A DNA stretch of 64,000 nucleotides from Bolinopsis microptera (lineage: Eukaryota; Ctenophora; Tentaculata; Lobata; Bolinopsidae): NCBI RefSeq assembly GCF_026151205.1, contig NC_087081.1:1049386-1113385 (forward strand). The letters run 5' to 3'. Below the pieces are notes generated by a model. It was not told where the DNA came from and ran no database searches. It saw only the letters and a program-made list of their open reading frames with translations. Every line of letters starts with the position of its first letter. Position 1 is the first letter of the stretch. Below, in pieces: positions 1 to 64,000 of this stretch. A program made the translations under genes and the position numbers.

Positions 1-106
1 CACCATCATCAGTTTTACAAATCTTTCCACTTATACAATTTCCCTCTTGATAGCAATTTTATAGTTTCCTGTACACGAAAAAATAATTAAAACTGTACAT
101 AAACAG

Positions 107-632
107 GAGGTTGGGCACCAGTACCAGAAACTGATGTGAGAATAGCCTTTGACCTGGAGAAGAATCCACTAGGGATAAAGACAGATAGTGAGCAAGATAG
201 CGGGGATAAAGTAGACGTGTACTTCCGATCTTCTGATGAATCAAACGCTGGAGGAGTTGGGATAGGCTTCAGCACCCAAATACCCAAGTACTTAAAGTTT
301 CCCATTCAAGGTCTTAATTGTATTATATTTATGAGCACTTTGCACGGGGCTAAAAATTAAGCCCCTACTAAAACCAATGATTCAGGTATCGAGTTTTTGG
401 ATGCAACTCTGTATGGACCAAATTCGAATCTCACCCATCAATAAAAGAAAAAACCTGGAAAATAACAAGAGTTAGAGACGAGACAGTTCCTAAACTTATC
501 ATACACTGTAACAGTGAGGAGGTGCTAACCTTCATCCTCTCTGACACAAGTTGCACGATTGAGACCTGGAGAGAGATATGGAACAGAGATGTGAACACGA
601 TATTTTTCTGGTGTTCAGGACACTGCTTCTGA
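107..632 (+). CDS. 3' end of a gene for an uncharacterised secreted-type domain protein (two last exons)
   Basis: Two exons on the plus strand; the gene begins left of the window. The first exon (107-287) follows an AAACAG acceptor. The second (386-632) follows TTCAG and ends in TGA at 630-632. A donor at 288 (AA|GTACTT) gives matching phase 2 and the continuous junction FSTQIPKY-RVFGCNSVW; the alternative donor at 311 does not keep frame. The product contains DVRIAFDLEKN, VDVYFRSSDES, then KTWKITRVRDE, KLIIHCNSEEVL and ILSDTSCTIETW. This resembles a beta-rich extracellular domain repeated in uncharacterised invertebrate proteins, where a K-x-W-x-I strand is followed by a VIHCN strand and LSD-x-x-C. 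I recall that family only loosely and cannot name it. The last residues WCSGHCF are unusual for it. Function unknown. Confidence 0.6.
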
Positions 633-1036
633 TTTGTTCAGTTTCATACCAGGTTTGTTAAAGTTTGGTAATTATTTTATAAATCGTATAGAACTAGTTG
701 ATATGATATTGATGAATTCGGTCGCGATACTGACATGATGCATCATAATGAAACTGCAACCAATTAACACAGATATCATTGTTGATCTACAGTCTTGACA
801 GTTTTCACGAAAATTAAGTCGAATTAGAATGATATTGGTGCAGCACTAGAAGAAGAGTGGTACAGTAGGTCGGAACTGACCGCTCGCGCTGGTAGTATAA
901 AACCAAAATTTCTTGATCTTTTCGTTTTGCTTAGGACGTCACTGGCGCTTCTCAAGGCTTGGGTTCGATTATCGTTAACAAGCTTTAATGGAGATCAATA
1001 TTATGAATAGAAATTATTATATTTCTATTTTCTTAC
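633..1036. other. Short intergenic stretch between convergent genes
   Basis: No convincing exon was found. It lies between the plus-strand gene ending at 632 and the last recognised minus-strand exon (1037-1140). That exon ends with a donor (CG|GTAAGA), so at least one further minus-strand exon must lie here or left of the window. Confidence 0.4.
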
Positions 1037-3249
1037 CGCAAGTGTATTATTTCTGTATGGTGTTCTTCAAAAGATTCGTATAAAACATCCAGAGAGTTTC
1101 TTTTTCGCATCCCTTCCCCCAGAAACTTATTACACGATTCCTGAGGAGAATAAAATAAATTTGCATATGAATCGATGATTCCCTTTACCCGAAAATGTAA
1201 TGTTTTAACAGAAATCAAAATAGTGACAAAAAAGGGCCCTTGAAAGCTCCCTAGAATTTGGGATTCTAAAACTGCAGAGTGTAGTCAGCACAAACTTACT
1301 TTACAAAAAGTACTGGAACATTGAGTAGCTTCAATAGCACATTTCTCAATCCTCTTCTCTATACCAATCACGTTCAAAACTGAAGTATTGGGGCTGTCAG
1401 GGATACTGAATAGCCTCTAATGTTTATCTTCGGAATTGTTTCCCACCCTCTTCAGGTACAAGTGACTTTAATAAGCATCACTATTATCATTATTTAGAAT
1501 ATTTCTCATTATATATTTTTAACAACTGCTTGAACTGATGGCTAATCTGGTGAGCACAATAACTCACCAGATGAGTTAAGTTGAGGTGATATTGCAGCTG
1601 CTGCAGAGTACTCCTCAGTAAAGTTACCATCACTGTCACTTCCCGAGTCAGAGTAGATGAAGTCGTTTGGTCCTCCACCTCCCTGGAAAAGTATCAAGTA
1701 GTTCACAAGATATAGAAGTAGTTTATTAAATATGTAACATAACGGCTAGATGTGTAACATAAAGTGCAAATAAAAGTGGGACAATTTAAATATCACATAA
1801 TCCAGATTATTATTTTGACTGATAAAAATTTGCTAAAAAAACAGAAACTCTTGTACATTGAACAGTAAGAACAATTGTTGAGAAAGTCGAGAATTAAACC
1901 CTGAATTAATCAATTACCTGTGAAGAATTAGTCCTGACTTCCCCGACTGGTGCATGTCTGCCGCCATCCTCTGGGTACTTAATCTTAGAGGGTAGCTTTA
2001 TCACACCACCCCCTTTAGCCGTGCGTGAGTCTCTCTTTATACCGTGTAGATAAGGGCGTGGTCCTTTCTCCCAGTCACCTGGATCCCACAGTGCGGGTTG
2101 TCGATCTCCCTGACAAAAAGGTAATAAGTTGGTAATTATCATGGTAATAATGATACATTCTAAATTATATAATTTGAAATGATTATTGATGAGATGGATA
2201 ATTATAATTAGCACAGTACCCCATAATACGGTAAGGCTGCAGCTGGTCTATAATCATGGAAGTCAAATCACATTTTAACTGCAGGCAGAGGGTGCATGGT
2301 TTAAATAATTATTGAGTTAATGCATGGTTTAAATAATTATTGAGTTAATGTACGGACAGGTGAAATAAAACAATGTGTGCCAAACATACCACTGGACTGT
2401 GGTCATCCATTTTCTTCCTCCTTCTCCGTTCTCGTTTTGTCGGATGTTTTGGATCTTCTCGTTCCCCACTCTCCACGGACTTGTCACGTTCTTCTAGCGA
2501 GGATTCACCTGATTTAACACGTGGTCTGTCACGTGGTCTGCCACGTGATTCGTCTGGAGATTTGTCACGTGGTTGTCTCCGGTAGCTGCTTCTAGGACCG
2601 TTTTCACTTACTCTGTTCTGGATAGATCTACGGTAGAGAAAAAGGATTATCTTAAATAATGAAACTTTAAAATTTAACTACCAATTACAGGTCAATCTTT
2701 TACATGTGGCTACTTGTAAAGTTGAATCAAATATTGTTTAAAGACATCAGTTCTTTAAAATTTATAGTCCAAGCAGTTTACCTTTCATTGCCCCTGTTTG
2801 AATTCCTTTTCCCGTCCTGTTTTCTGTTCCTATCATCGTTTCTGTTTCCATCCGGTTTGCCGTTTCGTTTGTTGCTGATCCACTTCATGAAGTCATCTTC
2901 TTCAGAGCTGCTGTCACTGCCTCCTCCCTTCCTCCAGGCCCAATAGTCTGCATCTTTATCACCGCCTCCCTGGGAGAAGTAACATTGTTCAGAAACATGT
3001 TATTGTAGATAAGATAAAGGTTACAATTCGTTGATGCAAGTTCAAGTTTGTTTCTCTTTGAAATGCAGTTTTTCAACAACAATAAACAAAATTTTTAGAA
3101 ACAAAATTTCACTGACTAGAAAACAGGAAGAACGATAGCACCATTTATCTTTATTTTTCCACGTCAATTTTACTCACTCTCAGTTCCTCGGCAAGCTTCT
3201 TAAGTTTCTCGTAAGATAAGTGAAAGTTGGGCGGAGTAGGGTCAGCCAT
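1037..3249 (-). CDS. Multi-exon gene of unknown function, charged/low-complexity protein
   Basis: Start ATG at 3249 (MADPTPPNFHLSYEKLKKL). Exons: 3178-3249, 2782-2969, 2390-2627, 1918-2109 and 1568-1682. The joins are phases 0, 2, 0 and 0, all with GT-AG ends. The product has a short N-terminal helix, an acidic SSSEEDD patch, a long Arg/Lys/Asp/Ser-rich segment (RPRDRPRVKSGE, KRERRRRKK), a Trp-containing segment (WDPGDWEKGPRPYLHGIKR) and an acidic DSGSDSDGNFTEE stretch. Two more minus-strand exons (1300-1416, ending CSSTFCK; and 1037-1140, starting ESCNKFLGEG) join each other in phase 0 but do not fit the phase of the 1568 donor. An inner donor (GA|GTACTC) with a shifted acceptor would repair this, or a microexon is missing, or they belong to a different gene. 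The basic/acidic composition suggests a nuclear protein, but no family is recognised. Confidence 0.6.
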
Positions 3250-3796
3250 GTTAGTGGGGAGGCAATTATCTTTCAAATAACAGCTTCTACATTCTGACTT
3301 ACTGTGGCAAGGTTCTAGGTTTATCACTCAGGTTTTACGGATAATGATAACGAATGGAATGTTGGAAAAATAGCAGATTGTATGGCTAACTAACGATAGT
3401 ACTGCTCAATTATATATTTTATATAGTAACCAAGTAAAACGATACAGTGCAAAATGTTGGAATAGGCAGAAACTTTATTAAATCCCATGTTCATTAACGG
3501 ATAGATGAATGTCGGGGACTAATTCGAGTGGCGGTCAAACTCTCGATATGAGTGATCTTACTGAATTTATTTAACAATTAAATTATCTAACATCAGTTCA
3601 TATATTAGGTGAGGCGGATCGAAACTATAATAATATAATGTATTTTATTATTTATAATAATATAAAGGTAATAACTTATTAGAAAACACTGACACGGGAA
3701 AATTACAACAACCAAACAATTAAACTGATTCAATATCATGTATCTACTGTTATACTAATATAAATTATATAATTAAACACTAATTACCCCTACTTA

Positions 3797-5119
3797 TCAG
3801 TCTTTATAATGAATATCATTAATTCTACGACACAATTTGTCAAGTTTTAACTCCACGACATCAGTTATATATTTCCTAGTAGCTAATTCGCTGAAGTTTA
3901 ATCTTCTGCATTCTGCCAACAACTCTTCTGTTTCTATTGGGTCACCAATTCCTATCGTGATTCTGAAATTTTATTTGATTATTAAGTCTGATAGAGGTGC
4001 AAATAAAGCATATGTTGCTTGATAAGTATTAAGTTTGTTCAAATAATATTTAGCGCTTTCTTTGACAGATTGACGACAAAATTTCGGCATTTATGTTAGA
4101 TTTTTGACTAACTTCTTGTTGAACTTAGGAATGCTGTGATACATGGGTAACACCTCCTCCATACCCCTATGAACCCAAGGCAGCACTATTGGAGGTCTCT
4201 CACAATCCTGAATGAGTCTCCCTATACCCCACTTAGTCCTGATCAAATTCCTCGTCTCGTTTACTTTACCTAAATTGTGATGTGTTGGTTTTCAGTTCGT
4301 ACACAACTGATATTTGGAAAGAAGTATAGTACTATATTAACACAATAAAAACTTTTATGAGAGTGATCAAACCTTCAACAAATATATGCACCGGTCGGTT
4401 CTGATTAAGTTGCTCGATTGAGAAGTCCATACAAGGCTGATAGACACCCTCCCCTCGCCTACATGAGGATGTCTTCCCTAATGACATAGTCAGTCCTGCA
4501 ACATAATTCACATCTTACCCAGTGATTTTGATTGATCGATTAGGGTGTATGCATCATTTCATCAAAACATAATGTTGTAACAAATAACTTTAACATTGTT
4601 GAGCTTGAAAATTAAACAGAAAGTCTAACCTTTGAGTTTAACAAACTTTCCGCCCTCATAACAGAGCTCGTGAGCACCGGGAACCCAGCGGACCTTGTCC
4701 CAGTGTCTGATAACTGTACTGCTTCTATACAGAATACCCCATAGGAGGGGGTCGTCCACACAGCTGAAAACTATTTTAGCATCAAATGGTACAGTGTAGA
4801 GTATAATTACTTTTTTAGAGCTATAAAATCGTTAATTTCGAGTGGAAACGTATGATTTTAAATTTATGCTGGTGAATTATGATAGTTTTCTATAACTTGG
4901 TTACCTCATGTGATTGGACACTGTAATGATTGGACGATCCCAGTTTGCTCTCGCTAAGTCATCCAAATGATATTGACTTGGATATACATTGGTTTTATGG
5001 AAACATTTGAAGTATAGTTTGCTGGTTAAGGATACTGTCGCAACTGCGACTCTGCTAACAGTTTTCCAGATTCTAGGGTGGGATTTGTATAAGGACACCG
5101 GAACAGCTGGTATAGGCAT
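3797..5119 (-). CDS. TAFAZZIN: Tafazzin, cardiolipin transacylase (complete, five exons)
   Basis: Exons 4905-5119, 4630-4763, 4373-4495, 4113-4269 and 3797-3962 join in consistent phases (2, 1, 1, 2) to a 264-residue protein, the usual tafazzin length. Start MPIPAVPVSLYK at 5119; stop TGA at 3797-3799. Recognised family features in order are ITVSNHMSCVDDPLLWG (the acyltransferase HX4D motif, split by intron 1), WVPGAHELCYEGGKFVKL, GVYQPCMDFSIEQLNQ, VHIFVEGKVNETRN (where human has IFPEGKVN), then KWGIGRLI, PIVLPWVHRGMEEVLP and ITIGIGDPI. In animals tafazzin remodels mitochondrial cardiolipin by acyl transfer from phospholipids, acting at the membranes facing the intermembrane space. Val in place of Pro in the FPEG block is a small deviation. 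Introns are about 110-150 nt. The next gene upstream on the same strand is TFIIF-alpha. Confidence 0.93.
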
Positions 5120-5542
5120 TTTTCATCTAAGAAATAAAGTGAGATTTTAGTGGCTGAAGATGGTTTAATAGTTAGCATGGAAACCATAACATTAATAAAA
5201 ATGAGCATAATTGCATGATTTTATATTTTATTATATGCAGCTGTTAATTTGTTTGATCACGTAAAATGATTGAAATTAAGTCAAAGTCAGAAGAATCTTT
5301 GTAAAAATTCAAATAATCTACAACAAAGAGTAAAGTAGATGGGCTATGGTTCATAGCCTCGATAATATTATTATGGGCAAAATAATTTGTTTCAAATTGG
5401 TCAATAATATTCATGGTATGCCAAAAAGCAAATTCATAAAATAGTATGCATTCCATTGAAAAGAATATCAAAAAGGCTGCAAGTCAGATAGCTTTGCTTT
5501 GAATATTAATAATCTTATAAAATTGTAACATTTAACTGAAAG
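5120..5542. other. Intergenic region between TFIIF-alpha and tafazzin
   Basis: AT-rich, with no coding exon recognised. It should contain the tafazzin promoter and the TFIIF-alpha 3' UTR, both reading minus. No TATA element stands out. Confidence 0.5.
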
Positions 5543-6934
5543 CTATTCCTTATACAAGTTCTTGTACTCATCTTTTAAAACAAAATAATTCTTGCCATCC
5601 TTCATGAATTGTTTGGCAAGTTTTTTAAGTATACTGCTCAATTTAGCCACCATATCCTGCTTATTTAGGCCAGACTTTTTACTCTTAAACTTAGAAATAA
5701 GTTCCTTGGTACTGATAGGTTTTCTTGCTAAATATCGCCAAACATTCTCTTCTGTCAGTATTGACCCATCTGATTTTTCGAGTTTCTGCTTCTTACTTGG
5801 GGGCTCTTTTCCATTGCTTGTAGGGGTAGAGGATCTCTCTCGTTTGGATTCTGCTGCAATATTATTAGTTTTGTTTTTCAACATAAGAGCTTTGAATTCC
5901 TCACTGTTTTCATCAACATCACTACCACTTTCATCTTCTCCTTGCTGCAACAACAACTTTTTCATTTCTGAAGTTTCCTCTTCCTCACTGTCACTATCAT
6001 TGGCATCACGATACAGTCTACCATCTACCTTATCAACCAAATCTTCTTTCCTGCTGACAGTATTTGGTTTTTCTGAAGTCAAATCAACAGAATCGTCAGA
6101 ATCAGACTCAGATATATAGTCTACCTCTTTTGATGCATGTGCATCATATTGATCTTCATCATCTCTTTCCTTGTTAAGATCCTCTTCATCTTTTTCCTTG
6201 TTCTTCCTAAACTTCTTCATGCTCTTTTTGCGTTTTTTAGCTGGATCATCACCCAAGTCATCATTTGCATCATCTGAATCACCAAACAAATCATCAGCAT
6301 CATGAACCTTGAGCTGGGCTTGAGCTTCTTCGTATTCTTTTTCTGCCCCAAGATTGTCTCTGAGACGTTTCTGAAGCATCATATTACTGTTGTTAAATGT
6401 TTTGTTACGTTTCAGAAATTCTTCTTCTGCTTCCTCTTCATCAAAAGTTGTATAGTCAATTTTAGGAGTGAAAGTGAACCAGTCTTCTACAGGATATGCT
6501 TCATACACTCCTGGCTGAGTTTCCCGCATAACAATATAGCTTGAGTTAGCAGTAATGCCACCCTCTTTACGTCCAACATAATGTTTATCATTTCGATCTT
6601 TAAGCTCCCAAGGACATTGATCCTCAGTTACAGCCCTCACTTTGTACTTGTGAGCCAACCTGGCTTGCTTACTTTTCCATCCAAATTCACTGCCCTCACC
6701 TTCTAGATTCATATCTGGTTGAGTGATTTGGTTTTCAGTAACAATTCTTGTCATTGAAACATTATCGCCCAGAATAGAATCTAACCTGACAGTTCTAGGA
6801 GTGTTAAAACGAAGAACATGGTGTCTTAACCCAGTTGAGTCACCTTTAACAACCTTCACTGGTTTCTGGGGAAGTTGGGAGGACATCGAGCTGAAATCTC
6901 TGTAGTTTATTGGGCAATTGTCACATTTACCCAT
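5543..6934 (-). CDS. GTF2F1: General transcription factor IIF subunit 1 (TFIIF-alpha, RAP74)
   Basis: A single open frame of 463 residues. The N-terminal third holds the RAP74 dimerisation region: HHVLRFNTPRTVRLDSI, a GSEFGWKSKQARLAHKYK strand-turn, then DQCPWELKDRNDKHYVGRK, EGGITANSSYIVM and EAYPVEDWFTFTPKIDYTTF, matching human IMAFN, GSEF, DQPWLL, KGGVTENTSYYIF and FEAFPVHNWYNFTP. The middle (about 170-380) is Asp/Glu/Lys/Ser-rich, as in all RAP74 proteins. The C-terminal winged helix starts at ILTEENVWRYLARKPISTKEL and ends FVLKDEYKNLYKE; in human RAP74 this domain binds FCP1 and TFIIB. With TFIIF-beta it escorts RNA polymerase II to the promoter. The ATG at 6934 gives MGKCDNCPINYRDF; a second ATG 16 codons on (MSSQLPQ) is an alternative start. 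Absence of introns is unusual here because neighbouring genes are intron-rich. Confidence 0.93.
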   Translation of the reverse strand: MGKCDNCPINYRDFSSMSSQLPQKPVKVVKGDSTGLRHHVLRFNTPRTVRLDSILGDNVSMTRIVTENQITQPDMNLEGEGSEFGWKSKQARLAHKYKVRAVTEDQCPWELKDRNDKHYVGRKEGGITANSSYIVMRETQPGVYEAYPVEDWFTFTPKIDYTTFDEEEAEEEFLKRNKTFNNSNMMLQKRLRDNLGAEKEYEEAQAQLKVHDADDLFGDSDDANDDLGDDPAKKRKKSMKKFRKNKEKDEEDLNKERDDEDQYDAHASKEVDYISESDSDDSVDLTSEKPNTVSRKEDLVDKVDGRLYRDANDSDSEEEETSEMKKLLLQQGEDESGSDVDENSEEFKALMLKNKTNNIAAESKRERSSTPTSNGKEPPSKKQKLEKSDGSILTEENVWRYLARKPISTKELISKFKSKKSGLNKQDMVAKLSSILKKLAKQFMKDGKNYFVLKDEYKNLYKE

Positions 6935-7230
6935 TTACTTCACAGTAACCATCCTTAAAGAAAGAGTTGTTAGTCCAAAAAGTTATACATTAGCTTGGGC
7001 AAATAATCTGAAGATAAATTAAGCTTGTCCAACTGACAAGTACCATCAAATGCAAAACACAAAATATTCAAGCTATAGAAATCCCTTTGAATTTTTAAAT
7101 CGACGTAGTTCACAGCGTATCGGATTAATGACACAAGCCCTGTGCACTTAAATTCCAAATGCAAGATATCAAAACCACCACTTCACCACAGGTCCCTAAA
7201 TGTAATCTGAACGTTACAGATTCGAGTTCT
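6935..7230. other. Region between TFIIF-alpha start and retrotransposon tail
   Basis: AT-rich with no coding signal. It should carry the TFIIF-alpha promoter (reading minus). Confidence 0.4.
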
Positions 7231-9500
7231 GTCATGGATTTACACAGGATTTTTACACAGGATTTACACAGGATTAAAATTAAATTATAGATCCATTATC
7301 ATGGACCGTCATAATTGTTTACAGAAGTTAATGAAAACAATCATCTTTGCTTGAAGTCAGGGCCAGGGTTATCCTTAAGTCTTAATTATGACTAATTCGC
7401 GAGGTTCTCACCAAATTGATAGTAAAATTGTTTAAGTTTCGTGCATTTGAATTACGCTGACGCATATCTTCGGTGAAGCTATTTCGCTCTTCGGAGCAGC
7501 GAAGGAAATAAGTGCACACACAGTTGACAGCATAGGAGCGCCTTTCTTGAAATTGAATATACTGTGGGGTGTTTGGTTGAATATCAAGTGAGCGGTGGCA
7601 GTGAATATGGAGGCTCTGGTGATTTTGAGGAATTACAGTTGAGTAAGGAGACAAAATTTCCATGAGATGATCTTTGAGATTTGTTTCATTGATATTGCTG
7701 GAGTCGGTGATTTCATTGCTTATTTCAATGATTGGCATTTGAGAAAGATTTTTGACTAATTTCGACCTCTGTTTTGAATACAAGTCACATATGTAAAGAG
7801 CATGCGACTCGTCTTCGATGGTCTCAACGCCCATACTTGATTGGCACCAACCACATAGTCTTTGCTCACGGGGTGTGTTGGAGTATCTCCCTCTTTCAAT
7901 ATGGAGATCATGGGCGCTGATTCTAAGTTTTGTGGTGCTGTAACGACGAGAAAAGCCTTTGCATAAGTATAAGTAGGGCTCTCGGTTGAAGGTGTGTTTG
8001 ATTGAGTGATAGAATGAGAGTTTAGAAGAAGTAGATTTTTGATATTGCCAACATTTTTTGAATTGATTGGTTAGAGCTTCGATGATTTTAGGAATTCTAT
8101 ACTTTTTGCTGCATAGTGGTTTGATGGATTGACTAAAATTTGACTGATTTATGAGGGAGTCTTTAAATAATTTGTGATCACTTACAGGGTTGGGCGCGGC
8201 TTTGTTAGCTGCATTTGTATTGAGAATTCGGTGCGCAGTTACGTGATCTAGTTTGTAAATTTCATCTAGTTCAAGGAGTGGTTTTATGTATCGATACCAA
8301 GGTAAGTTTAGTGATTTTTGTTCTTTTACGGCTGCAGTGACAAACGAATTCGACTTTGATTTTGTATTTAGCCTTTTGAAGTAATTTAACGTTAAGCGAA
8401 TTGATTGATAAATCAGAGGAATTCTTCCTGTTTCTCCCCAAACACCGACATTTGATGCTTTACGATGGACTCCCAATGCCCATTTTAGGAATGAAATATG
8501 CACTCTTTCTTGCAGAGAGGCGCTGATTTTTTTAAGTAAGTAAGTAGCGGTTGCTTCTGTCGAGTTAATCGTTTTGCAAAGAGATTTATTGATCGTACTA
8601 GTGGGTGTCCATATCGGAGCACCATATAATAAAATGGGCTTGATGAGAGAGTCGAACAGTGTAAGGAGTGCTTTAAAAGATAACTTTGAACGCATGACAA
8701 CCCTTTTCAGGCCAAAAAATGCACGCATTGCTTTGGTTTTAAGGTTTTGTTGAGCGATCTGTACTTGACCCGATTGATGAAGTTCAAATCCAAGGTAACA
8801 ATAACTGTCAACAATTTCAAGATTAGATCCGTTGAGTGTAAATTTGATGTTTTGTATGTCCTGTTTTAACGTCTTCTTACCAAAGATGACTGCTTGAGTT
8901 TTGAGTTCATTGATTTCAATGCCCCACTCCTCACAAAAATTACCGAGAATATTAAGTTGCTTTTGAGTGGTTTCCTGGTCGAGTGAAAGGAGTATAAGGT
9001 CATCCGCCCACAGTAGGTGGCTTACAGTCATATTTGAAAGTACGGGGCAATTTGGAAAATCTAGGAGGCAGGACATATCACTGAGAAAAACTTTAAAAAG
9101 ATCAGGTGAGAGTGGGTGACCTTGTTCTGTACCTTTACGTATCTGAAAGCGTTTACTGAGGTGACCAGATAATTTTATGTAAGCGTACGAGTTTGAGTAC
9201 ATATTTTTGAGGACATTGTAGAAGTTCCCAGTTATGCCATTTTTTGCGAGTTTGAGGAAAAGGGCTTGACGGCAGACTGAGTCGAATGCTTTTTTAAAAT
9301 CAACAAATACTGCATATACAGGTTTCCCCAAAAGTTTATATTTTGAAGCTATAGTTTTCATGGTTAGTATGTGATCGTATGTTTGAGCTTTCTTTGTGAA
9401 GCCTAGTTGGTTAGGTGGATCATGTGTCATCGATCCCAGGCCAGAGGTGAATATAGGAAAAATTGGGATAAAGCTCTGGAGAAATAAAGTGCAGTGAACA
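7231..9500 (-). mobile_element. 5'-truncated non-LTR retrotransposon (LINE), reverse-transcriptase part
   Basis: The open frame 7382-9430 (682 residues, open a little further upstream) encodes the reverse-transcriptase palm, thumb and C-terminal region. Visible RT motifs are NQLGFTKKAQTYDHI, YAVFVDFKKAFDSV (catalytic Asp in block A), GTEQGHPLSPDLFKVFLSD, then LLWADDLILLS (the catalytic A/DD block, with Trp before ADD) and KTQAVIFGK. Near the C-terminus is a Cys-His pattern CGWCQSS...DESHALYICDLY, common in LINE C-termini. No endonuclease domain or ORF1 precedes it, so the copy is 5'-truncated. The element's 3' end reads toward low coordinates, where imperfect copies of an ACACAGGATTT-type motif (7231-7275) form a short tandem tail, as in CR1/L2-like LINEs. 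The frame is intact, so insertion is fairly recent. Clade not decided. Confidence 0.85.
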
Positions 9501-10015
9501 GGAAAAATAACTAGGTGTTAAATGAGGAATCTAACCTAAATCCTGTTAGTACACTTACATTGTAATACACTATACATATACATACTGTAAACTATGTTCA
9601 TTTAAGGTCAAGTTTGCTAGAATGGTAGAACAGAAAAATGTAATTAACCTGATTTGTTGTACTCTGGTGAGTTTTTACTATTTTGCCATAACAAGAAACA
9701 AAATCTATGGAGATTCTATTCAGAAACAGACTTTACCTAAAATCAACAGAATTTTTAAAATAAATCAGAAATATACGATGTTTAATTTTGATATTGAGTT
9801 AATAAATTGTTTCAAACAGTATACTGTACACATAATGTCACAATGACCTAATATAAAAATAACCCTTCAAAAACTCAATATTTAGAAAATCACCCTTGGC
9901 CTTGCGGCTCCAAGTTCAAATCTAAACTGTCTGGCTCTTACTAATTCGCTCGCCCAAAAATTTCACGTGACTTTGGTTTTTATGGTTTTGCAGCCGTACA
10001 AAACAGTTTTACATA
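9501..10015. other. AT-rich spacer, no gene seen
   Basis: No exon or repeat structure recognised. Confidence 0.4.
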
Positions 10016-10112
10016 AACCCTAATCCAAACCCTAACCCTAACCATAACCCCGAAGCTATCCATAACCCTTACCACAACCCTAACCCTAACCCGAGCCCTA
10101 AACAATCGAATT
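10016..10112. repeat. Degenerate interstitial telomere-like repeat (CCCTAA)n
   Basis: Several exact CCCTAA units (AACCCTAACCCTAACC twice) are mixed with decayed variants such as CCATAACCC and CCTTACCACAACCC. The TTAGGG-type repeat is the usual animal telomere sequence; this copy is internal and mutated. Confidence 0.75.
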
Positions 10113-10235
10113 CATGTTTTACTAGCCTGTCACGTGACCAAAACGGTTTTTTGCCCATAACTCTCCAGGGAAGCATTTTTACCCTACGTCATGGGGGGTG
10201 ATTCGGAATCAGCGTTCAAAAATACACCGATTGAG

Positions 10236-10680
10236 CAGTGGCGTAACGAAGGGCCCCGCTGACCCCGCTGTGCAGGGGGGCGCCGTCTTAGGGGGGCGCC
10301 AAATCGTCGTTTGAATGTGGGACAATTTCGAAAACTTAACTAATACTTTCAACACTACTATATAACAAATAATTTGAGCATGAATAAGAAGTTGTTACTT
10401 TGAAACGTCGTTTATCCTAACAGTGCAATATCATTTGTCGCAAATCAGAATAATCAGAAACTATTTGGAAAACCCAAAAACTGTCTATTAACTAAAGTAC
10501 TAGCAAAACTGCGCGTTTTGCTCTAGATACACACTTTTTTAGAGATTTTACCGGCGTATCCTCTAAAATCACCTAATTTGTTCAATTTTAGGGAGGGGCA
10601 CCAAAAGGGGAGGGGGCGCCAACAGGAGGGCACCTTTTCGGCGGGGGCGGGGGGCGCCAACAGGCAACGTTACGCCACTA
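10236..10680. mobile_element. hAT-type MITE with 8-bp target-site duplication
   Basis: The ends are CAGTGGCGTAACG and, reversed, TAGTGGCGTAACG. The element is flanked by CGATTGAG at 10228-10235 and again at 10681-10688, a perfect 8-bp duplication as hAT transposons make. At 445 bp it has no transposase frame. Its left interior (TTTGAATGTGGGACAATTT) recurs near 57.16 kb, and another interior segment recurs at 60.52 kb. Confidence 0.88.
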
Positions 10681-10689
10681 CGATTGAGA

Positions 10690-12265
10690 TCAATTTCATA
10701 CCGAAAGGGCCTTTTCACAAGAATTTTCTTAAAATTTGGGCGAGCGATTTAGTAGAAGCGAAACTGTCTATATTGACAAAGTTCTTTCTCGCCCCTCTGT
10801 CTTTTGATATAGATTGTGGCTTGTGGACAGTAAAAGTGATATGACCGAGAGCATCAAAAACAAGAATCCCAAAGTTTGACATGTAATATCACCAAGATGA
10901 ACTTTTTTTAAATTTTCAAACAATATGGACATAATATAGCAATGACCCTATATAAAAATTCAATACAAAAATTCAATATAAAAATTCAATAAAAAACTTA
11001 GTAATTTTTATAAAAACCCTTCTCACCACGATGAACAAAATTAAAAATCTAGCTACAATGCAATATTTTAAACTTTAAAACAATAAAATGTAAGTGATGG
11101 TAATTTATTATGTAAATGTTTATAATATTTTTTAAAATTTAACAAAAGTTCTAGTTTACAAAATGTTACCATTAAACAATATTGCAGCTTCGATTCTAAA
11201 TTCGATTGTAGGTTTACAACCTACCAGGACGCGCGCCGAGTTGGACTCGTCGACGGTCCTAATAATATAAAAGATATTTTACGAGTATCACCCGTTAAAA
11301 ATTCGATTCAGGTGTTAATTATTTGAAGGATGTTACTCGTCTAAATTTTTTCGAAGTAGCGCACGCTGGGCGCATAGTCCATTAACAATGGACAAGGTAT
11401 TTATTAGAATTTTGGTCGTTTATCAATATGAGCCGCACAATCGAAAATGTGCCCACCAGCGTGAAAAAGTGTCACTATATCTACTATTAATGACTTTATA
11501 ATGTTCTGTGTTCTGAACCCGATTTTTATTTAAATTACCACTACCAATGTCTCGGTTTAGAGGCCATTTAATTTATTCGATTCGATTGATTTTGTAGTAC
11601 GTTGATGACCAAGCAAGACACAATGTGAGAGGAACCATTTACGTTATAATAAACATTGTTCATACATTCAATTTTACTGATATATACTAGACTGTGCATG
11701 CCATGTGAGCCGCGCGCGCGCCGGAGGCAAATTTGGCGCATCTTTAACTACGAATTTTGCTGCGCGTTTTACAGTTCATCTTCCCAGTAGACTCTTTCAG
11801 GGGTACATCCACATGTTGCCACATGTTGCGGGCTTCAAGTGGTAATTGGGATATGTGCCGATAGAGATGGATATTCAGGTTACGTCCAGAATGAACCTGT
11901 CACATCCTTTGTAGTGAAAAATAGGTGAGCAATTGTATGCTCGATGTTCTTAACGAAAATTCTGGTAAAATAAATAAATGTGTCTAAGTATTATGTCTAT
12001 TGGGTTGCGATGTAAGATCGAATCGATTGGTTAAACATATTATGATAAGACCATTGACCAACCGTTGGTATTTCAGTAGTATAGACTGTCTACCTTAAGG
12101 TGAAACATTTGAACGGAATTTGGTAAAATACAAAAACAGTACTGTTCAACTTTGAATAACTGTGTCAAAATTTGTAAAACATACGCCTACATTGATATTC
12201 CTTTGTTCATTAACGGCGTTTGGTGACGTTGTTTTAAATAAAGTGTATATACACGAGGATCTATG
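10690..12265. other. AT-rich non-coding region
   Basis: No open exon is supported. Local CpG-rich patches (near 11230, 11360 and 11710) stand out from the AT-rich background but carry no gene signal I can name. Confidence 0.4.
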
Positions 12266-12268
12266 CAA

Positions 12269-12383
12269 CCAATTTGGGGGTGCCCAACCCCAAAAAAACT
12301 ATTCCCAAAATGGAAATTTAAGGTAAAATGGGTTTTTTTTGGGGTTGGACACCCCCCCCCCCCTCCCATTTGGTATTGCTGCT
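12269..12383. mobile_element. Small hairpin element with G/C-run inverted ends
   Basis: The left arm contains GGGGGTGCCCAACCCCAAAA (12276 on). The right arm reads, inverted, the same sequence with one difference (GGGGGTGTCCAACCCCAAAA) and ends in a run of 12 C (12352-12363). Short flanking CCAATTT/AAATGG also pair. It would fold into a single hairpin with a loop of about 35 nt. Confidence 0.7.
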
Positions 12384-13810
12384 TTTCCCCTTTTGGGCCA
12401 GCTTGTAATTTTATTGATATTAACCATACCTGACTTGACAAATGGAATCTTTGAATTTCCTGGAACAGTGCTGCTAATAAGTTGAACGATTGGGTTATTG
12501 TTCATTACTTGAATAGAATATGATAACCGTTTATCTGCAGTACCTTTACAGTTGGACAAGTGACAATGTTGCTATGCACGAATGGTGTTTGCAGCAATGC
12601 TGCAAACAGATAATCAATTTTAATTGGCGTTTCCTTAAAATTGGAATGCAGCCATTCAGATATTAACAAATGCGTTAATAATTTAAATACCATAAAGGGC
12701 AATTATCAGTACAATTCAAATGATAGTTTCGCGTTATTTTAAACGAACAGTTTTAATTTAGGTATTATAACCATTAGCCGTTTAATTTCACAACAATCAT
12801 TACGACAGTTACACTGAATTAAGTGCCACATTACATCTTATTAGCAGATCACATATTAGCATCGACACCTCACAGCTCACTTACGTTACAATTCCTTAAT
12901 TCTCGTAACAAAACTAATCAGCATTAAATTTACTGTTAACATTTCGTCCACTAAATCATACCTCACGAGGGTTATCATTGTGCCAAATTCTTAGTTTTAT
13001 TAGCTTTAAAATTACTGGCAAGTCAAATGGAATTACCAGTCATGTCACCCTGCATTTGATAATATCAAATGCATTTAAGTCGAGTTAATGTCACAGTCAT
13101 ATGATGCAGTCAATTAGATGATTAGAGCATGGCTTGTTTGGCTTCTGATGTTGTTGGACTGTGACCAGAACATTGGTTAGTGTTATATGTGACAACAAAT
13201 TGCTGTGAAATTTGGCAGGTAATTTTATTATTAATTTGAATAAATTTAGGAATTAAAGAACCATGTCCTGTATATTAATTAGCATCTCCAATTGTGATAA
13301 AAGTATTGTAAATTTGATGATATCTTAACTTGGTTTTGGCTCATTTCATCAAAAAGCTCATACCGAAGTTTTTCCACCACACGTACATTATAGTTCATCA
13401 AAGTGAATAAAATTAAACGCTGAATTAAATAATCTCAACTTAAATACATTACATGTTAGATATGTTACAAATATGATAAAATCAGCATGAAAACTTGAAA
13501 ATAAGTGACCTCACGGTTAACATCCCTTAGTTAACACAACAACAAATCATAAGATAAGTAGCTCACCTCAATCGACAATAAATATGTTTCTCTTTATTGT
13601 AACTTTAATCATGAAAAATTTCATGTAAATGATTGACTTAAAACAAATAATTGAACATGTTTTAATGACCGCGCAATCCGAAACTCACAAAAAAAAACAT
13701 TCCGCATATTTCAACAATTATAAACTAAATCTCTTCCACTAACAAGGGGGGTATTAATTAATCAATTAAATACCCGATAAGTCCGGGACATAACAAACAT
13801 ACCATCGAAT
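12384..13810. other. AT-rich non-coding region
   Basis: No exon, RNA gene or repeat recognised apart from short AT-rich tracts. Confidence 0.4.
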
Positions 13811-13811
13811 T

Positions 13812-14410
13812 AGTGCCTAGTGTACCTAGTGTACCTAGTGTACCTAGTGTACCTAGTGTACCTAGATAGTGTACCTAGTGTACCTAGTGTACCTAGTGTA
13901 CCTAGTGTACCTAGTGCACCTAGTGTACCTAGTGTAGCTAGTGTACCTAGTGTGCCTAGTGTACCTAGTGTACCTAGTGTACCTAGTGTAGCTAGTGTAC
14001 CTAGTGTACCTAGTGTGCCTAGTGTACCTAGTGTACCTAGTGTACCTAGTGTACCTAGTGTGTACCTAGTGTGTACCTAGTGTACCTAGTGTACCTAGTG
14101 TGCCTAGTGTACCTAGTGTACCTAGTGTGTACCTAGTGTGTACCTAGTGTACCTAGTGTACTTAGTGTACCTAGTGTACCTAGTGTACCTAGTGTACCTA
14201 GTGTACCTAGTGTACCTACCTAGTGTGTACCTAGTGTACCTAGTGTACCTAGTGTACCTAGTGTACCTAGTGTGCCTAGTGTGCCTAGTGTACCTAGTGT
14301 ACCTAGTGTGCCTAGTGTGCCTAGTGTACCTAGTGTACCTAGTGTACCTAGTGTACCTAGTGTACCTAGTGTACCTAGTGTACCTAGTGTACCTAGTGTA
14401 CTTAGTGTGT
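13812..14410. repeat. 9-bp minisatellite, unit CCTAGTGTA
   Basis: More than 60 near-identical 9-mers with variants CCTAGTGTG, CTTAGTGTA and TAGCTAGTG, and occasional 2-bp slips. Because the unit is a multiple of three, several frames stay open and give artificial repeat peptides. Not a gene. Confidence 0.95.
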
Positions 14411-14579
14411 ACACTGTAAATGTGGAATCTAACACAGATAGAATTAATCTTACACTGCAATCTTTTTCTTCAGAAATGTGAAGTGTGTTATTATATAGTG
14501 TGAAGTGTGTTATTGCTGTAATGCTGATATTATAGCTAGCTTAAACAATAAACATGTGAAATGTTGGACCTTGTTGGTA

Positions 14580-14815
14580 TATTTATATGAGGAACGGTAT
14601 GTGGAGGAACGGTATGTGGACGTATGTTTACAGGCATGTGGAGGTATGTTTACAGGCATGTGGACGTATGTTTACAGGCATGTGGAGGTATGTTTACAGG
14701 TATGTGGACGTATGTTTACAGGCATGTGGACGTATGTTTACAGGCATGTGGAGGTATGTTTACAGGTATGTGGACGTATGTTTACAGGTATGTGGAGGTA
14801 TGTTTACAGGTGAAA
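14580..14815. repeat. 22-bp minisatellite, unit GTATGTTTACAGGCATGTGGA
   Basis: About ten copies with C/T variation at the CAGG(C/T)ATG site and GGAC/GGAG alternation. Open frames across it are by-products. Confidence 0.9.
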
Positions 14816-15418
14816 GGTATGTTTGGTTGTTAACCGGAGAGATGATATATGTGAAAGTGACAAGTGATATTTTGAGATGTGTGTACAGTAACTTGTCACT
14901 TGTCAGTGTTTATAGGTGATAATTGGTGCGATGGTAATTAGCAGTTTCTACACGGTAATTAGTAGTTTCTACACAGGAAACTGGCTGTGACATGGTATTT
15001 AATTGACTGATAATTGGTTTATTACTGATTGTAACATATTATGGTCTGATAAGACAATGAACCAACATATTATATAAATAACAATTAGTTTTACTTTAGT
15101 TAAAAACCCTACTCAGATTTTCTTTATTTTACCACAAAAATTGTTTGCTCGACTTGAGAAGAAACTAGCCAAGTTAACACCTTCCCTTTATTCTTTTATT
15201 GGATCTAATGTTACAATAACGCGAAGTTATCTACTGCTGTATTGTACATAGCTCACCTAACACGTATTGCGTGTAACAGAATTACACAGTACAAATTACA
15301 AGCACATTATCATGTGTACGTGATTATGTAATATTACGCTCCAGGGGCCTTGTTTACAGGCGGGTGTGTGTTTTAATGTACATTAACTTTCATTAACTGG
15401 GTGCATTTCATGTAGATT

Positions 15419-18400
15419 GTAGGTCCTCTTTTAGAAATACAGGCTAATCCTCCACTAAATCAGAACATGTAGGTCCTCTTTTAGAAATACAGGCTAATCC
15501 TCCACTAAATCAGAACATGTAGGTCCTCTTTTAGAAATACAGGCTAATCCTCCACTAAATCAGAACATGTAGGTCCTCTTTTAGAAATACAGGCTAATCC
15601 TCCACTAAATCAGAACATTAACTGTAGGTCCTCTTTTAGAAATACAGGCTAATCCTCAACTAAATCAGAACATTAACTGTAGGTCCTATTTTAGAAATAC
15701 AGGCTAATCCTCCACTAAATCAGAACATTAACTGTAGGTCCTATTTTAGAAATACAGGCTAATCCTCCACTAAATCAGAACATTAACTGTAGGTCCTCTT
15801 TTAGAAATACAGGCTAATCCTCCACTAAATCAGAACATTAACTGTAGGTCCTCTTTTAGAAATACAGGCTAATCCTCCACTAAATCAGAACATTAACTGT
15901 AGGTCCTCTTTTAGAAATACAGGCTAATCCTCCACTAAATCAGAACATGTAGGTCCTCTTTTAGAAATACAGGCTAATCCTCCACTAAATCAGAACATGT
16001 AGGTCCTCTTTTAGAAATACAGGCTAATCCTCCACTAAATCAGAACATTAACTGTAGGTCCTCTTTTAGAAATACAGGCTAATCCTCCACTAAATCAGAA
16101 CATTAACTGTAGGTCCTCTTTTAGAAATACAGGCTAATCCTCCACTAAATCAGAACATTAACTGTAGGTCCTCTTTTAGAAATACAGGCTAATCCTCCAC
16201 TAAATCAGAACATTAACTGTAGGTCCTATTTTAGTAATACAGGCTAATCCTCCACTAAATCAGAACATTAACTGTAGGTCCTATTTTAGAAATACAGGCT
16301 AATCCTCCACTAAATCAGAACATTAACTGTAGGTCCTATTTTAGAAATACAGGCTAATCCTCCACTAAATCAGAACATTAACTGTAGGTCCTCTTTTAGA
16401 AATACAGGCTAATCCTCCACTAAATCAGAACATTAACTGTAGGTCCTATTTTAGAAATACAGGCTAATCCTCCACTAAATCAGAACATTAACTGTAGGTC
16501 CTATTTTAGAAATACAGGCTAATCCTCCACTAAATCAGAACAACTTATTGAGCATCATTAACTGTAGGTCCTCTTTTAGAAATACAGGCTAATCCTCCAC
16601 TAAATCAGAACATTAACTGTAGGTCCTATTTTAGAAATACAGGCTAATCCTCCACTAAATCAGAACAACTTATTGAGCATCATTAACTGTAGGTCCTATT
16701 TTAGAAATACAGGCTAATCCTCCACTAAATCAGAACATTAACTGTAGGTCCTATTTTAGAAATACAGGCTAATCCTCCACTAAATCAGAACATTAACTGT
16801 AGGTCCTCTTTTAGAAATACAAGCTAATCCTCCACTAAATCAGAACATTAACTGTAGGTCCTATTTTAGAAATACAGGCTAATCCTCCACTAAATCAGAA
16901 CATTAACTGTAGGTCCTCTTTTAGAAATACAGGCTAATCCTCCACTAAATCAGAACATGTAGGTCCTCTTTTAGTAATACAGGCTAATCCTCCACTAAAT
17001 CAGAACATTAACTGTAGGTCCTCTTTTAGAAATACAGGCTAATCCTCAACTAAATCAGAACATGTAGGTCCTCTTTTAGTAATACAGGCTAATCCTCCAC
17101 TAAATCAGAACATGTAGGTCCTCTTTTAGAAATACAGGCTAATCCTCCACTAAATCAGAACATGTAGGTCTTTTAGAAATACAGGCTAATCCTCCACTAA
17201 ATCAGAACATTAACTGTAGGTCCTATTTTAGAAATACAGGCTAATCCTCCACTAAATCAGAACATTAACTGTAGGTCCTCTTTTAGAAATACAGGCTAAT
17301 CCTCCACTAAATCAGAACATGTAGGTCCTCTTTTAGAAATACAGGCTAATCCTCCACTAAATCAGAACATGTAGGTCCTCTTTTAGTAATACAGGCTAAT
17401 CCTCCACTAAATCAGAACATGTAGGTCCTCTTTTAGAAATACAGGCTAATCCTCCACTAAATCAGAACATTAACTGTAGGTCCTATTTTAGAAATACAGG
17501 CTAATCCTCCACTAAATCAGAACATTAACTGTAGGTCCTATTTTAGAAATACAGGCTAATCCTCCACTAAATCAGAACATTAACTGTAGGTCCTCTTTTA
17601 GAAATACAGGCTAATCCTCCACTAAATCAGAACATTAACTGTAGGTCCTATTTTAGAAATACAGGCTAATCCTCCACTAAATCAGAACATTAACTGTAGG
17701 TCCTATTTTAGAAATACAGGCTAATCCTCCACTAAATCAGAACATTAACTGTAGGTCCTATTTTAGAAATACAGGCTAATCCTCCACTAAATCAGAACAT
17801 TAACTGTAGGTCCTCTTTTAGCAATACAGGCTAATTCTCCACTAAATCAGAACATGTAGGTCCTCTTTTAGCAATACAGGCTAATCCTCCACTAAATCAG
17901 AACATTAACTGTAGGTCCTCTTTTAGAAATACAGGCTAATCCTCCACTAAATCAGAACATTAACTGTAGGTCCTCTTTTAGAAATACAGGCTAATCCTCC
18001 ACTAAATCAGAACATGTAGGTCCTCTTTTAGAAATACAGGCTAATCCTCCACTAAATCAGAACATGTAGGTCCTCTTTTAGAAATACAGGCTAATCCTCC
18101 ACTAAATCAGAACATTAACTGTAGGTCCTCTTTTAGAAATACAGGCTAATCCTCCACTAAATCAGAACATTAACTGTAGGTCCTCTTTTAGAAATACAGG
18201 CTAATCCTCAACTAAATCAGAACATGTAGGTCCTCTTTTAGAAATACAGGCTAATCCTCCACTAAATCAGAACATGTAGGTCCTCTTTTAGTAATACAGG
18301 CTAATCCTCCACTAAATCAGAACATGTAGGTCCTCTTTTAGAAATACAGGCTAATCCTCCACTAAATCAGAACATTAACTGTAGGTCCTCTTTTAGAAAT

Positions 18401-21400
18401 ACAGGCTAATCCTCCACTAAATCAGAACATTAACTGTAGGTCCTCTTTTAGAAATACAGGCTAATTCTCCACTAAATCAGAACATTAACTGTAGGTCCTA
18501 TTTAAGAAATACAGGCTAATCCTCCACTAAATCAGAACATGTAGGTCCTCTTTTAGAAATACAGGCTAATCCTCCACTAAATCAGAACATGTAGGTCCTC
18601 TTTTAGAAATACAGGCTAATCCTCCACTAAATCAGAACATTAACTGTAGGTCCTCTTTTAGAAATACAGGCTAATCCTCCACTAAATCAGAACATGTAGG
18701 TCCTCTTTTAGAAATACAGGCTAATCCTCCACTAAATCAGAACATTAACTGTAGGTCCTCTTTTAGAAATACAGGCTAATCCTCCACTAAATCAGAACAT
18801 TAACTGTAGGTCCTCTTTTAGTAATACAGGCTAATCCTCCACTAAATCAGAACATGTAGGTCCTCTTTTAGAAATACAGGCTAATCCTCCACTAAATCAG
18901 AACATGTAGGTCCTCTTTTAGAAATACAGGCTAATCCTCCACTAAATCAGAACATTAACTGTAGGTCCTCTTTTAGAAATACAGGCTAATCCTCCACTAA
19001 ATCAGAACATTAACTGTAGGTCCTCTTTTAGAAATACAGGCTAATCCTCCACTAAATCAGAACATGTAGGTCCTCTTTTAGAAATACAGGCTAATCCTCC
19101 ACTAAATCAGAACATGTAGGTCCTCTTTTAGAAATACAGGCTAATCCTCCACTAAATCAGAACATGTAGGTCCTCTTTTAGAAATACAGGCTAATCCTCC
19201 ACTAAATCAGAACATGTAGGTCCTCTTTTAGAAATACAGGCTAATCCTCCACTAAATCAGAACATTAACTGTAGGTCCTCTTTTAGAAATACAGGCTAAT
19301 CCTCCACTAAATCAGAACATTAACTGTAGGTCCTCTTTTAGAAATACAGGCTAATCCTCCACTAAATCAGAACATGTAGGTCCTCTTTTAGAAATACAGG
19401 CTAATCCTCCACTAAATCAGAACATTAACTGTAGGTCCTCTTTTAGAAATACAGGCTAATCCTCCACTAAATCAGAACATGTAGGTCCTCTTTTAGTAAT
19501 ACAGGCTAATCCTCCACTAAATCAGAACATGTAGGTCCTCTTTTAGAAATACAGGCTAATCCTCAACTAAATCAGAACATGTAGGTCCTCTTTTAGAAAT
19601 ACAGGCTAATCCTCCACTAAATCAGAACATTAACTGTAGGTCCTCTTTTAGAAATACAGGCTAATCCTCCACTAAATCAGAACATGTAGGTCCTCTTTTA
19701 GAAATACAGGCTAATCCTCCACTAAATCAGAACATGTAGGTCCTCTTTTAGAAATACAGGCTAATCCTCCACTAAATCAGAACATGTAGGTCCTCTTTTA
19801 GAAATACAGGCTAATCCTCCACTAAATCAGAACATGTAGGTCCTCTTTTAGAAATACAGGCTAATCCTCCACTAAATCAGAACATTAACTGTAGGTCCTC
19901 TTTTAGAAATACAGGCTAATCCTCCACTAAATCAGAACATTAACTGTAGGTCCTCTTTTAGAAATACAGGCTAATCCTCCACTAAATCAGAACATTAACT
20001 GTAGGTCCTCTTTTAGAAATACAGGCTAATCCTCCACTAAATCAGAACATTAACTGTAGGTCCTCTTTTAGAAATACAGGCTAATCCTCCACTAAATCAG
20101 AACATGTAGGTCCTCTTTTAGTAATACAGGCTTATCCTCCACTAAATCAGAACATGTAGGTCCTCTTTTAGTAATACAGGCTAATCCTCCACTAAATCAG
20201 AACATGTAGGTCCTCTTTTAGAAATACAGGCTAATCCTCCACTAAATCAGAACATGTAGGTCCTCTTTTAGTAATACAGGCTAATCCTCCACTAAATCAG
20301 AACATTAACTGTAGGTCCTATTTTAGAAATACAGGCTAATCCTCCACTAAATCAGAACATGTAGGTCCTCTTTTAGTAATACAGGCTAATCCTCCACTAA
20401 ATCAGAACATGTAGGTCCTCTTTTAGAAATACAGGCTAATCCTCCACTAAATCAGAACATTAACTGTAGGTCCTATTTTAGAAATACAGGCTAATCCCTC
20501 CACTAAATCAGAACATGTAGGTCCTCTTTTAGTAATACAGGCTAATCCTCCACTAAATCAGAACATGTAGGTCCTATTTTAGCAATACAGGCTAATCCTC
20601 CACTAAATCAGAACATTAACTGTAGGTCCTCTTTTAGAAATACAGGCTAATCCTCCACTAAATCAGAACATGTAGGTCCTCTTTAGAAATACAGGCTAAT
20701 CCTCCACTAAATCAGAACATGTAGGTCCTCTTTTAGAAATACAGGCTAATCCTCCACTAAATCAGAACATGTAGGTCCTCTTTTAGAAATACAGGCTAAT
20801 CCTCCACTAAATCAGGTCCTCTTTTAGAAATACAGGCTAATCCCCCACTAAATCAGAACATTAACTGTAGGTCCTCTTTTAGAAATACAGGCTAATCCTC
20901 CACTAAATCAGAACATTAACTGTAGGTCCTCTTTTAGAAATACAGGCTAATCCTCCACTAAATCAGAACATTAACTGTAGGTCCTCTTTTAGAAATACAG
21001 GCTAATCCTCCACTAAATCAGAACATTAACTGTAGGTCCTCTTTTAGAAATACAGGCTAATCCTCCACTAAATCAGAACATTAACTGTAGGTCCTCTTTT
21101 AGAAATACAGGCTAATCCTCCACTAAATCAGAACATTAACTGTAGGTCCTCTTTTAGAAATACAGGCTAATCCTCCACTAAATCAGAACATTAACTGTAG
21201 GTCCTCTTTTAGAAATACAGGCTAATCCTCCACTAAATCAGAACATTAACTGTAGGTCCTCTTTTAGAAATACAGGCTAATCCTCCACTAAATCAGAACA
21301 TTAACTGTAGGTCCTCTTTTAGAAATACAGGCTAATCCTCCACTAAATCAGAACATGTAGGTCCTCTTTTAGAAATACAGGCTAATCCTCCACTAAATCA

Positions 21401-23512
21401 GAACATTAACTGTAGGTCCTCTTTTAGAAATACAGGCTAATCCTCCACTAAATCAGAACATTAACTGTAGGTCCTCTTTTAGAAATACAGGCTAATCCTC
21501 CACTAAATCAGAACATGTAGGTCCTCTTTTAGTAATACAGGCTAATCCTCCACTAAATCAGAACATTAACTGTAGGTCCTCTTTTAGAAATACAGGCTAA
21601 TCCTCCACTAAATCAGAACATTAACTGTAGGTCCTATTTTAGAAATACAGGCTAATCCTCCACTAAATCAGAACATGTAGGTCCTCTTTTAGTAATACAG
21701 GCTAATCCTCCACTAAATCAGAACATGTAGGTCCTCTTTTAGAAATACAGGCTAATCCTCCACTAAATCAGAACATTAACTGTAGGTCCTCTTTTAGAAA
21801 TACAGGCTAATCCTCCACTAAATCAGAACATTAACTGTAGGTCCTCTTTTAGAAATACAGGCTAATCCTCCACTAAATCAGAACATTAACTGTAGGTCCT
21901 CTTTTAGAAATACAGGCTAATCCTCCACTAAATCAGAACATTAACTGTAGGTCCTCTTTTAGTAATACAGGCTAATCCTCCACTAAATCAGAACATGTAG
22001 GTCCTCTTTTAGAAATACAGGCTAATCCTCCACTAAATCAGAACATTAACTGTAGGTCCTCTTTTAGAATACAGGCTAATCCTCCACTAAATCAGAACAT
22101 TAACTGTAGGTCCTCTTTTAGAAATACAGGCTAATCCTCCACTAAATCAGAACATGTAGGTCCTCTTTTAGAAATACAGGCTAATCCTCCACTAAATCAG
22201 AACATGTAGGTCCTCTTTTAGCAATACAGGCTAATCCTCCACTAAATCAGAACATGTAGGTCCTCTTTTAGAAATACAGGCTAATCCTCCACTAAATCAG
22301 AACATGTAGGTCCTCTTTTAGAAATACAGGCTAATCCTCCACTAAATCAGAACATGTAGGTCCTCTTTTAGAAATACAGGCTAATCCTCCACTAAATCAG
22401 AACATTAACTGTAGGTCCTCTTTTAGAAATACAGGCTAATCCTCCACTAAATCAGAACATTAACTGTAGGTCCTCTTTTAGAAATACAGGCTAATTCTCC
22501 ACTAAATCAGAACATTAACTGTAGGTCCTCTTTTAGAAATACAGGCTTATCCTCCACTAAATCAGAACATTAACTGTAGGTCCTATTTTAGAAATACAGG
22601 CTAATCCTCCACTAAATCAGAACATTAACTGTAGGTCCTATTTTAGAAATACAGGCTAATCCTCCACTAAATCAGAACATTAACTGTAGGTCCTCTTTTA
22701 GAAATACAGGCTAATCCTCCACTAAATCAGAACATTAACTGTAGGTCCTCTTTTAGAAATACAGGCTAATCCTCCACTAAATCAGAACATTAACTGTAGG
22801 TCCTCTTTTAGAAATACAGGCTAATCCTCCACTAAATCAGAACATTAACTGTAGGTCCTCTTTTAGAAATACAGGCTAATCCTCCACTAAATCAGAACAT
22901 TAACTGTAGGTCCTCTTTTAGAAATACAGGCTAATCCTCCACTAAATCAGAACATTAACTGTAGGTCCTATTTTAGAAATACAGGCTAATCCTCCACTAA
23001 ATCAGAACATTAACTGTAGGTCCTATTTTAGAAATACAGGCTAATCCTCAACTAAATCAGAACATTAACTGTAGGTCCTATTTTAGAAATACAGGCTAAT
23101 CCTCCACTAAATCAGAACATTAACTGTAGGTCCTATTTTAGAAATACAGGCTAATCCTCCACTAAATCAGAACATTAACTGTAGGTCCTCTTTTAGAAAT
23201 ACAGGCTAATCCTCCACTAAATCAGAACATTAACTGTAGGTCCTATTTAAGAAATACAGGCTAATCCTCCACTAAATCAGAACATTAACTGTAGGTCCTA
23301 TTTTAGAAATACAGGCTAATCCTCAACTAAATCAGAACATTAACTGTAGGTCCTATTTTAGAAATACAGGCTAATCCTCCACTAAATCAGAACATTAACT
23401 GTAGGTCCTATTTTAGAAATACAGGCTAATCCTCCACTAAATCAGAACATTAACTGTAGGTCCTATTTTAGAAATACAGGCTAATCCTCAACTAAATCAG
23501 AACAACTTATTG
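15419..23512. repeat. 8.1-kb satellite array with 50-bp and 55-bp monomers
   Basis: Roughly 150 monomers containing GTAGGTCCTCTTTTAGAAAT and CTCCACTAAATCAGAACAT. Two length classes are interspersed: a 50-bp form and a 55-bp form with TAACT added at the junction. A second polymorphism is GGTCCTCTTTT versus GGTCCTATTTT. Three places carry an added ACTTATTGAGCAT: near 16545, near 16670 and at the right-hand end (23504-23516). Minor variants include AGCAATACAG, AGTAATACAG and one copy at about 20810 lacking the junction. No open frame of note. Confidence 0.97.
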
Positions 23513-23856
23513 AGCATCTTATTTGGACAAATTTATTCCAGCAACATTATGATGTGAGTTAAACTATATCAGAGTAAGGCTGAATTGGGTGTGCTCTGAA
23601 CTACATGGTATCTTATGTAACGTTTAGTTATGTGTGTAGATGACTTGACCTGAAATAATGACGTGCTAAAATGAGATGTATACTTGTAGTGTAGGTCTAG
23701 TTGGTCTACTGTCTAGGCCTGTACAGTGTACAGTGTACAGTGTACAAGCTTTCAACACATCTGATATATACAGTCGGAACATCAAGGTTATGTGCAGTGT
23801 TAATAATAAGTTATTCGAGCTGTTCATTTAGAATTAAAACAAGTCCTTCATATCAT

Positions 23857-24141
23857 GGAACCAGGGTGTTACCAGGGTGTTACCAGGGTGTTACCAGGGT
23901 GTTACCAGGGTGTTACCAGGGTGTTACCAGGGTGTTACCAGGGTGTTACCAGGCTAGGGTGTTACCAGGGTGTTACCAGGGTGTTACCAGGGTGTTACCA
24001 GGGTGTTACCAGGGTGTTACCAGGGTGTTACCAGGGTGTTACCAGGGTGTTACCAGGGTGTTACCAGGGTGTTACCAGGGTGTTACCAGGGTGTTACCAG
24101 GGTGTTACCAGGGTGTTACCAGGTGTTACCAGGGTGTTACG
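23857..24141. repeat. 11-bp minisatellite, unit GTGTTACCAGG
   Basis: About 25 near-perfect copies, with one interruption (CAGGCTAGG, near 23950) and one shortened copy near the end. All frames on one strand are open by composition. Confidence 0.95.
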
Positions 24142-24820
24142 TAACGGTTTATTACAAGGTTGGAATGTGTAGTGTACATGCTATGTAACGGTTTATAAAT
24201 ACAATTATATACATTTGATGACGTCAGAATGTTAATGATATCACGTCTTATCTGTCTTATTAGTTATTAGATAAAGTTATAAATAAATAAAAGGGACACT
24301 TACCTAATATAATATAATTAACCTCTATAATTCCAGTACAAATTCCAGATTTTCCTGTCAGCGCGGCGAGTACAGAGCCTTATCAGTGTCACTTTCATAG
24401 AAGTTCTAGAAAAAATTAGAAAATAATATGATATTATAGATACACTAATCCATGTAAAAATTGCGATCTAATCTGAAACCTTAATTTGAGTCGTTCACCT
24501 GATTGAGATACAATGTCACCCTAATAGAAGTCTCACAAAGAGAAAATACATTATGAATATGTGGTGACGAATGTTCTGGAATTTATAGAAATTTGAAAGT
24601 CCAAACAAGGTTAATTTATTGAGTTTAGCGCCAGTGATACAATTATTTTGTGTATAATGCAAGACTAGCAATGAGATCATTCATCTTAGATAACCTTATC
24701 TTAGAGTTTAAACCAAGATACTTTTCAAATGTAAGTATATTAGAATTAGCAGCGATTTCTTGCTATAGTATTAGCAGATAATTACAATCTAATCCCGTGT
24801 TGGAAGTTTTAATTCCATGT
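24142..24820. other. Spacer between minisatellite and palindromes
   Basis: AT-rich, with no exon supported. Confidence 0.4.
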
Positions 24821-24910
24821 GAAAGTTAAAAAAGAGAAGTAGTTTGAGTGTATATATTATGTATATATACATAATATATACACTCAAACTACTTCTCTTT
24901 TTTAACTTTC
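24821..24910. repeat. Perfect 90-bp palindrome
   Basis: The left half starts GAAAGTTAAAAAAGAGAAGT and the right half is its exact reverse complement, ending TTTTTTAACTTTC. The centre is TATATTATGTATATATACAT. It can form a 45-bp cruciform arm. Confidence 0.95.
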
Positions 24911-24958
24911 ACCATAATATATACACATAATATATATATTATGTGTATATATTATGGT
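24911..24958. repeat. Perfect 48-bp AT-rich palindrome
   Basis: Starts ACCATAATATATACACATAA and ends with the exact reverse complement. It abuts the 90-bp palindrome with no spacer. Confidence 0.92.
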
Positions 24959-25139
24959 CTTGTGAGTAGATTGTATTGTGTTGTAACTCAAACTTAACAC
25001 CGTGTTGGTCACGTGATGGTCACGTGTTTCTTAGGTCACTAAATCTTAGAATCGAGTTTTCGTGATTCTCAGAGTTATAGAACATTTGAAACAGAACGCT
25101 GGAAGTCAACATAAGTACGCAAAACATGGAAAAGGTACA

Positions 25140-25870
25140 TAGGACTTTGGACATTGATATTGACATAGGACGTTGGACATAGGACTTTGGACATTGATAT
25201 TGACATAAGACGTTGGACATAGGACTTTGGACATTGATATTGACATAAGACGTTGAACATAGGACTTTCGACACCGATATTGACATAAGACGTTGGACAT
25301 AGGACTTTGGACACCAATATTGACATAAGACGTTGGACATAGGACTTTGGACACCGATATTGACATAAGACGTTGGACATAGGACTTTTGACACCAATAT
25401 TGACATAAGACGTTGAACATAGGACTTTGGACACAGACATTGACATAAGACGTTGGACATGAGACTTCGAACACTGATATTGACATAAGACGTTAGAAAT
25501 AGGACTTTGGACACCAATATTGACATAAGACGTTGAACATAGGACTTTGGACACCAATATTGACATAAAACGTTGAACATGAGACTTCGAACACTGATAT
25601 TGACATAAGACGTTGGACATAGGACTTTGGACACTAATATTGACATAAGACGTTCAACATAGGACTTTGGACATTGATATTGACCTAAGACGTTGGACAT
25701 AGGACTTTGGACACCGATATTGACATAAGACGTTGGATATAGGACTTTGGACACCAATATTGACATAAGACGTTGAACATAGGACTTTGGACACATACAT
25801 TGACATAAGACGTTGGACGTGAGACTTCGAACACTGATATTGACATAAGACGTTGGACATAGGACGTTCG
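25140..25870. repeat. 40-bp tandem repeat (about 18 copies)
   Basis: Unit built on GGACATAGGACTTTGGACAC followed by CGATATTGACATAAGACGTT, with point variants. The monomer lacks stop codons in all three minus-strand frames, so long minus-strand open frames appear although 40 is not a multiple of three. There is no signal peptide, splice or start context to suggest a real gene. Confidence 0.93.
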
Positions 25871-25889
25871 ATGATTGGACAAGACATAA

Positions 25890-26640
25890 GTAACTAACAT
25901 ATAAGACATAATATAGTACGCAAAGAAAGAGTGAACATTGACGGTTACAACGAATAATCCAGATATCTTGAGTCTGTGGTAATACGAGCTTATTATTGTG
26001 AAAATGAGCAAGTTAAAAACAATTTTACCGGCTGTAAATACATTTAACACTCACTGTAGACACCACACTCGATAGTATGCTCGTTATTTTCCCAAGCAAA
26101 GGATATATCCAGAAAATTATGTGTAAATCATTCGTCCGCATAATACATAATATACATCCGACTAACTTATTTATTACCATAGCTTTCACATAAACATTGT
26201 ATTATTTCTTGTTGTAACTTTGTGTTTTAATGGTGTTACGTTAAAACATCAACACTTTAATTGATGATTAACTTAGAGCAGTAATGGTAAAAACTTTTTA
26301 AAAATGTAAGTTGTTTAGTTTAACTAAAATAAAATATTTATATAACTAACTAACTGCAAAAAAATAAAAATCTTTAAGATTAAGATTAAACTTATCATCG
26401 GTAGTCATACATCGACAAGCATGCTGTAGGACTATAAAATGAATTAATTAACTAATTAACCAGATAATTAACTAAGTGCAAGGTCAAAAGACAAATAACC
26501 GCAAAATCAATCAATCGTAAACCTAATCGCTAGGACATTTACCATTTTCGTGCTTTCATTTCGTGTTTCATTTCTCAACTTAAACTCCTTTAACTTCAGA
26601 TAAACTGACGACAATCCCGAAGAGCTAACAAAGCTAAAAC
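25890..26640. other. 3' flank of the large minus-strand gene
   Basis: AT-rich; the likely 3' UTR of the 26.6-55.7 kb gene lies here. No clear independent feature. Confidence 0.4.
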
Positions 26641-26646
26641 TACAAT

Positions 26647-29600
26647 TCAAAATACTAAGTCCACAACGAAGAAAACAGATAATATCACTAACAAGATGGA
26701 ATAAGTCACGTGATACGTTCTACTCTCAGGTACTCCCTCCATGTCTACTCTAACGAAAGGGTAGGCTGTAGAGATGCCGTTCTGACTGAACGCTACTACC
26801 CAGAAGTAGTGCGATCTGTTCCCTGCTAGACCTGCACAGGAGGTGTGGTTAGTGGTGTGGTTAGTGGTGTGGTTAGTGGTGTGGTTAGTGGTGTGGTTAG
26901 TGGTGTGGTTAGTGGTGTGGTTAGTGGTGTGGTTAGTGGTGTGGTTAGTGGTGTGGTTAGTGGTGTGGTTAGTGGTGTGGTTAGTGGTGTGGTTAGTGGT
27001 GTGGTTAGTGGTGTGGTTAGTTCTGACTGAACGCTACTATCCAGAAGTAGTGCGATCTGTTCCCTGCTAGACCTGCACAGGAGGTGTGGTTAGTGGTGTG
27101 GTCTAAGATGGCAAGTACGTACGGTACAGGGCTTTAAGTACGTATGGTACAGCTACTTTTAAAGGTACGTACCGTATAGGCCCTATAGGGTACAGACTTT
27201 TTTGGGGAAAAAATGAAACATTTTTTTCAAAGTTAGTGGAGTACTTGCAATGTTCCTTTAGTATTATCATAATTTTATTTGAGGTAGTAGTCGAAGAGGA
27301 ACATGAATTATTAAGATAGTAAATTAACAGTGAGATATAAAAATGAACAGTGACAGATAAAATCAGTATCACATTTTAATGTGCTTATTGGAGTAAATAA
27401 ACACTAGTTTTTCAGCAAGCTGAGGCTTCAGCCTCAGCCTTCTTTTATTCATATAATAAGATATTCATATAATAAGATATTCGTAGTCTCTAAAGTTTGT
27501 TTCACACATTAATGAGGATGCGCTAAAAATCGCGTAAACAACATCTGCCAACTTTTTCAACCAACATAATTCAAAGCGCCAAATCCAATGTCACATGGTC
27601 CAACCCTTCTTGCTTCTGGAACATTCTTGTACAACTGCTCTAAATCTAATGGTATAAATTGAAATGCAGCGATGAGCGAATTCAGCTTCCATGAAAGTTG
27701 TCGTGTGAACGTGGTTTTTGTGCATCTTTTTGCAATTGCAAGCATTGTACCTTTCAGCCCAAGTTTAAAAGTACGTACCGTACAGCTATTTTTAAAGGTA
27801 CGTACCGTACGTACTTGCCATCTTAGGGTGTGGTTAGTGGTGTGGTTAGTGGTGTGGTTAGTGGTGTGGTTAGTGGTGTGGTTAGTGGTGTGGTTAGTGG
27901 TGTGGTTAGTGGTGTGGTTAGTGGTGTGGTTAGTGGTTAGTGGTGTGGTTAGTGGTGTGGTTAGTGGTGTGGTTAGTGGTGTGGTTAGTGGTGTGGTTAG
28001 TTCTGACTGAACGCTACTACCCAGAAGTAGTGCGATCTGTTCCCTGCTAGACCTGCACAGGAGGTGTGGTTAGTGGTGTGGTTAGTGGTGTGGTTAGTGG
28101 TGTGGTTAGTGGTGTGGTTAGTGGTGTGGTTAGTGGTGTGGTTAGTGGTTAGTGGTGTGGTTAGTGGTGTGGTTAGTGGTGTGGTTAGTGGTGTGGTTAG
28201 TTCTGACTGAACGCTACTACCCAGAAGTAGTGCGATCTGTTGCCTGCTAGACCTGCACAGGAATTGTTAGGTTGCAGCGTGTATAGTCAAATTAAAGGCG
28301 TGGGGTCAGCCCAGATATCGACTAATATCGACCGATCGATATTACTTATTAGTCGCCTTAAGTCACCAATGGCTTGAGCCCTGACCCCACGCCTAAGTAA
28401 GTACATTAGTAGTGTTATAAACATCTAACTATTAATGTGACAACATGCAAATCATTGTCCACAGATCCTTTGTATATCATGGAGCACCATACCCAAGCTA
28501 CACCGCTCTCTCCCCTGAATGTTTGAAGCTACACCCCTCTCTCCCCTGAATGTTTGAAACTACACCCTCCCTCCCTCTGAATGTTTGAAGCTACACCCCT
28601 CTCTCCCCTGAATGTTTGCAGCTACACTCCTCTCTCCCCCTGAATGTTTGCAGCTACACCCCTCTCTCCCCCTGAATGTTTGAAGCTACACCCCTCTCTC
28701 CCCCTGAATGTTTGAAGCTACACCCCTCTCTCCCCTGAATGTTTGAAGCTACACTCCTCTCTCCCCTGAATGTTTGAAGCTACACCCCTCTCTCCCCCTG
28801 AATGTTTGAAGCTACACTCCTCTCTCCCCCTGAATGTTTGCAGCTACACTCCTCTCTCCCCTGAATGTTTGAAGCTACACTCCTCTCTCCCCCTGAATGT
28901 TTGCAGCTACACCCTCTCTCCCCCTGAATGTTTGAAGCTACACCCCTCTCTCCCCTGAATGTTTGCAGCTACACTCCTCTCTCCCCCTGAATGTTTGAAG
29001 CTACACCCCTCTCTCCCCTGAATGTTTGCAGCTACACCGCTCTCTCCCCTGAATGTTTGAAGCTACACCCCTCTCTCCCCTGAATGTTTGAAACTACACC
29101 CTCCCTCCCTCTGAATGTTTGAAGCTACACCCCTCTCTCCCCTGAATGTTTGCAGCTACACTCCTCTCTCCCCCTGAATGTTTGCAGCTACACCCCTCTC
29201 TCCCCCTGAATGTTTGAAGCTACACCCCTCTCTCCCCCTGAATGTTTGAAACTACACTCCTCTCTCCCCTGAATGTTTGAAGCTACACCCCTCTCTCCCC
29301 TGAATGTTTGCAGCTACACCCCTCTCTCCCCTGAATGTTTGCAGCTACACCCCTCTCTCCCCTGAATGTTTGCAGCTACACTCCTCTCTCCCCTGAATGT
29401 TTGAAGCTACACCCCTCTCTCCCCTGAATGTTTGCAGCTACACTCCTCTCTCCCCCTGAATGTTTGAAGCTACACCCCTCTCTCCCCTGAATGTTTGCAG
29501 CTACACCCCTCTCTCCCCCTGAATGTTTGAAGCTACACCCCTCTCTCCCCCTGAATGTTTGAAGCTACACTCCTCTCTCCCCTGAATGTTTGAAGCTACA

Positions 29601-31782
29601 CCCCTCTCTCCCCCTGAATGTTTGAAGCTACACTCCTCTCTCCCCCTGAATGTTTGCAGCTACACTCCTCTCTCCCCTGAATGTTTGCAGCTACACTCCT
29701 CTCTCCCCCTGAATGTTTGAAGCTACACTCCTCTCTCCCCTGAATGTTTGAAGCTACACCCCTCTCTCCCCCTGAATGTTTGAAGCTACACCCCTCTCTC
29801 CCCTGAATGTTTGCAGCTACACTCCTCTCTCCCCCTGAATGTTTGAAGCTACACTCCTCTCTCCCCCTGAATGTTTGAAGCTACACTCCTCTCTCCCCCT
29901 GAATGTTTGAAGCTACACCCCTCTCTCCCCCTGAATGTTTGAAGCTACACTCCTCTCTCCCCTGAATGTTTGAAGCTACACTCCTCTCTCCCCCTGAATG
30001 TTTGCAGCTACACTCCTCTCTCCCCTGAATGTTTGAAGCTACACTCCTCTCTCCCCTGAATGTTTGAAGCTACACCCCTCTCTCCCCTGAATGTTTGAAG
30101 CTACACTCCTCTCTCCCCCTGAATGTTTGAAGCTACACTCCTCTCTCCCCCTGAATGTTTGAAGCTACACCCCTCTCTCCCCCTGAATGTTTGAAGCTAC
30201 ACTCCTCTCTCCCCTGAATGTTTGAAGCTACACTCCTCTCTCCCCCTGAATGTTTGAAGCTACACTCCTCTCTCCCCTGAATGTTTGAAGCTACACTCCT
30301 CTCTCCCCCTGAATGTTTGAAGCTACACTCCTCTCTCCCCCTGAATGTTTGAAGCTACACCCCTCTCTCCCCCTGAATGTTTGAAGCTACACCCTCTCTC
30401 CCCCTGAATGTTTGAAGCTACACTCCTCTCTCCCCCTGAATGTTTGAAGCTACACTCCTCTCTCCCCCTGAATGTTTGAAGCTACACTCCTCTCTCCCCC
30501 TGAATGTTTGAAGCTACACTCCTCTCTCCCCCTGAATGTTTGAAGCTACACCCCTCTCTCCCCCTGAATGTTTGCAGCTACACTCCTCTCTCCCCTGAAT
30601 GTTTGAAGCTACACCCTCTCTCCCCCTGAATGTTTGAAGCTACACCCCTCTCTCCCCCTGAATGTTTGAAGCTACACCCCTCTCTCCCCTGAATGTTTGA
30701 AGCTACACCCCTCTCTCCCCTGAATGTTTGAAGCTACACCCTCTCTCCCCTGAATGTTTGAAGCTACACCCCTCTCTCCCCCTGAATGTTTGAAGCTACA
30801 CTCCTCTCTCCCCTGAATGTTTGAAGCTACACCCCTCTCTCCCCTGAATGTTTGAAGCTACACCCCTCTCTCCCCCTGAATGTTTGAAGCTACACCCCTC
30901 TCTCCCCCTGAATGTTTGAAGCTACACCCCTCTCTCCCCCTGAATGTTTGAAGCTACACTCCTCTCTCCCCCTGAATGTTTGAAGCTACACTCCTCTCTC
31001 CCCTGAATGTTTGAAGCTACACTCCTCTCTCCCCCTGAATGTTTGAAGCTACACCCCTCTCTCCCCCTGAATGTTTGAAGCTACACTCCTCTCTCCCCCT
31101 GAATGTTTGCAGCTACACTCCTCTCTCCCCTGAATGTTTGAAGCTACACCCCTCTCTCCCCCTGAATGTTTGAAGCTACACTCCTCTCTCCCCCTGAATG
31201 TTTGAAGCTACACCCCTCTCTCCCCCTGAATGTTTGAAGCTACACCCCTCTCTCCCCCTGAATGTTTGAAGCTACACTCCTCTCTCCCCTGAATGTTTGC
31301 AGCTACACTCCTCTCTCCCCCTGAATGTTTGAAGCTACACCCCTCTCTCCCCCTGAATGTTTGAAGCTACACCCCTCTCTCCCCCTGAATGTTTGAAGCT
31401 ACACCCTCTCTCCCCCTGAATGTTTGAAGCTACACCCCTCTCTCCCCCTGAATGTTTGCAGCTACACTCCTCTCTCCCCCTGAATGTTTGCAGCTACACC
31501 CCTCTCTCCCCTGAATGTTTGAAGCTACACCCCTCTCTCCCCCTGAATGTTTGAAACTACACCCCTCTCTCCCCCTGAATGTTTGCAGCTACACTCCTCT
31601 CTCCCCCTGAATGTTTGAAGCTACACTCCTCTCTCCCCTGAATGTTTGAAGCTACACTCCTCTCTCCCCCTGAATGTTTGAAACTACACTCCTCTCTCCC
31701 CCTGAATGTTTGCAGCTACACTCCTCTTTCCCCCTGAATGTTTGAAGCTACACCCCTCTCTCCCCCTGAATGTTTGAAGCTA

Positions 31783-31815
<33 letters not shown>

Positions 31816-34800
31816 AATGACTACCAATGGAGACTTTTGGGGACTAATGGGGACTAAAAATCATGGGGACTAGAGGTCAACTCGTTGACGTAATTCACCA
31901 TTTGTCCCCATAAGTCCCCAGAATTTTTGACAGTTATTCATGGTTTTCAAGTTAGTTTAATAACGATACGATCGAGATGTTTAGTCCAAGATAGGAGTAG
32001 GATAAATCTGACTTAAAAGTAAAATGATAAGCCCGGTTGTAATGTGTTCTACCACTGTACAAGTCAGTTCAGATTGAGGTTAATTGAAGTTTAGCTCTCG
32101 TGAAGGTAGAAGTAGCCGACTCGCTGAAAAATCATGAATTAACCCTTCGACTTACCCTCCTAATACACTTAAAGATGTTAGATGATGGGTGAATGAGTAT
32201 TTATAACAGCCGTTCTGTGAACAGACTTGGGTGATCTTTATTTTAAGCACTGACAAGCACTCTTTTGTGAATATTTCCATAAATGATCGTCAAAAACAAA
32301 AGAAACCAACGCCAATTTCAAATTACTGAGCATATCATTTCAGACAAATCAATACAAAAGTAATAAGAAAAATTGATAGGGGGGGGGGGGGGGGGGGGGG
32401 CAACGCCCCAAAAGGCCCCGATTTCTAGGGCCCTTTTCGGATTTTGAATATGTGTTCATGTTGGGGCCTTTTGGGGCCCTAGAATTTAACTTCAATTTCA
32501 TCAAGTTTGACATATGCTAAGTGCTTTAATGATATTATCCGACTACTTGCACAGTACTTTTATGTTTATTTGAGTGTATTTACATGGAGAATGTGGTCCA
32601 TAAACACTATCAAATAGAGAAAAGCAATGATCTAACAGGGTGGAACTATCTAATCTAATGTTGTACCATATTGCATATTAGGGGGGGGGGGGGGGGACTT
32701 AAGCTCTGATCTCTACCCGTGCTGTCAGTCTGAACTTCCAAGGAAGAGGAGGACTGAGGAGGAGGAGGAGGATGAGGACAGAGGAAGGGGACTGAGGAGG
32801 ATAAGGAGAACTGAGGACTGAGAGGATGAGGAGGAGGAAAAGGACTGGGGAGGAGGAGAGGAGGAGAAAGACTGAGGAGAGGAGGACTGACGAGAAGGAG
32901 ACTTAGGAGTAGGAGAAGGAGGAGGAGAACTGAGGAGGAGGACTGAGGAGGAGACTGAGGAGGAGGAGGACTGAAGAGGAGGAGGATGATGAGGAGAAGG
33001 CTGACGAGTAGAAGAGGACTGGGGACTGAGGAGCAAGAGGACTGAGAAGGAGGACTGAGGACCTGAGGAGGAGGAGGAGGACTGAGGGAAGACTGAGGGA
33101 AGACTGAGGAGGAAGACTGAGGAGACGAGAACGAGGACTAGGAGGATGAGGACGAGAACTAAGGACGAAGACTAGGAGGATGAGGACGAGAACTAAGGAC
33201 GAGGAGGAGGACGACTGAGGAGGAGACTGTTGAAGAGGAGGGACTGGGGGAGGACTAAGGAGGAGTGAGGGAGGAGGAGGAGAAGGAGACTGGGGGGAGG
33301 ACTGAGGAGGAGGGATCAGGAAGAGGACTGATGACGAGGATAAGGAGGAGGAAGAACACTGATGAGAGGATGACGAGGAGGACTGAGGATGAGGAAGAGG
33401 AGAAGGAAGACTGGGGGAGGACTGATGAAAAGGAAGAGGAGAAGGAAAACTGGGGCTGGACTGATGAGAAGGAAGAGGAGGAGGACTGAGGAGGAGGAGA
33501 AGGAGGACTTAGGAGTAGGAGGAGAAGGGGGACTGGGGACTGAGGAGGAGGAGGAGGAGGAGGATGAGGAGGAGGATGAGGACTGACAAGTAGGAAAAGG
33601 ACTGGGGGACTGAGGAGGAGGAGGAGGAGGGCTGACGTGCAGGAGGAGGAGGAGGAGGACTGAGGAAGAGGACTGAGGAGGATGAGGAGGACTGAGGACT
33701 GATTAGGATGAGGAGGAGGAGGAGGAAGACTGAGGAGGAGGAGGACTGACGAGGAGGAAGACTCAGGAGTAGGAGAAGGAGAACTGAGGATTTTTGGCAA
33801 GGTTGGGATAGACTTGATGTCGTGAGGCACAGCGTTATACAAAGCAGAGGCCACTGAAGGGAAAGAATGAAACCTCATGGTGTTGGTGCTTTTGTATTTT
33901 GATCCGCCAAGAGGACGAAGACATGTAACTCCTCTTCTTTGAGAGTGTTGGAAAGTAATGTTTACACTGTTGGGAATCTCACCGTAGTAAATTTTCCAGA
34001 CAAGGATGATCGTGTACCTCTCGCGGGCGGCGCTGTAGGGAGTAGAGATCAAGCTGCTTCAGGCGCTCCCAGTAGGCTAAGATACTTGTATCCTGCTATT
34101 TTTGCAGTGAATGAGCGTTGGATCGACGCAATCATGATTATGTTACACTGGAGGAGGAGGAGGAGGAAGAGGAGGAGGAGGGAGGAGGAGGAGGGAGGAG
34201 GAGGGAAGAGGAGGAGGAGGGAGAGAGAGGAGAGCAGGAGGAGGAGGGGAGGAGGAGGAGGAGAAGGAGTACTGGGGAGTAAGACTTGAGGGGGGAGGAG
34301 GGGGAATGAGGACTAAGGTGGAGGGTGAGGAGGACTGAGGAGAAGGACTGATAGAGAGAAGGAAGAGGAGAAGGAGGAGGAGAAGGAGGAGAAGGAGGAG
34401 GACTCAGGAGGACTCAGGAGGAGGACCCAGGAGGAGGACGAGGACGATGACTAAGGACGAGGTCGACTATGAGGAGGACTGAGGAGGAGGACTGATAGGG
34501 AGGAGAAAGGAGAGAGAAGGAGAGGAGAAGGAAGAGGAAGAACGAGGAGGAGGAAGAGGAGGAGGAGGAGGAGGAGGAGGAGGAGGGAGGAGGGAGGAGG
34601 AGGAGGAGGAGGAGGGAGGAGAAGGAGAGGAGAAGGAGAAGGAGGAGGAGGACTCAGGAGGAGGAATTAGGAGTGGACTCAGGAGGTGGAGGAGGATGAG
34701 GGAAGAGGAGTCAGGAGGAGGACTGAAGAGGAGGAGGACTGAGGAGGATCGGAGGAGGGGAGGAGAGGACTCAGGAGGAGGAGGAAGACTAAGGAGGAGG

Positions 34801-34900
34801 AGGACTTATATCCCTTTTGAGAGGTTTTTGAGATCGATTCTGTAAATTTCTCAATTTTCCGATTTTGGCCTCATCAACACTCATTGTGATATCGGGTCGA

Positions 34901-34931
<31 letters not shown>

Positions 34932-35055
34932 TTGTACAGACAAGCAAACTTTGCTGGAGTATAGTTTTGCGAAAAAAACTTGACCCGACCCTTGACAATC
35001 TTGATATTTGCACTCTCTCAGCTTCACTTTCTTGATCGAATGCTGATGCTGAAAT

Positions 35056-35086
<31 letters not shown>

Positions 35087-38000
35087 GGTATTTCTCTGTT
35101 CAATAGTCGAGTATGAAAAGAATTACATCCCTCTCACATCTTTCAAATTCGTGTATATTTGTTTTAAATTGAACAAAATTCATGCCAAAAATACAGGGTC
35201 AAAAGGCCCCAAAAGGCCCCAAAAAAGCCCCGATTTCTAGGGCCCTTTTCGGATTTTTTATATGTGTAGGGTTTTTTGGGGGCGTTGCTTCCCCCCCCCC
35301 CCCCCCCTTTATAATGCGTTTATTTTCCTTGCGCTACAACTCGTGTTACTAGATCAATCTGATAAAATAAGCGTATATATGCAATATGTCTCCTCAATGT
35401 TGTCATTGGTAGTCGCCCCCGCCCCCTCCCTTAATTTACCTGAGGGTACTCTAACAGCCCTCAAGTAGCTCCCAAGAAGTCAGGAATGTCCAGTGACCAT
35501 TGATAAATATTCTAGACTTCAGTCTTGAGAAGTTTACGATCTGGTCTTGAGAAGCCAGATTTTTTGGGGACTAATGGAGACTTTTGGGGACTAATGGGGA
35601 CTAAAAATCATGGGGACTCGGGTAAAATCGTTGACGTAATTCCCCAAGTCCCCAAAAGTAGTCATTACTCCCCCCCCCCCCCCCCCCCCGAAGCTACACT
35701 CCTCTCTCCCCCTGAATGTTTGAAGCTACACCCCTCTCTCCCCTGAATGTTTGAAGCTACAACCCCTCTCTCCCCCTGAATGTTTGAAGCTACACCCCTC
35801 TCTCCCCCTCTGAATGTTTGAAACTACACCCCTCTCTCCCCCTGAATGTTTGAAGCTACACCCCCTCCTCCCCTGAATTTTGAAGCTACACCCCTCTCTC
35901 CCCCTGAATGTTTGAAGCTACACCCCTCTCTCCCCCTCTGAATGTTTGAAACTACACCCCTCTCTCCCCCTGAATGTTTGAAGCTACACTCCTCTCTCCC
36001 CTGAATGTTTGAAGCTACACCCCTCTCTCCCCCTGAATTGTTGAAGATACACCCCTCTCTCCCCTCTGAATGTTTGAAACTACACCCCTCTCTCCCCCTC
36101 TGAATGTTTGAAGCTACACCCCTCTCTCCCCCTGAATGTTTGAAGCTACACCTCTCTCCCCCTGAATGTTTGAAGCTACACCCCTCTCTCCCCCTCTGAA
36201 TGTTTGAAGCTACACCCCTCTCTCCCCTGAATGTTTGAAACTACACCCCTCTCTCCCCCTCTGAATGTTTGAAACTACACCCCTCTCTCCCCCTGAATGT
36301 TTGAAGCTACAACTCTCTCCCCCTGAATGTTTGAAGCTACACCCCTCTCTCCCCCTCTGAATGTTTGAAGCTACACCCCTCTCTCCCCTGAATGTTTGAA
36401 ACTACACCCCTCTCTCCCCTCTGAATGTTTGAAGCTACACCCCTCTCTCCCCCTCTGAATGTTTGAAGCTACACTCCTCTCTCCCCCTGAATGTTTGAAG
36501 CTACACCCCTCTCTCCCCCTGAATGTTTGAAGCTACACCCCTCTCTCCCCCTGAATGTTTGAAGCTACACCCCTCTCCTCCACCCTGAATGTTTGAAACT
36601 ACACCCCTCTCTCCCCTGAATGTTTGAAGCTACACCCCTCTCTCCCCCTGAATTTTTGAAGCTACACCCCTCTCTCCCCTGAATGTTTGAAGCTACACTC
36701 CTCTCTCCCCTGAATGTTTGAAGCTAACACCCCTCTCTCCCTCTGAATGTTTGAAACTACACCCTCTCTCCCCCTGAATGTTGGAAGCTACACCCCTCTC
36801 TCCCCTGAATGTTTGAAGCTACACTCCTCTCTCCCCCCTGAATGTTTGAAGCTACACCCCTCTCTCCCCCTGAATGGTTTGAAGCTACACCCCTCTCCTC
36901 CCCCTGAATGTTTGAAGCTACACCTCTCTCTCCCCCTGAATGTTTGAAACTACACCCCTCTCTCCCCTGAATGTTTGAAGCTACACCCCTCTCTCCCCTG
37001 AATGTTTTGAAGCTACAACCCCTCTCTCCCTGAATGTTTGAAGCTACACTCCTCTCATCCCCTGAATGTTTGAAGCTACACCCTCTCTCCCCTCTGAATG
37101 TTTGAAACTACACCCCTCTCTCCCCCTGAATGTTGAAGCTACACCCCTCTCTCCCTGAATGTTTGAAGCTACACCCCTCTCTCCCCCTGAATGTTTGAAA
37201 CCTACACCCCTCTCTCCCCCTCTGAATGTTTGAAACTACACCCCTCTCTCTCCCCCTGAATGTTTGAAGCTACACCCCTCTCTCCCCTGAATGTTTGAAG
37301 CTACACTCCTCTCTCCCCTGAATGTTTGAAGCTACACCCCTCTCTCCCCTCTGAATGTTTGAAACTACACCCCTCTCTCCCCCTGAATGTTTGAAGCTAC
37401 ACCCCTCTCTCCCCTGAATGTTTGAAACTACACCCTCTCTCCCCCTGAATGTAGATTTATAATGTAACTGACCGTGAAATGTAGCTTTAGGTGTTGTAAC
37501 ACACTGGTCGGGATTATCTGCGACACTACTCTTTATCTCATGGCCGCACGCTAACCAGTCACCTTCTAACTGTTTTCCGTATGGTTTATCCTGAAGGTAA
37601 CTAAACGTGAAGGAGGGTAACGTCATGTGAAGGAGGGTGATGTCATGTGAGGGATTGTGACGTCATGTGTGGAGATATGACCGTAGTGAGGAAATCTAAA
37701 CAGGGAAATGGGTTCACTTGAAACTGTGTCACGTGATGTGATAGAGAAGGAAATTAAAACGATCGTTATACTCACTAAGGAATAAAGGCAGTAGTGTTGA
37801 AGAATATCTTCAGCAAAACCATAGACAGGTTCAGTCCATTCCAATGTTACATTAGATTCTTGTACTTGAACGAATACCTGGAAAGTGACGTCATCAGATC
37901 GGTGTGACGTCATCAGATCGGTGTGACGTCATCAGATCGGTGTGATATTTTTGATGACAATTGATAGCCTCAATTCACGAAGGCACTCACTCACTCCCTC

Positions 38001-41000
38001 GCTCACCCATTTTCAGCCCCTCCCTTCTTCCTAACCCTAATCCAGTTTACATAATATGGTTATTGTGTGAAAATTACATTTACATCAGGATTTCCACCAA
38101 TTTCCAAACTACCCTCCCACTTTAAAGTCGACGTAATAACATGTAATTGTGATCTCTCCCTTATTATTGCTACGCGACAAACTACAAACTACCCTCCCAC
38201 TGTAAAGTCGACGTAATAACATGTAATTGTGATCTCTCCCTTATTGCTACGCGACAAACTTCAGTAAACATAAAACAGGTTTCAGTTACTTCCCCTGCTC
38301 GACCGCTGAGTAAAGAGATTACTTTTGACAATTTATGTATTGTTAGTGGAGGTGGAAAGAGCGGGAAAAGTTTCTGTACCTCAATTCACGAGGTACCCCG
38401 GAAGTATCCCGGATCGATTACAATAAACACGATATACCCTATAGAAGCCACTATGCATGCTAAAATTGTATCGCGTGATCATTATTTGGCTTTTAAAAAT
38501 GTGTTTATTTTCACCAAAGAAAGAACAGAAACCACCATTTTCCCGCCATTTCCTCCTCTTTATAACGAACCTCAGCCTCAGGTCCCAACATTATGATTGA
38601 AGCGTCCACCGCGTAGTTGTCAAACACGTACAGTTGGAATGTGTTGGTAGAGTCAATACTGCTCCGTTTACCCAGCAGATTAAACTGAAATGTTTTGAAA
38701 CTGGTTACGGGAGTTTTTAGTTACGGGGGTCTGGCTGGTTACTAGGGGACCTTAGGAGTTATGGGAGGAGCGACAAAATTTAGTTAAAAAGGTCAGCCAA
38801 CATAAGTCTACAAAAACGATCGCATGTATATTAGGTAAAACTTGAAAGAGAACTAATAGTATGAACAATACCAATTTCACTAACAGTGTATTTAATTTCA
38901 GAGAAGCTCAGCACAGCTTTGTGGAGTGGAGCACCTTTAGATATCACTGAGTTGCCAGCTGTCCCTGCCGGGGGTTTAGTGCTATTGTTATTATCACGTC
39001 ACGTGGTGTGACGTCATGTCACGTGGTGTGACGTCATGTCACGTGGTGTGACGTCATGTCACGTGGTGTGACGTCATGTCACGTGGTCTGACGTCATGTC
39101 ACGTGGTGTGACGTCATGTCACGTGGTGTGATGTCACGTCACGTGGTGTGACGTCATGTCACGTGGTCTGACGTCATGTCACGTGGTGTGATGTCACGTC
39201 ACGTGGTGTGACGTCATGTCACGAATTGATTATAAACAGATGAGAATAGATACAACCTTAAAAGTAAAACAACAACAGTCCGAATCAGTTAGAATCAGTT
39301 AGAAACGTTATTTGTTTTCAATACAATTATTGATTAATCAGAACAATCAATTAAGAAGAGAATATGACGATACTTTCTGCAGTCATTTTATGTATTAAGA
39401 ATGGGTGTGACGTCATGTCACGTGGTGTGACGTCACGTCACGTTATGTGACGTCATGTCACGTGGTGTGACGTCATGTCACGTGGTGTGACGTCATTTTA
39501 TGTATGTATTAAGAATGGGTTCTCAAAGTTTGATCAACAACTCCCACAACTACAACAGTAGTCTTTACTTTCAACAACAAGTTTCATTTTGATCTAATTG
39601 AAACCATTTATAAATCTTTTATTGGAAGGAAATTGTATTTTTCTGTTTCCAAACCCAACAATCAACATGTAAGAGTCAAGAACCAAAAATGCTAGAAGGT
39701 GATGACGTGACAAATGTCTAAAACATCACACTTGAAGTTTTCTATTATATGAAGGATTAGACCAACAAAGGTGCAATGTGATACTAATTTTAAACGGCTA
39801 AGATAGAATTTCAAGATATTAATCGAACACACTAAACATACCCTCGTAGATAGCGAGAGCGTCTGAAAAACAACAAATGCTTCATAGAACTTGATTAGCA
39901 TATTATTATTTATTCAACCAAAATCATGCAAATTTACTTAAAGTAGGCATCTAATAGGTTATATAAATTGATGGATTGTGGCTTTTGACTTTCGGGAAAT
40001 ATTCAAATCATATGTTTTTCTTCATTTACAATATTAAAAACATCTCTGCAATACGCAACCTTAATCGTGTGGGGTTATAATGTGATTTAATTTTACACTA
40101 TTGATAACGAGGATAGGATAAGCGTGATGCATGCTTCGCAACTACCTGGTTATATAATTCTAGTATATTCTAGTATATTAACACAAGAACACTTTAGCCA
40201 ATACAATTTCGATTACGTTTTTCAATTTGCAGGAATGCTGAGAATTTTTAACTACTCAATAGTAACTATCATAGATGCGGATACTGGCGGGGAGGTGATA
40301 ATTGTTTGTTTACATTAATAGTGAGCACATGTTCAGGAGGCTGAGGAGGTGATAATTGCTTGTTTATATTTTAGGGCGAGCAAGCTTGTCGTTGACAAGC
40401 TTGGAAATTATTGTGTTCGATTAACCGTTCAAAGGTTGATAAGTGTGATTAAATTTTATAAAATTCCGATATTCTTCGGCGTTTAAAAAAATTCCGAATG
40501 TTATGGTTCAAGTAAAAATTTCCAATGCGTCTTATCGAAAGTGAGTGAGAGAAACACTTGTGGCAATTTTATTTACTGATCCTCTTATTTGTAAAGCTAT
40601 CCTCAATACATAATATGCAGTTACAAAGTGTGATAACCGTTTCAACAGGGGTCGAATTCACAAAAATAACGTAAACCATTGATTTAAAGCAACTGCCGCT
40701 CCTGTCTCTTGATTGCTGATGACAATCAGGAACACATGACGTATCATCACGACGATTATTGGTCACTCGAAATCGACCCGTTAAGAATGCAATGTAGGTG
40801 TGATGGTTGTTTCTGAGTATTTGTTACCTGTTACTAATTAATTAACAGGATCATAATATGTTGATTGTATCGATAAAACATGGATTTTAAGGCATAAGGA
40901 AGCATTGTTGAGTTCTGAAACCAAGTTTAATCGATTTCTCGTGCAATTTTAGGTCAGGGATGATCATCAAAATAAGTTTATAACAATGTCGATACTTTGG

Positions 41001-44000
41001 TAAATTTCTAGCTTTCTGCCAGAAAATAAATTTTCGGTTTCTATAGGGGGTAATTAGGTAATAACTACAGTACAGCTGTACCCACATTCACAAGCATGCA
41101 AGCTCACCTGGTCCAATGAGCGGGAAACGGAGAACAAGGTCTGGTGACGTCATAGTCACGTCACCTCAGGCTCATAATCACGTGACCTCAGACCCAATCA
41201 ATTGGTTTCTGGTCTGGTCAGCCCCCTGTCAACCGATCTTGAGGTGACGTGCGACACCTCGTTGACCCAATCAATGTCTGGAAGGCTGCAAATTTTCACA
41301 TGCCAAATTCACAAGATTCTTAAAGAGTTGTGCGAGATGACGATACATAGAGGCCGCAGAATTATGAGGACTACCGGATCCCGTTGGAACATAAGCGATC
41401 CATGATATCACAACAGGCCCTACATAGTTACACAACTAGTTACCATAGTTACACTACTAGTTACCATAGTTACACAACAGGCCCTAGCGGCTAGCAGAGG
41501 CTGCAGATGAAAATGAATCTCATCGTGTTAATGTTGCTGTACAAGAGGTTGAAGATATGTAATCTTCACCTTACAGAATCCAAAACTCTCTTATGTCTCA
41601 CTTATTTGACACCACTTGTCGGCTTCGCTCGATTGAAATTGAACGAGTAGTCCTTTTCGTTCCCTTTGGAGGCACCACTAGAAAGACTCCTTTGCGAGTT
41701 CAAAGACTCTGGCTACGTGACTCGGTGGAGGCTCTTTCTATATGAAAGCTTCAGTAAGAATAGTTGTATGCCTATAATTTCATTACCTGGCTACTAAATA
41801 CACTATATCAGTATATCTGTCAGATGAGTTCAGTTCGTATTCAACCACTTTGAATTCCTTTTAAAACTTATAATGGACCATTAACAGATCGAAGTGTAGC
41901 ACAGTTTACCTACCACACTTTAAGTTATATCTTGATGCAAGCTAGTAAGGTATCTTGATGCACGCAAACTACAGTGAAAATCTTTTTTGGACTGCCTTAT
42001 TTAACTTGAACAGTGACAAATTTTAATTTAATTTAAATTTATCACAGATCATAGTAACAGACTGAAGTGTAGCACAGTTTACCTACCACACTTTAAGTTA
42101 TATCTTGATGCAAGCTAGTAAGGTATCTTGATGCACGCAAACTACAGTGAAATTCTTTTTTGGACTACCTTATTTAACTTGAACAGTGACAAATTTTAAT
42201 TTAATTTCAATTTATCACAGATCATAGTAACAGACTGAAGTGTAGCACAGTTTACCTACCACACTTTAAGTTATATCTTGATGCAAGCTAGTAAGGTATC
42301 TTGATGCACGCAAACTACAGTGAAAATCTTTTTTGGACTGCCTTATTTAACTTGAACAGTGACAAATTTTAATTTAATTTAAATTTATTACAGATCATAG
42401 TAACAGACTGAAGTGTAGCACAGTTTACCTACCACACTTTAAGTTATATCTTGATGCAAGCTAGTAAGGTATCTTGATGCACGCAAACTACAGTGAAAAT
42501 CTTTTTTGGACTGCCTTATTTAACTTGAACAGTGACAAATTTTAATTTAATTTAAATTTATCACAGATCATAGTAACAGACTGAAGTGTAGTACAGTTTA
42601 ACTACACTTAAACTACGAGACTACAGATATATCCTGATACAAGTAAGCAGAAAAGGAGGAATGTTGAGACCAAATATTTTGAGCACAGCTGTCCTTATAT
42701 AGCTGCTTCACTTCCAGTTCACTAACATTCAGTTCTCTTTAAGTTGAAGTTCTAATTTGTTTAAGACTCTGGGACGATATTTCAACGAATCGTTATTTTT
42801 TTCATGGCTGTCGCCCAGACTGTATCAATTTAAGGCACCCGCTCCCTTCTTTGATTTACGATAATGATCGTGAACAAAATTAGAGTCTGGTATCCAACAA
42901 ATTTTAGATCTCTATTAACATGGTTTTTTAGACACCTAAATATACCGATTTCCGCCTTCCGGGTTTTTTCCAGCACTAAATTTTAGCAGCTGGTTGCTTT
43001 TTTCCTTTTTATCAATATAATAGAATAGACTATTTTGATCTACCTTTTGAGTTTTGAACGACTTCTGATACGACTGATTTCTCCTTAGAACACGGTGGTA
43101 TTTGCTTTATCAGGGCTTTAACTTTCAGTTCTGTTCCTTTTACCAGGTTTCAGTCTCACGTAACTCCGCATTTAATTTTTTAAATCTTATTTTTATCTGA
43201 TATCGATTGATATTTGTAAAAAACGTTGATTTATTTAAGTATTGTTATATTCGTATCCTATTCTTTTAACCTTAAAAAACACCAGACCCGCAGCAATGAC
43301 GAAAGTATTATGTTTTCTACTAGTGCTAGGACTGATCGCTCTGACTCAGTGTCAGCCTCCAGGATTAGGAAGACGATCAGCTGAACCCCAGCCTCCAGGA
43401 TTAGGAAGACGATCAGCTGAACCCCAGCCTCCAGGATTAGGAAGACGATCAGCTGAACCCCAGCCTCCAGGATTAGGAAGACGATCAGCTGAACCCCAGC
43501 CTCCAGGATTAGGAAGACGATCAGCTGAACCCCAGCCTCCAGGATTAGGAAGACGATCAGCTGAACCCCAGCCTCCAGGATTAGGAAGACGATCAGCTGA
43601 ACCCCAGCCTCCAGGATTAGGAAGACGATCAGCTGAACCCCAGCCTCCAGGATTAGGAAGACGATCAGCTGAAACCCCAGCCTCCAGGATTAGGAAGACG
43701 ATCAGCTGAACCCCAGCCTCCAGGATTAGGAAGACGATCAGCTGAACCCCAGCCTCCAGGATTAGGAAGACGATCAGCTGAACCCCAGCCTCCAGGATTA
43801 GGAAGACGATCAGCTGAACCCCAGCCTCCAGGATTAGGAAGACGATCAGCTGAACCCCAGCCTCCAGGATTAGGAAGACGATCAGCTGAACCTCAGCCTC
43901 CAGGATTAGGAAGACGATCAGCTGAACCCCAGCCTCCAGGATTAGGAAGACGATCAGCTGAACCCCAGCCTCCAGGATTAGGAAGACGATCAGCTGAACC

Positions 44001-47000
44001 CCAGCCTCCAGGATTAGGAAGACGATCAGCTGAACCCCAGCCTCCAGGATTAGGAAGACGATCAGCTGAACCCCAGCCTCCAGGATTAGGAAGACGATCA
44101 GCTGAACCCCAGCCTCCAGGATTAGGAAGACGATCAGCTGAACCCCAGCAGAACGGTGAACCATTTGTTGATTTTGGAAAACGATCAGCTGAACCCCAGC
44201 AGAACGGTGAACCATTTGTTGATTTTGGAAAACGATCAGCTGAACCCCAGCAGAACGGTGAACCATTTGTTGATTTTGGAAAACGATCAGCTGAACCCCA
44301 GCAGAACGGTGAACCATTTGTTGATTTTGGAAAACGATCAGCTGAACCCCAGCAGAACGGTGAACCATTTGTTGATTTTGGAAAACGATCAGCTGAACCC
44401 CAGCAGAACGGTGAACCATTTGTTGATTTTGGAAAACGATCAGCTGAACCCCAGCAGAACGGTGAACCATTTGTTGATTTTGGAAAACGATCAGCTGAAC
44501 CCCAGCAGAACGGTGAACCATTTGTTGATTTTGGAAAACGATCAGCTGAACCCCAGCAGAACGGTGAACCATTTGTTGATTTTGGAAAACGATCAGCTGA
44601 ACCCCAGCAGAACGGTGAACCATTTGTTGATTTTGGAAAACGATCAGCTGAACCCCAGCAGAACGGTGAACCATTTGTTGATTTTGGAAAACGATCAGCT
44701 GAACCCCAGCAGAACGGTGAACCATTTGTTGATTTTGGAAAACGATCAGCTGAACCCCAGCAGAACGGTGAACCATTTGTTGATTTTGGAAAACGATCAG
44801 CTGAACCCCAGCAGAACGGTGAACCATTTGTTGATTTTGGAAAACGATCAGCTGAACCCCAGCAGAACGGTGAACCATTTGTTGATTTTGGAAAACGATC
44901 AGCTGAACCCCAGCAGAACGGTGAACCATTTGTTGATTTTGGAAAACGATCAGCTGAACCCCAGCAGAACGGTGAACCATTTGTTGATTTTGGAAAACGA
45001 TCAGCTGAACCCCAGCAGAACGGTGAACCATTTGTTGATTTTGGAAAACGATCAGCTGAACCCCAGCAGAACGGTGAACCATTTGTTGATTTTGGAAAAC
45101 GATCAGCTGAACCCCAGCAGAACGGTGAACCATTTGTTGATTTTGGAAAACGATCAGCTGAACCCCAGCAGAACGGTGAACCATTTGTTGATTTTGGAAA
45201 ACGATCAGCTGAACCCCAGCAGAACGGTGAACCATTTGTTGATTTTGGAAAACGATCAGCTGAACCCCAGCAGAACGGTGAACCATTTGTTGATTTTGGA
45301 AAACGATCAGCTGAACCCCAGCAGAACGGTGAACCATTTGTTGATTTTGGAAAACGATCAGCTGAACCCCAGCAGAACGGTGAACCATTTGTTGATTTTG
45401 GAAAACGATCAGCTGAACCCCAGCAGAACGGTGAACCATTTGTTGATTTTGGAAAACGATCAGCTGAACCCCAGCAGAACGGTGAACCATTTGTTGATTT
45501 TGGAAAACGATCAGCTGAACCCCAGCAGAACGGTGAACCATTTGTTGATTTTGGAAAACGATCAGCTGAACCCCAGCAGAACGGTGAACCATTTGTTGAT
45601 TTTGGAAAACGATCAGCTGAACCCCAGCAGAACGGTGAACCATTTGTTGATTTTGGAAAACGATCAGCTGAACCCCAGCAGAACGGTGAACCATTTGTTG
45701 ATTTTGGAAAACGATAAGCTGAACCCCAGCAGAACGGTGAAACATTTGTTGATTTTGGAAAACGATCTGCTGAACCCCAGCAGAACGGTGAACCATTTGT
45801 TGATTTTGGAAAACGATCAGCTGAACCCCAGCAGAACGGTGAACCATTTGTTGATTTTGGAAAACGATCAGCTGAACCCCAGCAGAACGGTGAACCATTT
45901 GTTGATTTTGGAAAACGATCAGCTGAACCCCAGCAGAACGGTGAACCATTTGTTGATTTTGGAAAACGATCAGCTGAACCCCAGCAGAACGGTGAACCAT
46001 TTGTTGATTTTGGAAAACGATCAGCTGAACCCCAGCAGAACGGTGAACCATTTGTTGATTTTGGAAAACGATCAGCTGAACCCCAGCAGAACGGTGAACC
46101 ATTTGTTGATTTTGGAAAACGATCAGCTGAACCCCAGCAGAACGATGAACCATTTGTTGATTTTGGAAAACGATCAGCTGAACCCCAGCAGAACGGTGAA
46201 CCATTTGTTGATTTTGGAAAACGATCAGCTGAACCCCAGCAGAACGGTGAACCATTTGTTGATTTTGGAAAACGATCAGCTGAACCCCAGCAGAACGGTG
46301 AACCATTTGTTGATTTTGGAAAACGATCAGCTGAACCCCAGCAGAACGGTGAACCATTTGTTGATTTTGGAAAACGATCAGCTGAACCCCAGCAGAACGG
46401 TGAACCATTTGTTGATTTTGGAAAACGATCAGCTGAACCCCAGCAGAACGGTGAACCATTTGTTGATTTTGGAAAACGATAAGCTGAACCCCAGCAGAAC
46501 GGTGAAACATTTGTTGATTTTGGAAAACGATCTGCTGAACCCCAGCAGAACGGTGAAACATTTGTTGATTTTGGAAAACGATAAGCCGAACCCCAGAAGA
46601 ACCTTATGTGAAGGTAATAATGAGCCTAACTTGTATGAAACTGCACTGGGTAACGCAGGGGTAAGGTGTGAGACGATCACGAGTGAATTTCGTTGGATGA
46701 CCATAGGTTTAAAAAGTTGCATTGAATATTGAGTTTTATTTCTCTTAGATGTGCAAAATATTGCAATTTACTTTATATCAAAAATGAAACATACTCCTAT
46801 CTATGTACCTCTTATCGAGGTTCATATATAAGATAATAGTTTAGAAACTATCATCTTATCTATGTACCTCGATAAGAGTACAGTGTAGCACAGTTTAACT
46901 ACGGGACTACTATATCTTGAGACAAGTAAGTAAACAAGGAGGAATGTTGAAACTAAATCCGGTAAATTCAGCCATTTCTTACAGCTCCTCCGACCTCAAG

Positions 47001-50000
47001 TTCACTAACAGTAACATTCAGTTCTCTTTAATAGTCTCTGGGACTCTCGCCTAGACTATACCCATTGAAGGCATCTGCTCATTCTTTAATTTAAGGTTAT
47101 TATCGTTAAAAAAACTACAGTTTGGTATTTTTATAAATACTGAGGCCATATTTCACTGCTTCATTGTTTTATCAGCAATCATGTATTTTTTTTGGCCATT
47201 GCATGGTTCATAGACATGGAGCAATAATGTTTAATATTTTACCAAAACCCAAAAATAGGCATAGTTAATGGTTACTCAAATTATAAGATACAAATACAAT
47301 GTAATATCAACTAAATATGCTAGGTAAAAGGTAAGGTTGGTAACACGACTCCTGTCTGACAGCGACATCTGTCCGACAGCGACATCTGTCCGACAGCGAC
47401 ATTTGTCCGACTCAGGGTACCAGAAAAAAACGACATCTGTCAGAAATTGTGATCTGATTTCAATACGACACATTTCCAATTAGAGAAATGATCTGAACTG
47501 TTACTTGCTAAGTTGTAAACGTAACATTTCCAATTTGAGATTATATGATCTGAGCCATAGTTTACTACCATAGCTTATTTTCATTTGATGTCGATAAATT
47601 GGACAATAATTTAAATGGTATACGTATAAATTAATTCAATAAAATACAATCAATCCCATTTATTGAATCTTTGTTGCCGAGTACAGCTGCCTTCGGGTAG
47701 TTCTTCTTAATCTATTACAATTGTAAATGAATGGGAAAAGCGAGCGACCGATTTCATTCTCGGTATCATTTTGCATTTGAGAACGGTCAATCAAATTCTT
47801 TTGTTTGGGAAAGAGAGACACTGGCAGTGGTCCACTCTACCCATGATTATGGGTTTTGGTCAAATATCATATCTTTTTGATTATAATGTCAGGGTACTTT
47901 TCAAAGTCGAAATTTATAACTTTATTAATAAGGTTAAGGAGATAATTTCAACGCGATTTTGAAATTTTACCTTTGAAAACATTTCCTTGTGTTTAGGTAA
48001 GCATATATGTCGATCAATGACTGAATATGCCACATTATACTCATTCAAGTCGGCATTAAGTTCATATATATAATGCCATTTAACTGTCATGGAAAAGCAG
48101 AATCTAATCGAAATCACGATTGAGCAAAATTCTCACCTTTCGCACGTGCAAACTTTGAGCGGACGTTGCGTGCGCATCCAATATTGAATCACCTTAAGGG
48201 GGCCAGGGGGGGGGGGGTCTTCATCAAAATTCTCTCGAAATCGAGTTTATAGTTGTTTCTGATAGAAGGGAGTGATATCTATCAGCTGCTTTTAGTCCCA
48301 TGGAAAAATATTGCTCCTAGCCGAAATTATCACCAGTCAAAGGTCTGCGCTTATGTGTAATTGTATTGCGCGAGCAATTTTCAATCGCGCGTTCTGAAAA
48401 TCGAGTCTAAAAATCTATCTTCTCCTACATTTTTTGAGCAATCACCCTCAAACTTTCAGGATATGTTCTTAGGATCAGTTAGAAGAGAACGTTCAAGCCA
48501 GAATTTTGAGATAGGCCTTTAAAGATTTTTAATTCGATTTTGAAAATCTTGGACCTCGTTTTTTTACGATTTTTTGAGGTCCAAGATTTTCAAAATCGAA
48601 TTAAAAATCTTTAAAGGCCTATCTCAAAATTCTGGCTTGAACATTCTCTTCTAACTGATCCTAAGAACATATCCTGAAAGTTTGAGGGTGATTGCTCAAA
48701 AAATGTAGGAGAAGATAGATTTTTAGACTCGATTTTCAGAACGCGCGATTGAAAATTGCTCGCGCAATACAATTACACATAAGCGCTGACCTTTGACTGG
48801 TGATAATTTCGGCTAGGAGCAATATTTTTCCATGGGACCAAAAGCAGCTGATAGATATTACTCCCTTCTATCAGAAACAACTATAAACTCGATTTCGAGA
48901 GAATTTTGATGAAGACCCCCCCCCCCCCCCCCCCCCCGGCCCCCTTAAATATTTGCATATTCGTTATTTATGTTTAGTTTGATAAGCATGCAGAGTTTCA
49001 AAGTATTTCAAGAAGAACTGTACTCACAACGGCACTCCAAAGTTGACTGAAAATTAGTACAGGGAAATCCGTCTGAAAAAATCGATTTGCCGACACACAA
49101 AGCTTACAAAGGATTTTTGACGTTTTTGAGTCCTAATAGGTGTCCTTTATGGCTGACCAACTTTTCCAAACTTTTCCACGTGTCTTAAGGCCACTTTTTG
49201 CCACTTTACCACTTTTTACCACCTTTCTTGTTTGTCAAATATCTTTAGTTGTGAACATCGTAGAAAGTTGCAGATTAAACGAGGGTGTTCATATTATCAA
49301 GAAGAAAAACTTTTGTTGAGACAATTTTTTCCTCAGATAATCAATTAATTGGATAATTATCAATTAGCTAATTAGCAAAAATTAAAATTTTTTTATTGGC
49401 TCAAAATGATTGGAATAGCTTAAAACACGGAGAAAAGTAGTTTTTAGAAAAACTTCGAAAATTTTTCACTTACATTTTTTTTTCGAGACATGGAAAAAAA
49501 ATTTCGAATTTTCGAAATTTTTTTTTCGCCAAAAGTTATCAAATTGCATGAAACGTGGAGAAAAATGCTATTAAAAAAACTTCGTGAATTTTTGTTTTCA
49601 AGAATACTAAAATCACTTATATTTGTAGTTGGAGTTCAGTAAATCTCGGCAGATTTTAGTAATCAGGAATTATTAAATCAAAATAGATAAAAGGACTGAA
49701 ACTGAAAAACGTTAACCACAGGATATTAGAGTTTTATAATTAATTACAGTATATCCTTATTGATTTTTACAGAAACTGCACCAAAGGCACATTTAAGATC
49801 GAACCGATAGCCTGCTGTACTACGATAATATGTAATAAATAAAACATCTCTGAGTCTGTACCGTCAATCGTGCTAATCTGAACCAGCCTACCTGGATTAC
49901 CATCTACCTCTTCTTTTCATCAATAATTAGACCGAGTTGTGCAAGAAATGTGATTTATCATAGCTCATATTGCATTTAGTGGGTGATGTAAGTACTTATC

Positions 50001-53000
50001 GAGCTGTATTCAATCACAATAGTAATATACGACACAATACCTTTGTATTAAATGGCCCTTAATGCGGTATAATATGAAACGCTTTATACCTCGATAGACC
50101 CGGTATAGTTTATCACGAAAACGTCTACTTGGCCTCATGGCTCATTTACAGCTCGAAGAAGGCAAGAAGAGACCATGGATACCAAGGAAGTGCTAGGAAG
50201 TAGGAAACAAGTGTAAATACACCTTCCAACATCTATTGTGACTTGTTTTCTATTGTTCTGCATACCACTTCATTCGCTATGCGAGATACCTCATACCTCA
50301 AATCACCCCCATATGTCAGGGTTGGCTAAATTCAAAAAGAGTAATATACGGGCAAAGGTAAGATCTAGATACGAGCGTCGGACATGGGCAAGAGCCGTGG
50401 GGTAGTAAAGAAACGGTAATGATTATGTTGGTTTGCAATCCGGATGTTGTGAAGTAAAAAGACAGGTTCTTGCCGCAGCTGCAGGATATTTGGGGGCCAT
50501 GATGATAAGCTCTGGATCAATGTGGGACGGATCGAAGAACATTTAAATGAGCGAGTTGACATTTTAGGCTTTCTGATGTTTTCTTGCCTTCTTCGAGCTG
50601 TCAATGAGCCATGAGGACAAGTAGAAGTTTCATGATACAGTAAAACCTCTCTATACCGGCCTTTCGCGGGAGAAACGAGAAGTGTACGGTATAGTCTATA
50701 GATTTATAGAAACACCCCGATAAAGAGCGTTTCATATACCGCATTAACTATTAAGGGCCATATGATGTACACGTATTGTGTTTTATTGTGATAGTGTGAT
50801 TGAAAACAGCTTGATATTATTTACATACCCATCAAATGCGATATGACCCATATTGCATTTGGTGGGTGATGTAATTATTATGAGCTATAATAAATCACAT
50901 TTCTTGCACAACTCGGTCTAATTATTGATGAAAAGAAGAGGTAGATGGTAATCCAGGTAGGCTGGTTCAGATTAGCACGATTGACGGTACAGACTCAGAG
51001 ATGTTTTATTTATTACATATTATCGTAGTACAGCAGGCTATCGGTTCGATCTTAAATGTGCCTTTGGTGCAGTTTCTGTAAAAATCAATAAGGATATACT
51101 GTAATTAATTATAAAACTCTAATATCCTGTGGTTAACGTTTTTCAGTTTCAGTCCTTTTATCTATTTTGATTTAATAATTCCTGATTACTAAAATCTGCC
51201 GAGATTTACTGAACTCCAACTACAAATATAAGTGATTTTAGTATTCTTGAAAACAAAAATTCACGAAGTTTTTTTAATAGCATTTTTCTCCACGTTTCAT
51301 GCAATTTGATAACTTTTGGCGAAAAAAAAATTTCGAAAATTCGAAATTTTTTTTCCATGTCTCGAAAAAAAAATGTAAGTGAAAAATTTTCGAAGTTTTT
51401 CTAAAAACTACTTTTCTCCGTGTTTTAAGCTATTCCAATCATTTTGAGCCAATAAAAAAATTTTAATTTTTGCTAATTAGCTAATTGATAATTATCCAAT
51501 TAATTGATTATCTGAGGAAAAAATTGTCTCAACAAAAGTTTTTCTTCTTGATAATATGAACACCCTCGTTTAATCTGCAACTTTCTACGATGTTCACAAC
51601 TAAAGATATTTGACAAACAAGAAAGGTGGTAAAAAGTGGTAAAGTGGCAAAAAGTGGCCTTAAGACACGTGGAAAAGTTTGGAAAAGTTGGTCAGCCATA
51701 AAGGACACCTATTAGGACTCAAAAACGTCAAAAATCCTTTGTAAGCTTTGTGTGTCGGCAAATCGATTTTTTCAGACGGATTTCCCTGTACTAAATGGTA
51801 AAAACAGCAATTTTCAGTGATTTTACTAGTGTGCAACTTTTCGATTTTCAACTTTAAAACTAGCCTAATGCACAATTTATATCTATAGGAAGCAGAACTG
51901 AGCTATAAAACATCGATTTTGAGGGATAATAAAGTGTTTATAGGTTCTGATACCTAGCTAAATCGATTTTTCGTGCAATTTTAGGTTAGAAACGGTCATC
52001 AAAATGAGTTAATAAGAAGGTCGATTTCTCGGTTATTTTTGAGCTTTCGTTCAGAAATTTATTCGGGGCCCTCAAAGGGCGGGGGGTAACAAGAAGGCGT
52101 TACAAGCGTCTCTTCAGCCTCCTGAACATATGCTCGCCCTAAAATGTAACCAAGCAATTATCACCTCATCAGCCTCCTGAACATGTGCTCGCCCTAAAAT
52201 GTAAACAAACAATTATCACCTCCCCGCCAGTATCCACATCCATTAAGCTCTTAATCTTATAATCTAAAACATTTTTATCAGATCACGTGCGAACTTAATA
52301 TATGACACTAAGTGTTACATATTTATCACCGTATGAGGAGTTAGGACGTGTATCCTCAATTGGTGCGACTGGATTCGAACTATGTACTTAACAGCCAAAA
52401 TACTGAAGCAAGCAATAACAGCTTAAGATAAGTACGTGGTGTGACGTCATGACACGTAGTGTGACGTCATGACACGTGGTGTGACGTCATGACACGTGGT
52501 GTGACGTCATGACACGTAGTGTGACGTCATGACACGTGGTGTGACGTCATGACACGTAGTGTGACGTCATGACACGTGGTGTGACGTCATGACACGTGGT
52601 GTGACGTCATGACACGTGGTGTGACGTCATGACACGTGGTGTGACGTCATGACACGTGGTGTGACGTCATGACACGTAGTGTGACGTCATGACACGTAGT
52701 GTGACGTCATGACACGTGGTGTGACGTCATGACACGTGGTGTGACGTCATGACACGTAGTGTGACGTCATGACACGTAGTGTGACGTCATGACACGTGGT
52801 GTGACGTCATGACACGTAGTGTGACGTCATGACACGTAGTGTGACGTCATGACACGTGGTGTGACGTCATGACACGTAGTGTGACGTCATGACACGTAGT
52901 GTGACGTCATGACACGTGGTGTGACGTCATGACACGTGGTGTGACGTCATGACACGTGGTGTGACGTCATGACACGTGGTGTGACGTCATGACACGTAGT

Positions 53001-55742
53001 GTGACGTCATGACACGTAGTGTGACGTCATGACACGTGGTGTGACGTCATGACACGTAGTGTGACGTCATGACACGTGGTGTGACGTCATGACACGTGGT
53101 GTGACGTCATGACACGTAGTGTGACGTCATGACACGTGGTGTGACGTCATGACACGTAGTGTGACGTCATGACACGTGGTGTGACGTCATGACACGTAGT
53201 GTGACGTCATGACACGTGGTGTGACGTCATGACACGTGGTGTGACGTCACAGCTTAAGATAGATAGAAAACCTGGATCTTGACAGGTGACTTGTTCGTTA
53301 TCCAACCAGAATTCAGCAATACAGCCCTCGCAGTAATTGCTGATACATTCAGCGTTAGGGGAACTGGGACAACTTGCTGACTCACAAGGGTCACCGTTAC
53401 AATCGTATGATTCTTCGCAATCGCCATCACTCTTGGATACAAAACCTATAAACATGTAATATACGTCACGTGGTGTGACTTCGTTGGATATGTCACGTGG
53501 TAGGACGTCATGTCACGTGGTGTGATTTCGTTGGATATGTCACGTGGTAGGACGTCATGTCACGTGGTGTGACGTCATGACACGTGGTGTGACGTCATGA
53601 CACGTGGTGTGACGTCATGACACGTGGTGTGACGTCATGACACGTGGTGTGACGTCATGACACGTAGTGTGACGTCATGACACGTAGTGTGACGTCATGA
53701 CACGTGGTGTGACGTCATGACACGTGGTGTGACGTCATGACACGTAGTGTGACGTCATGACACGTAGTGTGACGTCATGACACGTGGTGTGACGTCATGA
53801 CACGTAGTGTGACGTCATGACACGTAGTGTGACGTCATGACACGTGGTGTGACGTCATGACACGTAGTGTGACGTCATGACACGTAGTGTGACGTCATGA
53901 CACGTGGTGTGACGTCATGACACGTGGTGTGACGTCATGACACGTGGTGTGACGTCATGACACGTGGTGTGACGTCATGACACGTGGTGTGACGTCATGA
54001 CACGTAGTGTGACGTCATGACACGTAGTGTGACGTCATGACACGTGGTGTGACGTCATGACACGTAGTGTGACGTCATGACACGTGGTGTGACGTCATGA
54101 CACGTGGTGTGACGTCATGACACGTAGTGTGACGTCATGACACGTGGTGTGACGTCATGACACGTGGTGTGACGTCATGACACGTGGTGTGACGTCATGA
54201 CACGTAGTGTGACGTCATGACACGTGGTGTGACGTCATGACACGTGGTGTGACGTCACAGCTTAAGATAGATAGAAAACCTGGATCTTGACAGGTGACTT
54301 GCTCGTTATCCAACCAGAATTCAGCAATACAGCCCTCGCAGTAATTGCTGATACATTCAGCGTTAGGGGAACTGGGACAACTTGCTGACTCACAAGGGTC
54401 ACCGTTACAATCGTATGATTCTTCGCAATCGCCATCACTCTTGGATACAAAACCTATAAACATGTAATATACGTCACGTGGTGTGACTTCGTTGGATATG
54501 TCACGTGGTAGGACGTCATGTCACGTGGTGTGATTTCGTTGGATATGTCACTTGGTAGGACGTCATGTCACGTGGTGTGATGTGCCATGGTGTGGATGGT
54601 GTCATGGGATTTTATGTTGTATGGATGTGTCGTTTGAGTAGATGACTTAAGGTTTTTACTTAATTATTATTACAGTGCTTGAGTTTTGAAGGTAAAATGT
54701 TTATAGGTTTTTGCGGGAAATTTTGAAATAACTAAACTAGCTTTGATAAACTAGATACTATGAGTTAAATGTAACACTATTGAGCCTTTCACATTATTCT
54801 ATTTCATTAATGCTTTGCAAGATTACACGATTTGAAGTCAAAGCCAGTTTACCTTATGCTGATTTTGGGTGGCAATTCACACTCACACACATTCTCACAC
54901 ACTCAATCTATCACAGCACACATGCCACAGGTCATACCGCAAGTGGGGACGCGGTGACGTCTCACATAAAACTCAGCGTTACAGCAACCATCATCAACAC
55001 ACACGGCCGAGGGGTGGGAAGGGCAAACTGCCGTAGCACACGCATAGTTTTTACACTTGCGGTGCTGGCAGTCGGACCTTTTTCTGGAGTAACGCACATC
55101 TATTACTTTTAGTACGCCTGATTTGGATTTGCTGATGTGTTATTTGTAATGCTGTTTTGAGATTGAGTTGAAGTGTGAATGAAGTTTGAAAGAAAGCAAA
55201 TTTAACAGTTCAAAAGTTATAAAATTTGATTTATTGTGCACATTCTGGAAGCTGTCACATTTTCAACAAAAGTATGTGTTATATGTCAACAAAAGTAACT
55301 ATACGTCAACAGAATAAAATAGCGTAACCTTTGAACATTTGCAGTTCTTTTTTAGAGGAGTCCACTATTGACAGGTCTGCTGAGCCAGTACATTGAAAGT
55401 AGAAAACACGCTTCAGACCTCCTCCAGAAGCAAATATTATCTGAAATAATTTGTTTAATGGTAATTTGAATTTCAATTTAAAACTAAAATATCATATAAA
55501 CTAAATTATGTAGTTCGATAAAAATTAGGTAAAGTAAATTCTAACTGCTTATCTAAACATAATTATTTTAAGTGTAAATGTGTATGATTGATCAACAATT
55601 AATTCACAACAGTATCTAGGCTTACTTGTTGTGTTTCATAAGGCTTGATAGTTCCTTGATAAGGTACTCCCTGCTGAATGATATTTCCGTCTGATGTCAA
55701 GAAGATCACCAACCAGGTTATCAAGACCAAGCAACCACCCAT
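26647..55742 (-). CDS. Large gene for a cell-surface or secreted protein: Cys-rich modules plus fibronectin type III-like domain
   Basis: Ten minus-strand exons: 55626-55742, 55329-55440, 54938-55099, 54280-54453, 53272-53445, 38885-38964, 38571-38684, 37776-37877, 37473-37590 and 26647-26831. Phases agree at all nine junctions, giving 1338 nt and 445 residues. Start [19 protein letters not shown] is a signal peptide, or an anchor if the frame extends upstream (acceptor at 55833). Next come a beta-rich stretch ([28 protein letters not shown]), three Cys-rich modules (first [21 protein letters not shown], then two identical copies with [19 protein letters not shown]), and a second beta-rich stretch. 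A fibronectin III-like domain follows: [35 protein letters not shown]. The tail [20 protein letters not shown] ends at the stop, like a GPI-anchor signal. The order loosely recalls NDNF-type proteins, unproven. Three introns are giant and filled with repeats. Confidence 0.75.
26841..28202. repeat. 12-bp minisatellite GTGGTGTGGTTA in several blocks with copies of the last exon's 5' end
   Basis: Blocks at about 26841-27020, 27085-27102, 27827-28002 and 28062-28202. Between the blocks stand copies of a segment of about 60 bp (27021-27080, 28003-28060 and 28203-28261) that matches the first part of the last exon (26776-26837) including its CCTGTGCAG acceptor on the minus strand. The open plus-strand frames in this region are repeat artefacts. 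Confidence 0.9.
27103..27826. mobile_element. hAT-like non-autonomous transposon inside the 12-bp minisatellite
   Basis: Terminal inverted repeats CTAAGATGGCAAGTACGTAC / GTACGTACTTGCCATCTTAG, about 25 bp long, with further subterminal AAGTACGTA/GGTACGTACC motifs. Flanked by GGTGTGGT on both sides (27095-27102 and 27827-27834), a duplication of 8 bp relative to the minisatellite phase. 724 bp, with no transposase recognised. Confidence 0.8.
28296..28394. mobile_element. Short inverted-repeat element (about 99 bp)
   Basis: The ends AGGCGTGGGGTCAG and CTGACCCCACGCCT are perfect inverted copies around an AT-rich core with palindromic TCGACCGATCGATATT. Probably a MITE; the target duplication is not clear. 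Confidence 0.6.
28483..31783. repeat. 30-32-bp satellite, unit TGAATGTTTGAAGCTACACC + CCTCTCTCCCC (left part)
   Basis: About 105 copies with variants (GCAGCTACAC, GAAACTACAC, CTCCTCTC) and C-run length differences. It lies in the intron between the exons at 37473 and 26831 of the large minus-strand gene. Pyrimidine-rich on the plus strand. The array resumes at 35690, so it was split by a 3.9-kb insertion. Confidence 0.95.
32735..34800. repeat. 2-kb purine-only GA/GGA-rich tract
   Basis: The plus strand is almost only A and G (GAGGAGGAGGACTGAGG-type units), interrupted by one LINE fragment at 33789-34140. Long frames through it (Ser/Pro-rich on minus, Glu/Arg-rich on plus) are compositional. 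Confidence 0.9.
33789..34140 (-). pseudogene. Degenerate LINE reverse-transcriptase C-terminus
   Basis: The minus strand encodes [13 protein letters not shown], then [20 protein letters not shown] and [20 protein letters not shown]. This is the typical end of cnidarian LINE reverse transcriptases (RER-Y-IIY-WKI ... FN-LP). The conserved stretch [16 protein letters not shown] is only reached by changing frame near 34030-34075, so it is broken. Flanked on both sides by the purine tract. Confidence 0.7.
35690..37448. repeat. 30-32-bp satellite (right part)
   Basis: Continuation of the satellite at 28483-31783. This part is noisier, with more indels (GAATTTTGAAG, CTAACACC, GGTTTGAAG), and runs to within about 25 bp of the exon end at 37473. 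Confidence 0.93.
37888..37946. repeat. Three copies of GTGTGACGTCATCAGATCG
   Basis: A 19-bp unit containing the CRE palindrome TGACGTCA, just upstream of the exon at 37776-37877. Confidence 0.8.
38104..38268. repeat. About 80-bp direct duplication
   Basis: CTACCCTCCCACTTTAAAGT through GCTACGCGACAAACT occurs twice in tandem; the first copy has an extra ATT. Confidence 0.85.
38996..39496. repeat. 20-bp CRE/E-box satellite, form GTGTGACGTCATGTCACGTG
   Basis: Two blocks (38996-39222 and 39403-39495) of units that each carry TGACGTCA (CRE/ATF palindrome) and CACGTG (E-box), separated by about 180 bp of unrelated AT-rich DNA. Located just upstream of the 38885-38964 exon in the large gene. Confidence 0.9.
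39500..40260. other. Intronic AT-rich sequence
   Basis: No exon or mobile-element signature recognised on either strand. Confidence 0.4.
40262..40385. repeat. Repeat A (inverted copy at 52.1 kb)
   Basis: Contains GGATACTGGCGGGGAGGTGA and two tandem units with GAGCACATGTTCAGGAGGCT / GGTGATAATTG. The same sequence is found reversed at about 52100-52232. Confidence 0.85.
40865..41080. repeat. Repeat B (direct copy at 51.9 kb)
   Basis: Shares AATCGATTT(C/T)TCGTGCAATT, TTTTAGGT and CATCAAAAT(A/G)AGTT with 51895-52090 in the same orientation, at moderate divergence. Confidence 0.75.
41108..41140 (-). CDS. Candidate 33-nt microexon of the large gene
   Basis: Flanked by CACCAG acceptor and CCAG|GTGAGC donor on the minus strand. 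It is phase 1-1 and would insert [11 protein letters not shown] between the second Cys-rich module copy and the next exon. The good donor and fitting phase favour it; its small size leaves doubt. Confidence 0.4.
41888..42600. repeat. 174-bp tandem repeat (four copies plus a partial) upstream of the peptide gene
   Basis: Each unit runs from GAAGTGTAGCACAGTTTACC through TATCTTGATGCAAGCTAGTA to AATTTATCACAGATCATAG. Copies differ by only a few bases. The last partial copy merges into the promoter region of the peptide gene. Confidence 0.92.
42690..42760 (+). promoter_or_regulatory. Likely core promoter of the neuropeptide gene
   Basis: A TATA element CCTTATATAGCTGC at about 42693-42706 is followed some 25-35 bp later by TTCACTAACATTCAGTTC, a plausible start region, about 560 nt before the ATG. 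The surrounding 42580-42900 is repeated downstream of the gene at 46875-47130, where the TATA box is lost. Inference only. Confidence 0.45.
43296..45717 (+). CDS. Neuropeptide precursor with two families of amidated peptides
   Basis: The ATG at 43296 (GCAGCAATGA) starts [19 protein letters not shown], a clear signal peptide. It is followed at once by 22 copies of the 12-residue unit [12 protein letters not shown] (36 bp each, 43353-44145), then copies of the 17-residue unit [17 protein letters not shown] (51 bp each, from 44146). Gly before Arg-Arg or Lys-Arg is the amidation and dibasic cleavage signal, and N-terminal Gln can become pyroglutamate. Predicted products are pyroGlu-PPGL-amide and a peptide ending EPFVDF-amide. 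Cnidarian precursors are also cleaved at acidic and X-Pro sites, which would remove SAEP. In-frame TAA at 45715-45717 directly after GKR of the 31st FVDF unit ends the protein. In the ninth PPGL unit one extra A (about 43671-43674) shifts the frame and would stop the protein at 43709: a real allele or an assembly error. I do not know this peptide pair from any named family. Confidence 0.82.
45718..46584 (+). repeat. Seventeen further FVDF units beyond the stop codon
   Basis: The 51-bp array continues in frame after the stop at 45715 with 17 more units. Further in-frame TAA codons occur at 46480-46482 and 46582-46584, each replacing the Ser codon after GKR. Units 32, 47 and 48 carry GETFVDF instead of GEPFVDF, units 32 and 47 carry TCT for the Ser codon, and one unit near 46145 carries ND for NG. 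Confidence 0.9.
46875..47130. repeat. Second copy of the peptide-gene upstream region
   Basis: AGTGTAGCACAGTTTAACTA, CAAGTAAGTAAACAAGGAGGAATG, GTTCACTAACAGTAACATTC and TTCAGTTCTCTTTAA match 42588-42760. GCCTAGACTATACCCATTGA and GGTTATTATCGTTAAAAAAA match 42820-42880. No coding copy follows it. Confidence 0.8.
47345..47412. repeat. 18-bp direct repeat, three copies
   Basis: Unit GACAGCGACATCTGTCC repeated, with a fourth decayed relative at 47430-47450. Confidence 0.75.
47670..47725 (+). mobile_element. LINE-like 3' end motif
   Basis: TGCCGAGTACAGCTGCCTTC followed by GGGTAGTTCTTCTTAAT resembles the sequence at 60159-60200 (GCCGAGTAATGCCTTCGGGT then AGTGCTCCTCAATCAATCAA). Such a shared tail suggests 3' ends of related non-LTR elements. 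Confidence 0.45.
48194..48948. mobile_element. 755-bp near-perfect palindromic foldback element at TTAA
   Basis: The ends are TTAAGGGGGCC(A)G12 and C22GGCCCCCTTAA. The sequence from TCTTCATCAAAATTCTCTCG inward is repeated in reverse almost without mismatch to a small loop (ACGATTTTTTG) at about 48570. TTAA on both sides fits piggyBac-type insertion. No coding capacity. Confidence 0.85.
49054..51794. repeat. 2.7-kb inverted repeat with about 1.1-kb arms
   Basis: The left arm (49054-50171) starts TTAGTACAGGGAAATCCGTC. The right arm (50580-51794) ends with its reverse complement. The arms are nearly identical over long stretches and diverge toward the centre. About 410 bp lies between them. Each arm contains a TTAAGGCCACTTTTTGCCAC motif. 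CAGTAAAACCTCTCTATACC after TA at 50636, only in the right arm, resembles a pogo/Tigger-type transposon end. Confidence 0.85.
51880..52235. repeat. Repeats B and A, second copies
   Basis: B (51895-52090) is direct to 40865-41080. A (52100-52232; CAGCCTCCTGAACAT(A/G)TGCTCGCCC twice) is inverted to 40262-40385. They are adjacent here. Confidence 0.8.
52434..54575. repeat. CRE/E-box satellite arrays with an embedded exon, tandemly duplicated with 1008-bp period
   Basis: 20-bp units GTGTGACGTCATGACACGTG and the variant GACACGTAGT, about 40 units per block (52434-53247 and 53572-54255). Each block is followed by the same Cys-rich exon and the same irregular tail (GACTTCGTTGGATATGTCAC). The order of G and A variants is nearly the same in both blocks, so array plus exon was copied as one piece. 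Confidence 0.95.
53272..53445 (-). CDS. Duplicated Cys-rich exon, copy 2 of the large gene
   Basis: A phase 1-1 exon of 174 nt with acceptor TTTATAG and donor CCAG|GTTTTC. It encodes a 58-residue module with eight Cys. It lies exactly 1008 bp from its twin at 54280-54453 and differs by one synonymous base (GAA/GAG in NEQVTC). Being symmetric in phase, it can be added or skipped without breaking the frame. Confidence 0.8.
54576..54937. other. Intron between Cys-rich exons
   Basis: AT-rich with CACTCACACACATT runs near the splice donor of the 54938-55099 exon. No other feature. Confidence 0.5.
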
Positions 55743-55843
55743 TATCACGAAATACTTGAATTTTGGGGGAACATTTACTACAGAGTATGTGTTATTTTGT
55801 ATACTACTACGATAGGGAGAGAGACCTACATTTAAAGAACTGA

Positions 55844-56830
55844 TTGGCTACGTGCAGACCAGGGAAGGAGCCGGAATCGGATTCGGTGGAGATGATAAAG
55901 TCTCTGAAAGAAGAGGAGCTCCTCCAGACTCTGTACGATAAGAGAGTCCAAGGAAAGTTTCTAACCTGGGAGAACACCATGCAGCTAGACACTGGCTGGC
56001 AAAGCCTGCTGTATACCTTGAGCCCCGAGCTGACAAAGTTCCACCTAAATGCCATCCACGACGTTGCAAGTACACCTAGCAACCTCCAGCTTTGGAACTA
56101 CAGCTCCACGAACAACTGTCCCCTTTGTGGGCGTCAGCAGTGCAACCTAAAGCACATTCTAACGTGTTGCCCAGTGTCACTTAAACAAGGAAGATACAAT
56201 TGGATACATGATCAGGTGCTCAGGGTAATCGTGCAACCAATTGCAGAGAAGCTGAGGGAGATAAACAGTGCTACCCCAAAGAGAGAAGAAAAGAGAGAGT
56301 GGAGGAAGTTCGTATCCGGAAAAGGAACCTACAGGAAACCCGAAGTACGGCTTACAGAAGAACCTCATCTTCTAGAGGAGGGTAACGACTGGAAACTTGT
56401 GTTTGATAAGGACGAAAGGACAAGACAATTCCCCCAAAATATCGTCAACACAGCTCTCAGACCTGACGTGGTAATATACTCTAACACACTCAGGAAAGTC
56501 ATCCTGATAGAGCTGACCTGTGGAAACGAGGAGAACATTGAGGACCAGAGATCCCGGAAAGAGAAGAGATACGAAGAACTAATGGTGTAGATCGAGACCG
56601 CAGGCTGGGAAGGATATCTCTTTACAGTAGAAGGTGGATGTCGTGGATTCTACCACCACACATTACCCCGAATTTTCAACTTCCTTAACATCACCCGGGC
56701 AAAGAAGAAGAGGGCACTTAACACAACAGCGGTGGTGTCCCTGAAAGGTTCCTACACTATCTGGCTTAGTCGCTACAACAAGACCTGGAGTGACAACTGG
56801 CAGCTGGCCGAAAGACCCTGCCCAGTTTAA
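55844..56830 (+). pseudogene. Retrotransposon fragment: RT C-terminus with PD-(D/E)XK-like segment
   Basis: The open frame 55844-56590 (248 residues) has LTKFHLNAIHDVASTPSNLQ, a zinc-finger-like CPLCGRQQCNLKHILTCCP, and later LRPDVVIYSN, VILIELTCGNEENIE and RKEKRYEEL. This order is what I would expect of a restriction-like endonuclease fold (PD ... E-x-T ... K-x-x-K-Y). A TAG at 56588-56590 interrupts it, but the frame continues to 56830 with IETAGWEGYLFTVEGGCRGF and ends RPCPV. It lacks the RT core, so it is a 5'-truncated, broken copy. It is inserted within about 15 bp of the first recognised exon's upstream acceptor in the large minus-strand gene. Confidence 0.7.
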
Positions 56831-57104
56831 CCCTGATGAACAGCTGAACGTTGGGCCCTTAAAACGTCGTTGAAAGCAACATCCTGGGGTCGTAAGTCCC
56901 AGACATCAGAAGAAGTCAGAGTGTAGAAGATTCTGCGTCTGAAAAGACTAGAGAATTGAGGTAAATATAGTTGGTTTGGTCTCCCATACTATGACTTGTC
57001 ATAAAACAAACCAATTGTTTAAAATTAGATGAAATTGTGAATAATCTGACTGCCATCAAAAGTGCACAATGAATAATTGTTAAATTGTGCTCCATAAATC
57101 TACA
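56831..57104. other. Probable 3' UTR of the retroelement and spacer
   Basis: GAACGTTGGGCCCTTAAAAC and CCTGGGGTCGTAAGTCCC suggest a structured element 3' end, but no boundary is visible. Confidence 0.35.
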
Positions 57105-57107
57105 ACT

Positions 57108-57270
57108 AGTAGTGGCGTTAAGAAAAGCCCTGCTGACCCTGCGTGAAAGAGGTGCAAAATCATCATTTGAATGTGGGACAATTTTGAAAAACTCAACTTA
57201 AGTACTTGCAAAATGGTGAGTTTTGCTTTAGACATTTTATCAGCGAATATTTTCAAAAAAACTAAGGATA
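57108..57270. mobile_element. Decayed relative of the 10.2-kb hAT MITE
   Basis: AGTAGTGGCGTTAAGAAAAG, CCCTGCTGACCCTGC, TTTGAATGTGGGACAATTTT and AAGTACTTGCAAAATGGTGA parallel, in order, the 10236-10560 element, with internal deletions. The right end is not found. Confidence 0.75.
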
Positions 57271-57385
57271 CTTGGAATGCTAAAAACCACCGAGGCAAAG
57301 TACAACTTGTGAAAAGTTCAAAATGAGAAACTAAAGTCATGTATTGTATAAAACATTCGACTTTTCCAGACCATAATCATGAAAG

Positions 57386-58153
57386 ATGAACTCATCGAAC
57401 ATTTTCGAACAGTCGCGAAGAACTTGTAGGAAGATTGGAATTCTTGGCGTGATCATTGATACTAAGCTAAATTGGGCCCACCACATTAGACATTTAGCCA
57501 CTAAAGTATCTAGAAATGCGGGTATTCTCTACAAACTCAAAGGCTCAGTACCTAACAAAGCACTCAAGTTGATATACAACAGCTTTGTTCAGTCTCACTT
57601 GTACTACTGCTGCACAGTTTGGGGAACAAGATCGCTAAACTCCGTTAAAAGAGTCTTCTCGGCCCAGAAAAAGGGCATTCGCGCTGCAGATAACCAATAC
57701 CACCGCTATTTTTATGACAAAGATCTGAATAGCACACCTTCACACACAAAGGAAATTTTCAATAAACTAGAAGTATTAGCTTTACCGAACGTGATAGCTA
57801 AATGTATATTATGCTTAATGCACAAAGTTTATTCTAACACTGCACCACCAAATATTATAAGAATGTTCACTGTTTCAAACTTAAACGCACCTAGAAGAGA
57901 ACCTGAGTTCTTTGCAGTACCATTTAACCGTTTATGTAATTCAGACAAGAGCATTTCTTACATTGGGCCTAAGTTATATAACCAAACAGTCAACATTATT
58001 AACAAGGACATAAAATATGTCACCACTTGCCTACAAGACAAATTCCTAAATTCATTCAAGTCTACAGTCAACAAGCATGTGCTTACTGCACAAGCACATA
58101 AACCGGATGACAAGGACTGGGACAACTCAAATTTCGTACTTTTAGAAATTTAA
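57386..58153 (+). pseudogene. LINE reverse-transcriptase C-terminal fragment
   Basis: 255-residue frame with LGVIIDTKLNWAHHI, LKLIYNSFVQSHLYYCCTVW, then KRVFSAQKKGIRA and LALPNVIAKCILCLMHKV. These are the conserved thumb and C-terminal parts of CR1/jockey-like reverse transcriptases (K-LGV-ID-L-W ... Y-S-I-S-L-YG-VW ... LQKK-IR-I). The catalytic core is missing, so it is a truncated copy. The open frame ends naturally at TAA. Confidence 0.8.
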
Positions 58154-59100
58154 ATAATTTGGTACAACATACGTTGATCATAATAACGAGCAACAAAACT
58201 TTAACCTCATAACAAAATATGACTATACAGGGTGAGAATCCCTGCCACGTTTTTGGTCAGCTTCGCCGGGGCTCATGTCTTTCCTCGAGGGAGCATTAGT
58301 GTCTACAGAAAAACTGACAAATCCTAGCGAAGTCCAATCCGAACCACATCTTCCATCAGAGGTGGTGCTGGGTCAGATGGTTACTGAACGGATTGGCCTG
58401 GAGAAAGGCAAAGTCCTGTTTTCTCAAGTTAACCATAGAGGGGGTCAGGCGCTGTTCAATGAAACGAAAAGTTTTCAATGAAACGAAAAGTTTTATTTTA
58501 CATTCCTTTAATCATAAATAAAATAAGAGCTTAAACCACGAATTAGTTAGCTAGAAGTAAACTTGAGGAAATATTTTTGGTGATTGTATATAATTATTTA
58601 AAAAACTTTATTTGGTTGTTAGTATTTTTATTATGGTAAGTGGTTGAATTTAGTGAGACAAGGTCAGTTTCTCTATTATCTTAGAAAAATTTCTACTTTA
58701 CAGTAGGCAATGCTGAGTGGCAGGAATGAGGGACCAAAACGCTTGGGGCTTACAATGGCCCATTTACAAACCACTTCAGACATGGCAGTGATGTCATTTA
58801 TGCTTAATTCGTCTGAAACTGACCCTACTGCACTTCTAACATTCTATAAAAATCTCTTCTAAAATAGGTATAAAAATGCATAACACAAAACACACAAATA
58901 AAATGTTTATAATCCTTATATAATAAATTTCTATAGAACTTTTAAATTTCTATAAAACTAATAAACCTATTATATATATATTCATTTTGCACCCAGAGAA
59001 AGATGTGATCACAGAGGTAGTTTCGATATTATGTTCATGACAAGGTATGGGGCTGCTGCAAGTTATATTTTGCTAAGATATTACCGCTTTTTCAAGCTTA
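58154..59100. other. AT-rich non-coding region
   Basis: A weak relative of the 60.2-kb direct repeat occurs around 58460-58545 (twice AATGAAACGAAAAGTTTT, then TTTACATTCCTTTAATCATA). Nothing else recognised. Confidence 0.4.
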
Positions 59101-59107
59101 AGTAATC

Positions 59108-59890
59108 TAGGCTCGCTCACGGCTGGTTCTTGGAGCCAACACCCTCAGCCCCACAGAAGTGGGAGCACTGTCAGTGGTGGCTCACCCAGATAACGGACAG
59201 TGTCTCTCTAGTCTCATTTCCAGGCGTTCCCACCCCACTCACTCACTCACTCACATGCCGCCCCCCGGGCCGCTCCAGCTAGTGGATATCTAGCAATTAG
59301 TTATTTTCCAGCTAGTGGATATCTAGCACTTACTCCTTTTCCAGCTAGTGGATAATTAGCACCCAGAAAAACTCCGGTAAACGGAAGTAACACAAACATA
59401 CAAACAAAGAAAAGTCACACGCAGCCCAAAATTTCAAATTAAACAAAAAAAGGGTCTTCACAAAACAAAAATTTGCTTGGTAGCTTTGTATTGTCAACAT
59501 TATACCGCGCGCGTCGCAAAGACGCGCGTAAATAAAAGAAATCATAGATTTGGGCAAGAGATACTAGATGCTCAGGTATGCCTGGTAGGTTCCTGTCTAC
59601 TCACTAGAAAGACAGGGGGCAGCCTGTTCTAAAAGAGCGCCCGGGAGATCACCTAGGCATGGGTGGTGCTCTCCCGAGACCGAGCATTATGACAGTTTTC
59701 CTTCGGGAAAACGTCGCTCACCAGGCTTTATCCTCCGGAGGGTAAGGAGCACTAGCCCATGCCAAGTGCCCGTACCCTGTGACACCTACAACCGGAGGGA
59801 CCCCAATAGACGTTAGTCACCAGACGGACGTAGCCTTCCGAAAGGAAGGTAAAGTGGGTGCCCCAACCCAAAAAAAAAAAAAAAAAAAAT
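59108..59890 (+). mobile_element. GC-rich, poly(A)-tailed retroelement segment
   Basis: GC-rich sequence in an AT-rich setting. It carries three copies of CCAGCTAGTGGATATCTAGC (59275-59355), hairpin-like CCTTCGGG and CCTTCCGAAAGGAAGG motifs, and an A-run of 21 at 59869-59889. The A-tail suggests a retroposed transcript on the plus strand: a SINE, or the end of a LINE. No tRNA-like box pair could be confirmed. Confidence 0.45.
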
Positions 59891-60201
59891 ATGACTATCT
59901 TCGAGCATTTTTTACAATGCTATCGAAACCGCGCAATTTCACTGTCATTTACAACTTTTAAAAGATAAAAATATCACCGCGCATTCTTCAGACCCTGTGT
60001 CGCTGTTCTAAATTTATGTCAAGAGATAAGAGTTATTTAAAATTCTTAATAGTACTATTTAAATTTGCTAATAGCATAATCATATTTTATACATTATTAA
60101 TACTTTATACATTGTGTGCATATATTTATATTTGATTGTAATTAAAGATTTTAAGGCGTTAGTGCCGAGTAATGCCTTCGGGTAGTGCTCCTCAATCAAT
60201 C

Positions 60202-60514
60202 AAGTGAAACAAATTTTAGTGAAACAAATTTAAAATTTTATCCTTTATTTTACAATCATAATATAATAATATTTATAAGCCTCCGTTTTGAAAGTTTTTA
60301 AATTTTAATATATTCACATTTCTATTTAAAATTCAATTTAATGTATAAGTCAATAACTGGCCGCCAAAGCCGCGCATTCTTAAAAACATGATTAAATTGT
60401 TTATGATTATACGACAAATAGAAATAAATTTAAAATTATCCGTGGTTTTTTTTTTTAAATAAATTATAATCTTACCTAAATCCAAAGCCAGCTTTGTAAA
60501 ATTTACTTTTAGAT
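60202..60514. repeat. About 313-bp direct repeat, left copy
   Basis: AGTGAAACAAATTTTAGTGA through TTGTAAAATTTACTTTTAGAT. Nearly identical to 61638-61954 on the other side of the gag-like gene. Confidence 0.9.
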
Positions 60515-60640
60515 AGTTTTAATACTTTCAACACTACTATATAACAAATAATTTGAGTAGTTCTGTGTGCGCGTTGAATTATCTCGCTGGCTTTGTAGAT
60601 TTGTATACATTGTTTGTACATTTTCTGTACAACGTGTACG

Positions 60641-61597
60641 ATGCCTCTTCCGCTACAGAATGAACATATGGATATATTAGATGATGATATGGTCGTGAAT
60701 GGCCAGTTTCTTACGGAATATGTGAATCAGATACACATGGCGACTGAAAGTATTTTCAAGGAGATTAGAAGTAAAATCGGAGTTGAACACAACGATGATG
60801 TGCGGTTTGATAAACTGAACCAGAGAAGTGTGCCTAGAGAAAGGTTATCAGAATGGTTAGAGACAGTTTGCTGTTTGCTGAACGATTTTTGTGGTCCATT
60901 GTTACGATCCGCCACAGAAACAGCTAACGACAACAGAATGTTCAGGAAAGAAAAAATAGAAGATGCGACTAAAATCATAGAACTACAAGAGAAGTTGCTC
61001 TCTAAGCAAGAAGAAGATATGGCTAAAATCAGTGATTTGCAGGAGAAGTTAGCTTTGAAGAAGGATGATGAGATTGGAACTGTGAAAAGTGCAGCTCAGA
61101 AAGAGATCAAAACCTTTTCGTCTCTTTTGAAAAACACATGCAAAAACGCCTTTGCACCAAAGAAGATCCAAGCTGCGGTGAAAAGAATTTCCCTAGAAGA
61201 AGATCGAAGTAAAAGTCTGATTATCTTTGGGCTTCCAGAGACTGAGGAGAACCTGGATGCTAAGGTATCTGGTATTTTGTTGGACCATCTCAACGAAAAA
61301 CCGAAAATTTTGAGATGTAAACGAGTTGGAAAGGACACAAGTGAACGAGTCAGACCAGTGAAATTCATTTTGTCAAGCTCAGATCAAGCTCGAACCATCT
61401 TGAGCAAGACTAAGCTACTAAGACATGTAGACGGGTTTAGTTCAGTTTACATTACTCCAGATAGATCAGCTGCAGACAGGATGGCCTACAAGAAAGTTGT
61501 CGACCAACTACTCAATAAAAGGACAGCAGAGCCTGACAAAGTTCATGTTATCAGGAACTTTAGAGTCATTAGCTCGGAGAAGGAGCCTTTAGAGTGA
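60641..61597 (+). CDS. Non-LTR retrotransposon ORF1-type (gag-like) protein
   Basis: Open frame 60614-61597; ATG at 60641 gives MPLPLQNEHMDILDDDM, and a further ATG upstream is at 60614. The protein has an acidic N-terminus, a heptad-like coiled coil (IIELQEKLLSKQEEDMAKIS, DLQEKLALKKDDE), then an RRM-like module: SLIIFGLPETEENLDAKV, ILRCKRVGK, RPVKFILSSSDQARTILSKT, SVYITPDRSAADRMAYKKV. The last two blocks are typical of ORF1 proteins of cnidarian LINEs (IFGLPE ... RVG ... RPVK ... DRS--ER---K-L). It binds nucleic acid and forms RNPs in known families. No CCHC knuckle and no downstream RT follow, so the element is incomplete or non-autonomous. The frame is intact. Confidence 0.78.
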   Translation: MPLPLQNEHMDILDDDMVVNGQFLTEYVNQIHMATESIFKEIRSKIGVEHNDDVRFDKLNQRSVPRERLSEWLETVCCLLNDFCGPLLRSATETANDNRMFRKEKIEDATKIIELQEKLLSKQEEDMAKISDLQEKLALKKDDEIGTVKSAAQKEIKTFSSLLKNTCKNAFAPKKIQAAVKRISLEEDRSKSLIIFGLPETEENLDAKVSGILLDHLNEKPKILRCKRVGKDTSERVRPVKFILSSSDQARTILSKTKLLRHVDGFSSVYITPDRSAADRMAYKKVVDQLLNKRTAEPDKVHVIRNFRVISSEKEPLE

Positions 61598-61637
61598 TAT
61601 ATTTTCTATAAGTACAATATTATATGTTTTAATTCAT

Positions 61638-61954
61638 TAGTGAAACAAATTTTTTAGTGAAACAAATTTAAAATTTTATCCTTTATTTTACAATCATAAT
61701 ATAATAATATTTATAAGCCTCCGTTTTGAAAGTTTTAAATTTTAATATATTCACATTTCTATTTAAAATTCAATTTAATGTATAAGTCAATAACTGGCTG
61801 CCAAAGCCGCGCTTTCTTAAAAACATGATTAAATTGTTTATGATTATACGACAAATAGAAATACATTTAAAATTATCCGTGGTTTTTTTTTTTTTTAAAT
61901 AAATTATAATCTTACCTAAATCCAAAGCCAGCTTTGTAAAATTTACTTTTAGAT
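61638..61954. repeat. About 317-bp direct repeat, right copy
   Basis: The same sequence as 60202-60514 with minor differences (AACTGGCTGCC for AACTGGCCGCC, longer T-run). Directly followed by the 1157-bp tandem repeat. Confidence 0.9.
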
Positions 61955-64000
61955 CAAAATATATCGTCAATTCTAAATATTTACAATGCAACATTTCATT
62001 AATTTACATACAAGCGTATACTCCAGCCCCTGCACGCATCCGTTCTTATGCGGCGCGGCTCAAGCCGCGCACGCACGTATTATTTTATACTTTTTGCTTT
62101 CTAATAAATATCGTGTCAATGTGTACGTCTAAATGTTCATGCTTTGTGTAAACCGAATCCAATTGAGATTAGTGACAAGGATAAGGACCCAAGTGCCTGT
62201 ACGGCTTTTTCGGACCCCTGTGGACCACTACTCTTGAAGTCGCTCTACAACTATTGAACATTTATAACTGTTATATAATATATAACGACATTTGACAATT
62301 ATTATCATTAATCTATAATCTAGCTGTCTTGCTGAGGGGAGGAGTAAACGCTTCACAAACTAAAGTGCTTACAACATACAAAATTTAAAACCATCAACAC
62401 GGTTATAGTTCATATCAAGGGCCAATTTGGTATACCTCTATTTCGTTGTAATATCTAGTATATCTTCACATCTTAATACTATAATGAAATACAATAGGAT
62501 ACATGTTTCGAGAAAGAAAGGTTAGTCCGATTATTAACAAAAGTAAACAAAAGTCCATCAGGGACTCCACGGAGTCGAAAAAGGTACACGGCTGCTGTCT
62601 GGTGCTGCTAGGCATTTATTGATCAAGATGTTTTATTGTATTGGTTTTTGATGATTCTATTGTTCGTGACTAATCAAGTTCTAAGTGGGGGTATAAAGTG
62701 CTGCTTAAGATACTTCGTCATCTCATGTCCAGTATAATGAATAAGATAGTAAACAATATAGTTTCAGTAGTTGACCCATACAGTTAAGTCCGTCATAACT
62801 CACAATTGTTTAGTCATCTGTCAAATGTCAAAGTCGTTGTGTGTTTAGTCGCTGAGTTAGCAGTAAGATAAGTTGTTACGCATTGATTAATTAATTTTTT
62901 GCTAGGGCCCAATGTTATTGCGGGTGTGGTATTTCTTACTGCACACTACTGTGTTTTGGTCACCCCTCTTTCAATACATAATTTGGGTTTCATACTGGGA
63001 TAGTGGATATTAGGGCTATATCGGTTTTCTCCTTTTATAACTGGGTTTATTTAGAAGCATTCAATTCTGTATAATTATGTATTGTTTGAAAAGATTTAGA
63101 TTAAAAAAAATCAAAATATATCGTCAATTCTAAATATTTACAATGCAACATTTCATTAATTTACATACAAGCGTACTCCAGCCCCTGCACGCATCCGTTC
63201 TTATGCGGCGCGGCTCAAGCCGCGCACGCACGTATTATTTTATACTTTTTGCTTTCTAATAAATATCGTGTCAATGTGTACGTCTAAATGTTCATTCTTT
63301 GTGTAAACCGAATCCAATTGAGATTAGTGACAAGGATAAGGACCCAAGTGCCTGTACGGCTTTTTCGGACCCCTGTGGACCACTACTCTTGAAGTCGCTC
63401 TACAACTATTGAACATTTATAACTGTTATATAATATATAACGACATTTGACAATTATTATCATTAATCTATAATCTAGCTGTCTTGCTGAGGGGGAGGAG
63501 TAAACGCTTCAAAAACTAAAGTGCTTACAACATACAAAATTTAAAACCATCAACACGGTTATAGTTCATATCAAGGGCCAATTTGGTATACCTCTATTTC
63601 GTTGTAATATCTAGTATATCTTCACATCTTAATACTATAATGAAATACAATAGGATACATGTTTCGAGAAAGAAAGGTTGGTCCGATTATTAACAAAAGT
63701 AAACAAAAGTCCATCAGGGACTCCACGGAGTCGAAAAAGGTACACGGCTGCTGTCTGGTGCTGCTAGGCATTTATTGATCAAGATGTTTTATTGTATTGG
63801 TTTTTGATGATTCTATTGTTCGTGACTAATCAAGTTCTAAGTGGGGGTATAAAGTGCTGCTTAAGATACTTCGTCATCTCATGTCCAGTATAATGAATAA
63901 GATAGTAAACAATATAGTTTCAGTAGTTGACCCATACAGTTAAGTCCGTCATAACTCACAATTGTTTAGTCATCTGTCAATTGTCAAAGTCGTTGTGTGT
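61953..64000. repeat. 1157-bp tandem repeat, one full and one partial copy
   Basis: ATCAAAATATATCGTCAATT at 61953 recurs at 63110, and all following sequence matches with rare differences (CAAGCGTATACTCC/CAAGCGTACTCC, GAGGGGAGGAG/GAGGGGGAGGAG). The unit holds a CpG-rich palindrome GCGGCGCGGCTCAAGCCGCG and no gene. The second copy runs off the window. Confidence 0.93.

What the first reader, a model, noticed from the sequence alone, without database searches (positions are those of the whole stretch)
43296..46584. Apparently undescribed neuropeptide precursor carrying two unrelated amidated peptides in dozens of copies
The sequence shows a signal peptide, then 22 QPPGL-G-RR units and 48 genomic FVDF-G-KR units, each with an SAEP spacer. 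The Gly-dibasic pattern is the established amidation and cleavage signal. PPGL-amide resembles cnidarian PPGLW-amides but lacks the Trp, and an FVDF-amide is not one I know. Both repeat types share the same GxRSAEPQ hinge ([16 protein letters not shown]), suggesting one arose by replacing the core of the other.
Basis: partly seen in the sequence, partly recalled or inferred. Interest (0 to 1): 0.92.

Follow-up and report, generated by a model that had tools for sequence, protein, structure and literature searches.

The report
Comb-jelly peptide precursors with swapped cores
A comb jelly genome carries a scattered family of genes that keep the same secretion leader and cutting sites but exchange the small hormone-like peptides between them; the very long, repeat-filled copy in this window appears broken as assembled.

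Summary
The repeats are real: 22 units of [12 protein letters not shown] and 48 of QQNGE(P/T)[11 protein letters not shown]. Two corrections. The genome fits the ctenophore Bolinopsis microptera, not a cnidarian. As assembled the locus is not one open precursor: an extra A shifts the frame after nine PPGL units, and the FVDF frame stops at 45715, 46480 and 46582. The larger finding: it is one of at least 18 loci on 8 chromosomes sharing a near-invariant 19-residue signal peptide (0-2 substitutions). Of these, 14 share a long 5' region and 15 a 3' segment, yet they encode different peptides: PPGL, FVDF, AYSDY, LNLLNI, PFM, PSM and others. Two paralogues (C13, C11) differ at 9/380 upstream and 0/77 leader sites but at 40/153 mature sites plus gaps (p=8e-16): the peptide was replaced while its frame stayed. 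Best reading: secreted, dibasic-cleaved, often amidated peptides, laid out like conotoxin superfamilies but multi-copy and without cysteine frameworks. L012 and L013 carry both peptide types in one open frame. Expression, processing and function are untested. Pfam gastrin/CCK hits come only from repeat summation.

The parts
41914..42605 (+). 173-bp tandem repeat upstream (four copies matched; the array may begin earlier); pieces of it recur upstream of other family members
   Evidence: four copies, whose scan began at 42000
42606..42893 (+). dispersed repeat piece ('tail'), also present elsewhere in the genome without the leader
42901..43295 (+). 5' region (presumed promoter and 5' UTR) shared over at least 280 nt by 14 of 18 members, this one included; its last 20 nt plus the leader are identical in 9 loci
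43296..43352 (+). signal peptide [19 protein letters not shown]; predicted cleavage before Gln20
   Evidence: the -3/-1 rule is recalled, no predictor was run
43353..44145 (+). 22 units [12 protein letters not shown], 36 bp each except one of 37 bp
43672..43674 (+). A-run with one extra A that shifts the reading frame as assembled
44146..46593 (+). 48 units QQNGE(P/T)[11 protein letters not shown], 51 bp each; in-frame TAA at 45715, 46480 and 46582
46689..46811 (+). segment (presumed 3' UTR) of a downstream stretch that matches 15 of 18 members, this one included

Best explanation
The window holds one large, as-assembled broken copy of a dispersed ctenophore gene family encoding secreted precursors of short, often C-terminally amidated peptides. 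Proposed steps. (1) The shared signal peptide sends the precursor into the secretory pathway and is cut at C19|Q20. (2) A prohormone convertase cuts after KR/RR and a carboxypeptidase trims the basic residues. (3) PAM converts the exposed Gly to an amide. (4) SAEP/SADP is removed from the N-terminus, as SA then EP/DP by a dipeptidyl aminopeptidase or by the acidic-site cleavage reported in ctenophores and cnidarians. (5) N-terminal Gln cyclises. Products of the PPGL and FVDF units would be pGlu-PPGL-NH2 and [15 protein letters not shown]2, acting as neuropeptide-like signals. The family diversifies by keeping leader, hinge and flanks while peptide cores are replaced and repeat units amplified. 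Shown from sequence: family, conserved leader, hinge, Gly-dibasic pattern, core replacement in at least one clear pair. Inferred: every processing step, secretion, signalling.
For: 18 loci with 0-2 substitutions in the 19-residue signal (13 with 0, 4 with 1, 1 with 2; a further leader, L036, with five substitutions and two stops was set aside). 20 genome matches to the 77-nt 5'UTR+signal block, 9 of them 100% identical on 7 chromosomes. Residue 20 is Gln in 16 of 18 precursors, so the first unit starts with Gln right after the predicted signal cleavage and equals later units only if SAEP is trimmed. 93 RSAxx hinges in the leader-initiated frames: 77 are SAEP or SADP, and 71 of those 77 are followed by Gln. 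Gly precedes the dibasic site in 19 of 31 distinct units, against a mean of 5.2 and maximum of 13 in 10,000 random draws; 15 of 18 precursors have at least one Gly-dibasic site. The RSADPQ pattern has 9 genome matches, all in these loci, and its reversed control 2. L028 versus L030: 9/380 upstream, 0/77 leader block, 40/153 mature plus 21 gap columns, 11/200 downstream; Fisher p=8.3e-16. L012 and L013 carry both core types in one open frame. Ctenophore amidated peptides, pyroGlu and acidic cleavage are reported by mass spectrometry, and ctenophore PAM genes carry the amidation domains (PMC9525235, section 6 read, other passages seen).
Against: No transcript or peptide evidence was available. 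None of the ten B. mikado precursors named in the text I read matches these cores. The window copy is frame-shifted and the C5 sister (L011) is interrupted by about 1 kb after 11 PPGL-type units, so the giant arrays may be decaying. 12 of 31 distinct units lack Gly and three of 18 precursors (L026, L034, L035) have no Gly-dibasic site at all. SAEL in L013 is not a usual dipeptidyl aminopeptidase substrate (recalled). No excess of amino-acid-changing substitutions could be shown inside single cores. Constraint on silent sites of the leader is only suggestive: 3.8% at 11 fourfold sites. Only one of six compared pairs is a clean core swap. PAM and convertase searches of this genome did not complete.
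Confidence: 0.7

Rival explanations
1. Secreted repetitive structural or adhesive protein (mucus, colloblast glue); the dibasic sites are part of the repeat and are not processed.
For: Very large, almost identical arrays; Pfam matches to the arrays look like repeat or low-complexity sums.
Against: What stays constant between loci is the processing-like hinge and dibasic site, often with Gly, while the core changes. Several members are only 62-92 aa with one to three such units.
Confidence: 0.1
2. Toxin-like or defensive secreted peptide arsenal rather than internal signalling: same leader, diversified payload, as in cone-snail venom or amphibian skin.
For: Near-invariant leader with divergent mature part over many loci, the layout described for conotoxin superfamilies (PMC4278219, passages seen).
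Against: Peptides are tiny, without cysteine frameworks and repeated in one precursor, unlike typical conotoxins. No venom organ is known in ctenophores (recalled, not searched).
Confidence: 0.13
3. Mostly non-functional: a minisatellite-prone gene family spread with repeat elements, with the window copy a pseudogene.
For: Frameshift and stops in the window copy; interrupted L011; truncated L034 of 37 aa; one degraded leader, L036; arrays without a leader in L038, L039, L046 and a second array of L024; dispersed repeats next to the genes.
Against: By my count 14 of 18 leader-bearing members have a frame with processing sites open from leader to stop (all but the window, L011, L034 and L035). 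The leader has a median divergence of 0.018 while upstream blocks have 0.107-0.126.
Confidence: 0.1
4. A narrower question, compatible with the best explanation: the frameshift in the window is an assembly error and the locus encodes one precursor with 22 PPGL and 31 FVDF copies.
For: A single one-base difference in an otherwise nearly invariant 3.3-kb array.
Against: No reads to check; the C5 sister is independently disrupted.
Confidence: 0.4

Closest known systems
Ctenophore amidated neuropeptides of Bolinopsis mikado / Mnemiopsis leidyi (NPWa, FGLa, RWFa, VWYa, WTGa, NVFa/NIFa 1 and 2, TFQa, LNSa, PARa; PMC9525235)
   Same: Same phylum and, if the genome is B. microptera, same genus; amidated short peptides, pyroGlu, acidic and dibasic cleavage; FGLa shares a C-terminal GL-amide with PPGLa
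   Different: None of the ten precursors named in the text I read is named for a PGL or VDF ending. Their leaders were not available to compare; three of 13 precursors are not named there
Cnidarian GLWamides and placozoan pQPPRWamide (PMC9545775, passages seen)
   Same: pQPP start in pQPPRWa; many copies; non-basic N-terminal processing
   Different: No C-terminal Trp; different phylum; leaders and hinges were not compared
Gastrin/cholecystokinin (Pfam PF00918)
   Same: DF-amide followed by G-[KR]R-S-A-E, like the vertebrate precursor's C-terminal processing site (recalled)
   Different: No WM and no sulphated Tyr motif (recalled features); members with one FVDF unit give no match
Conotoxin gene superfamilies (PMC4278219, passages seen)
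   Same: Conserved signal peptide, divergent mature peptides, many paralogues
   Different: Many copies per precursor, no cysteine frameworks, mature unit directly after the signal
Yeast alpha-factor and bee melittin precursors (recalled)
   Same: X-Ala/X-Pro dipeptide spacers removed stepwise by a dipeptidyl aminopeptidase
   Different: Only the spacer logic is alike; no comparison was run

Membership tests
Amidated neuropeptide precursor (general kind) | N-terminal signal peptide | tested here: inconclusive
   Hydrophobic 19-residue leader with T/C at -3/-1, near-invariant in 18 loci, judged by eye and by a recalled rule; no trained predictor was run
Amidated neuropeptide precursor (general kind) | Repeated peptide-Gly-dibasic units | tested here: met
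   19 of 31 distinct units against a random-draw mean of 5.2; 15 of 18 precursors
Amidated neuropeptide precursor (general kind) | Mature amidated peptide and neuronal expression | not testable with these tools
   No transcript or peptide data held
Amidated neuropeptide precursor (general kind) | PAM and prohormone convertase in the same genome | not tested
   Family searches did not complete; PAM is reported for ctenophores in PMC9525235
Cnidarian GLWamide family | C-terminal GLW-amide | tested here: not met
   Cores end PGL, no Trp; organism is a ctenophore
Gastrin/cholecystokinin family | Profile match by a single peptide unit | tested here: not met
   Above the 22.2-bit cut-off only in repeat arrays (25.5, 37.6 and 150.7 bits) with no stretch passing alone; L023 with three units reached 17.6; three members with one FVDF unit each (L027, L030, L032) gave 0 matches, as did two core-scrambled controls
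Conotoxin-type superfamily (as a layout) | Conserved signal with divergent mature region among paralogues | tested here: met
Conotoxin-type superfamily (as a layout) | Single cysteine-rich mature peptide near the C-terminus | tested here: not met
   Multi-copy units without Cys frameworks

The most novel reading that the evidence does not exclude
A comb jelly has evolved a cassette system for peptide signals: one protected leader, hinge and pair of flanks, copied across at least eight chromosomes, into which new amidated peptide cores are repeatedly substituted, giving a rapidly renewing, conotoxin-style repertoire used for internal (neuro)peptide signalling in a lineage whose nervous system is debated.
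Probability: 0.48. Interest if true: 0.82.

Novelty: new variant of a known kind. Interest (0 to 1): 0.68.

Why it matters
A cluster analysis in PMC9525235 found no similarity between ctenophore peptide precursors and those of cnidarians or bilaterians (section 6 read), and the lack of shared markers feeds the dispute on whether ctenophore neurons arose separately. A family in which peptide cores are swapped while leader and processing sites are kept offers a concrete reason why orthology could be invisible, and yields a short list of predicted peptides (for example pQPPGLa, [12 protein letters not shown], pQENGGAYSDYa, pQQNGDLNLLNIa) that can be looked for directly in existing ctenophore mass-spectrometry data.

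Tried and rejected
Plasmid BLAST gave no match, as expected. Gastrin/CCK membership was considered after Pfam hits and rejected with single-unit members and two scrambled controls. RecR_HhH (35 bits, above its cut-off of 27) and CBL (16.1 bits, below its cut-off) hits to the PPGL array are treated as low-complexity matches because no stretch passes alone; no control was run for them. Positive selection inside cores: AYSDY versus FVDF shows 7 amino-acid-changing and 0 silent differences, but with 6.7 silent of 33 sites this is not significant (my estimate), and LNLLNI shows no excess. Retroposition is disfavoured because 14 of 18 members share 5' flanking DNA. Of six loci fetched for a match to the 5' flank, five (L042-L045, L047) showed no precursor frame; L047 runs into a frame that looks transposon-like to me (no family search run); L046 is a leader-less array of another core. 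The RSAEPQ hinge was not searched genome-wide, only RSADPQ. Literature: ten searches, of which 30 and 69 asked for the peptide or precursor strings; no listing showed them in an animal peptide context (one search listed 20 of 23 papers). Sachkova et al. 2021 is not held.
Full report
Observation. From ATG 43296 a signal peptide [19 protein letters not shown] is followed by 22 units of 36 bp ([12 protein letters not shown]) and 48 units of 51 bp (QQNGE(P/T)[11 protein letters not shown], one with D for G); 20 of 22 and 42 of 48 units equal the consensus exactly. The QPPGLGRR pattern occurs 43 times in the genome, at four loci, and the FVDFGKR pattern 141 times (111 and 30 by strand; the list was cut at 100); the reversed patterns occur 0 times. 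As assembled it is not one open precursor. The unit starting at 43641 is 37 bp long, with an extra A, so the ATG frame yields 9 PPGL units and ends after 137 residues; the shifted frame carries 13 PPGL and 31 FVDF units to TAA 45715, and 15 and 2 more FVDF units lie after it, each block ending in TAA. The 15-unit spacing between the first two stops suggests that a terminal block was duplicated with its stop codon (inference).

Organism. The genome has 264.65 Mb in 232 contigs, C1 being 26,206,493 bases and C11 20,825,282. The published Bolinopsis microptera assembly has 265 Mb, 13 chromosomes, largest 26.2 Mb and N50 20.8 Mb (table in PMC11797021, passages seen; PMC10232365, passages seen). 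Its count of 346 scaffolds differs from the 232 contigs here, and I did not compute the N50. I take it as B. microptera or a very near assembly: a ctenophore, not a cnidarian.

A family. A protein search with the leader plus three units found 39 matches at E up to 10. Reading the fetched loci gave 18 with an intact leader on C1, C2, C5, C7, C10, C11, C12 and C13: 13 identical to [19 protein letters not shown], 4 with one substitution (this window among them) and 1 with two; one more, L036, has five substitutions and two stops and was set aside. A 77-nt 5'UTR+leader query has 20 matches, 9 of them identical over all 77 nt on seven chromosomes; the two weakest are L036 and one place not fetched. 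Arrays without a leader in the fetched stretch also exist (L038, L039, L046 and a second array in L024). The mature parts differ: QPPGLG, QENGGAYSDYG, QQNGE(P/E)FVDFG, QQNGDLNLLNIG, QTPFMG, PDPSMG, LGWGLHGMGVG, QLLGQSSGKSAWG, and units without Gly such as QPPI, QPI and QTLF. L013 (C2) has 4 PPGL-type and 6 FVDF units in one open frame; L012 (C2) has 1 PPGL, 7 AYSDY and 1 FVDF. So the two-peptide precursor does not depend on the broken window copy. 15 of 18 precursors have at least one Gly-dibasic site; L026, L034 and L035 have none.

What is constant and what changes. Against their consensus the 18 leaders (57 nt) show 7 silent and 6 amino-acid-changing differences. Over all pairs the median divergence is 0.126 (-395 to -200) and 0.107 (-200 to -60), against 0.018 in the leader; the means are higher (0.276, 0.241, 0.023), presumably because L012, L013, L031 and L035 lack an alignable long 5' region in place. 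Fourfold sites of the leader diverge 3.8% (11 sites), so silent constraint is suggestive only. Among 93 dibasic-SAxx hinges in the leader-initiated frames (window and L011 counted only up to their breaks), 77 are SAEP or SADP and 71 of those 77 are followed by Gln. The RSADPQ pattern occurs 9 times genome-wide, all inside these loci, with 2 matches for the reversed control; RSAEPQ was not searched. Gly precedes the dibasic site in 19 of 31 distinct units (20 of 33 before one out-of-frame window piece and one very short piece were left out); random draws of a core residue give a mean of 5.2 and a maximum of 13 in 10,000. Units are related by descent, so this is not a formal probability. The clearest single comparison is L028 (C13) with L030 (C11): 9/380 mismatches upstream, 0/77 in the leader block, 40/153 mismatches plus 21 gap columns in the mature part, 11/200 downstream, Fisher p=8.3e-16. 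Within it LNLLNI replaced FVDF or the reverse, while hinge and flanks stayed. I compared six chosen pairs of the 153 possible. L026/L034 also diverge abruptly within the mature part (55/131), but there the difference runs on into the 3' side (111/199). L025/L025b likewise differ most on the 3' side (75/118 against 27/279 mature). L023/L030 is intermediate (26/153 mature, 27/334 upstream). L028/L029 and L030/L032 are alike throughout.

Mechanism. Residue 20, next to the predicted cleavage C19|Q20, is Gln in 16 of 18 precursors. The first unit thus begins QPPGL directly, whereas later units begin SAEP-QPPGL. If the copies are to be the same peptide, SAEP must be removed; X-Ala and X-Pro dipeptides are the recalled substrates of dipeptidyl aminopeptidases, and cleavage at acidic residues is reported for B. 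mikado and Nematostella (PMC9525235, section 6 read). Gln would then cyclise and Gly would give the amide; the same paper reports pyroGlu, amidation and ctenophore PAM genes. I could not test PAM or convertases in this genome because those searches did not complete. All processing is inference from sequence.

Spread. 14 of 18 members share at least 280 bp of contiguous 5' DNA with the window; L012 has part of it displaced upstream. Many carry pieces of a 173-bp tandem repeat and a 'tail' element that also occurs away from the genes (one search scored 40 of 79 candidates, so its list is a lower bound). A downstream stretch matches 15 of 18; L025, L025b and L026 showed no match, and in L035 it lies far downstream. 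DNA-level copying fits this better than retroposition. Whether the adjoining repeats mobilised the copies is open.

Known relatives. Of the 13 B. mikado precursors found by mass spectrometry, the ten named in the text I read do not carry PGL or VDF names, though FGLa shares a C-terminal GL; the other three are not named there and the supplements were not available. Full-text searches for PPGL/FVDF amide names and for the precursor strings gave no relevant paper. [10 protein letters not shown] resembles the vertebrate gastrin/CCK processing site (recalled), and Pfam scores the arrays above the family's cut-off, but no stretch passes alone and three members with one FVDF unit each give no match, so I do not file it there. 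The layout recalls conotoxin superfamilies (PMC4278219, passages seen), but the units are multi-copy and have no cysteine frameworks.

Verdict. A real and interesting family; the window copy has the largest arrays among the loci read here but is probably not its best working member. The strongest result is core replacement on a conserved leader and hinge, clean in one pair; the weakest link is the absence of any expression or peptide data.

Noticed in passing
L012, L013, window 44146-45714: FVDF-G-[KR]R-SAE arrays score above Pfam's gastrin/CCK cut-off by summed short matches; three single-unit members do not match. Likely convergence at the processing site.
   Followed up: yes
window 5546-6934 (-): TFIIF alpha subunit coding frame (PF05793, E 2.7e-48).
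   Followed up: partly
window 7385-9517 (-), 55844-56590 (+), 57383-58153 (+), 60599-61597 (+): Reverse transcriptase frame (PF00078) at the first place; the second has a below-cut-off zf-RVT match and the last two only weak below-cut-off matches, but they look like retrotransposon pieces to me.
   Followed up: partly
window 53207-53512 and 54215-54520 (-): Two frames with identical translations, rich in Cys, 1008 bp apart; no Pfam match.
   Followed up: partly
L046 (C10:12021400-12023300): Leader-less family array of a further core: 31 QSF-type RRGKR units spread over two frames (13 and 18) with two FVDF-like units.
   Followed up: partly
L011 between about 4338 and 5316: About 1 kb of unrelated sequence interrupts the PPGL array of the C5 sister locus; nature of the insert not determined.
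   Followed up: no
window 41914-42893 and 46880-47060: Dispersed repeat with a 173-bp tandem unit upstream of the gene and a diverged related copy (about 73% to part of it) downstream in the same orientation; may mark how the genes spread.
   Followed up: partly
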